Shown here: one piece after another, positions 1-64,000 of the stretch
Layout: the number at the start of each line of letters is the position of its first letter
Position numbering within the stretch: position 1 is the first letter of the stretch
Source of the DNA: Lichina pygmaea
Lineage: Eukaryota; Ascomycota; Lichinomycetes; Lichinales; Lichinaceae
Assembly: GCA_963422465.1 (NCBI GenBank)
Contig: OY730170.1
Location: 1,922,001-1,986,000, forward strand
DNA: 64,000 nt
Direction of reading: 5' to 3'
Made by a program: the position numbers and the translations under genes
Notes under the pieces: generated by a model
What the model was told of the DNA's origin: nothing
The model's database searches: none
What the model saw: only the letters and a program-made list of their open reading frames with translations

Positions 1-2560
1 GCAGCTTTTCTTGGAAGTCACCGTATGACGATACGAGAGTCTCGAAAGACGGTCCCGACGGACTCGGCGGTGGTTGCACGAAACGTCTTTCCATGCAAGG
101 GCAGAGTTCTGTACTGACGTACTGACGTACTGACGTACTGACGTACTGACGTACTGACGTACGTACGTCACTTGGGACAGGACAACACCCACCACGATTT
201 CCTGTGGAGGGTGCGGCTCGGGTCGTCATATCGCGGACAATGTTTTGTTTTCCGGTTCAGCCAAGAAGCACAGTCAGACCACGACCACTAGCACCGCCCT
301 ACCAGTACGTAGTACCTTCGTACGTATGGACAGTTGCTCTCGCATCCGACTTCTGTGCTACGGAAGTACAGAACGTATGGAGCTACTGTGGCTGACGATG
401 CCAGCCCCTGTCTGACCTGGACCCAGGAGCTACAGTGCTGCTAAGCTCGGTTGTCTTTCATCGAGAAACTTGGTGGCAGATGGAGTCAGCTGCTTCTCAG
501 CTGTGCCATCGAACGCCAAGAGCCGACGGCTTCAAGCACGGACTCGATGCTCTCACAAGACCTCTGGCAATGGCTTCCGACGTCACAGCCCATGAACCTC
601 GGCGTTGCGAGTTACTACAGTACCGTACTCCCGTACGCTCCGGACGTGTGTACGGAACTAGGGAAGTGTGGCCGCCGCACTTACAGGCCCAAAGACTATC
701 CTTGGGCTGGGCTTACCTCGTACGTACAGTATGTACTACGTACGACTGGCAGGCTTCCGAGGAACAGCTCGCTGGCATCCACGATGCCGCCTGACGCCGC
801 GGGAAGCGGAGAGAGCACCGCGGACAGTGGTGAAGTGGTGATCGGCCTGGGTTCCTTGGTTCTGGCGCCCACCTACCGGCTTCGTTCGGGTTCGGCGTCG
901 ACCCGATCGAACTAGACGGACACAGAAAACAAACGAACGGATGGAGCAGCTCCGGCCTCCCGCTGTTGAAGGGCGGCTCGTCGGCAATCACGCCTCCCGA
1001 ACTCGGTCACGCCTCTGAACTCTGAACGGTCGTCCAGCCAGGCCAGCAACTGCTTCAATCGACCGATCACCTCACGATTGGAATTTACATGATTGCCGAC
1101 CACTTCACATCGGGTGAAAGTCTCATGGCCGATTGAGTATGACGATAACAACATTGGCGCATCTTCCCACGCTGCGGCTGGGGGGGCAGGAGAACCCAAC
1201 GAGCCCAAGCCATGCGACTCAGCACGCCCCCGAGGAACTTGATACGGCATACATCGACATCAGTGACCATCGACGGCATTCCAATCCGACATGCCTCCGC
1301 ACTCCGCGACACTCACGAACGCAGGAGCAGTGCAGGCTGGACGAGCTGAAACGTGCCTCGGTGTCTCGAGAGCTCTTGGTCGCCGGCTCGGAATGCCGGA
1401 TGCTTGCTCGCGGAGGCGAAAGAAATCTCGACCGCCTATAGTACGACGACAGTATCGGCGGATTGGCCGCCACATAGCGGCCGGAAGCGGCCCGGAGTGG
1501 CTCCTGGCCGAGCCGCGACGGACATGGGACAGCCTTGCAAGTATGCTCATCACATTGGTCGAAGCCCAAGAGTGGATTGGATCAATCGACATCTCGCAGC
1601 AGGAGATTGGAAATCGCAGACGGCGAGAAGCGACTTCCAAGTCGATCTGCCGGGTCTTGGCTGCCCCTGAATGTGAGAATGCCGAGCCGGCCGTCCCTGC
1701 GACACTGTTGGCTAGGAAATTCCATGTCACGAAAGCACCGGCGTTGGCTTGGGGGCCGTCTCTGGCTCTCTCTCCGTCTCTGTGTCGTGCGTACATAACT
1801 TACGTACTGTACGTATATACGAATGTACTCCGCACGTACGTACATACGTACTGTAGGATGTCGATGCCGGCTCGACAACTCACGGGACGTCTCACATTGT
1901 CCGCATCGTCGATACCAATACAGAGCCGAGGAGCCTTTACGTAGGTATGTTACGACGAGACGAGGCGTCGCGGTACGGAATACGTAACGCAGATGATGCA
2001 GTACGTACGTGCGCACCGGACGAGCACATGGATGGGCAGCTTTACGTACACGACGGCTTACGGCAAGGCTGGCGCCTGACGAGCAGAAACGAGAGTAGGC
2101 TCTGGCAGGCTCGCTCGAGCCGAGCGAAGATGCATTGACGACGCTTCGAGGATCGGAAAACGCGATGGCCGAAGGAAAAACCAATTACCATCATTACTTT
2201 TGTGACGTCCGCATGCTGTCCGCTGGGAGAAACAAAGGGAGGAAGACGACGATGACGGAAAAGGAAAGAAGAAACGAGAGGGATTCCCGTCGCAGGCTGG
2301 CCGCCGAGCGGGGCCACGACGAGCGCTGGTTGGCCGGCCCGCACACCCACTCACGTGTGCTCACTCAGGCCCTGACCAAGCCGTGTCACACCAACGACGA
2401 AAACCCCGTCGATGAATTTCCCCTCAAATTGTCCGCTGACGGACGATGATTTCCTGTTTCTCCGCCCGTCTCGATGAAAATCCAATTGACATCTAGCCAA
2501 TCAGAAAAACTCAATCCTGCATTAAAGAGTCAGGATTTACCCCTCTGGTACTCTCGTACC
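1..2560. other. Gene-free left flank
   Basis: This GC-rich stretch holds several open frames of 60-217 codons on both strands that overlap one another. None shows a recognisable domain, a convincing start context or a splice-consistent extension. The most visible structures are the 8-bp tandem repeat near position 110 and many short palindromic TACGTA/GTACGTAC clusters (around 300-325, 720-740, 1795-1850, 1940-2050). I see no gene I can support here. Confidence 0.5.
110..168. repeat. 8-bp tandem repeat (ACTGACGT)n
   Basis: About seven head-to-tail copies of the octamer ACTGACGT, ending in a GTACGTACGTAC run. It has no coding context. The unit contains half of the TACGTA palindrome that recurs in intergenic DNA across the window, so it may be a local expansion of that motif. 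Confidence 0.85.
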
Positions 2561-3567
2561 TACTGCAAGGGGCCCCTTCGGGCCGAGGGTGCCCTGACAT
2601 TTCGTTTCTCTCCCACGCCCTCACCTTCTCTTCTTCCCCCCCTGACCGGGCAATATATTCGCTTCGATTTACATTGCGTCCTTTGAGCAGCCAGTCCCTC
2701 CTTACGTCTTTCTTTGATCCTCTCGCTCGCCCTCTCTCTCTCCCTCTTTTCTGCGACCGTCATCATCCAACCACTCGCGACAGAGTCGTCTGGTGTTGCT
2801 GCAGCATCTTCGTCCATTTCGCCATCTTTACGGCACCCAAGCCACAGCCGACCTGCAGCAACGTGGTGGCGAACAGCGGCCGGCGCAGCGCGACTCCTGA
2901 CAGGACAAAACCCAGACCTGGAGCGGCTCTCCGTCCATCAGCAGCGACAGCGCATCGCAAAGACAACTCGGCGACGGAACGCCTGTGCGGCATCGACTCT
3001 GTGGTCGTCGAGGACGCGCCGTCCGACCCAAATTCACTCGTTGCTTCGGCCATCCCGACGAACTGGCAGACCTTCCTTCATCAACGGCTCGTTCATTCTT
3101 TCGTCTGGCGGGCCATTCTCACCTCGAGTTCCACGACGAGTCCGCGACTCGACCCGAAGCAGCGGTATCGCACTCGATAGATCATCCATCCAACACGTGC
3201 CGTATTGGCCGTGCAGCTTGGAATCACCTCGCCGAGGGATTGATGCCGCTGTCGAGTCTTACCGGACGCTATATTCCAACCACCGTCGACAGTCTGGAGC
3301 GCTCGAACCTGTCTCGCGACGGTCCTTCGGTCGCCAAGGGCCAAGCTTCGAATCCGAACTGTCGCGCCACTCGTAGATGCTGCGCATGACGAGAATATCC
3401 CACCGCTAGAGCCAGCCGTGTGCAGACGGCTACCCCGACCTCGCGCCTGGTGCGCCTGACATCCGACTGGGATCCCGACGATCCCGGCGCCGACGCTCGT
3501 TTTCACCAGAGGTTACGGAGCCCTCTGGCAGGGCGTCAACGCGCCGACCCACCACCGTCGCGCGAAC
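2561..3567 (+). promoter_or_regulatory. Upstream region of the MNPFRRK-type gene
   Basis: The kilobase before the ATG at 3568 contains a pyrimidine-rich stretch (about 2690-2760, with repeated CTCTC and CCCTC), common in fungal promoters, and an AT element CAATATATTC near 2650. The long frames here in three phases are compositional and show no family signature, so I read the region as promoter plus 5' leader. Its exact split is not visible. Confidence 0.35.
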
Positions 3568-4210
3568 ATGAATCCCTTCCGGCGCAAGGCCAAAGACGCC
3601 GACGCGAGCGGCGGCGGTGAGAGCCAGGCACGCGCCATGCCCTCCCTGTCCGGACGGACCTTCCGGAGGACCAAGAAGCAGCCGGAGCCGAAGCCGGAGG
3701 TGAACATCGCCGCGGCCTTGCCCTCGACCGACCAGTTCCGCACGAGCCTGCTCATGCCCAACCTTTCGGCGCGCTTCAGCATGCTCCGCGAGCAGGACGA
3801 TTCCTTCAGCCTCGTCGGCAAGGCCAGCGACGACAGCGTCCTGCACAAGCGCTCCTCGAGGTTCGGCGAGCTCGCCGACATCGCCGAGGCCAGCTCGCTG
3901 CGGCCGCCGTTCGCCAAGGGCCGCACCGACTCGACCGCGTCCGGCGACGGCTACGGCACCGACGACGAGTCCGTCTTCAACGGGAGCATCATGACCCGGT
4001 CGCGGCCGGGCGAGGGCAACAACCTCTTCGGCGGTCGTCAGAAGATCTACAAGATCCCCGCCACCGGATCCGGCTCGACCAAGGACCTGAACGCGTCGGG
4101 CGCCCGCTTCCTCTACGAGCACGACGTCCACCGGTCTGCCTTCCAGGTCTCCCGCGACCGTCAACGACTCGAGAAGGAGGAGGAGGAGGCGGAGCAGGAG
4201 GAGGAGGAGC

Positions 4211-4271
<61 letters not shown>

Positions 4272-4474
4272 GCGTCTGTCGGACCGCGCGGAAGAGCCGA
4301 CGAAGCTGGTCCGAGAGGGCAGTCCGCGCTCGCGACCGCGTCCCGACTCGCCCTTCCGCCACGAGCTCGACCGCCGGCGCGAGACGACGTCGTCCACCGC
4401 GTCCGCACCGTCCAACGACAGAAGCTCGACCGCGGCGACCTCGATCGCGTCCCAGGGCACGGGCTCGGTGATGC

Positions 4475-4519
<45 letters not shown>

Positions 4520-6588
4520 TGTCGACGTCGGCGTCGACAGCGGCGCCAGCAGGACGGGCGGCGAGGCCCCCCAGCAAGTCCCGGCGCCTGTACGAGCATG
4601 GCCTCGACCAACACATGCACGAACAGCAGTCCTCGGCCTTGAGCCGGCTCGACCAGCTGGCCCGTCAGCGCCTCGCCGGGGCCACGTCGCCCCCACCGGG
4701 TCCGCGCCTGCCCCTCTCGCACGCCGGCAGCCTCCCCAGCCTGCGCGACGCCAGCGAACGCCCGGCCCTCCCGCCATCGACGTCGGCCTCTCGCCGTCCG
4801 CTCAGTCCTACGTCGGCCCCGGCCCCGGCCCCGGCCTGGACCGAGAAGCCGCACCGGGGTCGCGATCCGGTCCCTAGCGAGCCGCGGTCGAACGCGCCCA
4901 GCCCGATGCCGGCCCACGTGCAGTCGCCGCCCGTCAGCCCCGTCAGCCCCGTCAGCCCCGTCAGCCCCGTCAGCCCTGTCAGCCCCGTCGGCCCCGTCGG
5001 TAGCGAGGACGACGAGGCCACGTCCCTCGAGGGCGCCATCCGAGCCCTGGATCGAGGCAAGGCCACGGCTGGCGGCATGTTCTCCCGTCCACCGCGACCC
5101 TACGACGACGATCAGTACTCGCAGCGCCAACGTCAGATGCAGCAGCACGGCAGCACGACCGCGCCGTCGCGGCGAGTCTCGCCCCCGGGCGCCAGCTCCT
5201 CCCCTTCGGCCGACCGTCGTCCGTCGACCCTCGCTCGCGGCTCGCCGAGCCGGCCCGGCTCCGCGGCCTCGCTCGCTCGACGGCCGAGCGGTCCGGTCGG
5301 GCCGGCGGTCGAAGTCAGCACTCCGGCGACCGAGTCGACCCCGGGCACGCCGGGCCTCGTCAAGCAGGGGACGTTCTTGGCTCCGCTCAGCGACGCCGGG
5401 TCAGACGTCGACAGCGAGACCGAGGGAGAGCTCTTGATGGGGGTCGGAACGGGACCTTCCTCGCGCCCGGGACCCAACACGTCTGCTGGGCCGACGGCGC
5501 CGCCGACGCGATCGCTCCCCGTCGGGGGCGTCGAAGGCACCGAGCTCGGCGCGGCTTTTCCAGCCGGCGTCGATGCGACCGATGCTCCCTACGTACTCGA
5601 GCCCGCCCCTCTGTTCTCCAGGTCCCCCAAGATCGAGCAGCCGGCGGATCCGGCCGTGGACCTGCGCGATCTCAGGGTCCTCGTGCGCCAGCATCTCCGG
5701 AGCGAGAGCAACCAGTCGGTCACCCTGGCTCCGACGGCCTCTTTCGCCGACCAATATCTGCCTGCGGAAGATCCGCCGCAGATCGGCCGGGCCATGAGTT
5801 CCGAGGCGGCACCGACCCCGTCGGTCCGTCCGTCCGAGCGAGACGGCGTCAGCGTCGTCTCTCCTGGGAACCTCGGTCGTTCCGACATCGTTCCTCTCGT
5901 CGCAAACGGTCCGCACGGCGCCACGCTCGAGAAGATGCCGTCTCCAGGCGCAGGCCGAGGGGACTTTGCGGCGGAGAAGAGGCCCGAAGTCACGCCGGCG
6001 CAGGCGATAGCGAACGGGGTCGCAACCGCCGCGACCCAGCACGCGAGGAACCCGAGCCTGGAGACGAGACAGCGCCTCGAGTTTGCCAACGAACTGGCCG
6101 AGAGGAGGAGGAAGGTGCAGGAGAACCTCAAGAGCTTCGCCGAAAGCGTCGTCAGCATGTCGGACTCATCGAACGGCGTTCCCAAGCCCTCGAAGGTCGA
6201 GCAGAAGCGACTGAGCCCGTCGAGAACGAGCCCGGCTCTCGGCACGCTGACGCCCAAGCCGGCGCCGTTGCCCACGCAGCCGAGTCCAGCGTCGGCGAAG
6301 CCGGACATGTCTTCCAGGGCGATGAAGATGATCGGTGTCGCCGGCACCGAAGCCGCTCCGACGGTAGCGCCGACGGCGGCGGCTCGCGACGGAGTCGACG
6401 AGCCCGATCGTACACAGGGGCCCGGGAAGACAGGCCCGCCGGCCCCGGACGTGGCCCCGAGCAACGCCTCGGCGCCGAGACCGACCCGGAACTGGGGTCA
6501 GATCCGACGGGATGCTCGTCGGGAGCTGGATAAGCGTCAACGCGAGACCAAGGAAGCCGAACGCCACGCCAACAAGGTCAAGACCCCT

Positions 6589-6628
<40 letters not shown>

Positions 6629-7503
6629 GGCCGTCGTCGAGCGGCTCTGGGCGCAATCGCTCGGGCTCGGACCTCTCGGCGCGGCTGCGGCTCGCGAGCG
6701 GTCTGTTCAAGCACGACTCGCAGCAAGCGTCGTCGCGGATTCCCAAGCCGGCAGGCGGAGGGACGGACGTACCTCCGAGCAGCTCGCGGCCACGGAGTCC
6801 TAGGCTGTGCCCGGGCCGCGGCGCCTGGGAACCCGGGCGGTCGATGCACACCGGCCTGGGTCATCGGAGGAGCCCGGCGCCGTCGCCGACCGACATCGGC
6901 TTGCCCTCCAAGTACAGTCAGCGACCGTCGCCCGACTTTGCGCCCTCGCCGAAGGATGCCAGGTCTCCCGGCGAATCCTCCCGCCCTCCCTCTGACGGAT
7001 CCTCTTCGAAGGAACACCAGCCATGCAGCGGCACCGTCCCGGCCCATCGCAAGAGGCTCGTGCTGAAGTCGGCCATATCCGAGCCGACGCTCGTTTCCTG
7101 CACCTCGGAGATCAGCGCCGTCGACCTGGCCGAGGCGTCCCAGTCCGGGGCCAGCAGGAACGACGTACCGCCGCTGCACCCCCCTCCGCTTCCTCCGCTC
7201 AACCCTCGTCGACGCACACGGTTCCACGGCGCGGCGCGGACCGGCGGCGACGGCAGCCCCGACGGCGTCGAGTCCGTTCCCCCTTCGGGCTCCTCGTCGG
7301 AAGCAACCAGCCCTCTGGCGGATCCCCACGCGCCTCTGCACCAAGCACGATCCCATCCGGCGTCGAACGAGAATCTGGCCGGTCCCGGCGGCGGCCAGAG
7401 AAGCCGAACGCCCGTCTCGCCCCTGCCACCGAGGTCTCCGTTCCCGCATGACCGCACACAGCCGCCGCCGCTCCTTCCGTCGGTGAACGGGGTCATGTTC
7501 TGA
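3568..7503 (+). CDS. Conserved fungal low-complexity protein (MNPFRRK type)
   Basis: Single-exon frame of 1311 residues, rich in Ser, Pro and Arg and probably mostly disordered. The start is chosen because MNPFRRK, then a segment near residues 50-80 (STDQFRTSLLMPNLSARFSM), then RPGEGNNLFGGRQKIYKIP near residues 145-165 match what I remember of a conserved Pezizomycotina family of unknown function. The rest is repeat-laden: a Gln run encoded by CAG (about residues 216-234), a Thr run encoded by ACG (about 306-318), a (Val-Ser-Pro)n stretch (about 456-475) and a Pro run encoded by CCG (about 1009-1022). A charged heptad-like segment near residues 825-870 could be a short coiled coil. There are no membrane segments or catalytic motifs. 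I can name the family but not a function. Confidence 0.8.
4213..4269 (+). repeat. CAG trinucleotide repeat (poly-Gln)
   Basis: About 19 consecutive CAG/GCAG-phase codons inside the large protein gene, translated as an uninterrupted Gln run after a Glu-rich segment. The codons are almost pure, which suggests recent slippage and probable length variation between strains. Confidence 0.9.
4483..4519 (+). repeat. ACG trinucleotide repeat (poly-Thr)
   Basis: Pure ACG codons in frame, giving a Thr run in the same protein. A nonameric GTCAGCCCC repeat at about 4932-4990 and a CCG run at about 6592-6630 follow in the same gene, all kept in frame. Confidence 0.85.
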
Positions 7504-8166
7504 ACGGCCCCGTCGTACTACATCTGGACCGGCCGTCGTCCTGACAGCCGCTGTCACGAGCTTCGCTTCACCTTCTACATCTTCTCCTTTTCACAAACGG
7601 GAGATCTTGACCCTGACCTTGATCTTGGACGATTCCTTTGATAAACGAAAAGCTCGCCTTTCCATTCCGACATACAAGACCTTTCTTCCTTCCGATGAGG
7701 CTTTTGTCCAGGCTCGCGCCGGTTCACATCAAGCATCTTCTTCTTCCTCCTCCTTTTGAGAGAGATTTTCTCGATCAAGCTTCCTGCGTGCCGCATCCGA
7801 CCACCGCCTGTACTGTACTGTACATCAATGATACCTTGCTTCCCTTCCCTTCTCTCCATTCCCCTCCTCCCATGTGCTCCACCCTCTCCCTCTTGCTTAC
7901 TGTCCTTCCATCTCTCTCTCCCTCTCTCTCCCCTTCTCTCTCCCCTTCTCCCTCTCCCTCTCAAACGAAAAGTTGTAAAGTATACAAAATTCAGCGGTCT
8001 TATACCAATCTACTAGGTACCGCTCACTTGAGCCCATTCTGTCCTGATCTGTCCTGTCCTATCCTATCCTATCCTCTTCCTCTCCGGAAAGGGGGGTGAG
8101 GGGGGTGGGCCCTGGACGTCCGTCCGTCTGTCGAATCGACGGCGTACTTCCGTACCGTAGTTCGGG

Positions 8167-8330
8167 TGTTGCGGCCACAGGGCTGAGCCTGGCTTAGTCA
8201 GTAGGGTTAGTCAGCTGGATAGGGGGCCATATAAGTAGCCCTCGGGTCCGAGAGGGCATCAACGATAATCATCTTCTCCGCAGGCCATTGCCTTGTAGCT
8301 CCAGCATGGGGCTACGTAACGAACCGGGGA
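8167..8330 (+). mobile_element. Possible LTR fragment (fossil)
   Basis: The segment opens with TGTTGCGGCC, carries CATATAAGTAGCC at about 8228-8241 followed by a purine-rich leader, and resembles the promoter half of fungal gypsy-type LTRs. No second LTR, primer-binding site or internal coding sequence is seen, so at most this is an old solo or partial LTR. The end point is a guess. Confidence 0.25.
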
Positions 8331-8521
8331 AGCCGGGGGAAAAAAGAGTCAAAGACTCGCTTGTCCTTGTCCTTGTCCTTGTCCTTGTCACCGTTCGTTC
8401 AACGGCCTTGACGTGCTCTCCAAGCTCTTCTTGCTGAATTGGGGAAAAAAGTACGTACGAGTGTGTAGATGGTCATGGCTCTCCCCTGTACGTTACGGTA
8501 GTTAATTGTCATCCTCGACAC

Positions 8522-9028
8522 ATGACGTACTACATACTCGTACGTACATACGGAAGTACGTACTCCGTACTTCCGTACGGAAGCTCGTGCCAGAAGTATT
8601 GCAAGACCCCTGTAAAAAGTCGTGAGACTGTACATACGTACCCCACTCCCCAGAACACCGACCCCACCACTCACTTCCCCAACTCGCCCACTCCCATAAG
8701 CAACAGAACAATCAGTGTTGTGCAGAGAGCTTGTGTATTTGCTCTTCTTGAAGAAGACATCTCCCTCAAAGAGATTGTTAGTATCACAGGTCTCTCTGCT
8801 AGCATGGTCCATCAAATCCGTCGAGTTGGTGTACAAGTGGTGGCTACGATCCAGTCACAGACCCAGTGTCCGAGTAATTATCGGGATAAGTTCTTCGAAA
8901 CTGCTCCCCTGAACTGGTTGAATGAGAGTTCTCAACAAGCAACAGACCAAGGAGCTCCCTGGACCTACTTAGGAAGAATTGCCATAGACAAGAGATATCT
9001 GCTGTCGAGGCATCAAGAACAAGGATAG
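8522..9028 (+). pseudogene. Relic with transposase-like helix-turn-helix
   Basis: The open frame contains, near 8705-8830, the segment QRACVFALLEEDISLKEIV followed by SITGLSASMVHQIRR. This has the spacing of a homeodomain-like helix-turn-helix at the N terminus of Tc1/mariner-type transposases. The rest of the frame, to 9028, shows no DDE catalytic signature, and the first 60 codons look non-coding (GTACGTAC clusters). I read it as a decayed fragment of a DNA transposon. It could instead be chance similarity. Confidence 0.3.
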
Positions 9029-9114
9029 CGATGAGTGCTCCGATCAGAGCATTGTGGGGTGATATTATGACTTTTGTTGGACATATACATGGACGGTCGT
9101 GCTGCACGCACAAA

Positions 9115-9137
9115 CCCCCCCCCCCCCCCCCCCCCCT
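9115..9137. repeat. C homopolymer, about 23 nt
   Basis: Uninterrupted run of C. Comparable G or C runs occur at 9851-9868, 30932-30948, 37028-37041, 39069-39085 and 39419-39438, all outside coding sequence. Confidence 0.95.
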
Positions 9138-9330
9138 GGATAGGCATGAGCAGTTGCTGTTTCCTGTCGCTGTCACTATACTCCCCCTATATTCACGAGA
9201 AAGCTTTGTATGTACGTACTCCGTACATATTACCCAGAGAATTCAGGTACGTAACGTACTGAGCACTAATTACCTACCGGTTGCGAGTCTCTACCTGTGA
9301 TGTCTCCGATGAAATTCTCCCAGCCACTGC

Positions 9331-9536
9331 GACATCTCCAGCAATGTCTCCGACCAGAATCCCTGATGGAATCCCAAGTCCCCCCCCCTCCCCCCCCTGA
9401 CATCTCCAGTTGCCATCTTCTAGCACAATCTCTGACATCTCCAGCAATGTCTCAGACCAGAATCCCTGATGGAATCCCAAGTCCCCCCTCCCCTGACGTA
9501 CTCCAGTTGCCATCTCTTGGCACAATCTCTGATGGA
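9331..9536. repeat. 103-bp direct repeat, two copies
   Basis: A unit beginning GACATCTCCAGCAATGTCTC at 9331 recurs at 9434 with few differences, including the following CCAGAATCCCTGATGGAATC and a C-rich linker. Shorter pieces of the unit (CACAATCTCTGATGGA) recur again after 9520, so this is a small degenerate minisatellite. Confidence 0.8.
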
Positions 9537-9850
9537 TTCCCTGGCCCCTGTGATGCCTCTGGCCCTGATATCTGGACCTGCTGCTGGCCTCCCACTGGGC
9601 CATGACCATCAATGCCCATGACCCCGACCCCGACCCCAAGCTCTGCCTCAGCCCTGTCTCCCCCTTTCCCCTTCCCCGCGTACCAATCTCAAGATATGAC
9701 AGATTGCAGCATGTAGACTGGGTCACTGCAACGAGTGCTTTGATGTCTGGGTAGACCCCGGGGCGGTGGTGGCTCAAGCATGGTGAGTGGTCTAGCGACA
9801 GCGACAGGAATTAGTCATCATATCCAGGGGGTGTGTGTACAGCGACGCTA

Positions 9851-9868
9851 GGGGGGGGGGGGGGGGGG
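9851..9868. repeat. G homopolymer, about 18 nt
   Basis: Uninterrupted G run between two near-identical GTGTGTACAG flanks (9828-9842 and 9868-9880). The flanking duplication suggests slippage or a small tandem duplication around the tract. Confidence 0.9.
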
Positions 9869-10466
9869 TGTGTACAGAAAGATTAGGGGTGTGCGTCCGA
9901 TCTCCGAATGCTTTTGTACATACGTACGTACCTTACGTACATACGTGCCTTACGTACGTCGACCGTTGGAATACTTTTGGTCGTGCCTTCCAAAGTTCGA
10001 GCTTCCTTCTCTTGGGGCTCACGTGACAGGAGTCCTTGACCCCCGTTTCCCCCTTTCCCCCTTTCCCCCTCCGTCAGTTCTCTTCAGCTTGTTGAGCGTG
10101 GAATGATATGCCTTGTGCTACAAAGTATCCCAGTGCTGCTGCTGCTGCTACTGCTGCTGATGATGACAGTCCCAGTTCAAGATGATTACTCCTTCAATCC
10201 CACTTGTCCAATCAAGTGGAGACGACGTCGTTGCGGGAGGTCTGCTTCGTTGATTGTCTCTTACTTCGTAAAATGTGAAAAAGAAACGAGAGAAAGAAAG
10301 AGTGAAACAAAAAACGAATGAAAGAAAGAAGAACGAGAAAAGAAACGATCTATAAACATCATCGTCATCAAAAGGCGAGTGGGAGACACGGCAGAGCGAG
10401 CCTCCCCTTCACAAGCAAAGATCATTACTTTCAAGACAACAGCGTCGGCGGTACAGGAGAGTCGAT

Positions 10467-12419
10467 TCATTCCAAGAAAGTGAAGAGATTCGTGTGAAGA
10501 ACGTTCAGGGCCCTGTCGGCCTCCCTCTCTTCGATGACGCATGAGATGTTAATCTCACTCGCACCTACCGTTCGGAATGTGGGTTAGTAGAGTAGAGCTT
10601 CAAGGAATAGATGCCGGGAAAAACGACCAACGTCCCCGAGCACCACTGACCTTGAGAGATCATCTCGATGTTGATGTTGTGCTCCCCCAGCGTCGAGAAC
10701 ATCTTCCCGGCGATGCCTCGCATGAGCTTCATCTGCTTCCCGACCAGACTCAGAATGGCCATGTGGTTCTTGACGTCCACCTTTCCGTAGTTTTCTAGCT
10801 CGTGAATGGCACCTTGAAGGTCTGTACCGATGACGTCGAGCGTTCCGTCACCAGCTCCGCACAAGGACACCGATTCCGAGTGAAGTGCCATCGACACGTG
10901 AACCTCGCTCGTCGATATCAGATCCACCGAGAGGCGCCATCGATCCAGAATCATGAAGATATTCGCGAAGAAGCCGTGTGACAGAGTCCTCTTGTTCGAG
11001 CAGACGCTGATCACCAGGATATCTCGTTTCGTCGTCACTGCCGTCGGCCTCTTCGGTCTTCTGGTCTCGGCCACGTCGTCTCTCCCCAGAGCATCGCTCG
11101 GTCGGATGACCGTGCCCTCCCCCTGCGGATTCATAACGTTCTTTACCCTGATAGGCACCTGGGCCTGGATGACCTGCTCCATGGTGAATGGATGGATGAC
11201 CTACGTCTAGCATCAGCCCCGTGTCTGCTGCAGAAGCACCGATCGCGCTCCGATGTTGTTGATTCGCCGTACCTCGGATCCATAAAAAGTCAACTCGGCC
11301 GCCTCGGCTGGAGAGACGGTGCTGAGGAGTGTTGCGGTCGGTACTCTTCTTGGATCCGCCGTAAAGATACCATCGACCTCCTTCCACACCTGCAGCTCCT
11401 TGGCTCCAAGGCCAATCGCCGTCAATGCGGCGCAGAGGTCAGTATAACCCCGACCCACCGTATCCAACAACCCTCCTGGAACCGTGCCGAAATAGCCTGA
11501 TCCGGTGTAAGTAGCACCTTCGACCAGATCTCCAAGGGCAACGAACCAGTAACGACGGGCACCGCATCTCCACAAGCTTGAATCGATCGACGTATTGAGG
11601 CAGCAATGTTTCCGTAGAAGACCTGATCAGGGGAGGCGGACGATTCTCGTGGTACGACATCAGACAGATCTACCAATCGAGCGATCATGCCCTGACGTAG
11701 ACGTGAGCTTCACGCCCGCCACGACGCAACCCACCAGACCAACCTGATCTTGCAGTATTGCCGTCATCAGCTGACAGCTCAGCTTCTCCCCTTTACTGAT
11801 GATCTTGTCACGGGATCTAGAGCTGATTTCGCCAATTTTCTGGTGCGCTGTCAGGCCCATGTTACAATCACCTGCTGCAACGATCTGCCTCGAGGGTCTG
11901 ACCTGCGTAGCCTCCAAGAGAATGGATAGGTGATGGCACTCGTCCCGAATAAGCTGCGAAACATCCTCCCGGAGTTCTTTCCATCGTATGCATGCTTCCA
12001 CCGCTTGGAGATGACCATCGCAGATGGCCTTGACAATGGCCTCGTGAGCCTTTGACTCGGGGTTTTCTGCTTCTTGTGCTGCCAGCAGTAAACTGATGCA
12101 CCAGGTCCAATGAGCACGGAATACTACGTTTTCAAACAGTCAATGTAGACGCTTACAGATTTGTTGTTCCCTCTGCTTTGGACGATGTACTCCTCGCCGA
12201 ACAAACCACGGCAACTCTACTCCTTGACAAAGACGCTCTTCCCAGCTCAGCCTTGACTAGAGACAGAACGGAGTGCCGTGCCGTGCCATAAGTCACTCAC
12301 CTGACGATGTCTTCAGCGATACTCACGGCGAATTTACCCAGGCTGGTTCCTCCGAACTTCTGTACAATCCAACCTTGGCAATCTGTGGAACAATCACCCT
12401 CTGATGATCTTGCTGACAT
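10467..12419 (-). CDS. HOM3: Aspartokinase
   Basis: Catalyses phosphorylation of aspartate, the first step toward threonine, methionine and isoleucine. The model has eight exons: 12419-12301, 12222-12157, 12092-11903, 11839-11744, 11691-11547, 11496-11273, 11200-10651 and 10564-10467. All phases close and give 495 residues, slightly shorter than the usual 520 or so. The start MSARSSEGD is followed by the kinase signature VQKFGGTSLGKFA. VAVVCSARSS, GEKLSCQLMTA, FGTVPGGLLDTVGRGYTDL and ELTFYGSEVIHPFT mark the catalytic domain. The C-terminal half carries two ACT modules (ILVISVCSNKRTLSHGFFA and GTLGEHNINIEMISQ type) for allosteric threonine feedback, and the protein ends LNVLHTNLFTFLE. Every intron is GT-AG. 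The gene is divergent from ILV2, which acts in a linked pathway. Confidence 0.93.
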
Positions 12420-12771
12420 GGTGGAAGATCTTGTCTAACGCAGATGAAGTCAGGTCAAGCCCCAGGTATGTCCAGCGGCCAATCTTGGACTACACGAGGA
12501 TAGTCACATGACTCTGTACACATAGCGGTTAATCGTACGTACTGTACGGAGTACCGGTACGTACGATCACGCAATACTGCACGTTGGCGTGCTCGGCGAC
12601 ACACAGTACGATAGCGGTGTGAATCATCTACGAACTTTTGGAGGGCCGGAAATTTTCCCCACATTTTCCAATATCGAAATTGATGTCGCCACCGACAACA
12701 AGCACCGACACTCAATTCTAGTGACAGCTACTCGGCGAAGCTTGCTTGAGCCTATCGCACCTCCATTCAAG
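12420..12771. promoter_or_regulatory. Shared divergent promoter HOM3-ILV2
   Basis: 352 bp separate the two start codons. A TGACTCT at 12509-12515 is one base from the TGACTCA site used by Gcn4/CpcA-type general amino-acid control regulators, which control both genes in yeast. A TACGTAC palindrome cluster lies at 12534-12565. The control role is inferred from the gene pair and one near-match site. Confidence 0.35.
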
Positions 12772-15161
12772 ATGCATGCGGCTCGATCGGCCAGGACCAA
12801 GCTCCGGTCCGTCCAATATGGCGTGGACGACACCGCGTGGGCGTCGATGCGACGCTTCTCCGCTGGCCCTGGACGGGCAGCCGTCTCGTCATACCAGAAC
12901 GCTGTCCAGGCTCAGACACCAAAGGCATCCAACGGGGGCGGACGCCGTGGTCAGAGTACTGCTGCCACGGCCCCGGCTCGGTATGTCCTCCGTCGATCGA
13001 CCCCCGGGTGCGACGGTTCCACTAATCTCCGCCCCCAACAGACAGACACGGCCTGTTCCCAGCCCGGCCTTCAATCAGGAATCGCGACGGAACGAAGTTC
13101 AGCCATTGCAGAATGTGCGGACGCCGGAGATGGATGACTCGTACGTCCTCGGCCTTATCGCCAACGCGATTCTTCTCGGAGGATCGAACGTGTATGCTCG
13201 CCTCGAAGGTCGAAGACTTACTCGACTTCTTGTACCAGGTTCGTGGGCCTCAGCGGGGGTGAGATCTTCCACGAGATGATGCTCCGGCAGGGCGTCAGAC
13301 ATGTCTGTAAGTAGTCCAGGCTTCTTCCAGCACTCGGATGGAAGTTGAAGGCGAACAGTTGGATACCCTGGTGGAGCCATCTTGCCGGTGTTCGATGCCA
13401 TATACAACTCAAAACACTTTGAATTCATCTTGCCACGACACGAGCAGGGGGCTGGTCACATGGCAGAAGGCTACGCTCGAGCTTCGGGCAGGCCAGGCGT
13501 CGTCCTCGTGACGTCCGGACCGGGCGCGACCAACGTCGTGACGCCGATGCAGGATGCCCTCTCGGACGGCACGCCGATGGTGGTCTTCTGCGGCCAGGTG
13601 CCTACCACTGCCATTGGCACGGATGCCTTCCAGGAAGCCGATGTCATCGGCATCTCCCGAGCCTGTACCAAGTGGAACGTCATGGTCAAGGACGTCGCCG
13701 AGATGCCGCGCCGGATCAAGGAAGCCTTCGAGATCGCGTGCAGCGGTCGGCCCGGCCCGGTCTTGGTGGACTTGCCCAAGGACGTCACGGCGGGGATTTT
13801 GCGGAGGCCGATCCCGACGGCGAGTACGCTGCCATCGCATCCGAGCGCCGCGACCCTGGCCGCACGGGACCTGAGCCGGCGGCAGCTCGACGGTGCCATC
13901 AAACGGACCGCGCGCCTCATCAACCTGGCGAAGAAGCCGGTCCTCTACGTCGGTCAAGGTCTCCTGGCCTCGCCAGAAGGGCCCGCGCTTCTCAAGGAGC
14001 TGTCCGACAAGGCCTTCATCCCCGTGACGACGACCCTCCAAGGGCTCGGCGCCTTTGACGAGCTGGACGAAAAGTCCCTGCACATGCTGGGCATGCACGG
14101 CTCCGCCTACGCGAACATGGCCATGCAGGAGGCGGACTTGATCATCGCGCTCGGGGCCCGGTTCGACGATCGGGTGACGGGGAACATCGCCAAGTTCGCA
14201 CCGCAGGCGCGAGCCGCCGCGGCCGAGAACCGGGGCGGCATCGTGCACTTCGAGATCATGCCGAAGAACATCAACAAGGTCGTTCAGGCCACCGAGGCCG
14301 TCGAGGGAGACGCGGCCGCCAGCCTGACCCTGCTCCTGCCTTACGTCGACGCGAAGGAGGACCGGCCCGAGTGGTTCGCTCAGATCAACGATTGGAAGGC
14401 GCGCTTTCCCTTCGCGTACGAGAAGGAGACGCCGGGCGGCCTCATCAGGCCGCAGACGATCATGGAGGAGCTGAGCCGGCAGACCGAGGCCATCAAGGAC
14501 CGAACCGTCATCACGACCGGCGTGGGACAGCATCAGATGTGGGTCGCACAGCACTTCCGCTGGCGCAACGCGCGCACGATGATCACGTCGGGCGGGCTGG
14601 GCACGATGGGCTACGGGCTGCCGGCCGCCATCGGCGCCAAGGTGGCCCGGCCCGAGGCCCTGGTCGTCGACGTCGACGGCGACGCGTCCTTCAACATGAC
14701 CCTGACCGAGCTCTCGACCGCGGCGCAGTTCAAGATCGGCGTCAAGATCATCGTGCTCAACAACGAAGAGCAGGGCATGGTGACGCAGTGGCAGAGCCTC
14801 TTCTACGAAGATCGCTTCGCGCACACGCACCAGAAGAACCCGGACTTTGTCCGCGTCGCCGAGGCCATGGGTGTTCAGGCCGATCGATGCCTCGCACCCG
14901 ACGACCTCACGGCAAAGCTCGAATGGCTCCTCAACAGCGACGGGCCGGCCCTGCTCGAGATCGTTACGGACAAGAAGGTGCCGGTGTTGCCGATGGTGCC
15001 CGCCGGCAAGGCCTTGCACGAATTCCTCGTGTACGACGAAGGTGAGGTGCCTCGATTCGATCCCTCATCCGATGGTAGTCCCTTGTTGCTGACCGCCGTC
15101 ATCTCTCACAGCCAAGGAAAAGGAGCGTAAGGCGATGATGAAGAAGCGGTCAGGTCATTGA
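12772..15161 (+). CDS. ILV2: Acetolactate synthase catalytic subunit, mitochondrial
   Basis: Thiamine-diphosphate enzyme for the first common step of valine, leucine and isoleucine synthesis. Five exons: 12772-12980, 13042-13140, 13239-13306, 13359-15041 and 15112-15161; phases close to 702 residues. The first 90 or so residues are Arg/Ser/Ala-rich and poor in acidic residues, as expected of a mitochondrial presequence. Then come PEMDDSFVGLSGGEIFHEMM, FGYPGGAILPVFDAI, the catalytic glutamate in LPRHEQGAGHMAEGYAR, GPGATNVVTPM, GARFDDRVTG of the FAD-binding middle domain, and the ThDP/Mg motif VVDVDGDASFNMTLTEL with NNEEQGMVTQW. A short last exon encodes a basic tail ending MMKKRSGH. The regulatory subunit (ILV6) is not in this window. 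Confidence 0.96.
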
Positions 15162-16120
15162 CTCGATCATGCCCTCTTCGACCAGACTACCGGTGCTCCC
15201 GAGATGGGACCAGCCTCTCACGATGCGCTGGAAAATTTTGGCACTTTTCGAGACGCGGCTTTATGAGATGCTCGAACGCTTGTGGCAATTTGGCGTTGTA
15301 TAGAGAAGGCATTCGAATGTGCCCCGTCAGCTTTCAGCCTCTTCTACGGTCCATCGACGATTCATCTTTATCCGCTATCTGTCGTCCTGACAATTCGGTC
15401 CATCTTTCAGCCAGCACCAAGTCAGGACTCCTTGCACTTCCACCACAGCTCCGAGTCCGCGTTCCTCCACATTGATTGTTTGGGCCACAGTACCTTATTC
15501 TATCCCCTCTAAATGAGATTCATGCTTCCTCATATCCACCGTAGACACGGCTACGATCGACTTCATGGTCCAAAGAAAGATGACGCACAAAGTTCCTCCC
15601 AAAGCAGGACAATCAACCTGCATAGTCCAGAGAGGACTGGCTGTTCACCCCTTGTAGTACTCGTGCGACTCCAGGACATGATCCACTTCACAAAAAGATT
15701 CAACCTCTTTACTTCCGTTTGTACCCAGAGCGAATAGATTATCAGACGTATACCTCCCTGATTACCGACTCTTGATCTCATAAAGATGGCATAGCCTGCC
15801 AACTGTGTTGTGGCATCACCTCCAAACAGTACGCTCACGTAGAGTGGTAAGAGGGAGTTTGGTAGCCGCATCGTGTATCACATACCCACCATTTCGCTGA
15901 CCCACTGTTGCTTGATTGATGCCGTTGATCGTTTTCTCCGCTGTCATTACTGATGATAGTGTTCCTCTGTGGAATGATCACACAGTAGTGGTCTTCGACT
16001 TTGCGTTTCCAGGAAGTCGGAGTGACGAGAGCGTGCCTAGGTACGAGGGTACAGAGTACAGCTGACTAAAGCAATCTAACAAAGGTATGCTGACAAAGAC
16101 CTGGTAGGTACGAGAAAGTG
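15162..16120. other. Intergenic, no gene seen
   Basis: 3' flank of ILV2 up to the inverted-repeat element. Open frames of 70-105 codons overlap without recognisable domains. I see only ordinary AT-balanced sequence here, with no tRNA, repeat array or conserved motif. Confidence 0.5.
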
Positions 16121-16266
16121 TCCTGTTATCACGACACCACAATTTGTTAGCACGACCCTACAGCTTACGAGTATGTTAGCACGACCTCCACCCTAGCGTT
16201 GTTAGGGTGACACCAATTTTAGCTCTCTTTTAGCATTGCTAGCGACACATCCCGTACAGTACAACT
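16121..16266 (+). repeat. Left terminal inverted repeat
   Basis: Left arm of the 1.8-kb element, with repeated GTTAGCACGAC-like units at about 16147, 16175 and 16199 (variant GTTAGGGTGAC). It pairs with 17777-17918. Confidence 0.75.
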
Positions 16267-16282
16267 TAGGTGGTGCGTCTGG

Positions 16283-16362
16283 TAGTGGGTGGATTTTTTT
16301 GATTTGATTCTTACACTGATTTGGCTGTTAAGCCATGCAGAACTTCTTGAAGGATTTTTGTC
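16283..16362 (-). mobile_element. LINE 3'-end fragment
   Basis: Read on the minus strand, the segment matches the last 60-80 bp of the LINE family on the right arm: GCATGGCTTAACAGCCAAAT, then CAGTGTAAGAATCAAATC. It is a very short 5'-truncated copy lying inside the inverted-repeat element. Confidence 0.6.
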
Positions 16363-16493
16363 TCTGGTAGACTTGACTCGGGGACCTCACGCATTTACCG
16401 TACACCCCGTGGTTTGTAGTGTACGTACTGTGGGAAAACCCCAAACCCCGTAGGGGAAATAGGAAAACCACAGTAATGAGGGTTTTGTGGATC

Positions 16494-16727
16494 TTGACGG
16501 ATATTGGGTGAGCTATTTCTTGGGGGTTTTCATACATCTTGCGAGGAGTACATCTTAGACAAGTTCTATGAATCTCGGGGGTTTTTGTGGCAGAATGTGG
16601 GGTGGGTCAGATTCGAACTGACGACTAGTTTAGTCAGGTTCTCCAGGCCTGACACCACTAGTTCCGGGTCATGGGTGCCACGTAGTGGGAAACTCTCACC
16701 AGCTTCCCGCTACACCATGCCGCCCCT
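16494..16727 (-). mobile_element. tRNA-like SINE, copy 1
   Basis: On the minus strand the sequence starts GGGGCGGCATGGTGTAGCGG, an A-box-like pol III promoter, and about 90 nt later has GTCAGTTCGAATCTGAC. This is a B-box/T-arm with a perfect 5-bp stem, followed by CCACCCC that nearly pairs with the 5' GGGGCGG. A 130-nt non-tRNA body follows, ending near CCAATATCCGTCAA. A second copy lies at 53215-53447. A tRNA-like head plus a shared body in two places fits a SINE better than a working tRNA gene. Confidence 0.6.
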
Positions 16728-17118
16728 AGTGGGTGGATACATTGATTTGCCCGGATTCTCCACGTAAAGCTAGGTATCTTTGGACTTGAGGCCAGAGATG
16801 TCAGAAAGCTTGGAGCAGCCACGCACCACAGAATCCTCAGTCGAAATTTTTATAAGTCATGCCTAATAGCTAGCTTGATGGTCGCATATCGTAGATCTAA
16901 TTTTGATGCTGTACATGATTTGTTCTCCCAGTTCTCCTGGGCTCAGGAGCAGCTGGATACTGGTTACTAACCAGTCACCCCCCATGTTCTACAGATTACT
17001 CGAGAGGATAGCGCTGCCTGAGGCGCTGCAGGGAGAGGTTTTTTACTCGGTTGAGTTTTCCTAGCCTAATTCTATAGTTGACCCAGCGTAGCCTAGATAC
17101 ACTAGCGCTAGAATGGTG

Positions 17119-17136
17119 TAGGAATTCAATCAATCA
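17119..17136 (+). repeat. (AATC)n tail of a retroposed fragment
   Basis: AATTCAATCAATCAATCAAA follows a non-coding segment (about 16900-17118) that ends with a GC-rich hairpin-like region. A short tandem tail of this kind is usual at the 3' end of LINE or SINE insertions. The upstream body is not recognised. Confidence 0.35.
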
Positions 17137-17177
17137 ATCAAACATGATTCTTTCGGGGTGTAGAAATACGGACAATT

Positions 17178-17648
17178 AAAGCGATGCCCCCCTCTATGCG
17201 CTTACCATGCCCCCCTTCGTACTTCAATGCCCCCCCTCGGCTAAGGATAAATACCAGGGTACCTCAAAATTAGCGAAGATCCGTAGGGAGCGTAAGTACT
17301 CCAGAACTGTTGACAAGTTTGCCCCGACTGCCTGACTTCACACAGCTGATGGGGTCTCCATACCCCCAAAAATGCCATGAATGACATCCAAATCAAGGTC
17401 TGACAGGAGTAAGGTAGAGCTAGGCACTGGATGCGACAAGAGAAAAAATGCGACCGAGAAATGTCAGCTGTGTGATACCTCCAAGAGTTATGACACCTGT
17501 ATCCTGGTCGACTTTGAAAAGTACTTAGGCTTAGGTGGCCCGGCTGGGTGCAGTGTATGTATCCATGTACGTACCCTTAGCCGAGGGGGGCATCGAAGTA
17601 AGAAAGGGGGCATGGTAAGTGAAAAGTTGCATAGAGAGGGCATCGCAT
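17178..17648. mobile_element. Nested inverted-repeat unit, about 470 bp
   Basis: Arms 17178-17246 and 17575-17648 are inverted copies sharing GCATCGC, GGGGGGCAT, ATGGTAAG and CCTTAGCCGAGGGG. The interior has no gene, although one frame (17381-17740) crosses it. This looks like a MITE-sized unit inserted in the larger element. The exact termini and target duplication are not visible. Confidence 0.55.
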
Positions 17649-17776
17649 TATCTGCCAGCTCTTTTAGGATGCCACAGAAGACATGCTCCTCAGAAGTATC
17701 AGGACTACTTATGCTTTCAGCAGATTCCACTAAGATTTGAAGTACTCATGAAACTACAGAAAGAAGGAGGACGGTA

Positions 17777-17918
17777 CAGTTGTTCTGTACAGGGTGTGTC
17801 GCTAGCAATGTTAGAAGAGCGCTAAAATGGGTGTCGTTCTAGCAACGCTAGGGTGGAGGTCGTGCTAGCATAAGCTGTAGGGTCGTGCTAACAAATTGTG
17901 GTGTCGTGATAACAGGAC
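17777..17918 (-). repeat. Right terminal inverted repeat
   Basis: Right arm of the 1.8-kb element, inverted relative to 16121-16266, with GTCGTGCTAGCA and GTCGTGCTAACA units facing outward. Confidence 0.75.
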
Positions 17919-18225
17919 CGTACCAGAAATCTTCGAGCAAGGTGAAGCTGCCGATAAATCGACACAAAGTGTTACTATGACATCTGTATGCAACGCGACA
18001 TCGAAACGAAGCTGTTGGAAGTAATAAGAATATGTATGTATCGATCCCTCCGGCTTGCTCAGTAGTGGCGCCGTGACCGTGAACTACAGTAGGTCCCAAC
18101 GACCTATACTGTAGGTACATACTTCCGTACAGTCTAACTGTTTAGGTGCTCGTCTTTGGTAATCGTCGGCTGGCAATGATTCAGTCAACATCCGTGCAAC
18201 CAACGCAGAGCCAAAGAAGATCGAC

Positions 18226-19749
18226 ATGGCCGGTTCGAGAGCTCCCAGTTACATGTGTACTAGATGTCGGGCGAATATCTGGTTTCGGTCGTTCAGAGCG
18301 CCTCGGGCGAGCTTCTCCAACAGGTCTCACAGCGCCGTCGGGACCACGCTGTCAAGCCGGAATGGCATCGGCGTCCACGACTACTTTCTCGCCAATGCCT
18401 TCATATCGAGGATGACCAGGCACCAGGACGCACCTCCGGCAGACCCGATCCGTCGCTCAGGACCATCCGAACAGCTCGAGAATGTGGCCACAATCGGCCG
18501 ATCCAAGACGCCATACTTTGATCAGAACAATGCGCGACGTCCGAGCCCCTTGGAATCCACAGCGGTGTCGGCCCCTCTCCGTCCGCACAATGCTAGCTTG
18601 ATCAGGCGGCGTAGGGTCACTGCTGCTGCCGTTGCGGCAATGGAGGGCCCAGATGGGATTCCCCTGGATGCGTCCTCTCGGCTGTCGACCCTTTCGACCG
18701 AACTACCAGCGCGGTCCTTGAAGCAGGCACTCAGCATCTACCTGTCTCTCTCCAAGCCGCGACTCTCGTTCTTGATCGTCCTCACAACCACGACGGCCTA
18801 CTCGCTCTGTCCCGTTCCGGCACTGTCGCTGTCGGCGACGACAACGTCGCCCTCGCTAGCGGCCTTGACACTACTCTTCTTGACCCCGGGAACAGCGCTG
18901 GCATCCGCTAGCGCAAACGCCCTGAACATGCTGTTCGAGCCCGAGCACGACGCGAAGATGAGCCGGACTCGTAACCGGCCACTGGTTCGCCGCCTCGTCA
19001 CGTCCCGAGCCGCTGCCCTCTTCGCGGCCGTGACGGGCGCCGTCGGTCTTGGATTGCTCTACGTCGGGGTGAACCCGACGGTGGCCGCCCTCGGGGGGAT
19101 CAACATTCTGCTCTACGCTGCTGTCTATACACCTTTGAAGAGGATATCCGTTGTCAACACGTGGGTCGGTGCGCTTGTAGGCGGTATACCGCCCTTGATG
19201 GGCTGGGCGGCCGCGGCGGGACAGAGCGCGGCCGACAACGGCGACTGGAGAGAGCTTCTGCTGAGCCCGGAAAGCTCGGGAGGGTGGATCCTTGCAAGTC
19301 TACTCTTCGCATGGCAGTTCCCACACTTCAACGCGCTCAGCTGGAGCATCCGTGACGAGTACAAGAGGGCGGGCTACCGGATGCTGGCGTGGGTCAACCC
19401 CAGAGCCAACGCACGCGTCGCGCTTCGATACTCGGTGTTGCTGTTTCCCATCTGCTTTGGGCTGTGCTGGGCAGGCGTCACGGACCGAGGTTTTCTGGTC
19501 TCCAGCAGCGTCGTCAACGGCTGGCTCGTGATGAACGCGTGGCGGTTCTGGAGGAAAGAGGGTAGTATGGGCAGCGCGCGCGGGCTCTTTTGGGCGAGCG
19601 TATGGCATCTTCCCGTCGTCATGGTCCTCGCTATGCTCCACAAGAAGGGGCTCTGGGAGGGGCTCTGGAACAGGTTCACCAGGGACGAAGACGAGGACGA
19701 AGACGAGGACGACCCGATGCCGATGCCAGAGGGACGATTATCAGGATAA
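18226..19749 (+). CDS. COX10: Protoheme IX farnesyltransferase, mitochondrial
   Basis: Converts heme B to heme O, the precursor of heme A for cytochrome c oxidase, in the mitochondrial inner membrane. Single-exon frame of 507 residues. The start MAGSRAPSYMCTRCR opens a long Arg/Ser-rich presequence. The UbiA prenyltransferase domain begins near residue 165 (LSIYLSLSKPRLSFLIVLTT) and carries the polyprenyl-diphosphate motif at residues 231-253, NALNMLFEPEHDAKMSRTRN, then RPL. The second signature, SIRDEYKRAGYRM, is near residue 375. About eight hydrophobic segments follow one another to residue 480. The C-terminal tail is acidic (DEDEDEDEDD), which is unusual but not unique. Confidence 0.94.
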   Translation: MAGSRAPSYMCTRCRANIWFRSFRAPRASFSNRSHSAVGTTLSSRNGIGVHDYFLANAFISRMTRHQDAPPADPIRRSGPSEQLENVATIGRSKTPYFDQNNARRPSPLESTAVSAPLRPHNASLIRRRRVTAAAVAAMEGPDGIPLDASSRLSTLSTELPARSLKQALSIYLSLSKPRLSFLIVLTTTTAYSLCPVPALSLSATTTSPSLAALTLLFLTPGTALASASANALNMLFEPEHDAKMSRTRNRPLVRRLVTSRAAALFAAVTGAVGLGLLYVGVNPTVAALGGINILLYAAVYTPLKRISVVNTWVGALVGGIPPLMGWAAAAGQSAADNGDWRELLLSPESSGGWILASLLFAWQFPHFNALSWSIRDEYKRAGYRMLAWVNPRANARVALRYSVLLFPICFGLCWAGVTDRGFLVSSSVVNGWLVMNAWRFWRKEGSMGSARGLFWASVWHLPVVMVLAMLHKKGLWEGLWNRFTRDEDEDEDEDDPMPMPEGRLSG

Positions 19750-20191
19750 CCCTCCCCTTTTTCAACTTGTACAATCTCGACACGCTGATGATTTTGTTGC
19801 TGCCCCTGGTCAGGAAAGGAGTGGACATAGATGGGGATGACATGGACGACGCTTTGAGAATCGTGAACGTTGTCATGGCATTATAGCGCCTTTACGCAGC
19901 CCAGACGACTTTATCGGGCATCTCAGGTGTCAGGGTCGGACAGGCACCATGATTTCATGCCAGGCACCGCGCATGCACACAAAGACATTTGAAATTGCAT
20001 CTGCTCGTCTGAGCGACCGTGTGCACTTTGGGATTCTAATATCGAGCCGGTCGCAATAACAGCAGTGATGATCTCAAGAGATTTGACTGGAGCCAAGAGT
20101 CCAAGGGGCCAGATGGCAACTTCTCATGAGCGCAGTCCGCCGGGAATACCGACGCAGACACCCCCCGTCTAATCAACAGCACTTGGACCGA
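19750..20191. terminator. Convergent 3' region COX10/NMA1
   Basis: The two genes converge here. I see no gene, repeat or clear polyadenylation hexamer beyond ordinary AT-rich patches such as TTTTGTTGC near 19790. Confidence 0.3.
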
Positions 20192-21133
20192 TCACGCACT
20201 GGTAGCTTCCAGAGCTTGATTCTTCGCCTCTGCGTCTTCGGCCTTGATCTTTCCCTTGTCCAGCAGGCTGGAAGCCGGGCCTGATGCGGTGGAATGTTCC
20301 CGGTACAGGCCACGCTGCTCAATGTACTCGATGACCAGCGACGGGATCAGGTAGCGCACGCTCATGTCGCACCTCAGGAAATGACGGACCTTGCTGCTGC
20401 TGACATCGTTGTGCACGAGCTGCGGGACGACGTGGATGTTATGCTTCCACCGCTGAAGAGTGGCCAGGGCATCATCCATGTCCGTCCCAGAGCGTTCCAC
20501 AATGAAGGTGCCGCATTGCCCAAGTATGTAGTCCAGATGCTCGTCGCTCCACACTCCCGGTGTCGACATGGTCTGGATCAGATCTGCGCCGGCGAGCAGG
20601 GCGACTCGGACCTGCTTGCGCTCCCCGCTCGCCGTTTCAACTCCACCCACGACGCCGTTGATCTGCTGGGAGAATCGATCCAGGACAACCGCTGTCGGCT
20701 GGTATATCCCCTGCATTGCCTCCCAGGGATCGACCATAAGCCAGCTGGAAGTGTGGTCGGCAGCGAGCTCACACATTCGGAGGCTGATATCAGAATCAAC
20801 GTCAGCCACGTTCTCCTGTGCCTCTGATCTGCACTATTGTTCCTGGGTTTTAGCTTGAAAATAAATACAGTCGTACCGGTGCTCGGCGCTAGCCAACCCT
20901 GCCTTCTTGTATGCATCTGACACCGGCGAGAAGTAGCCGCACACAAGCTCAAAGTCCGTGTGCAATCGAACATGATCCGCTGCCATCTCGAACATCCGAA
21001 GATGAAGACACGTGATCGGGGAGAAGGAGCCACAGGAGACCAGGCAGAGCGGAGTCTTGGTGGGGTCCTTCATAACTCTCCTGAGCCGATGGGTCGGAAA
21101 GTCGTAGGCTGGCGCCGACGGCTGTTCTGGCAT
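20192..21133 (-). CDS. NMA1: Nicotinamide/nicotinate-mononucleotide adenylyltransferase
   Basis: Joins NMN or NaMN with ATP to make NAD or its deamido form. Two exons, 21133-20877 and 20783-20192, joined by a 93-nt intron, give 282 residues. The ATP-binding signature near residue 31, SCGSFSPITCLHLRMFEMA, holds the (T/S)xFxPxTxxHL-type motif. VSDAYKKAGLASAEHR and WLMVDPWEA are family landmarks, and the second nucleotide motif SSSKVRHFLR sits near residue 220. The acceptor is placed so that AEHR runs straight into LRMCELAADHTSSW; the alternative acceptor 30 nt upstream would add ten residues foreign to the family. The tail after SLVIEYIEQRGLY is a charged extension. The start at 21133 has a fair context but is not certain. 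Confidence 0.9.
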
Positions 21134-21689
21134 GGCCGCAGTGTTCGTCGTGTCTGCAGACGGGGGCAGATCTGAAGCCGTTGCCGGTGGCCGACGAGCA
21201 CCGTACCGTACGGTATGGAAACGTGAGGGATGGTGACAATCCCGAGGGGGCTCCAGCGACGTCTGTCACGGTATCAGCCAAAGCGGGCTTAGGATAAGAG
21301 TCGGTCAAGAACCACGCAAGTTAGAAAGCAGGCTAGATTGGTCATATAGAGGTGAAAAGTGAAGGTGATGCCAGACCTGGGATGCGGAGTAGCGCCATAA
21401 AACACAGTAGGCATGGGGCTACCGGGCTGTCACAACACCGCCGTGGGTTCGAAACATCCCACCGGTACATACTCGTACGCATGACTCAACGGGACGGGCA
21501 GGCAGATGCCGCGGAGGAGAGCCGAGGACGACGGTGGGCATCACGCGCCGATGATCTTCACAGATACGGCCTTCCCTCGAAGGGTGACACGAGGTCAGCG
21601 CCCTCTCCGAGCCTTGGGAGCTCTGGTCGTCGTGATGCAGCGTAGCGCTAATCGACGCCACGTCAAGGCTACTCGACTTCTCGACGCAG

Positions 21690-22406
21690 GAATGCTACTT
21701 TGACGAGATCGTCCAGCAATACGCAAGACGATGTCACTCACCTGCCTCGACACCGATCGAGCCCTTGCTGGCTACGTTGGCGATAGGGGACAAGCGTGAC
21801 GATGCTGCCGAGGCGTCTCTCGGCAGCCTATGGCTGGCGATGCGCAAGCTCCGGGAAGGCATCGTCGCCGCGAACCGCTCGGACGGCTTCGCCGTCGGAG
21901 CCTACCACTTCTGCGTCCGCGCGGCCATCCTGGCCGGACACGTCGAGTCCTACCATCCGGCGCTGTCGCACCTCGTCCGCACCCTTCACCCTCGGGCGCG
22001 CGCCGCCGTGGCCGAGGCCGAGCGGCAGGAGTTTGCCGTCTACCTGATCCTGGATCTGGCGTGCCGGCAGCGGCAGCCGGCCGAGGCGTACCGGGTGCGT
22101 GCGCGCCGCGGACGTCGAGGTCGCCTCGTGGACGCCGTGCTTGAGGCCATCGTGCACGGGAACTACCAGCTCTTCCGTACGGCCCAGAGGGATGCCTCGG
22201 AGATACAGGCCAGGCTGATGGAGCACGCCGATGACCACATCAGACAGCTGACGATCGAGCGCCTCGAGCGGGCGTACTTCACCGTCGACAAGCAATTTCT
22301 CGGCCATGTCACGGGTCTCAAATGGGAGCAGCTGCAACATCGATATGGTCTCGCCTGGGACATTGACGGGGAGAGAGTCATCATGCGGAAGCCCAAGCGG
22401 AGATGA
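21690..22406 (+). CDS. CSN8/PSMD8/eIF3K-like helical protein (5' exon not fixed)
   Basis: The visible exon encodes about 238 residues beginning ECYFDEIVQQYARR, right after a good acceptor (TTCTCGACGCAG, 21678-21689). It continues with DGFAVGAYHFCVRAAILAGH, ESYHPALSHLVRTLHP, FAVYLILDLACRQ and a C-terminal winged-helix-like segment, ending GERVIMRKPKRR. I recall this pattern from fungal proteins annotated with the CSN8/PSMD8/eIF3K fold (proteasome lid, COP9 and eIF3 subunits), although the fungal family itself has no firm role. The first exon must lie upstream, perhaps including ATGATCTTCACAGATAC near 21550, but I cannot fix it. The gene is divergent from NMA1. Confidence 0.6.
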   Translation, partial: ECYFDEIVQQYARRCHSPASTPIEPLLATLAIGDKRDDAAEASLGSLWLAMRKLREGIVAANRSDGFAVGAYHFCVRAAILAGHVESYHPALSHLVRTLHPRARAAVAEAERQEFAVYLILDLACRQRQPAEAYRVRARRGRRGRLVDAVLEAIVHGNYQLFRTAQRDASEIQARLMEHADDHIRQLTIERLERAYFTVDKQFLGHVTGLKWEQLQHRYGLAWDIDGERVIMRKPKRR

Positions 22407-23474
22407 CGATAGGTTGGTGTGTCTAGGATGTCGCACGGCTATGCGTTGCGGTACCCCTTGTCGATCGAAAGGACCGGTTCATCATCTTGTGATCGAACAA
22501 GGCTCGGGATCAAGCAGATAAGAAATCCAGACCAAGGAGTCTGTCTGACCTGTGATTTTTGTCTTCCCACGAGTTGAAGATAGAGCCACTGTACGAATGA
22601 CCACAGTGCTGGTTGACCGGCGATGCAGTCATGACTACGAAGCCGGAACCTGACTCCGACATCTATATGCAGAAGATGAGCCTTGCTGGATGTTAGCAGA
22701 GAGATATCTGGTACGAACAGAGAGGTATCGCCAGGGAGCCATATTGCATTACGGGACTACTTTAGTCGAGATGTCGGAAAGACAACCCATGATGGCGAGA
22801 AGACTTCAGGCTAAGATGGTCAAATAGCTGCCATCGAGAGTCGGACAGTTCGTACGCTCTCTTTTGCGTCCGCCAAGGCGGTCAACTTTATGGTATTCCG
22901 ACCAAGATTTCGAGACGCGTGGATGACGACAAGCTCTTCACGAACATGAAGACAGAATACAGGTGACTGAGGGAGCCTTGAAGATGTTTCTTCCATCTTC
23001 AACAACTGCATGTTGTTGTTTTGTACAGCCCACAAGGACCGTGTCGATCGACTTTCCAGAGTACGCTGCAAGAAACCTCCCGAGAAATGGTACGGTCACC
23101 ACCGAGAAATGCTACAGTCACCACTCATAGCTTCCGGCCATCCCTCACTCGCCACCAGATCCTACCAACGAATAGTACGGTCGAGACTACCTCATGAAGC
23201 TCGACGAATCCAGGCTCCAAGAAGTACTTTGGGATCCCTAACAGAGGGACATGCGCGATGCGCAGGCCAAGTTGCAGACATCGGCAGCGGTTCTCACCGT
23301 GTGGCAGATCACCCAGACAGCCAGAGCCTGAGCTCGACGGGTATCGCGGACCAAGTATCACCCAGGTGATCTGTACAACACTGCACTACTGGCCACCATC
23401 GCAAATGGCGTCGACGATGATGTTATGCCTGCTGTAGCATCAAAAATTTCAAACGCCCGGTGTCAAGCACGGGG
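22407..23474. other. Intergenic, no gene seen
   Basis: Mixed-composition sequence between the CSN8-like gene and the LINE fragment. No coding signature, tRNA or repeat is evident. Confidence 0.45.
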
Positions 23475-24210
23475 TTCCGAGATGATTTTATTTTATTTTA
23501 TTTTATTTTATTCTTACTCTGATTTGGCTGGTGAGCCATGCAGAACTTCTAGATACATGCTTGTTTTCTCAGAAAACCTTTGAAGGAATAAAAACTGAGA
23601 CTTGGGTAAGACTAGGGAATTATCTAGAAGAATATGCAGTGTCTGAAGAAAATAAAATCACAGAGATGATGGGTTTTCTGGCAAGAGTTGGTGTGCTAAG
23701 TTGAACTGGTCTAGTCTTTTCAAAGACATAAACCAGAGAAGAAATTCTTTAAGAACTTTGGGTTTTTGAAGTAAAGTAGAGAAATTGTAGGAAAGAAAAG
23801 TGGCTTGCTGTCTTTGAGTAAGAAACTTGTTACAAGAGAAAGTGATATGTTGAGCAGTCTCTTCTCCAAAACCACAGGAACATAGAGGGGATTGGAAGTC
23901 TGGAACATTTGCTCTGAAAAGAAAGCTGGCTAGTCCTATCCTTGCTGATAGAATCTGCAAGTAAAGACTAGCCTCAGCTTTTCTCAAGTCTTTGAAAACT
24001 TTGAGGTTTTTCTTTTGGGGTAGTCTGCAAAATAGCTCCCAGACTGGAGAACACTTCTGTCTGTTTGCCTGCCATCTGGCTTCCCACTCTTTCTGAAACA
24101 CTTCTTGAAGTTGTTTCTTAGAGTAATCTTGGTTAGTGGTTAGTTCTTCTAGCCATCTTGCTTTCCAGTTAGGTGTGACAGTAGACAGAGACTTTGGATT
24201 CCGAGATGAT
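23475..24210 (-). mobile_element. 5'-truncated LINE with 12-bp target-site duplication
   Basis: On the minus strand the insertion (24198-23487) begins inside ORF2 and ends with a 3' UTR and an (ATAAA)n tail. Its frame (24198-23658) encodes about 180 residues of the ORF2 C terminus, with TPNWKARWLEELTTNQ, KAEASLYLQILSARIGLASF and the CSCGFGEETAQHITFSC zinc-knuckle-like segment. The sequence TTCCGAGATGAT stands at both ends (23475-23486 and 24199-24210), a textbook target-site duplication of target-primed reverse transcription. It is a relative, not a near-identical copy, of the LINEs on the right arm. Confidence 0.9.
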
Positions 24211-25455
24211 ATATCCTCGACGAGCCAGACCATCACCTGACCAGCACATCAGCCACAATCTTCTCCCCCTCTCCTGGAGATTCCAAGTGCGAGCATCCTG
24301 ATCACCCCACTCAAGAACCCCATCTTTCTTTCGGCCAGATTGCTTGGCCCGTCTCCACCAGAGATTCGGGATCCACCAGGAGCTACGCGATCGACCTTGA
24401 CCTGCGCTCTCCGGCAACAGTCTCAAGATGCACCTGCCCGCCCTGCTCACTGTAGCTCCGGACGCGGCGACTTCCAGGACCGAGCCACGAATCTGATGTC
24501 TCACTTACCGTACGCTGGGAGTGCTCTTTGGCGTACTGGACGGTACGGCCCCTCGGTCTAGCTACAATCATTAGCTTGCATCGGGTCCAGCCTACGGTAG
24601 TACCGCAGAGAGATTTGAACCGACCCGCTTTTCCTTAACCCGGCCCACCTCAGTCCAAGACCGCAGCGGACATCTGTTCCCCGCGACGCTACTCGAGCAG
24701 GCTCCGCCGATTCTTGTGAACCTCTGATCCCTTGACTGCACTAGTATTCTGTAGCAGATGACGTGTGTGGTGCCTGCAAAATACTCCGCCGAGGGGAAGG
24801 GGGTGGGGGCTGCCTGGGAGACTGCCCACCGTTGACTGCTTGTATGGTAGACTCACAGCCTACACCACAGCGGAGGCAAAGCTGCCACAGACCTTGAGTC
24901 CATCCTGACATGCTAGAACTGCAAAGAAAAGGAAAAGAGCCTATCATGAACACGGATCAGGCGGGATTCGTCTCTTCTCCTTGATAGGTTCGAGGGAGAT
25001 CTGTTCGTATATCCGCGAGGTCTATTCTGCTTCGTGGGCCTTTTAACCTTCGGGATTTGGGACAGAGTGACGCACGTCTTGGCGACCATTTGGCCAGGAT
25101 AAAGATGACGGTAGACATAGGATTCGAAAGCGAGTTCTATCAAGGTGAAAAAAATATGCCCTTGATACCGACGAGGTACGACGTTTTGCCCTCCCCGGCC
25201 CACTCAAGAGCAACCCACATCGTGTCAAGGGCGAGTTCGGCTCCGTTCATCAGAGCCAACGCGGGGAGGGTAGGGGCGCCAGAGGACCGAAGCGGCTGCA
25301 GTCCAACTCAACGTTAAGGTGGCGGCGAGCCTTGCCGTGTCCGATCTGCCTGCTGCTCTGCTTCAAGGCACCGTCTGTCCGCCATCGTAGGAGAGGACCT
25401 GCCCCGTCGTCTTGTGTGATTCTGAAATGATAGGCTTCGAATCAGTGTACAGCTG
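24211..25455. other. Intergenic, no gene seen
   Basis: About 1.2 kb between the LINE and RDS3. Frames of 60-110 codons overlap on both strands with no domain. A GGTTCAAATCTC on the minus strand near 24612 resembles a pol III B box but has no pairing T stem. I see nothing else. Confidence 0.45.
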
Positions 25456-25907
25456 TCATTGGTTCCGGAACGACTTCTTCTGGTAGAACAAGTCCGTCCG
25501 CGAGCTTCCCAGGTTGATGATTTTAGGACATCCGTCCCGGTCCTTTTCCAACCGGGTGCATTCAAAGCAGTAGAATGCGTCAGAGATACCCTGGGATGGC
25601 CACAGCAACGTCAGTACATCCTCCTTCCGAGACGCGCGTCAGGATGGCCGGGACGCACCTCGCCGCCGCACACGACACACTTGTTCTGGTAGTTGCCAAA
25701 GGAGCACTCGTCACATATCCTCACAAGGGTGGTAGGTCGTACGTAGCTGTCACAGACCGGACATTTGCCATCGCATTTGTCGCAAAGACGGCCGATGGCG
25801 ATGCCTGGCTGTTTCCGGCACATGACCAGGTCCCTGTTTCGACCCGAGTCAGCACAGAGCCAATACCTCCAGTAGATCGGGAGAACTTGCGGATGATGAC
25901 GAGACAT
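25456..25907 (-). CDS. RDS3: SF3b zinc-finger protein Rds3/PHF5A
   Basis: Small SF3b subunit of the U2 snRNP, acting in branch-point recognition. Three exons, 25907-25891, 25833-25659 and 25590-25456, give 108 residues, the normal family size. The sequence [79 protein letters not shown] and [13 protein letters not shown] keeps all the zinc-binding CxxC pairs. Intron 1 (57 nt) must start with GCAAGT, because only that donor joins HHP to DLVMC; it is therefore a GC-AG intron. The residue after CGG is Glu rather than the usual Pro, at the second splice junction. The gene is divergent from the pinin-domain gene, another splicing factor. Confidence 0.95.
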
Positions 25908-26175
25908 GATGATTCTACAACTTGTATGCGTCTGATCAGTAGAGCTCCTCTACTCCGTACTCTGGGTAGAGCTGAAGCTAGCTTTGTCAGCAGCTTCTGC
26001 GACGATGACTGACTAAGCCTGTTCGGGTATTAGCGGACCTAGATTTTCCGAACGAGGCTGCGGTACTCCGTACAAAGTACTCCGTACTTCGAACGGTAAT
26101 TACCGGTCGACTCTGTATCACCTGCGTCTGCTCCACCACTTCCAAAACGTACCACGACCGCCGCTGCAATTCGAC
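25908..26175. promoter_or_regulatory. Divergent promoter of two splicing genes
   Basis: 268 bp between the start codons of RDS3 and the pinin-domain gene, long enough for a shared bidirectional promoter. It includes the palindromic run GTACTCCGTACAAAGTACTCC (about 26063-26085). No named factor site is recognised. Confidence 0.4.
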
Positions 26176-27284
26176 ATGGCACAAGAACAGATGTGAGTAC
26201 GACTCAGACGGAATGATACACTGTAGCTGAACGTGGTGGGTCTTTCAGAGCCATCGCATCTGCCGTCGTCCTCCCCGAGGATCCGGTGCCCGATTCGACC
26301 TACAGACGGGCGGCCACTCCAGAGTCGAGGGCGCATCTGAAGCGGAGGCGTCTCGGCGAGGTTGGCGATGATGATGCACGCACCGACGACGTTGGCGGCA
26401 CTAACAGTAATGGATCTCTCCACCGCCGACATGACCTACGAGCAGGCAGTCGAGCAGAGGAACGGAATCGCGGGAAACGACTGTTCGGAGCCCTGCTGGG
26501 GACCCTCTCACAGAGCTCTTCGCCCGCTGCGCAGAAACGCAGAGCGGACATTGAGAGGAAGCAACAAAGCAAGCTGAAGCAACAGGCTGCAGATTATGAT
26601 GCTAAGAAACGAGAAGAGCTAGATAGACTTCTTGCGAGGCGAAGACGAGAGCAGAAGAAATTCGACGAGCAGTCGGTGGGTCGATCGACCGATGGCGACG
26701 CTGCTCTCTGGCCAAGTCGTACTGAATTCGTGCAGATGCGAATACGGCACTCCAACATGTTAGCAGTCGCTCGTTTTCTGCACACCGACAAGGAGCCCCG
26801 ACTGGTGAGTCGGTCGTTCACAGTCTGGGCCGCCATCAGACTGACCTCATCGCAGTATTACAAGCCATGGAAGCTATCGCCGAGCCAGGAAGAGCGGATC
26901 CGAACCCAGGTCGATGAGGCTGAGATGAGCGTTCGGAAGGAGCGCCGAGACTCTGAGGGCTACCACCAGGACGAGGCCAAACTTCACGAAGGTTCAGATG
27001 AGCCTGGCAAAGAGCAACAGGACCGGTCTCACGTGACGGATGCCTCGGCAGAAGCGCCAGATACCACAATGACCGATGCGGAAGACGATCGGACGAAGCC
27101 GGGCGACGAGGCCCCACGAGCGGACGACGCTGACCACTCAAACCCCCAAGCGGCCACAGCTACCAACTGTGGTCCGGAGAACTTACCAGTCCACAGTGAC
27201 GAACGGCACGGGAGCGCTGACAGCGGGGATAGCGATGGCGGCGAGGTGGTACTAGAAGCGGACGAAGATACCGTCATCTACTAG
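26176..27284 (+). CDS. Pinin/SDK/MemA-domain protein
   Basis: Pinin-type proteins associate with the exon-junction complex and spliceosome. Four exons, 26176-26192, 26249-26675, 26736-26804 and 26856-27284, give 313 residues. After MAQEQIAIASAVVLPEDPVP comes a basic N-terminal region, then the domain core: RNRGKRLFGALLGTLSQSS, KRRADIERKQQSKLKQQ, KKREELDRLLARRRREQ, MRIRHSNMLAVARFLHTDKE and PRLYYKPWKLSPSQEERI. Removing introns 2 and 3 is what makes the last two segments contiguous, as in the family. The core is strongly helical and charged. The tail from residue 200 on is acidic and low-complexity. It is divergent from RDS3. Confidence 0.88.
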
Positions 27285-28226
27285 GTCGACCACCTCCTCC
27301 AACCTCGTTAACCTCGTCTCCGGACCGATACAGGACACTTCTACTTCTACCTCTACCTCCTCCACTAGCACTTCTACTCGCTCGCAGCAGCTACTCATCG
27401 GCCTGCGGTCTGGGCCTCTCCACGATTTCTGGCTACTCGTAGGGATTTTTGCCAGGATACCCTCGGTGGCTCTTCAGTCGGGCTTTGATGGATTGTCGGA
27501 CTCTGGACAGGGTGCGCTTTCTTGACCTGCTTCTCTTCTGCCACTGCTGTGTACATGTATGCTCACACCAACGCTCTATGCTTGGTCGTTGTCTATACAT
27601 TCTACAAGAGTCGATGCTCCAACCCCTACTGTAGGAGGAAGAAACACATGTCCCATCGGACAGTCTTCAATCGGTAGCTGCAAAGTGCTGCTTGAACGTG
27701 ACGTCAATCGAGCCCTCTGTCACAGCAATGTCGAGAGGCGACTCATCTCGCATCGTGCCGCTGTAGAATGTCTGTTCACATTCAGACATACAGCTCTCGG
27801 TCCTTGCAGCTGGCTGTTCACTTTGCGCCCGTCGTGAGATGTCCAGATGATTTTTGGTGGGGCCTTACGCTGTGGTCAGCAAAAGACCACGACTTTTGAA
27901 AACGACTCTAGTCCGAGCGTGTATCGTGAGGTTAAAACCGCCGATGAGTGTATTCTTCATCCGCATATGCTCAGCCAAGTCGAAGCCCTGCGAAACCCTG
28001 CCTTGATGGGAACAGCCAAGGTCCCCAGTGACAGCATGGGGTGAAGATTCAGCGCTACGATATCATACCAGAACAATCTTTCCTCGCGGCATCTAGACGT
28101 ATCTTCGATCATCAACATTGCGTCGATGATTGAAGATGTGATTGCAATTTTACCAGCAGAGGATGTGCGTCTTTGAACCTCTGCTCTAGCATCTAGACCG
28201 AAAGGCCAGGTCATTGCGTCTTTGAG
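27285..28226. other. Gene-free interval at the left edge of the ELG1 block
   Basis: The first 150 bp after the pinin gene are pyrimidine-rich (ACTTCTACTTCTACCTC). The rest shows no coding signature, and I find no trace of the ELG1 N-terminal sequence that would be expected just upstream of 28227. The frame before ATG 28227 is open only back to a stop at 28194. Confidence 0.55.
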
Positions 28227-30565
28227 ATGAGCGCACTCGATTCTTCTATCCCGTCCAGAACGACACCCGCGAAGCCTGCCCTGGCCCATCATGCACTTCA
28301 GAGTCTTTACCGTCGTGTCGGAAATTCTACCAGTGCCTTCGATCAGGCATGCTGTCAAACTCAAGCATGGACATCGAAGTATGCGCCGACACGTGCCGAG
28401 GACTGTCTGCAGGAGGGCCAGGAAGCACTTGTCCTCCGGGATTGGCTGAGGTGTCTTGGCTTGGGTACCGAAGGTGCTGACCACACAGGATCTTGTGACG
28501 ATCTTACCAGTGGAGGCACCAGCAGACCTTCGAGCCAGCTGCACCCAAGAAAGAAGCGAAGGACCGAAGAGCGCCGTCTCGAGGATGACATGTCGGACTT
28601 TATCGTTCCTGATGATGATGACGACGGCGCTGATGACAGCGGCGGCAAGGACCAGTATGAGCTTATGGACCTCGACAAGCATAGCTGTCTCCCTCCCCGG
28701 GCCAGATCGCTCGTCAGGAAGGGCACATTCACGCCGCCCGGCCGGACGAGCATCAAGCGCTCAACGAACGGAATCCTCCTCAGCGGGCCTTGTGGATCTG
28801 GAAAGTCGGCTGCCGTCTACGCGGCTGCGAAAGAGCTCGGGTTCGAGGTGTTCGAAATGAACAGCGGGAGCCGTAGGAGTGGGAAGGATTTGCTGGAGCG
28901 GGTTGGCGACATGAGCATCAACCATCTCGTTCAGCGCTCGAAGGTCGATGGGCTTGACTCGCCACATGGCAAGGCGGAAGTGGCACAGGACAGCATGGCA
29001 GGGTTCATGCCGAAGTCGATCGGAGCATTCTTCGTGCGCGGGGGCGCCCAGGAGCAGACGCGGGCCCCCGGAAAACCATCGCTTGGCCCAGATCCCAACG
29101 GCAATGCATCTTTACCACACGGGGTAGCCGAGCGGTTGGAGAGGAAGAACTCTCTGATCCTGCTGGAGGAGGTTGACATCATCTTCGAGGAAGACAGACA
29201 GTTCTGGAGCACGGTGTCCACGCTACTTCTGCAATCGAAGAGACCCGTGGTGATGACCTGCAACGACGAGGGCCTAGTTCCCGTCGACAGCTTGTCGCTG
29301 CAGGCAATCCTACGCTTTCATGAGCCGCCGGTGTCGCTCGCGGCCGACTACCTCCAGCTCGTTGCGGCTGCAGAAGGACATCTCCTGGGTCGGGACGCTG
29401 TCGAGGCGCTCTATCTGTCCAAGGGTCGAGACCTTCGGGCCTCGATGACGGAGTTGGACTTTTGGTGCCAGATGGCCATCGGAGACCGCAAGAGTGGACT
29501 GGATTGGATGGACCACGACCTCCGCCACGTGGACGAGCGGCTTGATCGGTCGAACCCGCCACGCGTGGTGAGCAAAGATTCGTACTTGGCTGGCATGGGT
29601 TGGTCGAGCGGGGACAAGGCCGCCGAGGTCACGGGCGACGGGGACGCGCTGGAGGAGTCGCTGGTTGCGGATCTATGGAGCGACTGGGGAATCGATGCCG
29701 AGCATTGGTGCGGTTTCCCGGCTTCGAGAAGTTCGGATGGAGAGCCGATGGCATCTACGATGGAATCGCCTTCGGCAAGGCTGGCGGCAAACGAGGCGAT
29801 GGACCGCTTTTGTGAGAGCCTGAGTAGCGCTGATGTCTTTGCTTGCCACGGCGGCCGTGGCTACGAGCAGGTACGCCCTACCTGCGAGGCTCGCGCGTTT
29901 CCGACTGATCGAAGTAGACCAATCTCGACGCAGGCCAACCGGCCCCGTCGGACAAGACACGGCTGGATACCGTGCAAGGGTACTGGCTACTCGACACCCC
30001 GGACGCCGTGAGCCGCCAGGAATGCTCGACGCGGATGGCTCTCCAAAGCGCGCTTTCCTCCAAGCGGGCCCTCCAAGCTGCGGCGACACGCCTCGACATC
30101 TCCAGTCTCAACACGCGTACGCTGACCGAGGAGGACTTTGTCCGCCTCGTTCTCGATCGACGTGGCCGGCCGGTCGACGACACTGCATCCGCGCCCGGCT
30201 CCAGGCTCACGACGGCGTTGGATCCGATCTTTGAGCGTTCTGGCGGTTGTGCGGGTCTCTCGTCGACGCTGCGTGCTTCCGATCTCGATCGGCCGCTCCA
30301 GGTCCTCGTCGAGGACCTCGCTCCGTACGTTCGCGCCATCGTCCGCAGCGACGTGCGACTCGCCGAGGAACGGCGCCGGCTCGAACAGCAGCTGCTCACG
30401 CACGCCGAAGGCGCGCCGGGCAAACCGGCGCGTATGCGCACGACGAGAGCAAGCAGGTCGGCGGTCGACGGCGGCGATCGAGCCGCCATGCGGCGCGATC
30501 GATGGTTCGACGTGGATCTCGACGTCGAACTCATCCTTGGAACGGCTCCGGCATCCTGCGCATGA
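28227..30565 (+). CDS. ELG1: ELG1/ATAD5-type clamp unloader, C-terminal (ATPase) half
   Basis: Elg1 forms an RFC-like complex that removes PCNA from DNA. Two exons, 28227-29870 and 29918-30565, give 763 residues. The segment HHALQSLYRRVGNSTSAFDQ, WTSKYAPTRAEDCLQ and LRDWLRCLG precede the AAA+ core. The Walker A is GPCGSGKS (residues 190-197), the Walker B-like segment is LILLEEVDIIFEEDRQFW and sensor 1 is RPVVMTCNDEGLVP. The C terminus has RFCESLSSADV, the post-intron GYWLLDTPD and a basic end with RDRWFDVDLDVEL. The normal fungal N-terminal region (HPFF motif, MxHVRG segment) is missing. It appears instead at 46406-48039 on the same strand. The ATG at 28227 sits at the break and may or may not be used. 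Confidence 0.85.
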
Positions 30566-30654
30566 CGCCACTACGGACAGCAGCGGACGCTGTAGCTGTT
30601 TGTCAGGGTACTTTACGGGGTCGAGGAGTATGTATCTCTGAGGCTGGAGGAGTA

Positions 30655-30655
<1 letters not shown>

Positions 30656-30684
<29 letters not shown>
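30656..30684. repeat. (ATC)n microsatellite
   Basis: Nine or ten uninterrupted ATC units just after the ELG1 C-half stop. Confidence 0.9.
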
Positions 30685-30686
<2 letters not shown>

Positions 30687-31542
30687 TCCAATACGCATAC
30701 CCTTCTGTCCAAAGCTTCTGCTTTTGTCCTGCCAGCAGGCTGTCCATTCACAACATTCATTTCCCATTCCCCAGCCCAACTTCCGCGACACACGGGAATA
30801 CATACAACACCACTCAGCACCGTTGATTCCTCCGTACAGGAGTGAATGAGTAAAATTACAGGAGAACACGTCAAAGATGCAATTACCAGGTCCGTAGTAG
30901 TACCATCGTGGTACGTGATTTTTCAGGCAGAGGGGGGGGGGGGGGGGGCACTCTCGACGCACAGAAACATCCCGTCAATCGTCCATCTCTCTTGCAAGCG
31001 TCGTGAACAAGATTGTTGACAAGGTCATAGCCAGGTCGTAGACAGGCTGTGGACAGGTAGCAAGTCTCTTACTGTACTCCATCATGTCAGTCCTTGGAGT
31101 GAGCGGTCCCTCGGTTTCTTTAATCAATACCGTACCGTACAGTACTGTACCGATACTTACCGTCTGGCCCTTTGCATTGCCACTCGCGGTCAACTCAGTT
31201 CTGGTCACTATCCGTTCCGAATGCAAGTGCCTTTTCCCTTTTCTTTGACGTCAGTGCTCTCGGGTTTTTGTCTGGGTTGTGGCCGGTCCGTTTCTGGTTG
31301 CGGTACCGTACCGGTACGTACGTACTTGGTGTCGCTTCTTTGCTGATGGCTCGCTGTGGTATCAATCCTTGATCGGTGTGATCTGGTGGTTTTTTGATGC
31401 TCGCTATCGGGGCTTGGGGATCGTCATCTGTTGGTTGTTTGATGCAGTTGGCTCTTGATGCCTGCTGTCAGCTCTTGATACTCACTGTCTGTCGTTGATG
31501 CTCACTGTCTGTTTGTTCTGGATGCAGTTCTACGGGTACATG

Positions 31543-31577
31543 GGTGAGTGAGTGAGTGAGTGAGAGAGTGAGTGAGT
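31543..31577. repeat. (GAGT)n microsatellite
   Basis: Eight GAGT units with one GAGAGAGT interruption, in intergenic sequence. Confidence 0.9.
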
Positions 31578-32025
31578 GTACGGAAGTACTGGCTGAAGGC
31601 ATACGATACTGTACAGGCACAAAGCACATACAAGAGCTCACGAGCAGAACATTGGTACAGTGCGGCCACCTGCTGTAAATCTCCATTGCTGTTTTCTGGC
31701 TAATGACATATATTATCCAGTCACCTCACGGTCGGCCTTTGTTGTAACTTGGCACCTCCCTGGCAAACTGCCATTGTCTATCTCGGTGCAGAAAAAATCC
31801 GTAATAGTAAGCTGCCCTGGTTTGCAATAAAGTGTGTAAACAATGAATCGATCAACAAATAAATAAATCTCATTCGAACATCCATGTCCTATAATGCTTC
31901 TACCGCCTTGGTTCCCCGGGATTGGTGCACGAGCCTTCATCGACACCTGCTGCGGGCTCGAGTCGAATCCAAGATGACTCGTGACAGGCAAGATGAGAGG
32001 CCTGGACCGCTCTCCGTCTCGTCTC

Positions 32026-32676
32026 TCACCCATTCACCAGTCGCTCCAGTCGGCTGCGAGGTTGGGTCGGTTCGTCGGCGAACCGAATCCGCGCCGGCTC
32101 TTGCACGACGCTTCGACCGCGACCTACATCGTCCTCTTCTTCGTCGCTGTCGTTGCCCGCCGAGGCCATGCCCAGCGCCGCCTCGCGGCGTCGTCGCTCG
32201 GCGGCGGTCTCGGGCTGGCTTCCAGAGTGCTTGCGCGTCGAAGGCCCCTCGTCGTCCGGTTGCAGGGCCCGCTTCGGCGGCACTCGCTCGGTGCCGTCGT
32301 CGTCGCTGTCGTCGTCCGCGGCCTCCAGGGCCTGCTCTCGTCGCCCCTGCGCCGCCGTGCTTCCACCGAGTCGAGCCAATTCGTACCCCACCTGGCGCGG
32401 CAGTACGTCCAGGTCGACCGGCTCGGTCTGGTCCGCGTCGGTGCGCAGGGCGCTCCCTGGACGTGAGTCGGGCCCGACGGTCGACTGCCAGCTGCCCTCC
32501 TTGTCCGAATCGACGCTGGCGGCGCCTGGAAGGTACTTGGCCGCAGCCCACTTGCCGCCCGGGGGCGCGTCGCTCTTGTTGCCCGCCGCCGTCCGGGCCT
32601 TGGGATCGACATTCTGGATCTGCTGGATGAAGTCCGCCTTGCTCATGCGTCTCCCTCCCGACACGAATCGAAGACG

Positions 32677-32735
<59 letters not shown>

Positions 32736-35022
32736 TGTCATCGTCGTCGTTGTCATCGTCGTCGTCGTCGCCGGCCGCCGCAGACGCGACCGGTTGATCC
32801 GCCTCACGCCGGCCGAGCCCCATCCACGTGCCCATACGGTGCAACGGCTGCCGATCCCCTCGGACCGGCGCTGCGGCGCCGTCATCACCGTCCGTCGTCG
32901 CCGCCTTCGCCGCCTTCGCCTTTGGGCTGGGAATGTCAAACTTCCTCACGACTTCGCCGTCCTCGTCCTCGACGATGATGGTTTTGCCAAACTGGTAGGC
33001 CTGCGCCGGCCCGCGTTTGACCTCGTGCCCCCGAGGCTGCGCCGCGCTCTTACCGTGCCGGCCCCAGTCCCAGTCGCGCAGCCGCTGCACCAGATCGCGT
33101 CGGGCAGCGGGCGGCGCGACGTTCTCGCCGACCTCTCCGAGCACGTCTCTGCCCTCCTGGGCCGCTGTCCGACGATCGGCCCTCTCGCCTCCTTCTCCCC
33201 CTCCTTGCCCCCTTTCTTCCTGGACGTCATCTTCCTTGTCCTCGACGGTCAAGGTTCTTCCCTCTTCGGACACCTGCACGTCCGCGCCCGAGCTCTTCTC
33301 GGCGATCCCGTCGACTGTACCGTCCGATGGGCTGGTCTGACCGGACCGGTCGGCGGCCTCGTTGTCGAGTCGGCTCTGGGGCACGATGGCCGACTGGCTG
33401 ATCGGCCCGCCGACACCCATGTGCATCTCCCGTCGGCGGCTCCTCGGCGGCGGCGGCCGCCGCAGGCTGGACGATCGGCTGCCCTGGCGGCTCGGATTGT
33501 CCTCCTCGCGCTGGCGACGCAGGAAGGTGCCCGGCAGCCCCGTCGGCGGCAGCGCGTCGGCCGGGAAGGTCGGCTCCCGCTCGAGCGAGACGCCGCTGTC
33601 GAGGTCGGTCTTGCGCGACTGCGACTGGATCCGAGGCAGGCGGTTCATCCACGACGGGCCCTCCTCGTTCGCCTGCGTGTACGACATGGTGATGGTCAGG
33701 GTGTTGATGTGCTTGCCGAGGGCGAAGACGGCGATGGACGAGCCGTGCACGATCATGGACGAGATGACGAGGAAGGTAACGATGGGCCAGATCAGCACGA
33801 CGAGGGTGCGGTTCTCGGCGCCCTCGGGCGGGAGCTCGGCCGAGGGCGTGGTGGTCCCGGTCGAAAGCTCGGCGCGGGCCAGGATGGCGACGAAGATGGC
33901 GCCGACGCCGATGGGGCCAAAGTGGCCGGCGAAGAGGGCCTCGCGCCAGGTCTTGACGTCCGGGATGACGGGCTTGAGGAGGAGCATGATGGGGATGCGG
34001 CGGAAGAGGACGACGAAGACGGCGATGACGACCAGGCGCCAGGGCGTCAGGCCCATGTCCGGGAGGCTGAAGTCGCTCCAGGGCACGATGGCGCCGAAGT
34101 AGACAAAGTAGGCCAGGTTGAGCAGCAGGTCGATGACGTCCGAGACGTGCGACTCCTCGGTGCGCTCGCGAAACCAGCCGTCGTTGGAGAAGCCGACGCC
34201 GGCGGCGAAGCCGACCAGCAGGTCGTCCAGGCCGAGAAGGCTGCCGGAGCCGGCGCAGAAGAGGGCCAGGACGAAGTAGAAGGCCAGGAAGCTCTCGCGG
34301 TCGACGAGATCGTGCTTCTCGGCCAGCTTGATGGCCTGGCGGGCGCCGTAGCCGACGAGGACGCCGAAGATGGCGCCGAAGACGCACTCGTAGAGGACGA
34401 TGAGGCCGGCCCAGTGCCAGAAGACCTGCCACGCGTGCGGGCGGTACCTGATCAGGTAGAGGGCGAGGTAGATGAAGGGGAAGGCCATGCCGTCGTTGCA
34501 GCCGGACTCGGCCGAGAGCAGATCTCGAAGGTGGCGCGGCACCCTCTTGGCGAACTTGCCCTTGCCGACCACGGACGAGGCCAGGACCGGGTCGGTCGCG
34601 GTGACGCAGGCGGCGACGCAGAGCGAGTCGAGCCACGACAGCGGCTCGACCATCCACCAGACGAACAGGCTCGTCGCCAGCCAGCCGTAGACCATGACGG
34701 GCACGAGCAGCAGCACGACCGACTTCCAGTGGCGCTCCATGTAGGCCTTGGGCAGCTCGACCCCGACGGCGAAGCACTGCACGACCAGGACGATGCGGGA
34801 GAACTCGAGCGTGATCTGGTCGGAGTTACCCCACGATCTCGGCCTGAGCAGGTCGGCGGCATTGGGGCCGAAGATCACTCCGCAGACGGCGGCGACGGTA
34901 GCCTCTCCGATGTAGAGACGCTGCTTGACGAACAGCGAGACCAGCATGAAGAGGCTGGTGAAGCCGCCCAGGATGAGATAGGCCAGGTGTGGCCGATTGA
35001 TGGACAGGTGATCCCAGGCCAT
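32026..35022 (-). CDS. NHA1: Plasma-membrane Na+(K+)/H+ antiporter
   Basis: Exports alkali cations in exchange for protons across the plasma membrane. Single-exon frame of 998 residues. The N-terminal 430 or so residues form a multi-pass membrane domain beginning MAWDHLSINRPHLAYLILGG, with VCGVIFGPNAADLL, TDPVLASSVVGKGKFAKRVP (residues 143-162) and the ion-binding pair in AESGCNDGMAFPFIYLALY (Asn-Asp at 176-177). Family landmarks LLGLDDLLVGFAAGVGFSND and FGPIGVGAIFVAI follow. The C-terminal 550 residues are a hydrophilic, probably cytosolic tail with an Asp run encoded by GAC (complement of 32677-32772). It ends close to a conserved ARIRFADEP segment. The long tail is typical of Nha1/Cnh1 and is the regulatory part. 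Confidence 0.94.
32677..32772 (-). repeat. GAC trinucleotide repeat (poly-Asp)
   Basis: About 30 nearly consecutive GAC/GAT codons in the antiporter tail, read as GTC/GTT on the plus strand. The first two thirds are pure GAC, and the remainder has spaced AAC codons, giving Asp-Asp-Asn-type repeats. Confidence 0.9.
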
Positions 35023-35923
35023 CTTGACGGCCTCATCGCTCGGGACGCGAGAAGGACGATATCTTCACTTCAGGGGGGGAGGGGAGGGGAGGGGAGGAGG
35101 TCGAGTCTACCTGAGATGGAAGAGGGAACCAGCGATTGGCTCCTTTATATTGTCCCTACGACTACCAGGGATATGGCAGAAGAAGGAGAACGATAGGGGG
35201 TGAGTACTGCGTGACAGGATGCAAGCCATGTCGAAAGAGTGCTTTTGACCCTGTCGTGCCTGTGTGGTCGAAGTTTAAGGCTCGAAGTTGTATTTATTTG
35301 GCCCGGGCGAGGTGTGGGTGGGGGAAAAGGTGGGGCAAAAAGGGGGGCCCAGCTCTTATCATAAGTACTGGTTAAAAGTCATGAGTGCCCCAAACAAATA
35401 TTCCAGCTCGCTTCGAATGGTCTAGCCCATTGAAGCCCGTTGAGCTCTTTTGTCACACACTCGATTTTGGGCCGTCCAAGAATCATTGTATATAGGAAGT
35501 ACTTGCAGCTGCTTACTCATCGGCGGCTCGATTCTCATGTGCAACTCGCAGAGCCTCACCACGTGTCCGCTAGATCCACTTTCGGTATGATGAGCGTGGT
35601 CATTGATGAGTCAGCCACCCTCCTCTTTAACGTGAGGGCGCACGTTCTCTCAGGGAGCCTCATGGTGTCTTTGGAGGGGCTGTCGTGAAGATTCCTTCTA
35701 ACAACGTCCTGACACTAGACTTTTGACATGGCCAAACTTGTGGGCTCATGCTGATAAAAGTCTTGATAGGTTGAGATTCATATTAGTCAGCAGGTTCTCA
35801 GCAGGCGCTACATCGGCCGCTCGCCCCTCCGTGTTCTCTCCCCTCCTATCGATAGGGAACATACGTACGTACGTACATACAGCTGGCTCTGCCGGTCGTC
35901 TTCGATCCGCCATCAAAGCCACC
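35023..35923. promoter_or_regulatory. Divergent upstream region, antiporter and small membrane protein
   Basis: About 900 bp between the two starts. A G-rich stretch (GGGGAGGGGAGGGGAGGAGG, 35075-35100) lies just upstream of the antiporter start, and a GTACGTACGTACATAC cluster at 35862-35878 is 45 bp before the small gene. No other gene is seen. Confidence 0.4.
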
Positions 35924-36335
35924 ATGACATCTGCCACCTACATCCTGACCGTCGTCATCACCGCCGTGGCGGCTTCGGTTGCGACGGCCTGGATGACGGG
36001 CATGCTGGTGCCTTTGATCATATACATCCGTACCTACTCTACCGAGGGCCAGAAGGCGGCGGAGGAGAAGGCGCTCGATGCCATGGGGGAAAGCAAGGTT
36101 TCGTACGGCGTCAAAGGTAGGCTCTCGCGGCTCGTTCATGCCCGCTCAGCCGTCCAATGTTCGGGTCGACTTGGTAAACGCGCCGCTTCGGACAGACAGC
36201 ATGAAGCAAACAACGATCACCGACAACAAAGAGGTCAACGACGTGCAAGGTGGGCTGGGCGAAACGGTGGGAGGGCAGTTCGGCAGCGATGGCATTGCCG
36301 GTGGCCTGGGCAAAGGCCTGAGCAAGGCACTCTGA
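35924..36335 (+). CDS. Small single-span membrane protein, glycine-rich tail
   Basis: Two exons, 35924-36116 and 36196-36335, joined by a 79-nt GT-AG intron, give 110 residues. Context at the ATG is ACCATGA. The first 35 residues are hydrophobic (TYILTVVITAVAASVATAWM, then TGMLVPLIIYI), a signal anchor or one to two membrane spans. A charged linker (STEGQKAAEEKALDAMG) follows, then a Gly-rich tail with ETVGGQFGSDGIAGGLGKGL. Phase and reading frame agree across the splice. I do not recognise a function. Small glycine-rich tails of this type occur in several uncharacterised fungal proteins. Confidence 0.55.
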
Positions 36336-37102
36336 TCAGGGAAGCTTTGTCAGCGGACTTGGCCTTGATTAGGTAAGAACCAGCCGTGCGGGTGACCTCG
36401 GCCAGTCGAGCCACGTGACTTCCAAGACTGATCCACAGTCAAGCATGTCGTATGGTGGAAAGGACTACAGAGAGATATCAGAGGCCACAGCAGCCTCCAA
36501 CAGCATTTCAATGAGGCCGTCATTGGTGGATGAAACCCATTGACCTTGGGTCGACGTCACGTGACAGGACATCTCGCATCTCGGCACAATCGGCCCGATC
36601 CATGCCGTGGCCCGGGCGTAGCCCAGGGGCAGGAATCAAGCACACGATCAGAAGAAGGAGCATAGCCATGCGAGGCCCCCTGTACGGACACCAATCCGAT
36701 CCTCCCTGACTCCATGGGATGAGTTCCTAGTAGACGGCCAGAGCCTCTACGTTACCTACCAATCACTCCAATCAATCGCGCAGGACTGTCGGAATTGTCA
36801 GAATTGTGCGTGGGACAAGGATGGATGCGGAATAACCTTTTTCCGCCCGGTAGGCCAGTCGGGCCGAAAATAGGCAGGTCCCGCACGGCCAAAAATCTCC
36901 GTTCGGTGACGACGCCCAAACGAACGCTCTCGCGCAGGCCTGCTCTCGTCTTCTCAGGGTCAGATTGACGGGCCTGGTTACCGCCATCACTTGTGCCTGA
37001 GCATGCCACCTCGCTGACCTTGGCCAACCCCCCCCCCCCCCTCCGCTTCTCGCTTTGCAGCCTGCTTCATCGTCGGGCGACGTTTCGTTTGCGGTTCGGA
37101 CA
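36336..37102. other. Intergenic, no gene seen
   Basis: 3' flank of the small protein and upstream region of LAG1. It contains CCACGTGACT/GTCACGTG-type E-box sequences (about 36412 and 36556) and a C run at 37028-37041 some 60 bp before the LAG1 start. Confidence 0.4.
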
Positions 37103-38069
37103 ATGCAGCGGTACCGCGCCGCGTCGGGCGCGCTCGGCGTCGAGATTCGAGGAGACTCGGCCACGCCGGCCACGTCGGCGATCGACGGTCCCGTCGCGCT
37201 CGTGCGAGATGGCGTAGGTGCCATCTCCGATGGGGGTGCCTGATGCTCACGGCTGACGGGTACCCATAGCCGTCGGCAGAGTTGGCTAAAGTACGTCGGC
37301 GGCCGGTGTCGAAGCGTCGACGCAAGGCGAGGAGCCTCTTCCGCCGATGGCGCAGCCTCTCGGTCCGACACACCTGGATCACTCCGCTCGTCGGCATCCT
37401 GCTCGTCTTGGCTCTGTACTCGTACAATCCGACCCCGTCCAGTTTCGTGTACCCGGCCATCTTCCTGTCCTACCCGCTCGACCACAATCCGTTCGCGACC
37501 GGCCAGTACGGCAAGGGGCCGCTGGACCTCGCCTTCGTCGGCTTCTACGTCCTCGCGCTGTCCTTCGCGCGGGAGTTCTTGATGCAGGTCGTGCTCCGAC
37601 CCCTGGCCGTTCGCGCCGGCATCACGGGCAAGTCGAAGCAGGCGCGCTTCCTGGAGCAGTCCTACACCGCCGTCTACTTCGCCGTCTTCGGTCCGCTGGG
37701 CCTCTACATCATGAGCCGGACTCCGATCTGGTACTTCCGCACCGGCGCCTTCTTCGAGGGCTTCCCGCACCGGACCCTGGACGGGCCCTTCAAGGCCTAC
37801 TACCTGCTGCAGGCCGCGTACTGGGCCCAGCAGGCCATCGTGCTGGTGCTCCAGCTCGAGAAACCGCGAAAGGACTTCAAGGAGCTTGTCGGTCACCACA
37901 TCATCACGCTGACCCTAATCGGGCTGAGCTACCGCTTCCATTTCACGTCCATGGGCTTGGCCGTCTACGTGACGCACGACGTCAGCGACTTCTTCCTCGC
38001 CGTAAGTCCGACGACGCCCTCGGCCCCTAGACCCCGACCTTGACCCCGGACATGTCTTTCCCCGCGATG

Positions 38070-38107
<38 letters not shown>

Positions 38108-38920
38108 GGACTTTTGGATTGGCTGACCTCTTGCTCTCCGCGCCTTGTCGCTTATTACCAAAAAATATAGATGTCGAAGAGCCTGAACTACGTCGACTCG
38201 CCGATCGTGACGCCATGGTTCAGCGTCTTCATCTGCGTGTGGATCTACATGCGGCACTACCTCAACCTGCACATCCTCTGGGCCACCCTGACCGAGTTCC
38301 GCACCATCGGGCCCTACGAGCTCAACTGGGAGACGCAGCAGTACAAGTGCCTGCTCAGCCAGCTCATCGCCTTCTCGCTGCTCGCCAGCCTGCAGGCCGT
38401 CAATCTGTTTTGGCTCTTCCTCATCGTGCGCGTCGCCAAGAGGATCGTCTTCAACAACATCGTCGCCGACGAGCGGAGCGAGGTCGAGGACAATGACGAG
38501 GACGATCCCGCCGACGACGACACCGCTGCTGCAGCCGCCGCCGCCGCCGCCGCTCCGGCCCTCCAGCAGTTGCCCGCCCCCTTGACGTCGGATCGAGAAG
38601 TCACCAGCGGCCTCGCCGACATCAAGCACGGGTCGAACGACCCGACCCCGCCGGCGCCCGCTCAAGCAGACTCGGCTTCCGTCGAATCCGGAATGTCGAC
38701 CACGACTGCGACTGCGACTGGGAGTTCGACTCCGACCATGAGTTCATCGGCGACAACCACCGCCGACCAAGGAAGCTCCACCGCCGGCCAAGAAATCTCG
38801 CCTCCCGACCAACAACAACTCCAGCCCGTCCTCCGACCTCGCCCGGCGAGAGTACCAGCAGCAGCAGCTTCTTCTTCTTCTCCTTCTTCTTCGACCGACC
38901 GTCACGCCGCCGCCCGATAA
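37103..38920 (+). CDS. LAG1: Ceramide synthase (TLC domain)
   Basis: N-acylates sphingoid bases to ceramide in the endoplasmic reticulum. Three exons, 37103-37213, 37270-38001 and 38171-38920, give 530 residues. MQRYRAASGALGVEIRG starts the short exon 1, and exon 2 opens with a basic stretch (KVRRRPVSKRRRK). The TLC domain holds the Lag1 motif across the exon 2-3 junction: HHIITLTLIGLSYRFHF, then YVTHDVSDFFLA and MSKSLNYVD, with the paired His and the two Asp in place. About seven hydrophobic segments are visible (for example ITPLVGILLVLALYSY). Intron 2 is 169 nt and contains a GTC repeat. The C-terminal 170 residues are acidic, then Ser/Thr/Ala-rich and probably cytosolic. Some fungi have two paralogues (LAG1/LAC1 or BarA/LagA), and I cannot say which one this is. 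Confidence 0.92.
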
Positions 38921-39068
38921 AACTCAAGAATTGTTGAGCCTGTAAACTACTTTTTCTTGAATTCTCAATCTCTTTTCTTTCTTTCTTTCTTTCTTTCTTT
39001 TCTTTGTGAATGTAGCGAAATCAATCGTTCTTTTTCTCTCCTTTTTCTTGTTGTTTTTTTACAGGAAA

Positions 39069-39085
39069 GGGGGGGGGGGGGGGGG
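39069..39085. repeat. G homopolymer, 17 nt
   Basis: Uninterrupted G run in the 3' flank of LAG1, followed by a (CTT)n stretch. Confidence 0.95.
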
Positions 39086-39418
39086 AAGCTTCATCTTCTT
39101 CTTCTTCTTCTCCTTGATATTCGTTGTTTAGAGTGTACCTCCCCCGCCTCACCCCCCTTCCTCCCTCCTTCCTCCCCCCTCCTTTCCCCCTTTCTAAACA
39201 AAGCATACTCAATTCATCCTTCTTCATTCTTTTGGATTGATTCACACTCATCCTTCTGCTGGCGGAGGGGGGGACCGGACAGATAGATGATAGAGAACCT
39301 ACTGTAAATATTGCATGCATAGAGTTTTTGAATCGAAAAGAAGTAGAAATTGTGTTCAAGTTGTGAGGGAAACTTCCGTGAGAAGGATATATTGGGGTGT
39401 GGGCTGGTGATAGGGGAA

Positions 39419-39438
39419 GGGGGGGGGGGGGGGGGGGG
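39419..39438. repeat. G homopolymer, 20 nt
   Basis: Second long G run within 350 bp, with a C run of 11 at 39481-39491 that could pair with it. Confidence 0.95.
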
Positions 39439-39632
39439 TTTTACGAGAAGTTTTGCTGTGAATATTGGTGATTGGATATACCCCCCCCCCGACTGTCATC
39501 TCTCTCATCTCCTCTTTACGATCTTTCTCCGTTTCCCCTCAGGATGCTTCCCCCTACCCCCCAGGACGCTTCCGCCCAGTATAAACCCCCCCCTCCCCCC
39601 CAACAAACGATCTACCCCTTACAATCTCTCCC

Positions 39633-41694
39633 TCATTCCGACGAGCCTTGGGCGGCCACGAGACGATCCCTCAAGAGCGCCTTGATGTTCCCAGGGATCC
39701 TGCGAGGCGGGGCCGATGGCGGGCCGTCGTCGCTGGTGAGGACACAGACGAGGTACTTCAGGTTCGCGAGGGTCTGGCGGAGATCGAGCACCTTGAGCCC
39801 CTGGCGGCTCGTGAGGAACTCGATGTTCTTGTTCAGCAGGAAGACGGCGTAGTCGAACCGATACTGCACGCTGTTCTTGGGGTAGAGCGGGAAGGTGCGT
39901 TGGCCCTGCACCATCATCATCATCGAGATGTCGTCGCGGATGGACGACGTCGACAGCCGCGGCTCGGCCGGGTACGGCAGTGGCACCGACAGGTAGCACG
40001 ACAGGAGATGCACGACGTGACAGACGTAGCCGATCGCGGCCGCCGTCGTCGCTGGATCTTCCCCCTTCGAATCGACGAGTAAGCCCTGCAGCGCAACACC
40101 GCGGATGGTGAACAGCAACGGCTTGTGAGGCACCTGCACATCGTCAGCCTCGCCCGACTTCCCCCACTGTCTCATTAAGCCACGTCGGGTGGTAGATTAC
40201 CGGCTCCACGGGATATATCCAGCTCAGGTCCTCCGTGATTCGCCTACGCTGGGCCCGTATGCCTCGCCGGCTCTTCTGCAGTTGGAGCTCGCAGGACCTG
40301 AGCTTCACCCCGGCATTCACGAGGTCCTCCTGCGCTCCCTTCTGCATTCGCCTTCCTTGGCTCATGCTCTCCCGTCTCGTCTTCAGGCTCTCGACAAGGC
40401 TCGCTCGGGCATTGATCCTGCCGCTTAGCTGCCTCTTCTCCGCTGCCACATAACGCCGAAGCGACGCCAACGGCTCCAGTGGCGAGGAAACCAGCTTCTT
40501 GGCGCGGGAGCCGCCGGAGTTTGTAGTCCCGTAGACGCTGCCATATCTTTCCTCCGACTGCTTGCCGACGCTACGGCTCAGGACCGAGTTGATCTGAGCC
40601 GCAAGCTTCTCCTGCGTCCCTACTGCGTCCTGAATGCACTCATCGAGAGACGACAGCCGCATGAGAGCATCGTACGACGATGTCGGCCTTGCTTCGTTGC
40701 CGTTTGCTGCTCTTGGCGAGCTCGACGGCGACGGCGCACGACTTCGTTGAGGCGTTTGATGGCCAATGTTGCTATAGACTCCATCGGAGAGATGCAGCAA
40801 CAAGCAATTCGACGACAGCAGAGCAGGCTGATCATCGGTCTGAACACCTGCGATGAGCGAAACCGCGTAACGTCTGTCTAGATGGTTCATACCGACTTGC
40901 CTACGAACTGTAGGGAAGGCAGATGCAACGGCTCGTCGACCAACATCTCGTACTCTGCCATGGTCTCGGACTTGGCCCACACCTTGATGACGACGCTTTC
41001 GAGGCGAGAAACCAGGGGCTCGGCGGTGGCCATATCAAAAAACCGGTAGGTTGGATTCTACCGCGCGACTGGTTACAATGCGACGACAACCAGAAGCGGT
41101 GTCAGGGGTACTTACCATCGCCAGGGCAACCACCTCGCTCACGTAGATAGGCTCTGCCAAGGATCGATGAGCACAAAGGCACGGTAGTAGGTCTGGCAGA
41201 TGGCTCTCACCGTCGACTCCATCGCGGTGTAGAGAAAACCACGTATCCGCCATCCGGCTCGTCGTCGCCTGCTCCAGCCTCCGCTGGCGCACTTGCGGGC
41301 TCTTGCCCACGCAATTGAGGGTGCTCCTTCTCCTTCGAGCTTGATCCAAGCCAGGCCTCTGAGGCGGTGTCTGACCCGGGCCATTTTGTTCCGACTTATC
41401 TATCGAGCCCCGGGCGTCATGTCGGTCTTGGTGTTGCGCCTCGCGACGCCGCTCCTTCTGGCCCTGCTCTCTCCTTTTCCTGGAAAGGACCGACAGGTCG
41501 AGGTTGCGTATCGAGATGCCATGAAGGTGCCGTAGTCTGCGATTCTAGCATCAGGTCAGAACATCTCCGCTAGTTGGAATCCAGATATCACACACGTAAG
41601 GGAGCAACCGAGAGCGACCAAGGCTGCGATTCACTGGTGCTGCCACCTCCGTGGGGCTGTTTTCGGCCGAGCCATTTGTGCTCACAGGAGACAT
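39633..41694 (-). CDS. VPS38: Vps38/UVRAG-type subunit of the PI3-kinase complex
   Basis: Likely endosomal subunit of the class III phosphatidylinositol 3-kinase complex (with Vps34, Vps15 and Vps30/Atg6). Six exons, 41694-41594, 41536-41211, 41153-41116, 41057-40893, 40839-40168 and 40133-39633, give about 600 residues. Landmarks: LRHLHGISIRNLDLSVL; SRMADTWFSLHRDG; EPIYVSEVVALAMNPTYRFF; YEMLVDEPLHLPSLQFVGKS; then PTSSYDALMRLSSLDECIQD followed by a long coiled coil (residues 300-420). ITEDLSWIYPVEPVIYHPTW and the C-terminal block AAAIGYVCHVVHLLSCYLSV, PLPYPAEPRLSTSSIRDDIS and FLLNKNIEFLTSRQGLKVLD complete it. The last intron is only 34 nt, or 46 nt if the next AG is used. Atg14 is the alternative, but the C-terminal block fits Vps38/UVRAG better. 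Confidence 0.85.
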
Positions 41695-42065
41695 TTAAGA
41701 CCGACTTGAGCAGGTTGAGGACCGCTCACAGTGCTGTCATCGTTAGTCTTGACCTTCGCGCTTCGGGGCATTCGTTTCTGCGAACGGCAGTACCCATACT
41801 GTACGTACTTACCCGATGTCATACTCTAGCGCGGTGACTATACTTAGTTTTAAGCCGCATCTCAACACTGGCATGACAAGTGCCGACTGGCTAGAAAGCG
41901 GCTAGATGTCTCATAACTTACAGCCTATGCGGCTCAAAATGCGGCTCAACAAAGTCTCTCGCTGATGCTAGTGCCGGTGCGTGGTTGTCGACGACCGGTC
42001 CGTCGCTCGCTCGTCCAAGCCGCACCTTCCTCACCACTCAACCTGGCAAGAGCCACCGACTCAGG
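41695..42065. promoter_or_regulatory. Divergent promoter VPS38-MHR1
   Basis: 371 bp between the start codons. An imperfect direct repeat of AGCCGCATCTCAACACTGGC-like and GCGGCTCAAAATGCGGCTCA sequence is visible at 41850-41947. No named factor site. Confidence 0.35.
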
Positions 42066-42796
42066 ATGAACAAGGCCAAGGCAGCCGCGCACGGCCAGAA
42101 TATCTTTGTTTACTGCAACATCCGGACGAACCAGGTGTTGTATTCGCTGTCCAGGACACTGAAGGTCGGATGCCATCCCCAAGAATCGCAGGGTCAAGCG
42201 AGCTGCTGACCCCTAGCCGTCGTGTCGACCAGAACAACGCCAGCCTCCGGCAATTGACCTTCGTTGGCAAGAAGAGCGTGCCCGCCAGCCTGCGCAAGGA
42301 CATCTGGCAGCCCATGGCGACGATCTCGTTCCCGTACGGCCCGCAAGGCTTGCATGCCTTCCGAAAACTGCGCGAGTACCGCAAGATGCACGAGCTCGCC
42401 ATACCGATCGAAGACATCAGGGACAAGACGAAGACAGATCCGAACGCCTTGATGGAACGCAAGAAGCGGCCCCGCCTGCTCATGGACCAGAAGGCCAATA
42501 GCGTCGCCGACATCGCGGCCGTGCTGGCGAAGCAGGCCGAAGCCGGTACAGCGTGGGCGAGGACGACGGACTCGACGACACCAGGAGACCCGTCTCAGAG
42601 CCGCCCGGCGGCGCCATCGACCGTATCGGATGGCGAGGAGGGGTCGTCGGGGGTCACGGGCGTGACCATCTCGTGGAGGAACATATTCGATGCCGAGTTC
42701 GCCGAAAGTTGGCCGTCCGAAGTTGTGCACAGTGGGCTTGACTACACGAGACATACGATAGACAATCCGGCTCGAGAAGAAGAAGAAACACAATGA
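42066..42796 (+). CDS. MHR1: Mitochondrial ribosomal protein mL67 (Mhr1)
   Basis: Large-subunit mitoribosomal protein of fungi, also described in yeast as a mitochondrial recombination factor. Two exons, 42066-42164 and 42233-42796, joined by a 68-nt intron, give 220 residues. MNKAKAAAHGQNIFVYCNIR and TNQVLYSLSRTLK are followed after the splice by NNASLRQLTFVGKKSVPASL, then RKDIWQPMATISFPYGPQGL, HAFRKLREYRKMHEL, KKRPRLLMDQKANSVADIAA and, near the end, ISWRNIFDAEFAESWPSEVV. The middle Gly/Ser-rich insert (residues 150-185) is likely disordered. It converges with UTP8, with only 85 bp between the stops. Confidence 0.93.
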
Positions 42797-42881
42797 GATG
42801 TCACACGTGTGTTACATCGAGTCTATCGTGGGAAGCATGGTGTGCTGTCCGAGCGATAGCATTGCTAGGGCGCGTCGTAGT

Positions 42882-45800
42882 CTAGATTGTGATTCTCTCC
42901 ATCGTGTACGCGCCTATCTTCTTGTTCTCCAGCAGCTGCAAGTCTCTCTTGGACCGCTCGACGACTCTGCCCTTGGAGAGGATTTTTGTCGACGAAGTTT
43001 CATCCTCGGGTCGCGAGCCGAGGGGTAACGCCTTCGGGCCGGGGGCCTCCGCGTGCAGCACCACGATCTGCCCACCTTGCCTAGGCCTCGAGCGGTCGTC
43101 ACCGGAGGAGTTTCCGGACTTCCCCGACTTCCCGTGCTGTAGCAGCTCCTTCAGCAGCGCCTCCATGCTTGTCGCCTCCTGTACTACCTCCAGAGCGGCC
43201 GAGACCTCAAGCTGCAGCACCGCGATGAGGCTGCTCGGGTCGACGAGTCCGCCGAAGCCTGAGCGGGCGTGGATCCAGCCTGCCGCGCCGATGCTGTCCA
43301 AGGCGCAGCCCAGGAGGCTGCTGATGAAATGAACATCACGGCATTCACGGCCATTGTTGTCCTTGAAGATCCGGTCCTTGTCCAGCTGCCAGGAAGTCCA
43401 TCCACCTACGATCAGGTTCCTCCTCAGCAGCTGGACGACGAGGGTGAGCTCGGTTCTAGTCAACACCTGGCCGAAAGCCCGTGTGATCTGCGGGTAGGGG
43501 AAAGACCGCAGCCTGTTCAGGGCCAGCGCGAGGGCCTTCTCGAGAAACGCCCTTGTAGCGGGCCTCCTCTCCGCGGACGGCACGTTTCCCTCCACTCCAG
43601 TGTCATGCACTTGACCGGTTCCGGGGAGTTTTCCGCCGGCGTCGGTCGGTTTCGGTCCGGTTCCGGGGAGGGCTCGGAGGTCGAGGGCCGCGGGGTCGCT
43701 GAGTGCTACCATCAGAGGTTTTGCGGCGCTTGTAACTTCCTCGGCGGTAGTGAAGACTGGACCCTCGAAGGCCCACAGCAGGAGATCCACGCTTGGACCC
43801 AAATCCAGAATCGCTCTGACGAGCGTCTCACCGCGAACGACGCCAGAAAAAGGTTCTGCGGCTGAGAGGCCCTGAAGCGCGAGCTCGATGTTTCGCAGGG
43901 TCAAGACTCCAGAGAGCATCAGCCACCGGAATACGTTTGGTGGGCACAAGTTGATCAGTAACCTCGGCTCGTTCGATTGCTCAGCCCTGGCTTCTCCGCT
44001 GCTCTTCGCCGCATCTTCTTGCTGGTGGCATGAAAAGAGTTTGCCCATGATGAAGAGCGACTTGGAGTGAGCGAGGTTGCGAAAGCCGACGGTCTTCAGC
44101 GTGCCATCGGCGTGTTGGGGCCATTTCCAAGTCGGCATTGGTGCCTGCAATTGGAATTCCTTTGCTGGGGGTTTGGAAGCACCGGCTGCACATTTGTGAG
44201 GGTGTGTGCCGTTCGTTTTCGCCACCCCATTCGGCTCGTTGCTCTGGCCGTGCAACCGGGCCTTTTCCCGTTCTTTCTTCGCTATCCTCCACTGCTGATA
44301 TTGCTCCTCGTTGCGGCCGATACCAAGTTCGCCGGCCACCACCCTTTCAAAGTTTTCGACGTGTTGCCGCCGGGTGTATCGGTTGAGCAGCTCGCTGTTC
44401 TGCTTCCAGGACGGATCGGGCACGCTTCCAAGAGACAAGAGCGAGCCCAAACTTGACGGAATCTTACCCTCGATAGACGGCGAGGACGTTTCCTGGGCGG
44501 CGGACGAGATACCTTGACCAAGAGCGTCGAGCAACCTTCCACCGCCGGCACGCCTTTTCCGACTTCGTTCATTGCCGGAAAACGTAATGTTGAAACCGAC
44601 GAGCTGACCATCGATACGGCCGACGACAAGGCCTAGCCGGGGATGGAAGCCTAAGAGTTCCATGGCAGCCGGCTGTAAGCAGGCATCATCTACTGTGCGC
44701 TTGCGCTTCGTGCCAGACGACGGTCTAAGAGCTGACAAGTTGATTGGTGCGCTCAGTCGAATTGTGCGGTAGCAGACGTCATAGATAGCCAGGGACGACC
44801 GAGTTGTCGTCAATGTGAGCGCTTGTGAGAGTCTGAGAAACGAGTGCGTTTTTCCACCAGGTATGTCCAGCTCGGACACGAGCTTTGGATAAGTCCCCGA
44901 AAGATCGTAGCTGGCCAAGGAACTGCCGCGCAGCAGTTGCAGGCTGCCAGAGCCGACATCGAGCGAGATTTTGTTGATAACTGTCTGGTCCGCCGCCGCC
45001 GATGGCAGATGAAACTGGCATAGGGGCCTGATGGGGGCGTGGCCGCTGGGAATCCCCTGCCGCTTTTCGCGGCCAACAGCCAGCACATGCAACACGCAAT
45101 CACACGCCTGAGCCGCGGTGCTTGGACGACTCCTGCTGAGAAGAATGAGTAGGCTCACGGTCTCGGCGGCCGTGTTGGCTGCCGTGGAGGCATCAAGCAT
45201 TTGAGAGTCGAGAAGTGCAAGAGCGTCACCTCTACCTCGAAGAAGCCCTTCACGGCTGGTGCTCACGTCTGCGTTCATGATGAACTCGATGCTGGAATCT
45301 GAGGCCGACGACGTAGACTCTATTCCACGAAGGACGGTCTGCTTTGAGCATCTCCACCGCTCTTCCTTCAGATCGCCGCTGAGACATCGGACCTCGCCAT
45401 CGCGATGGACAAGGAGGAGGTCGGTCGGTATTTCTGGTTCAGTCATCGAACGCCGAGGCAAGGCATCCAGGAAGACGACATCATGCCGAGCGCCTTTGAT
45501 TTCCCGGGTGAAAACGGACCCGCTGGTCTTGGAATAAGGCGAGCTCAGTCCACACGCCGACTGACTTGCGCTAACGTCCCAAAAGCAGAAAATGCGGGGC
45601 CGTGGATCAGTAGTGGAGGCGTAAGTGAGACGCTGCACCGCGAGCGTAGCTTCGTGCCTTTGTCTGACCGAGCAAGGCGGGCAGGTGAAGGTGACATTGG
45701 GAGGCAGAGCATAGGAGGATGTCAACTTGGAGTGTTCCACCTGCGCGGTTCTTAGCTGTCTCCGTTCCTACAAATCATGAACGACCCGAAGAAGGAAGGA

Positions 45801-46026
45801 AAGAACGATGCGCCCCTTCGGAAGTACAGATTCCCAAGACTCATACGTTGTAGATATTCACACCCTCCCCATCAATGCCGATTGCCAGCTCCGAGCGCTT
45901 CCTCTTCCTTGATTCTCTTGCCAAGCCCCACACATCGCCAACGAGATACTGGCCCTTGGTCGTTTCAAGTGGCCGGGGAAGAGTTGCCAGCAGATGGGGA
46001 TCTTGTAAAGAGATAGTAGACGCCAT
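42882..46026 (-). CDS. UTP8: U3 snoRNP-associated protein Utp8
   Basis: t-UTP subcomplex protein, needed for early pre-rRNA transcription and processing in the nucleolus; the yeast protein also takes part in tRNA export. Two exons, 46026-45847 and 45740-42882, give 1012 residues. Exon 1 encodes MASTISLQDPHLLATLPRPL to AIGIDGEGVNIYN, and the acceptor at 45741 makes it continue VEHSKLTSSYALPPNVTFTC, as in the family. Other acceptors at 45755 and 45768 would add 9-14 residues. The N-terminal half is beta-rich (propeller-like), and the C-terminal part is helical, closing with the family-like GAYTMERITI. Low sequence conservation of Utp8 limits certainty. It is divergent from the ELG1 N-terminal half. 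Confidence 0.75.
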
Positions 46027-46405
46027 ATCAGCACCTTCCGCGCTGTATCATGCGCTTCTGCTTCGACTAGATTTGAATAAATGACCTCAGCCATCGTCCG
46101 CAAAAAATGATATCTGGTAAATTTTGGTGCGTGCACTCGGAAGGCGGGCGGGCCGGAGATTTGACGCTAGGCTTGAAATAGGCAGTTAATCCGAGAGTCT
46201 CCGATTGGTCAAGTCTAATCGCGTGCGATTAAACGCGCTTCCACGTGATATCTAATTTTCTCGCGTCCATAAGGCAGACGTCACGTCTCACCACGCGGTA
46301 TATCACCTGTCGGTCAGGTTCATCGGCGCTGAGTGGAGGGTGACTCAGGCATCTCAACTGAGTTCAAGCACGATCACTGATCCCAAAGTGGTGGCCAGCC
46401 ACAAG
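46027..46405. promoter_or_regulatory. Divergent promoter UTP8 / ELG1 N-half
   Basis: 379 bp between the starts. It contains CCACGTGATAT (about 46240), GACGTCACGT (about 46270; half of a CRE-like palindrome) and GATTAAACGC, plausible factor sites. A full promoter here is consistent with this being the true 5' end of ELG1. Confidence 0.45.
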
Positions 46406-48039
46406 ATGGACATTGAGCCTAGAAGACAGCCTGTCCATCCCTTTTTTGCTAGACAGACTTGTGAGTGGCCAGAGCTGGCCATGACTATCCCCCAGCTAGA
46501 AAGTGACTGTGGTTGCCTTGCTGATATAATGGCTGTTCTGTCAAAGATCCAAGCCCCGTCGCGACACCCCCAAAAGCTTGTTTGGTGGCCCCAGCAAACG
46601 TCTCCGATGGACCGCGGCGTACAGATGAAGTCCCCTCTCCAACGGAGCCGGGTATCGTCTCGAACACAGGTCAGTGGAGAAAGTCCAAGCTGATCTTACT
46701 TGTATATTGCTGCTACCGGAGCGACTCTCCTGGCTACGGAGTACCTCTTTTACCATTTGGTCTTGCAAAGGCTAACATGTGTCATGTACCAGTCGACACT
46801 GATGGCAATCCAAACGTGAATGGGACACTAGACACCGACAACGACTTGAAGACAGACTCACGATCTGTCCTGAACGCAATGACGTCAAACTCTACAGGCA
46901 GAAAGCGACGCAAGATCAGCCCCAAAGGTACAGATTCAGCGCCTCGGGTCAAGTCATCGTCTTCGTTGGTACAGGTCGTTTTGAACAACGCCCAGGCCAA
47001 GCAGGAGGCCGACGAGTCAGGGTCGCTTGACGCTTCGCTAGCGACGACGTTGCCCGCTACTACTGTATCGTCACTCGAGGCTCTCGACGCTCAAGCTCGA
47101 CCTCATCCAGGCACAGTGGGACTCAACTCAGCCAGCTCACGAACCGAACCAGGAGTCACGGTTCTTCCCATCTCAGGCTCTGAAGGCGAGCAAAAAGACA
47201 GGCACGAAATTGCAACAGCGGCTGGAATCCTAGTCCGGATAACGAAAGTCAGACCCCAGATGCTCCTCAAGATCCGGTATAACGGCCGCTCCGGCTCCAG
47301 GGACGGGTTTTCTGGAAGGGACAGCACAAGTGCGCCGAGCACGGCTGGAACGGAACGTCTTCCTCCGAAAGATTCGGCACCAGCGAAGATGTCGGTTCAT
47401 CCGTTTTTTCTCGGAAAGCCTAGCCAGTCTCTCAAGTCGGGTTCGGCCAGGCCAGGCGGGAATTGCAAAGCCGACATTGACGTGACGGTCAATCCCGACA
47501 ATATCTCGGAGTCTAATCATGATCAGCCTAAAAGACACATCTTTCACGAGTCGACCTCCGCTGCCGGAGGCCCAGATCAGCCAAAGTCCACTTGTACGCC
47601 CTTCAAAGCGAGCGAAAACGCATTTCGATCTATCTCCGGCGCTCGGACAACCCGGCAGCTGGGTGCGACTTCACCGCCGTGGCCGCCTCGGGAAATGTTT
47701 CACGTGCGTGGCATCTCGATGGAAGGGCTTTCACCTGACGGAGGTCGATGCCCACCGAGAGGACATCAAGGGCTACCACTGAGTAAGAAGAAGCAGAAAC
47801 ATAGCCCTGCCACTGTATCGAAAGATGAGAACCTGCTACGGCAGATTCAAGGACGTCTGGTGCGCGGTCTGGGAGGAAGAACCATATCCGACACTTTGCC
47901 CAGCTACGGCGCGGATGAGTCCGCGCTGGATCCGGTACCAAAGGAGCTTCGTCTACCAGAGCGTCTCGTGCTGAGAAGTAGTGACTTGCAGCGTCTGGTG
48001 CTAGGTCGGATGTCCGAGCCGCACGTCGCCGACCGATAA
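46406..48039 (+). CDS. ELG1: ELG1/ATAD5-type protein, N-terminal half (separated)
   Basis: Three exons, 46406-46460, 46595-46669 and 46793-48039, with phases closing to 458 residues, then TAA. It starts MDIEPRRQPVHPFFARQTSN and has a second KMSVHPFFLGKPSQSLK near residue 270. From memory of fungal Elg1 N termini, the HPFF motif, the ARTTRQLGATSPPWPPREMF segment running into HVRGISMEG, the basic KKKQKHS followed by ENLLRQIQGRLVRG, and PERLVLRSSDLQRLVLGR are family landmarks. The frame ends (MSEPHVADR, stop) just where the missing part, MSALDSS...HHALQSLYRR, would begin. That part lies 18 kb upstream. The introns (134 and 123 nt) are longer than elsewhere in the window. Family assignment is from memory and needs an alignment. 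Confidence 0.65.
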
Positions 48040-49419
48040 TATGGCAGTCTCGTGTCCCGTCATCAACTGAAAGTGCCTAGAACCTAGGTCGCTCCCGAAT
48101 CTTGGCTTCTCGGTGCGGCCGCTGCTAAGCTTGCTGGCGATCTTGCTTGCGATCCCTAAGCGCCTCGCTTTTGACTGCTGGCTGTGTTGATAGCGATTCT
48201 GTTCTGCGGCGTAGGATGAGGTCCATCGAAAGTTGTTGCAACCCCAAGGCCGTGTGTCAAGAAGTTTCTTGATTTGAACACTCGCTTCTGTTTGGTCTGA
48301 AAATAACAAGTATTCTTAAATGACTTGAGCAATGATACAAAGTTTCTCACGGGCTCAAGCTTGGAAGTTCTAATCCAGCTGTCTTTGACGGACTCTGGGA
48401 CGGTCAATCACGGAAACAAGAGCCAATCGCTTTTGTTGACGATCACAGCATCATCTTGGTTGTACATTAATTAGTCACCAACCTGCTCAACCTCATATGT
48501 TCCAACAAGAATTCTTCAAGTCCTGTTGAACTTCTTGAGGACAAACTACGTGAGCGCTATCAGGCAGCGATAGAGTATGCTAAGTGTATCATCTGAACGG
48601 AATAGTCAGAAACATTAATCTTCCTGGACTGCCACCTGAGGGGAAATCTGGAGAAATCCCGTCGAGTATTTCAAAGCTGCTTTGGCACCACATGCCTTTG
48701 AGTAGTAGCATGATAAAAGTGTCCACGTGCAAACTATGAGTGTTTCCTGTTGATTCGTGTGTGCGAACTTCCTCAATCAGCATCACCAAGCATACAGTGC
48801 AAGCCATCCACGATACCTGAGTGCGTACTACAAAGTCACCAGTGAGCGCCTTCTTGACAGTATCTGCAGCCAGGATAGCAGCCCTCACCCAGTGACAGAG
48901 TTTAACGGCCCACTGCACAGTTTCACACCAGACTTTGTAAGTGGCTTGTTCAAGTAACAGCTTGAGTGGGTGGCAGACCAGGACATGACTCTTAAGACAT
49001 GGCGACAGCACAGGACTCTGCAACAGGAGACCAACTGCATGTGCAAGGTGAGGAATGTTCAGCAATAAGATATTCTTGAGGCTTTTCACACCTGGATGAT
49101 TGTGGGCCCTGCAGTTTCAGGGCAGGCGTGGTTCAGCAGATGTCACGTGACCAAACATTGCGGGGGCGATTAGGCCTACAGACACCGTGCGGCAGGCCCC
49201 ATACATACGTATTAGGGCATAGTTAAGCGGGGCAGAGTGGAACCCCTGTCTGAAACGAATCTTGGCCAGGCTTCCACCTAGTGTGGGACGACCAAAGGGA
49301 ACGCTGCTGCTCTGGAGGGAAGACCGGGCTTGCGCAGCTTGTTGCGCAGCTTGCGAACAAACTCCAGCCAGATTTTGTTCGGCTGATTCGGATGCGACCT
49401 GTTCGGGCTTTGCTGCGTC
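48040..49419. other. CpG-poor interval at the right edge of the ELG1 block
   Basis: 48.2-49.1 kb is AT-richer and CpG-poor like the LINE arm, suggesting old repeat DNA. A minus frame (49089-48589, 166 codons) has no domain I recognise, and the plus strand has a charged relic-like stretch near 48510-48590 (LLEDKLRERYQAAIEYAK). No gene is supported. Confidence 0.45.
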
Positions 49420-52121
49420 ATGGCGCCCCCAAACGACGCGGCGCTGAGCTTGCATAGTAGCAAGCGTCGCCCGGCTCCACCGGTGCCCATCGTACCTGCC
49501 ATTCCTCTACCCTTCATTCAGAAACGGCGACTTCGGGAAGTGGCGGTGGCGGAGAAGATACCGGCGTGTGAGGTCAAAGCCCCGGAGCAGGAGCCAACCG
49601 TCAATGGCTTCACCAACGGTGTTGTGGGCAAACCAGCGGCAGAGGTCGTCCAAGCTGCCATTGAGCGCACAGAGAAGATGTCTGACCATCACGGGCTGGG
49701 CAATCTTTCTTCGCAGGCCGACTCTCAGCCGGCAGACGAAGCATCCAGCTCCGCTCGGCCAGAGGAGAGTCTTGACCACCGCAAGGAGAGCAACCGTCCG
49801 ATCTCCGTCGTTAGCAGAACCATATCACATTCAGGTAGGAAAGCGGAGTCGTCTCGTTGCTTGGTGCTTGGTGCTTGGTGCTAATGCCGTCCAAAGAGCA
49901 GAGCTTGACGCAGTCTTTCCCGGTCGTTCAGCCCCGGGACCTGCAGACCAATCATGCTCCATTGGTCGACCCGGCGCATGCTCCAGTCTCGCAGTCGGAC
50001 TATCGGCCGCTCCCCCCTCCAGCTGCCTCTGCTCATGGTCCGCCTCAGCCGATGCAATATGCCTGTGTTCCCTACCACCAGCCCCATCGTAGCTATGGCA
50101 GCATCGTGTTTGGGGGCTACTCCGAGACGACCAGCTCTTCACCAGCTCCGCCTTACATCCCGGCAGACCTACAACATGATCCCATGCAGCTACAGGCGAA
50201 CGAGAACGGCGTTTATCATCCCAAGCCCGAGCTACACGGCACTTATACCCAGCCGGTGCTGCCTCGGGCGAATGGCCTTCACCCATCCGCCTATCACGCA
50301 TTCTACCCGCCTCCGGATCCTTACCTTCGTCAACAGCAACCGTCCGAACAACTATATCCTCGAAACAGCTACCCCTCATTTGCACCGTCCGACGGCTATA
50401 CGCCGAGCTCACGGGCCCGTACACCTGCGTTTGGCCGGAGCGGCCCGTCGTCGGCCGCAGGCTCGGGAGGCTATGCGCTCGTCAACGGATCCCGAAACGG
50501 CAGTATCGAGTCGGCGACTGCGAGGATATCCACCGTACCCGAGCTTGAGAGCCAGCCGCAGCCACCATGTGTACCCGGCTCCTATTCCCATCCGCCGCAG
50601 CCTCCCAGAATCGATGCGACGGAACAGGCAAGCCCCGGACCTTCGCGTTTGCAGAGCTATCTTGCCTCGCATTTCGGAGATGCCGAGTTCGCAGATTGTG
50701 TCATAGAGCTACGGCGTCGCGAGAGGCCATCCGAGTGTTTGGTCCTTCCCGCTCACCGGCTCATCGTGGCCCAGAGTCCTTTCTTGAGGCGGAAGCTCAG
50801 AGAAGCCCCTCGCGATGAATCGGCGAAGAGCATCGTCACAATGGATGCTGTCGGCCCGTTCCTTGACATGCAAGGGTTTCAAGAGACGGTTCGTTATCTG
50901 TACGGTGCATCCATCAACAGTATGCTGGATGGGCTGTGGATGTACCGGCCACGGCACGACTCCACTTCCACTGACCTCGTCGGCCGCGTCGTCGAAGGCC
51001 TGCTCGGGTTTGGTGCTGCCGGATCGTTGCTGCAGCTCGATGAAGTCATCTCGGGTGCGTTGAGCAGAGTGGCCGACCTGATCCGCTGGGAGACGTTGGG
51101 AAAGGTGCTCGCCTTTTCCATTGCAGAGTCTGTGGGCAAGGGTCTGTCTGCACAGGATGACGCTATGTCGCCGGGGCCAGGCTCACCGGGCCACACCGGC
51201 CCACTGGATCCTAAAGCCAGCGCTGCGGGGGTTCCGCTGCATGCCGTCGAGGCGGCTCCTCCAGTAGCAGATGACCATACCTTCTTCCACTCCCTCCATT
51301 CACGTCGACTCTTGCGCGAAAGCCTTGATTTCATCATTCGCAATTTTCCATCTAATTTCACCCTCCTGACCTCGGCCCCCCCGTTGGCGTTGCTTCATCG
51401 GCTACCGAAGACGAACGAGGCCGTACCGCCGGCCTCGACGCCGTCCAAGCGCGACCCTCGTCTGAAGATGCTCCGATTCGGCGATCATCCTAGCGAAAAC
51501 GATGCGCGAAAGCCATCCCATCACGTCACGACCACCCTCTCGTCGATTCTACTTTCTCTTCCTTTTCCGCTCCTCCGGCACGTTCTCGAGGCTGGACAGC
51601 TGGGGCCTTTTCATCCGCACGAGGAAGGTCTTTTGACGCCGGAAGCAAGGGAGGAGCTCGCTAGGAGCGTCATCGCCGAGCGAGAACGCCGTCGGCAGAA
51701 GGCCGTCCACGACAAGCAAGCAGATCTTGCCAATCATGTTCAGGGCTCTTCCACCGGCATCGAGGACGCTGATAGAGAAATCGCAGAGGCGCTGGACTGG
51801 AAGGAGAGCGTCGTCCATCTCCATCCTCTTGCTCATGCTATGCCGTCACACCGCCGATCATCCCCTCCCGCTTCTCGATTGCCTTCGCCCAATGCACTCG
51901 ATCGACATGCGCAGCAATCACAAATACTTCCACAAACCTCGTCCCCACCACAACCCTCATCGCGCACACGACCATCGCCACCGCATTCGCCCTCGCTGTC
52001 ATTCACCTCGAGCGAGACGTTGGACCACGAGCTACCTCGTTCGCGCTCGCTGAGCCATATCGAAGCGGGAAGGAGGACAGTCACCTTTCAGCTGAAGAGG
52101 ACATGGGCCAGACTCGACTGA
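49420..52121 (+). CDS. BTB/POZ-domain protein
   Basis: Two exons, 49420-49834 and 49897-52121, joined by a 62-nt intron (the only acceptor that keeps frame is the AAAG at 49893-49896), give 879 residues. The start is MAPPNDAALSLHSSKRRPAP. Residues 160-400 are Pro/Ser/Tyr-rich and disordered. A BTB domain follows at about residues 400-500: LQSYLASHFGDAEFADCVIE, then ECLVLPAHRLIVAQSPFLRR and VRYLYGASINSMLDGLW. A helical region with DLIRWETLGKVLAFSIAESV follows, then SLPFPLLRHVLEAGQLGPFH and a Ser/Pro/Arg tail. BTB domains mediate dimerisation or cullin-3 binding. No partner domain (Kelch, zinc finger) is present, so the role is unknown. Confidence 0.85.
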
Positions 52122-52413
52122 CGCCATGCACCAAAAGCGCAGGATAGATATCTTCTCTTAACATGCTTTTGTTCGCCGACACCCTGCTTCCTCAATAAGC
52201 CCACTCTCTATCATCTCCTAAAGAGCCAAGCAAACGTTCAAGAAGTGAGATGGATGTTATCCATTGCAGCGTTGTGCACGGGAGGAGGATTGAACTATAG
52301 CATACCTAGATGGACTTGAGTGTGATGGACTAGCTAAGTCGAGGTGATCAGCATGATCCTTCGTACAATAGAAACAGGCCGTAGGCTGAACATGCCTCTG
52401 AACAACATCCCTG

Positions 52414-52474
<61 letters not shown>

Positions 52475-53080
52475 CCACACACCCACACACCCACACAAGC
52501 TCTCTCCCCCCAGCTCCTTCTCCTCTGAAAAGAAGACAAACCCCAACCAGGCAAAGTTTCTCTATCCAGATTATTCTTCAAGACTAACAGACTACAGACC
52601 AGTGGCTTTGTAGTAGTAAGTCCCAGCAAAGTCTAGGCATTCTACATGTGAACTTGTCAGAACTATTGATGGAGCTAACATAAGCTTCTTCTAAGATAAG
52701 CTTGAAACCGACTGCATACTTACCCTCAAGCTTCCTCACAGCTTCGGCCCAACTGAACTTCTTTCTTGGATAGCTCTCTGGTTGATGAGCTCTGGACCTC
52801 CGTGACAGCCAGCACTTCACACACACTTTCAGACTGCTCTCACACTAGATGAGAACTACCAGAAGATGTGAGCTGTGGAGTTTCTGGACAAAGTTAGCAC
52901 TGTAGCTACTACTCAGTCTGAATAGGTAGTAAGCAACATCAACATAACTACTTACCAAACAGTGAATTTACAATCTAGTGTCAAACAAGACTGTGGTGGA
53001 AGTGGCCTGAAAAGCGGAGAAGAAACTTGATCTACTAGAAAGTCAGAACATACTTACCTAGTGGTGGTCTGGCACAGTGC
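52122..53080. other. Intergenic with microsatellites
   Basis: 3' flank of the BTB gene passing into CpG-poor repeat DNA. It holds the CT/CA microsatellite at 52414-52497. No gene is visible. Confidence 0.45.
52414..52497. repeat. (CT)n(CA)n compound microsatellite
   Basis: About 24 CT units followed directly by CA units with regular CCACACA interruptions. Confidence 0.95.
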
Positions 53081-53214
53081 TAGTTTTATTTTTATTTTTT
53101 ATTTTATTCTTACTCTGATGTGGCTGGTGAGCCATGCAGAACTTCTAGATACATGCTTGTTTTCTCAGAAAACCTTTGAAGGAATAAAAACTAAGACTTG
53201 GGTAAGACTAGGGA
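53081..53214 (-). mobile_element. LINE 3'-UTR fragment
   Basis: Minus-strand copy of the LINE 3' end with an (ATAAA)n-like tail at 53081-53110 and the GCATGGCTCACCAGCCACAT block. It is nearly identical over 120 bp to the 3' end of the LINE at 23.5 kb. The copy stops where the SINE begins. Confidence 0.8.
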
Positions 53215-53447
53215 AGAGGTGGCATAGTGTAGCAGGAAGCTGGTGAGAGTTTCCCACTACATGGCACCCTGACCCAGAACTAGTGGTGTCAGGCCTGGAG
53301 AACCTGACTAAACTAGTTGTCAGTTCAAATCTGACTCACCCTATATTCTACCACAAAAACCCCTAAGATTCATAGAACTTGTCTAAGATGTACTTCTTGC
53401 AAGATGTATGAAAACTTTTAAGAAATAGTTCACCCAATATCCATCAG
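53215..53447 (+). mobile_element. tRNA-like SINE, copy 2
   Basis: Same unit as 16494-16727 in the opposite orientation: A-box-like GTGGCATAGTGTAGCAGGAA, B-box/T-arm GTCAGTTCAAATCTGAC, body ending CCAATATCCATCAG. It lies directly against the LINE 3' fragment. Nearly every CG of copy 1 is TG or CA here. Confidence 0.6.
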
Positions 53448-53749
53448 CAAAAACAGAATTTACGTAGGTGGCATAGGATGCCCAGGACACCCGGGATGCC
53501 AAAGTAAAAAAACACTGTTTTTTACGTTATTGGGTGCTATCAAAAACATCAGATGAAGTCAGTTCCATACTAAGGAAAGCTAGTCACCAGCCACCATACT
53601 AAAAAGACTAGCTGCCAGCTGCCATCAAGTGATAGCTGGCATCTTGACACTTGCTAGTAGCAAGAAGAAAGTGTCAGATGTAGTGAAGATAGCATCTGAC
53701 AATAACCTGCATCTTGATGCTCTGTAGCAGTGAGAGGATAGCACCAGAT

Positions 53750-54126
53750 TGTTAAGGCCCAGGCTGGAACAGCTGAGCTGACCTAAGTGAGTGTACAGAG
53801 GTATACAGAACAATGTTCACCTGACCTGGTGGCAGAGATAGCAGAGATGTGACCAGCTCTGCCAACTCTGCCAAAGTGGCAGAGGTGGCAGAGAAGAGCA
53901 CTCCTCATCCAACTCTACCACACAGGAAAGCTGATACCCCTTGGGGAGGACTCCCCCCTCAGACTTCTGTATATAAGAGAACTCAGATAGCTGGGGAGAA
54001 TAGCTCTCCAGGCTGAACACACACAACCAAAAACAATAGCAAGAGAGTTACCCACCTTGCTATTCATCTATTGAGTCTCTGCCCTCCTTACCCAGATATG
54101 CAGACCACCCACATTCTGTGTGAACA
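53750..54126 (+). mobile_element. Possible solo LTR (fossil)
   Basis: A 377-bp segment begins TGTTAAGGCC and ends TGTGTGAACA, giving short inverted TGTT/AACA ends. It has a TATATAAGAG promoter element at about 53969-53979 and a pyrimidine-rich leader after it. No second LTR, primer-binding site or internal region flanks it, and no target duplication is evident. It reads as an old solo LTR of a Ty3- or Ty1-type element, but a chance match is possible. Confidence 0.4.
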
Positions 54127-54149
54127 TGGACTGGTCTTTAACAGTTTCA

Positions 54150-57100
54150 GTCTCTAATGTATTTTTTTATTTTATTTTATTTGATTCTTACACTGATAGT
54201 AGCTTTACAGCCATGCAGATCTTCTAGCTAGTAGTGAACTCCTTCAGAAAACCTTTAAAGGAATAAAAACTGAAGGCAGGGTGTGACTAGGAGATGTAAC
54301 AAAAGGAATCTTGAAGTGTCTGGTAGGAGAAAAAAGATCTAGGTATTAGATTGGGAATAGTGGAGTTTGAAAGCCAGGTTAAACTGGTTTAGTCTTTTCA
54401 AAACATAAACCAGTACAGAAACTTCTGTAGAAGCTCTGGGTTTGAAATATTAGTGGTGAAGTCTTGGGGATTAAAAGAAGCTTGTTGTCTTTGTCTTGAA
54501 TAGAGAGAACATGAAGAAGTGATGTGTTTTGCAGTTTCCTCTGCTTGGCCACACATACATAAAGAGGTAGCAAAATCAGGAACTCCAGCTCTGAATAGAA
54601 AACTTGCCAGACCAATTCTCCCAGTTCTGATTTGTAGTAGCAGACTTGCCTCAGCTTTCTGTAGCTTTTTGTAGAGCTCCAGATTATCTTTGTGTGGCTT
54701 TGGGCAGAAAGTCTGCCAACCTGGGTGGCTTCTTCTTTTCTTCTCTTCCTATTCGTTTTCCCACTCTTTAGTAAAAAGCTTTTGTAGTTCTTTCTTTGAA
54801 CTAGCCTGGTTAGTGGTTATTTGACTTAACCAAGTGAACTTCCAATTTGGAGAGATAGTTGATGATTTCTTTAAAAGTTTCCTCAGTGAAGAAGTATAGG
54901 AAGAAATAGTAGAAAAGGTACTGTCAAGAAGAGCTTTCAGAGAGAAGGTTTGGATGGAAGAGAGAAAACAGACTGTGCGGAGTTTGAAATAAAGATCTAG
55001 AGGTAAAAGAAAAAGCTCACTCTCTAATAGAAAAGAGGGAGTAGCTTTGAAAGCACCTCCAATAAGTCTTAGACATCTGTTTTGAAATAAAACAAGAGAA
55101 GAGATATTAGAAGATTTTCTTAGAGAGTTGAACCAGATCCCCACTGCATAGCTCAGAAGAGATCTGAGTATAGCAGTGTACACAAGACATGATGTGAGAA
55201 CTGGGAAGCCCCAAGTTGAGTAGGAAGTTCTAGAGAGAGAGGAAAGTGCTTTCTGTGCTTTTTGAAGAATAATCCTCTGGTGTTTATGCCAGTGGGACTT
55301 TGCATCCAGATACACTCCTAGTACTCGCACTTCTTCTTTTAGTCTTAGAACCACATTCTCTAGTCTTAGCTGAAGCTGAAGATTGTCTGATCTTCTTCTG
55401 GAAAAATGAAGTATTTTATATTTCTTAGGAGAGAAGACTATTCCATGTCTTGCAGCCCAGGACAGATATTTGAGATGTGTGTTCTTCAACTTCAGAAGGT
55501 TGCTTTTCAGAGAATGACCAAAAGCAAGCAGATTTGTATCATCTGCAAATCCCAGAGCAGGAACACCAGAAGAGGGAGTATGCACTGTTTCATGCAGTTC
55601 AGAAATATAAAATAGAAAAAGAATAGGGGATAAAGGAGAATCTTGGGAAACTCCACAGTGAATAGAAATAGGGAAAGACTCAGAGTCATCAAAAACAAGA
55701 GTGGTAGAGTGCTTAGTGCAGAAACTGTAGATCCAAGAAGTTAGCCAGAAAGGGATACTTTTTCTTTCTAGAATTTACTGTAGAATCTCAGGTAGAACTC
55801 TGTCATAGGCTTCTAAGATATCCAGAGAGAGAAGAGATGCAACCATGCCTTTCTTCCAGACTTTCTCCACTTGGGAGGTCAGGAGGAAAAGTGCTGAATC
55901 TGTTGATCTTTCTTTCCTAAAGTCTATCTGGATTTCTGGCAATAGACTAGCTTCTTCTGCTACTTTGCTTAGTCTGGCTGCAGTAATAGCTTCCATCAGT
56001 TTACCTGTTGTGTTCAGCAGAGCTATAGGGCACCAGACTTTAGCTTGATTGTAGGTTTCTTTGCCAGGTTTTCTCAAGCAGACTGTTTTTGCACTCTTGA
56101 ACTTTTCTGGAAAGTACTCCAGTTTCCAGTATGTTGAGGTCAGAGTGGCTAGAGCTTGGCAGAACCTGGGCCCCAGAGCTTTCAGAAATCTATTTGGCAG
56201 TTTGTCTTTTCCTCCTGCTGTGAAAGATTTCTTTTTAGCCAGAATTTGCTCCCCTTCTTCACATGTTACTTCCTGGGAGAGCTGTATCTCAGGGACAGTC
56301 TGGAAGCTTTCTGGGCTTGGTTCTGGGACTAGAGCTTTTGGGAAAAACTGCTGTGAGAAAGCTTTAGTCTTTTCCTCAAAGGTCTTAGCTGTTCCTTCTT
56401 GAGTTTCTAGATCAGGAACCAGAGGAAGATCAGAAGTCTTGTTAGCTTTGGACTTTCCCCACTTTGCAAGCTTCCAGAACTTTGAAGAGCTGGCCAGTTC
56501 ATGGATTTGGTGTCTGAAGGTATTCTGCTTTCCATCTCTGATTGCTTTTTTCTTGAGCTTGGTTGCTTGCTCAAGTTTCTCTTGACTTGCTTGCCTTCTT
56601 TGCACTTTTCTTCTTAGTCTTCTTTCTTCTTTGACTTTGTTTTGGATCTCTTGATTCCACCAGGGGACTGAGTAGTAAGATTGCTTCTGGAGCTGTGTGG
56701 ATTTGCTTGCTATTTCTTGGAGAAATTTGTCAAGATACTCCAAGTACTTATACACTTCATATTTGTCTTGGAAGTGGAAGAGCAGCTGTAGCTTCTCACA
56801 CTCTGATCTTGCAAGGTTTGAGTCCAGTGTCTTCCAGTTTCTCTCTGGTTTCCAGGTTTTCCTTGGGGGCTCCAGATCCAGGCTAGTTAGTATAGGTCTG
56901 TGGTCAGACCCATGGAAGAACTGGAGAGCCACTTTAGAGAAGATCAGAGAATTAGAAAGAGAGGAAGAAATAAAGGACAGATCAATTGCAGAACATGGTT
57001 TCTCAGAAAGAGATCTTGCTCTGGTGGGAGTGAAAGGTGCAATAGCTAGATCCAGATTTAAATCTTTTATTAGACCTTGGAACTTGTTTGCAGTCTCAGA

Positions 57101-57820
57101 GTACAGTTTTCTTTTCTTTGACCAGTCTGGATAGTGTAGGTTTGAGTCTGTGAGGAGAATATATTGTCCTGGTTCTTGTAAAGTATTTTGAAGTAGACAG
57201 AAGTGCTTCTGATGCCTCTGTGTAGTTTTCTTGACTTGAGGGAGTGAAATAAAGATTATGTACCCAAAGAGAAGTAGAATAGTTTTGCAAGTAGATTTCA
57301 AGAGAAACAAAGTCTTTACTCCAGAAAGTAGGGTGAAGAGAAGAGAGTTTCAGATTTTTGTTAATAAGAAAAAGTGTTCTGCCAATCTCTGAACAGTAAA
57401 GAGAAAAAAAAGAAGAGAAAACAGTTAAGGTGCTTGTTTCTATGTGGGGATTCTTCCAGAACTCTTGAAGTGCAATAATATCCACTTCTTGAACAGCTGA
57501 GGTTGCTAGCAGTAGCTCTTGGACTGATTGGCTTTTTTGCACATTGTACTGGAGAAGTGTAAGCTTTGTGTCTTTCATACAGACATCTCTGCATCAAAGA
57601 TCTTGAAGGGGTTAGCTGGTAGCTTTCCTCCAGAGTTGGCTGATCTTGAAGAGAGTATTTGAACTTCTGGAAGTGTACCCCTAAGTCTCTCTGAGCTTCT
57701 GCATGGCTCAGCTGTTTTACATCTTTTCCCTTCTGGTAGAGACAGAGAGAGGGAAAGACATAACTGGAGGTTGTGGAGCTGGAACAGAAGTAGTTATTAG
57801 GGTCTTATATTTCCCTGAGC
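54150..57820 (-). mobile_element. LINE copy A, 5'-truncated
   Basis: A minus-strand copy running from the last 80 codons of ORF1 (about 57820-57585, ending ANPFKIFDAEM) through ORF2 to an (ATAAA)n tail at 54150-54180. ORF2 opens MKDTKLTLLQYNVQKSQSV at 57578 with an APE-type endonuclease (VDIIALQEFWKN; DSNLHYPDW; GSDHRPILTSLDL). The reverse transcriptase follows: ARLSKVAEEASLLPEIQIDF, LSLDILEAYDRVLPEILQ, FADDTNLLAFGHSLK. A Cys/His segment stands near the end. The frame changes at least four times and is not functional. I see no RNase H motif. Clade Tad1/I-like by architecture. Confidence 0.85.
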
Positions 57821-58323
57821 AGTGTCAGCACCAGAACCACGCTGTTCAAGGACCATCACTTTTGGCAAAGACAGCAATTTGTCATATGTTCTGGAAAACA
57901 GCCGACATCCTGTCCCGACCCACCCAAACCTTAAGGTGAAAACCCATCACCTTTGAGAATCACACGTGATTGTCAAAAGTTGTGATCTTGGGATCCATGA
58001 TCTGTTTCTTCAACAACCAGCAACCCAGCCACAACCAGAGAGAGAGAGTCTGAGAATAAGAGGAATGGTTAGAGTCTGACTGACTCTGGAGCTAGCAGAG
58101 TCCTTGACTCAAGGAAAGTCTAGATAGGGGGTCTGGTCACTAGTCTAGGCAAATACTCCTAGCTTTATCAAGAGCTTAGTTGGAATAAGCTGCCCAGGAA
58201 AGTCTAGTCTTGGAGTCTGGTCCCAGGACTAGATTATTACTGCTGGGAAACCAGGTGACTCCTCTCTCTCTGGCACTACTTCACAGACTGGAAACAGTTG
58301 ACCTGTGCCAAGCAAGCTCCACC

Positions 58324-59718
58324 ATGGCACTAAAAAAGAAAAAACCCACTTCTTTAGAAACCAATCCCAGAACACCACTAGCCACACCAGCTTCCAGTCT
58401 CTCTAACACTCAAGCTAGTCCTCCCACCACTGAAAGTACTATACAGAAAGACTGGGAACTTCTTAACTCCTGGCTAAAAACCCAAACAGTTCCAGAACCA
58501 GTCAGAAAAAGCTGGGAGAACCTTAAGCAAAAACTCTCTGCAGAGCTGCAGACTAGCACTGTCCAGCCTCTACCCTCTGGCATTACCAACAAGATTATCC
58601 AGGAGCTTGAAAACCTCAACAAACATCTAGATAGACAAGAGGCAAAACTATCTTATGCACAGGCAGCTGCAAAAACTTCCTCTGCTCAAATTCCACTAGC
58701 TTCCAGAATTCTCAAAGAGGTTCTGGTACACCCTGGGCACCAGTCTCCAGACATGGCCAACAGAACCCATGTCCAGCTCTTCCAAGCCCTCCAAGACAGA
58801 GTCCCAAGCCCTTATAACAAACAGATCAGGGCAGTGAGAAAACTCCCATCAGAGAATATTCTTATTCACACAGAGAGCCAGGAAACTAAGCTTTTTCTGG
58901 AAAAGGATTCATCCTGGACTGCAACTATCTTCAACACAAAGGCAATAGTCCAGCCCAAGAGATTCCCAGTTCTGGTTCATGGAGTCAGAACAGCAGATAT
59001 CCAGCCAGAGAATCTGGAGGACACCTGCAAAAAAATCCAGACTAGCAACCCTTCTCTTGGCAAACAGATCACTATTCTGAGAGTATATTGGTTCAAGAAA
59101 TCCATAGCTCAAAAGAAACAGGTCATCTCTCTCCACCTGGATCTCTCTACTCCCCAACAGGCTAATCTTCTTATTGAGAATAGACTAGTGCTGGGACACA
59201 GACTACATGAAGTGGAACCCTTCCTGGCAAACACAGTTATTGCACAATACTTCAAGTGCTTTGGCTATGGCCACCAAGCTCATGCCTGCAGGAACAGAAC
59301 TGCCTGTGGAGCATGTGGTGGACAACATGAGAGGAGAGCATGCCCAATTCCTGAAAACTTGCTGAAACCAAAATGCTGCAATTGCCAGGGATCTCACCCA
59401 GCCTGGGCTAGCACATGCCCAGTACGCCAGGAAGCAGCCAAGAGAGCCAGGGAAGCTTGGATTTCACGCCCAGGGAAGTATGAGATCCCAATCTCTACAT
59501 CTCTGACACCAGTACCCCAATCTCCAGCTACATCTTTCTCTTTCTCCCAGCCACTCCCAGGGGGAAAAAAACATAAAACAGCTGAGCCAACCAGAAGCTC
59601 AGAGAGAATCAGGGGAATCTGTCCAGAAGTTCAAATTCTTGGGGCAAGATCAACAAATAATAAGGGAAAAGTATCAGCCAACCCTTTCAAGATCTTTGAA
59701 GATGAGATGTCTACATGA
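58324..59718 (+). CDS. LINE copy B ORF1 (gag-like, zinc knuckles)
   Basis: Intact frame of 464 residues starting MALKKKKPTSLETNPRTPLA in an ideal context (CCACCATGG). The middle holds a Gln/Lys-rich helical part (LNKHLDRQEAKLSYAQAAAK) and an RRM-like region. The end has three zinc knuckles of the CCHC/CCHC-like type: CFGYGHQAHACRN, CGACGGQHERRACP and CCNCQGSHPAWASTCP. Such proteins bind the element RNA. The stop overlaps the ORF2 start in the tetranucleotide ATGA (59715-59718). Confidence 0.88.
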   Translation: MALKKKKPTSLETNPRTPLATPASSLSNTQASPPTTESTIQKDWELLNSWLKTQTVPEPVRKSWENLKQKLSAELQTSTVQPLPSGITNKIIQELENLNKHLDRQEAKLSYAQAAAKTSSAQIPLASRILKEVLVHPGHQSPDMANRTHVQLFQALQDRVPSPYNKQIRAVRKLPSENILIHTESQETKLFLEKDSSWTATIFNTKAIVQPKRFPVLVHGVRTADIQPENLEDTCKKIQTSNPSLGKQITILRVYWFKKSIAQKKQVISLHLDLSTPQQANLLIENRLVLGHRLHEVEPFLANTVIAQYFKCFGYGHQAHACRNRTACGACGGQHERRACPIPENLLKPKCCNCQGSHPAWASTCPVRQEAAKRAREAWISRPGKYEIPISTSLTPVPQSPATSFSFSQPLPGGKKHKTAEPTRSSERIRGICPEVQILGARSTNNKGKVSANPFKIFEDEMST

Positions 59719-62700
59719 AAGACTCAAAGCTCACACTTCTCCAGTATAATGTGCAAAAAAGCCAATCAGTCCAAGAGCTACTTCTAGCAACCTCAGCTCT
59801 TCAAGAGGTGGACATTATTGCACTTCAAGAACCCTGGAAAAACCTCACCTGGAGATAAGCACCTCTACTGTTTTCTCTTCTTTTCTTCCTCTTTACTGTT
59901 CAGAGATTGGTAGAACACTTTTTCTTATTAATAAAAACCTGAAACTCTCTTCTCTTCATCCTACTTTCTAGAGTAAAGACTTTATTTCTCTTGAAATCTA
60001 CTTGGAAAACTCTTCTACTTCTCTTTGGGTGCATAATCTTTACTTTACTCCATCAAGTCAAGAAAACTATACAGAGGCATCAGAAGCTCTTCTCTGTTTA
60101 CTCCAAAATGCTTTACAAGTACAAGGACAACATATTCTTCTCACAGATTCAAACCTCCACCACCCAGACTGGTCAAAGAAAAGAAGACTGTACTCTGACA
60201 CTGCAAACAAGTTCCAAAGTCTAATGAAAGATTTAAATCTGGATTTAGCTATTGCACCTTTTACTCCCACCAGAGCAAGATCTCTTTCAGAAAAACCATG
60301 TTCTGCAATTGATCTGTCTTTTATTTCTTCTTCTTTTTCTAACTTCCTGATTTTCTCTAAAGTGGCTCTCCAGTTCTTTCATGGGTCTGACCACAGACCT
60401 ATACTAACTAGCCTGGACCTGGATTCTCCAAGGAAAACCTGGAAGCCAGAAAGAAACTGGAAGACACTGGACTCAAACCTTGCAAGAGTAGAGTGAGAAG
60501 CTACAGCTACCTTCCCACTTTCAAGACAAAGATGAAGTGGATAAGTACTTGGAGTACCTGGACAACTTTCTCCAAGAAGTGGCAAGCAAATGTACACAGC
60601 TCCAGAAGCAATCTGGTCACTCAGTTCCCTGGTGGAACCAAGACATCTAAAACAAGGTTAGAGAGGAAAGAAGAGTAAGAAGACAAGTTCTCAGAGGACA
60701 GGCATCCCAAGAAGACCTTGAGCAAGCAACTAAGAACAAGAAAAAAGCAGTCAGAGAGGGAAACCAGACCACCTTCAGACAACAAGTCCATGAGCTAGCC
60801 AGTTCTTCAAAATTCTGGAAGCTTGCAAAGTGGGGAAAAACAAAAGCCAACAGGACTCCTGATCTTCCCCTGGTCCCAGACTTGGAAACTCAAGAAGGAC
60901 TAGCTAAAACCTTTGAGGAGAAGACAAAAGTATTCTCAGCCCAGTTCTTCCCCAAAGCACTTGTTCCAGAACCAAGTACAGAGAGTTCCCAGAGTACTCC
61001 AGAGATCCAGCTTTCTCAGGAAGTTACTGCTGAAGGAGTGGAACAAATCCTGAACAAAAAGAAACCTTTCACAGCAGGGGGAAAAGATAAGCTGCGAAAT
61101 GGATTTCTGAAAGCTCTGGGTTCCAAGTTCTGCCAAACTATAGCTGTTCTCACATCAACATGCTGGAGACTGGAATACTTTCCAGAGAGGTTCAAGAATG
61201 CAATGACAGTCTGTCTAAGAAAACCTGGTAAAGGATGCTATAACCAAGCTAAAGCCTGGCGCCCTATAGCTTTGCTAAACACAACTGGCAAGCTGATGGA
61301 AGCTATTACAGCAACCAGGCTAAGCAAGGTAGCAGAAGAAGCTAGACTTTTGCCAGAAATCCAGATGGGCTTCAGGAAAGGAAGATCAACTGAATCAGCA
61401 CTCTTCCTACTAACTTCCCAAGTGGAAAAAGTCTGGAAGGAAGGCATGGTTGCATCTGTACTTTCTCTGGATATCTCAGGAGCCTATGAAAGAGTTCTAC
61501 CTAAGATCCTCCAACAAATCCTAGAGAGAAAAGGAATTCCTCTCTGGCTATCTTCCTGGATTCTCTCTTTCTGCACCAGTTGTTCTACTACTCTTGTGTT
61601 TGATGACTCTGAGTCTTCTGCTATTCCTATTCACTGTGGAGTTCCCCAAGGTTCCCCTTTATCTTCTATTCTATTTCTATTTTACATTTCTGAACTTCAT
61701 GAAACTGTACACTCTCCTTCCACTGGTGTTTCTGCTCTGGGATTTGCAGATGATACAAATATGCTTGCATTTGGACACTCTCTAAAAAGCAACCTTCTGA
61801 AGTTAAAGAACACACACCTCAAATGTCTATCATGGACTGCAAGACATGGAATAGTCTTCTCTCCTGAGAAATATGAAATACTTCATTTTTCCAGAAGAAG
61901 ATCAGACAATCTTCAGCTTAAGCTCAGACTAGGGAATGTGATTCTAAGACCAAAAGAAGAAGTGCGAGTATTAGGAGTGTACCTGGATGCAAAACTCCAC
62001 TGGTATAAGCACCAGAGAATTATTCTTCAAAAAGCTCAGAAAGCACTTTCCTCTCTTTCTAGAACTTCATATTCTACTTGGGGTTTCCCAGTCCTCACAT
62101 CACGTCTTGTGTACACTGCAATACTCAGATCTTTACTGAGTTATGCTGTGGGGATCTGGTTCAATCCTCTAAGAAAATCTTCTAATATCTCTTCTCTTAG
62201 CATATTCCAGAATAAATACCTGAGACTTATTGGAGGTGCCTTCAAACCCACTCCATCTTTCTTATTAGAGAGTGAGCTTTTTCTTTTACCTCTAGATCTC
62301 TATTTTAAATTTCACAGTCTGTTTTCTCTCTTCTATCCAAACCTCCTCTCTGAAAACACTTCTGGACAATATCTTTTCCAATATCTCCCACTATGCCTCT
62401 TCTGTGAAGAAACCTTTAAAGGAATCCTCAACTATCTCCCCCTATTGGAAGTTCACTTGGTTAAACCAATTAACTACTAACCAGGCTAGTTCAAAGAAAA
62501 AACTACAGAAACTCTTTGTTAAAGAGTGGGAAAACCAATGGGAGGAGAAGAAAAGAAGAAGCTACTCTGGGTGGCAGGTGTTTTGTCAAAAGCCTCACCA
62601 CAACAACCTGAAGCTCTACAAAAAGCTACAGAAAGCTGAGGCAAGTCTACTACTACAAACCAGAACTGGGAGAATTAGCCTGGCAAGTTTTTCATTCAGA

Positions 62701-62952
62701 GCTGGAGTTCCAGATTTTTCTACCCCTTTATGTGTCTGTGGTCAAGCAGAAGAGACAGTGAAACATATCACCTCTTCATACTCTTTTTATTCAAGTCAAA
62801 GACAGCAAGCTCCTTTTAATTCTCAAGATTTCACTTCTATTATTTCAAACCCAGAGCTTCTACAGAAGTTTCTATACTGGTTCATGTCTTTGAAAAGACT
62901 GAACCAGTTTAATCTGGCTTTCAAACTCCACTATTCACACTCTAATATCTAG
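59715..62952 (+). pseudogene. LINE copy B ORF2 (endonuclease-reverse transcriptase), broken
   Basis: Starts MKDSKLTLLQYNVQKSQSVQ in the ATGA overlap with ORF1, with an early stop after about 48 codons and further frame changes near 59990, 60500, 60880 and 62400. Domains in order: APE endonuclease (IIALQEPWKN; LTDSNLHHPDWSKKR; GSDHRPILTSLDLDS); reverse transcriptase in the longest frame 60882-62480 (GFRKGRSTESALFLL; LDISGAYERVLP; CGVPQGSPLSSILF; LGFADDTNMLAFG); a thumb-like region (LGVYLDAKLHWYKHQRI); and a final Cys/His motif CVCGQAEETVKHI. No RNase H motif is seen. Confidence 0.85.
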
Positions 62953-63135
62953 AAGTTTTCTTTCTACCAGTCACTACAAGATTTCCTTTTGCTACATCCT
63001 CTAGTCACCCCCAGTCTTCAGTTTTTATTTCTCTAAAAGTTTTCTGAAGAAAATCACTCTTAGCTAGAAGATCTGCATGGCTGAAAAGCTACTATCAGAG
63101 TAAGAATCAAATAAAAAATAAATAAATAAAATATA

Positions 63136-64000
63136 TTTCCCTGAGTGTGTGTTCCATGCTTCCCTTGCCTTCATGGCTACTTCTTGGTGTACTGGGCAGG
63201 CACTGGCCCAGGCTGGGTGAGCTCCTCCACAGTTGCAGCACTTTGGCTTGAGAAGATGCTCTGGAACTTTGCAAGCTCTTCTTTTATGCTGGCCTCCACA
63301 GGCACCACAAGCAGCTTTGTTCTTGCAGAAGTGGGCTTGGTGTCCATAGCCAAAGTACTTAAAACATTGTGCAATAACTGTGTCTGCCAGAAAAAGTTCT
63401 GCTTCATGCATTCTATGCCCTATCACTAGCCCACTCTCAATCAAGAGGTTAGCTTGTTCAGGGGTAGCAAGATCCAGATAGAGAGATGTGACTGGCTTTT
63501 TCTGGGTAATAGCTTTCTTAGACCAGTAAGCTCTCAGAATAGTGATTTGCTTGCTCAGTGATAGGTTGCTGTTCTGGATTGTCTGGCAGGTTTTCTCCAG
63601 ATTTTCAGACTGGATATCTTCAGTTCTGACTCCGTAGATCAGGACTGGGAATCTCTTGGGCTGGATAGTTGCTTCCTTTGTGAAGATAGCTAATACTCAG
63701 GTGGAGTCTCTCTCCAGGAAGGTCTTGGTTTCTTGGCTTTCTGTGTTGATAAGAATATTCCCTGAGAGAAGTTTTCTTATTGCTCTGACCTGCTTGTTGT
63801 AGAGGCTGGGTAGTCTATCTTGTAGAGCTTGGAAAAGCTGGATGTGAGTTCTGTTAGCTATGTCAGGTGTCTGGCTGCCAGGGTGCACAAGGACTTCTTT
63901 GAGAATTCTTGAGGGTAGAGGGATTTGTGCTGGAATAGATTTCTGGACAGCCTGGGCATATGATAGCTTGGCTTCTTGTTTGTCCAGCCACTTGTTGATG
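63136..64000 (-). mobile_element. LINE copy C, ORF1 portion (runs off the window)
   Basis: Minus-strand ORF1 fragment related to copy B: AKLSYAQAVQKS near 63960, IANRTHIQLFQALQDRLPSL, then the zinc knuckles CFKYFGYGHQAHFCKNKAAC and CCNCGGAHPAWASACP, stopping at HSGKYI. It has at least one in-frame stop (near 63697). The copy ends exactly where the A-rich tail of copy B begins, so one of the two was cut by the insertion of the other. Confidence 0.8.

Follow-up and report, generated by a model that had tools for sequence, protein, structure and literature searches.

Two genes on the forward strand of Lichina pygmaea contig OY730170.1 probably hold parts of one ancestral gene, ELG1, whose product removes the sliding clamp from DNA once replication is done. 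Both lie in a window of 64,000 nucleotides, the whole stretch of DNA analysed, from whose first base positions are counted. The first, called here the core gene, starts with an ATG at 28227 and ends its ORF at 30565, encoding 763 aa in two exons according to the ORF and splice search. The second, at 46406..48039, encodes 474 aa in three exons. An earlier note, made from the letters of the sequence, had described ELG1 as split on the + strand with the C-terminal piece ahead of the N-terminal one, and this order holds. Its distance of 18-20 kb fits the whole span (19.8 kb) and not the gap between the pieces, which is 15.8 kb. Its wording "two halves" is misleading, since the core gene holds locking loop 1 and the AAA+ domain and is not half an enzyme. 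Between the pieces, Pfam names two genes, an NHA1-type antiporter and a LAG1-type ceramide synthase; three further ORFs tested there gave no Pfam family, and Rfam gave no match in the window.

The core gene and its features

27285..28226, no strand: intergenic stretch, flanked by the pinin-type gene and the core gene (top coding score over the six frames, -7.6)
28227..29870, + strand: core gene exon 1, with locking loop 1 and the AAA+ domain (ORF and splice search; phmmer to ATAD5 and Elg1)
28233..28337, + strand: core residues 3-37, which align with residues 185-216 of yeast Elg1, in locking loop 1 (yeast sequence taken from PDB 8thb)
28575..28625, + strand: RLEDDMSDFIVPDDDDD, match to yeast Elg1 residues 294-310 in the Elg1-only loop 290-319 (low-scoring alignment piece)
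28785..28808, + strand: Walker A, GPCGSGKS (alignment to ATAD5/Elg1)
29154..29195, + strand: Walker B, LILLEEVDIIFEED (alignment to ATAD5/Elg1)
29871..29917, + strand: 47-nt intron, GTACGC...CTGAT...TAG (by eye, one of 38 frame-keeping pairs)
29918..30565, + strand: core gene exon 2, the expected site of the collar domain (ORF list, splice model)

The intron was picked for its GT donor, CTGAT and TAG among these 38 frame-open GT/GC-AG pairs, and it links exon 1 to an open frame of 215 codons. The protein starts 47 residues upstream of W48, the tryptophan of WTSKYAP, in line with the few dozen residues that had been noted. These first 47 codons have a coding score of -5.0, compared with -4.1 for the best of the six frames, which counts against the proposed split, although their alignment to yeast is significant.

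Matches to PDB chains (phmmer) rank ATAD5 first (E = 1.7e-25), followed by Elg1 (1e-11), RFC1 (1.5e-9), and CTF18 (3.5e-4), with no RAD17 chain at E<=0.1. They bear out the initial description of the gene as an ELG1-type AAA+ ATPase: judged by best similarity, it is certainly a genuine member of the Elg1/ATAD5 clamp unloader family. Pfam finds AAA, with Rad17 and others under their cut-offs, and at Walker B the aligned core sequence contains LILLEEVDIIF. Human ATAD5, the best PDB match (8ui7, 8uii), has WTEKYQP where the core has WTSKYAP; it has 1844 residues with a long N-terminal region (PMC11563871), and its longer locking loop 1 includes a helix hairpin, of which we found no counterpart in the core. 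Yeast Elg1 (PDB 8thb; PMC10906927) has in common with the core the AAA+ domain, Walker B, the FIVPD loop, and a locking loop 1 that precedes the AAA+ domain. The Elg1-only loop, with NFIVPD, spans yeast residues 290-319 (PMC9863317). In the core, SDFIVPD was aligned to yeast ANFIVPD with FIVPD identical, in a piece that scores just -3.9 bits and that was present in one PDB search and not displayed again in a later one.

Other parts of the core gave no matches. The first 100 residues had no PDB match at E<=10. Exon 2, the predicted place of the collar with its plug domain for binding Rfc2-5, had none at that threshold and no Pfam family at E<=1, so sequence did not confirm the collar part. In viral and bacterial-archaeal collections, 2 and 8 stretches, respectively, fit a pattern and 0 were relatives. 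A fold model of exon 1, built without relatives, reached a pLDDT of 36 and was left unused. We infer that the gene encodes the AAA+ unloading core, and it is predicted to unload PCNA.

Where the core protein starts

Locking loop 1 of yeast Elg1 is given as Arg184-Thr240 in PMC10906927. The alignment of core residues 3-37 to yeast residues 185-216 had a score that none of 1021 decoy segments reached, and in two runs 0/1000 and 2/1000 shuffles scored as high. The same start was not significant against human residues 876-939 (81/1021 decoys as high), and neither was the control of human against yeast at locking loop 1 (187/701 decoys as high). On this alignment, locking loop 1 is where the core protein starts, and the unloading core is left intact by the break. 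A split that would part the third region of locking loop 1 from the fourth had been deduced from single residues named in papers; it was rejected, since the actual yeast letters put the start of the loop within the core gene.

The core ORF lacks the equivalent of yeast residues 1-183, the part of yeast Elg1 ahead of locking loop 1. In yeast, this stretch of 183 residues carries PIP-like and SUMO-interacting motifs and forms one chain with the core, whereas the Lichina ORF starts at about yeast residue 184. Sequence searches of the intergenic stretch (27285..28226) detected no second copy and no remnant of the second gene.

Could such a core function? Deletion of yeast Elg1 residues 1-215 reportedly left in vitro unloading unaffected (PMC6546911), and the Lichina core retains about 30 residues more than this deletion. 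The activity of the deletion was termed residual in PMC10906927, which also warns that Rfc subcomplexes are able to unload PCNA when their concentration is raised. Residues 812-864 of human ATAD5 are required for unloading (PMC9180478), so the core alone could be impaired if the fungal equivalent sits in the second gene. The yeast N-terminus, and not the CTD, interacts with Stn1 and Cdc13 in two-hybrid assays (PMC10396338).

The second gene, a candidate for the missing N-terminus

46406..46460, + strand: exon 1, begins MDIEPRRQPVHPFFARQ (splice model; its 54 nt are not best of six frames and too short to weigh)
46424..46447, + strand: RQPVHPFF, PIP-like, with V and FF in register and R for Q (position located; general PIP consensus)
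46461..46546 and 46670..46792, + strand: introns, GTGAGT...AAG and GTCAGT...CAG (branch site read by eye)
46547..46669, + strand: exon 2 (splice model; best of six coding frames)
46793..48039, + strand: exon 3, ends at the stop TAA (splice model; best of six coding frames)
46897..46914, + strand: GRKRRK, basic NLS-like stretch (position located; general NLS type)
47161..47184, + strand: VLPISGSE, SUMO-interacting-motif-like (position located; general SIM type)
47386..47409, + strand: KMSVHPFF, second PIP-like motif (position located; general PIP consensus)
47680..47712, + strand: WPPREMFHVRG, possible counterpart of ATAD5 QRVVHVQQ (868-875), a lead only (missed by alignments)
48300..49059, + strand: dynamin-like pseudogene, 5'-truncated, with 6 in-frame stops in 228 codons (sequence reading)

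The open three-exon frame of the earlier note is confirmed by the 474-aa model, which a simple splice score places first among 1008 open models. In exon 3 the coding frame outscores the other five in each half and also in the final 102 nt, and 414 open codons would arise by chance with a probability of about 2e-7, given the base composition. The second gene thus appears to be a genuine coding ORF, even if its coding score is modest. Its terminal codons read MSEPHVADR.

The HPFF motifs, PPWPPREMFHVRG and ERLVLRSSDLQRLVLGR that had been pointed out are all in the sequence, with VHPFF occurring twice; none of 5000 shuffles of the 474 aa contained two HPFF. The PIP-like, SIM-like, and NLS-like assignments follow general rules for these motif types and are tentative, and the motifs are short. 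Ahead of the core in filamentous-fungal Elg1 there is presumably HPFF and HVRG text. The literature search returned no paper pairing HPFF with Elg1, and Elg1 was absent among the matches listed for Neurospora, Pezizomycotina, and Fusarium graminearum.

The whole 474-aa model had no Pfam family at E<=1. Exon 3, queried alone, had no clamp loader in the PDB at E<=10; its top hit was bacterial and unrelated (E = 0.97 and 0.17). Nothing was significant when the model was compared with human ATAD5 809-939 and yeast Elg1 27-183. The control of human against yeast N-termini also failed (926/1000 shuffles as high), leaving the test without power, and little can be read from the failure of the second gene to match. 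For the second gene, shuffles scored as high in 966/1000 cases against human locking-loop regions 1-3, in 316/1000 against human region 4, and in 284/1000 against yeast 184-216. Two comparisons were borderline and are not counted as matches: the last 110 residues against yeast 184-216 (59/1000 shuffles) and the last 100 against yeast 184-240 (42/1000 shuffles, 17/409 decoys).

From its position, its motifs, its coding signature, and the presumed text of fungal Elg1, the second gene is likely, but not proven, to be the missing Elg1 N-terminus. The second gene could instead be unrelated to ELG1, and the core gene a naturally short, core-only Elg1 with no local split. The start of the core gene at the very start of locking loop 1 would suit such a protein, as would the lack of any significant alignment of the second gene to an Elg1. 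Against this stand motifs of the types expected in an Elg1 N-terminus (PIP-like, SIM-like, basic) and the presumed fungal HPFF and HVRG text, which is background and not a test. We regard this alternative as unlikely.

Possible origins of the permuted arrangement

The earlier note had offered a gene fission, a recent disruption, or a misassembly. Of these, fission fits best, misassembly is disfavoured, and a recent disruption is still a candidate. A search of the 32.5-Mb genome for an intact ELG1, which that note had proposed, found none, nor a second copy of either piece; the queries were exon 1 of the C-terminal piece, extended through its intron, and exon 3 of the second gene with the four preceding intron codons. 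The genome consists of seven contigs of 3.2-5.8 Mb and one of 48 kb, and there is no N in the window. At E<=0.1, blastn matched none of the junction regions to another; it gave only matches of 21 bases elsewhere and an inverted match of 36 bases inside the end of the core gene. Leftovers of a tandem duplication were discarded as a candidate (best tblastn E of 5 beside the other piece). The "MS" text common to both breaks, once taken as a break signature, was also dropped, as it amounts to four identical bases (GATG) at edges that were open to choice and has no value as evidence.

If the pieces were contiguous in the real genome, the assembly would need three wrong joins, with no repeat found at any junction, in a genome of seven large contigs and a 48-kb one, and with neither piece found elsewhere. 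Misassembly is disfavoured because neither repeats nor leftovers were found at the junctions, and we consider it highly improbable.

A recent rearrangement might also have broken ELG1 and left one or both pieces dying. The permuted order would agree with this, as would the modest coding score of the second gene, the few codons (MSEPHVADR) with which it closes, and the foreign pseudogene close by. This decayed pseudogene starts within about 260 bp of the second gene's stop; its part at 48336-49058 has 66% DNA identity to a segment of a longer ORF located on contig C3, and we take it to be dynamin-like from reading the sequence alone. Yet neither ORF is interrupted and the introns of both look canonical, whereas the adjacent dynamin-like piece has 6 stops in 228 codons, with the caveat that the pseudogene may predate the split. 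This scenario seems to us quite unlikely.

Hence, we favor, with moderate confidence, a local gene fission with permuted order that gave two genes, one for an Elg1 core unloader and one for a separate N-terminal protein. A local rearrangement would have cut the ancestral ELG1 just ahead of locking loop 1 and left the pieces as two genes that share a strand but have changed places. The gene at 28.2 kb would encode the Elg1 core, made up of locking loop 1, the AAA+ domain, and the C-terminal part, and this core should still join Rfc2-5 and unload PCNA. The gene at 46.4 kb would encode a separate protein, the N-terminal regulatory region with motifs for binding PCNA, SUMO, and partners; it would act in trans or in roles without a covalent tie to the motor. 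Under this fission, the second gene would be the former N-terminus, both proteins would presumably be made, and the core alone would unload PCNA. An inventory of gene fissions in fungal proteomes (PMC2557144) has cases alike in that one ancestral gene became two genes; here, the gene encodes a replication AAA+ subunit, and the pieces are swapped and lie about 16 kb apart.

A more speculative extension, which we rate as doubtful, is a two-protein Elg1 working in trans, in which the N-terminal protein would dock on Rfc2-5 or PCNA as a sixth subunit, and the SUMO and telomere-partner functions would be uncoupled from unloading at the gene level. In yeast Elg1, a regulatory N-terminus (for SUMO, PCNA, and the telomere CST partners) and the unloading core form one chain. 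A core cut at the start of locking loop 1 would be a natural separation-of-function experiment. Two questions could be put to it: do the N-terminal functions need a physical tie to the motor, and does the true functional boundary lie where locking loop 1 starts?

The ELG1 core and its starting point

The earlier note had read the gene at 28.2 kb as an ELG1-type AAA+ ATPase that starts a few dozen residues before the WTSKYAP motif, and both points hold. The gene (+) opens with the ATG at 28227, is interrupted by a single 47-nt intron, and encodes 763 aa up to its stop at 30565; 47 residues precede W48 of WTSKYAP, and Walker A and Walker B are both intact. When this core protein was compared with the PDB (phmmer), human ATAD5 (E 1.7e-25) and yeast Elg1 (1e-11) ranked ahead of RFC1 (1.5e-9) and CTF18 (3.5e-4), which bears out the identity. 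Its FIVPD text aligned, in a low-scoring piece, with yeast Elg1 residues 294-310; the available text of PMC9863317 describes the loop bearing FIVPD as conserved among Elg1 orthologues and missing in other clamp-loader subunits. Sequence searches of PDB and Pfam with exon 2, the expected collar site, gave no match. A genome search for an intact ELG1 elsewhere, using exon 1 translated on through the intron (594 aa), returned the self-match only (E<=0.001); an RFC1-type domain on contig C6 is a separate locus.

W48 corresponds to the tryptophan at yeast Elg1 residue 241, and locking loop 1, ahead of the AAA+ domain, spans Arg184-Thr240 in yeast cryo-EM (PMC10906927, in part). Using yeast and human letters from PDB, we aligned core residues 3-37 with yeast 185-216 at a score of 40, matched by 0/1000 shuffles (2/1000 in a second run) and by 0/1021 decoys, which were pieces of other stop-to-stop ORFs in the window, mostly non-genes. 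Stretched to residue 80, the alignment scored 46 (shuffles 0/1000, decoys 1/532). The core start gave no signal against human ATAD5 876-939 (81/1021 decoys as high), and neither did the human-versus-yeast control (187/701). Because core 3-37 aligns with yeast 185-216 and the loop is defined as 184-240, the alignment places the start of the core gene at the start of the locking loop. The segment absent from the core ORF corresponds to yeast Elg1 1-183. As given in part of PMC9863317, that region of the yeast protein has SUMO-interacting motifs (I28, I93, I121/122) as well as a PIP-like stretch (N55, S57).

A candidate for the missing N-terminus

The three-exon reading of 46406-48039 proved open throughout (474 aa), and the HPFF motifs reported in it were confirmed, VHPFF occurring twice. 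HPFF was doubled in 0/5000 shuffles of the protein, with some repeated 5-mer in 714/5000. GRKRRK and VLPISGSE are also present. The longest exon has 414 open codons (chance about 2e-7 from base composition). A periodic coding score was applied whose training set was the two core exons plus six further ORFs of the window, eight segments in all. By this score, the exon 3 frame was the top of six (first half -3.2, second half -1.3, last 102 nt 1.0), as was that of exon 2 (-2.6); the gene's frame in exon 1 (54 nt) was not. For comparison, the best frame scored -7.6 in 27285-28226 and -14.1 in a dynamin-like pseudogene nearby. In the 260 bp after the second-gene stop it scored -3.6, the remaining five being <= -10.9.

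The second protein had no Pfam family, exon 3 found no relevant PDB chain, and no second copy of that exon was found in the genome (self-match only, E<=10). Alignments to yeast Elg1 27-183 (251/1000 shuffles) and human ATAD5 809-939 (623/1000) were not significant, and the human-versus-yeast control equally failed (926/1000). Hence, this gene is a putative Elg1 N-terminus, an assignment drawn from position, type of motif and the text expected of filamentous-fungal Elg1, in agreement with the earlier note. That it is instead unrelated to ELG1 and lies beside a core-only Elg1 is, in our judgment, rather unlikely. A true ELG1 fission with permuted order is the best-supported reading, and we hold it to be moderately probable.

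Junctions and surroundings

Features beside the two genes (from Pfam, except as stated)
13349-15127, +, thiamine-pyrophosphate enzyme, presumably of the acetolactate synthase kind
18163-19746, +, UbiA prenyltransferase
26220-27281, +, pinin-type protein
32029-35064, -, NHA1-type antiporter
37270-38917, +, LAG1-type (TLC domain) protein
48300-49059, +, dynamin-like pseudogene (read from the sequence), 5'-truncated, downstream of the second-gene stop, beginning at 48300 at latest
54.7-57.3 kb, -, endonuclease-reverse transcriptase and RVT_1 domains (domain search)
60.7-62.5 kb, +, RVT_1 (domain search)

Two long ORFs, 3460-7500 (+, 1347 codons) and 42885-45767 (-, 961 codons), had no Pfam family at E<=0.001; the former lies mostly within DNA of about 70% GC. 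Non-LTR retrotransposon sequence occurs at 54752-62477, in both orientations, within a lower-GC block (38-47%). An ATC triplet run (30657-30684) and a G run (30932-30948) lie shortly 3' of the core-gene stop.

The 32.47-Mb genome is assembled in eight contigs, of which seven measure 3.2-5.8 Mb and the last 48 kb; the window, at 1,922,001-1,986,000 of a 5.46-Mb contig (C2), has 55% GC and no Ns. The host looks to be a filamentous ascomycete. The junctions of the two pieces share no repeat (blastn, E<=0.1), no remnant of either piece turned up beside the other (tblastn, nothing better than E 5), and a second copy of the stretch preceding the core gene was not found. We consider a misassembly that merely separated the pieces very improbable.

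The pseudogene is 66% identical in DNA to part of a 640-codon stop-to-stop ORF on another contig (C3, 3580569-3582491), and has 6 in-frame stops within 228 aligned codons. Its presence means that the second gene is followed on its 3' side by DNA foreign to ELG1, which is what the edge of a rearrangement should show. Should that rearrangement also have cut short the dynamin-like gene, the split is old and the two ORFs have stayed open since; the pseudogene could also predate the split. A recent disruption of ELG1 seems unlikely.

Consequences of a probable split in the clamp unloader

Could the core act alone? In the portion of PMC6546911 available, deleting yeast Elg1 residues 1-215 left unloading in vitro unaffected, and the core here is about 30 residues longer at its N-side. 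PMC10906927, in the part consulted, cites a study in which residual activity persisted once these residues were deleted, and cautions that Rfc subcomplexes, when their concentration is elevated, are able to unload. As a counterpoint, human ATAD5 requires residues 812-864 (PMC9180478, in part). FHVRG of the second gene is a possible counterpart of human VHVQQ, a resemblance without significance. In the yeast experiments excerpted from PMC9863317, PIP and SIM point mutants were not MMS sensitive, and chromatin-bound PCNA was 1.7-fold higher in the SIM mutant. By two-hybrid, the yeast Elg1 N-terminus, and not the CTD, bound Stn1 and Cdc13 (PMC10396338, in part).

Such a fission may have proceeded by excision and reinsertion, or by several inversions. 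A split ELG1 is unreported in the literature searched, outside which most subscription papers fall. That fungal genes fuse and split is well established: PMC2557144, in part, gives 1,680 elementary events for 12 species, and the class of event is therefore already known.
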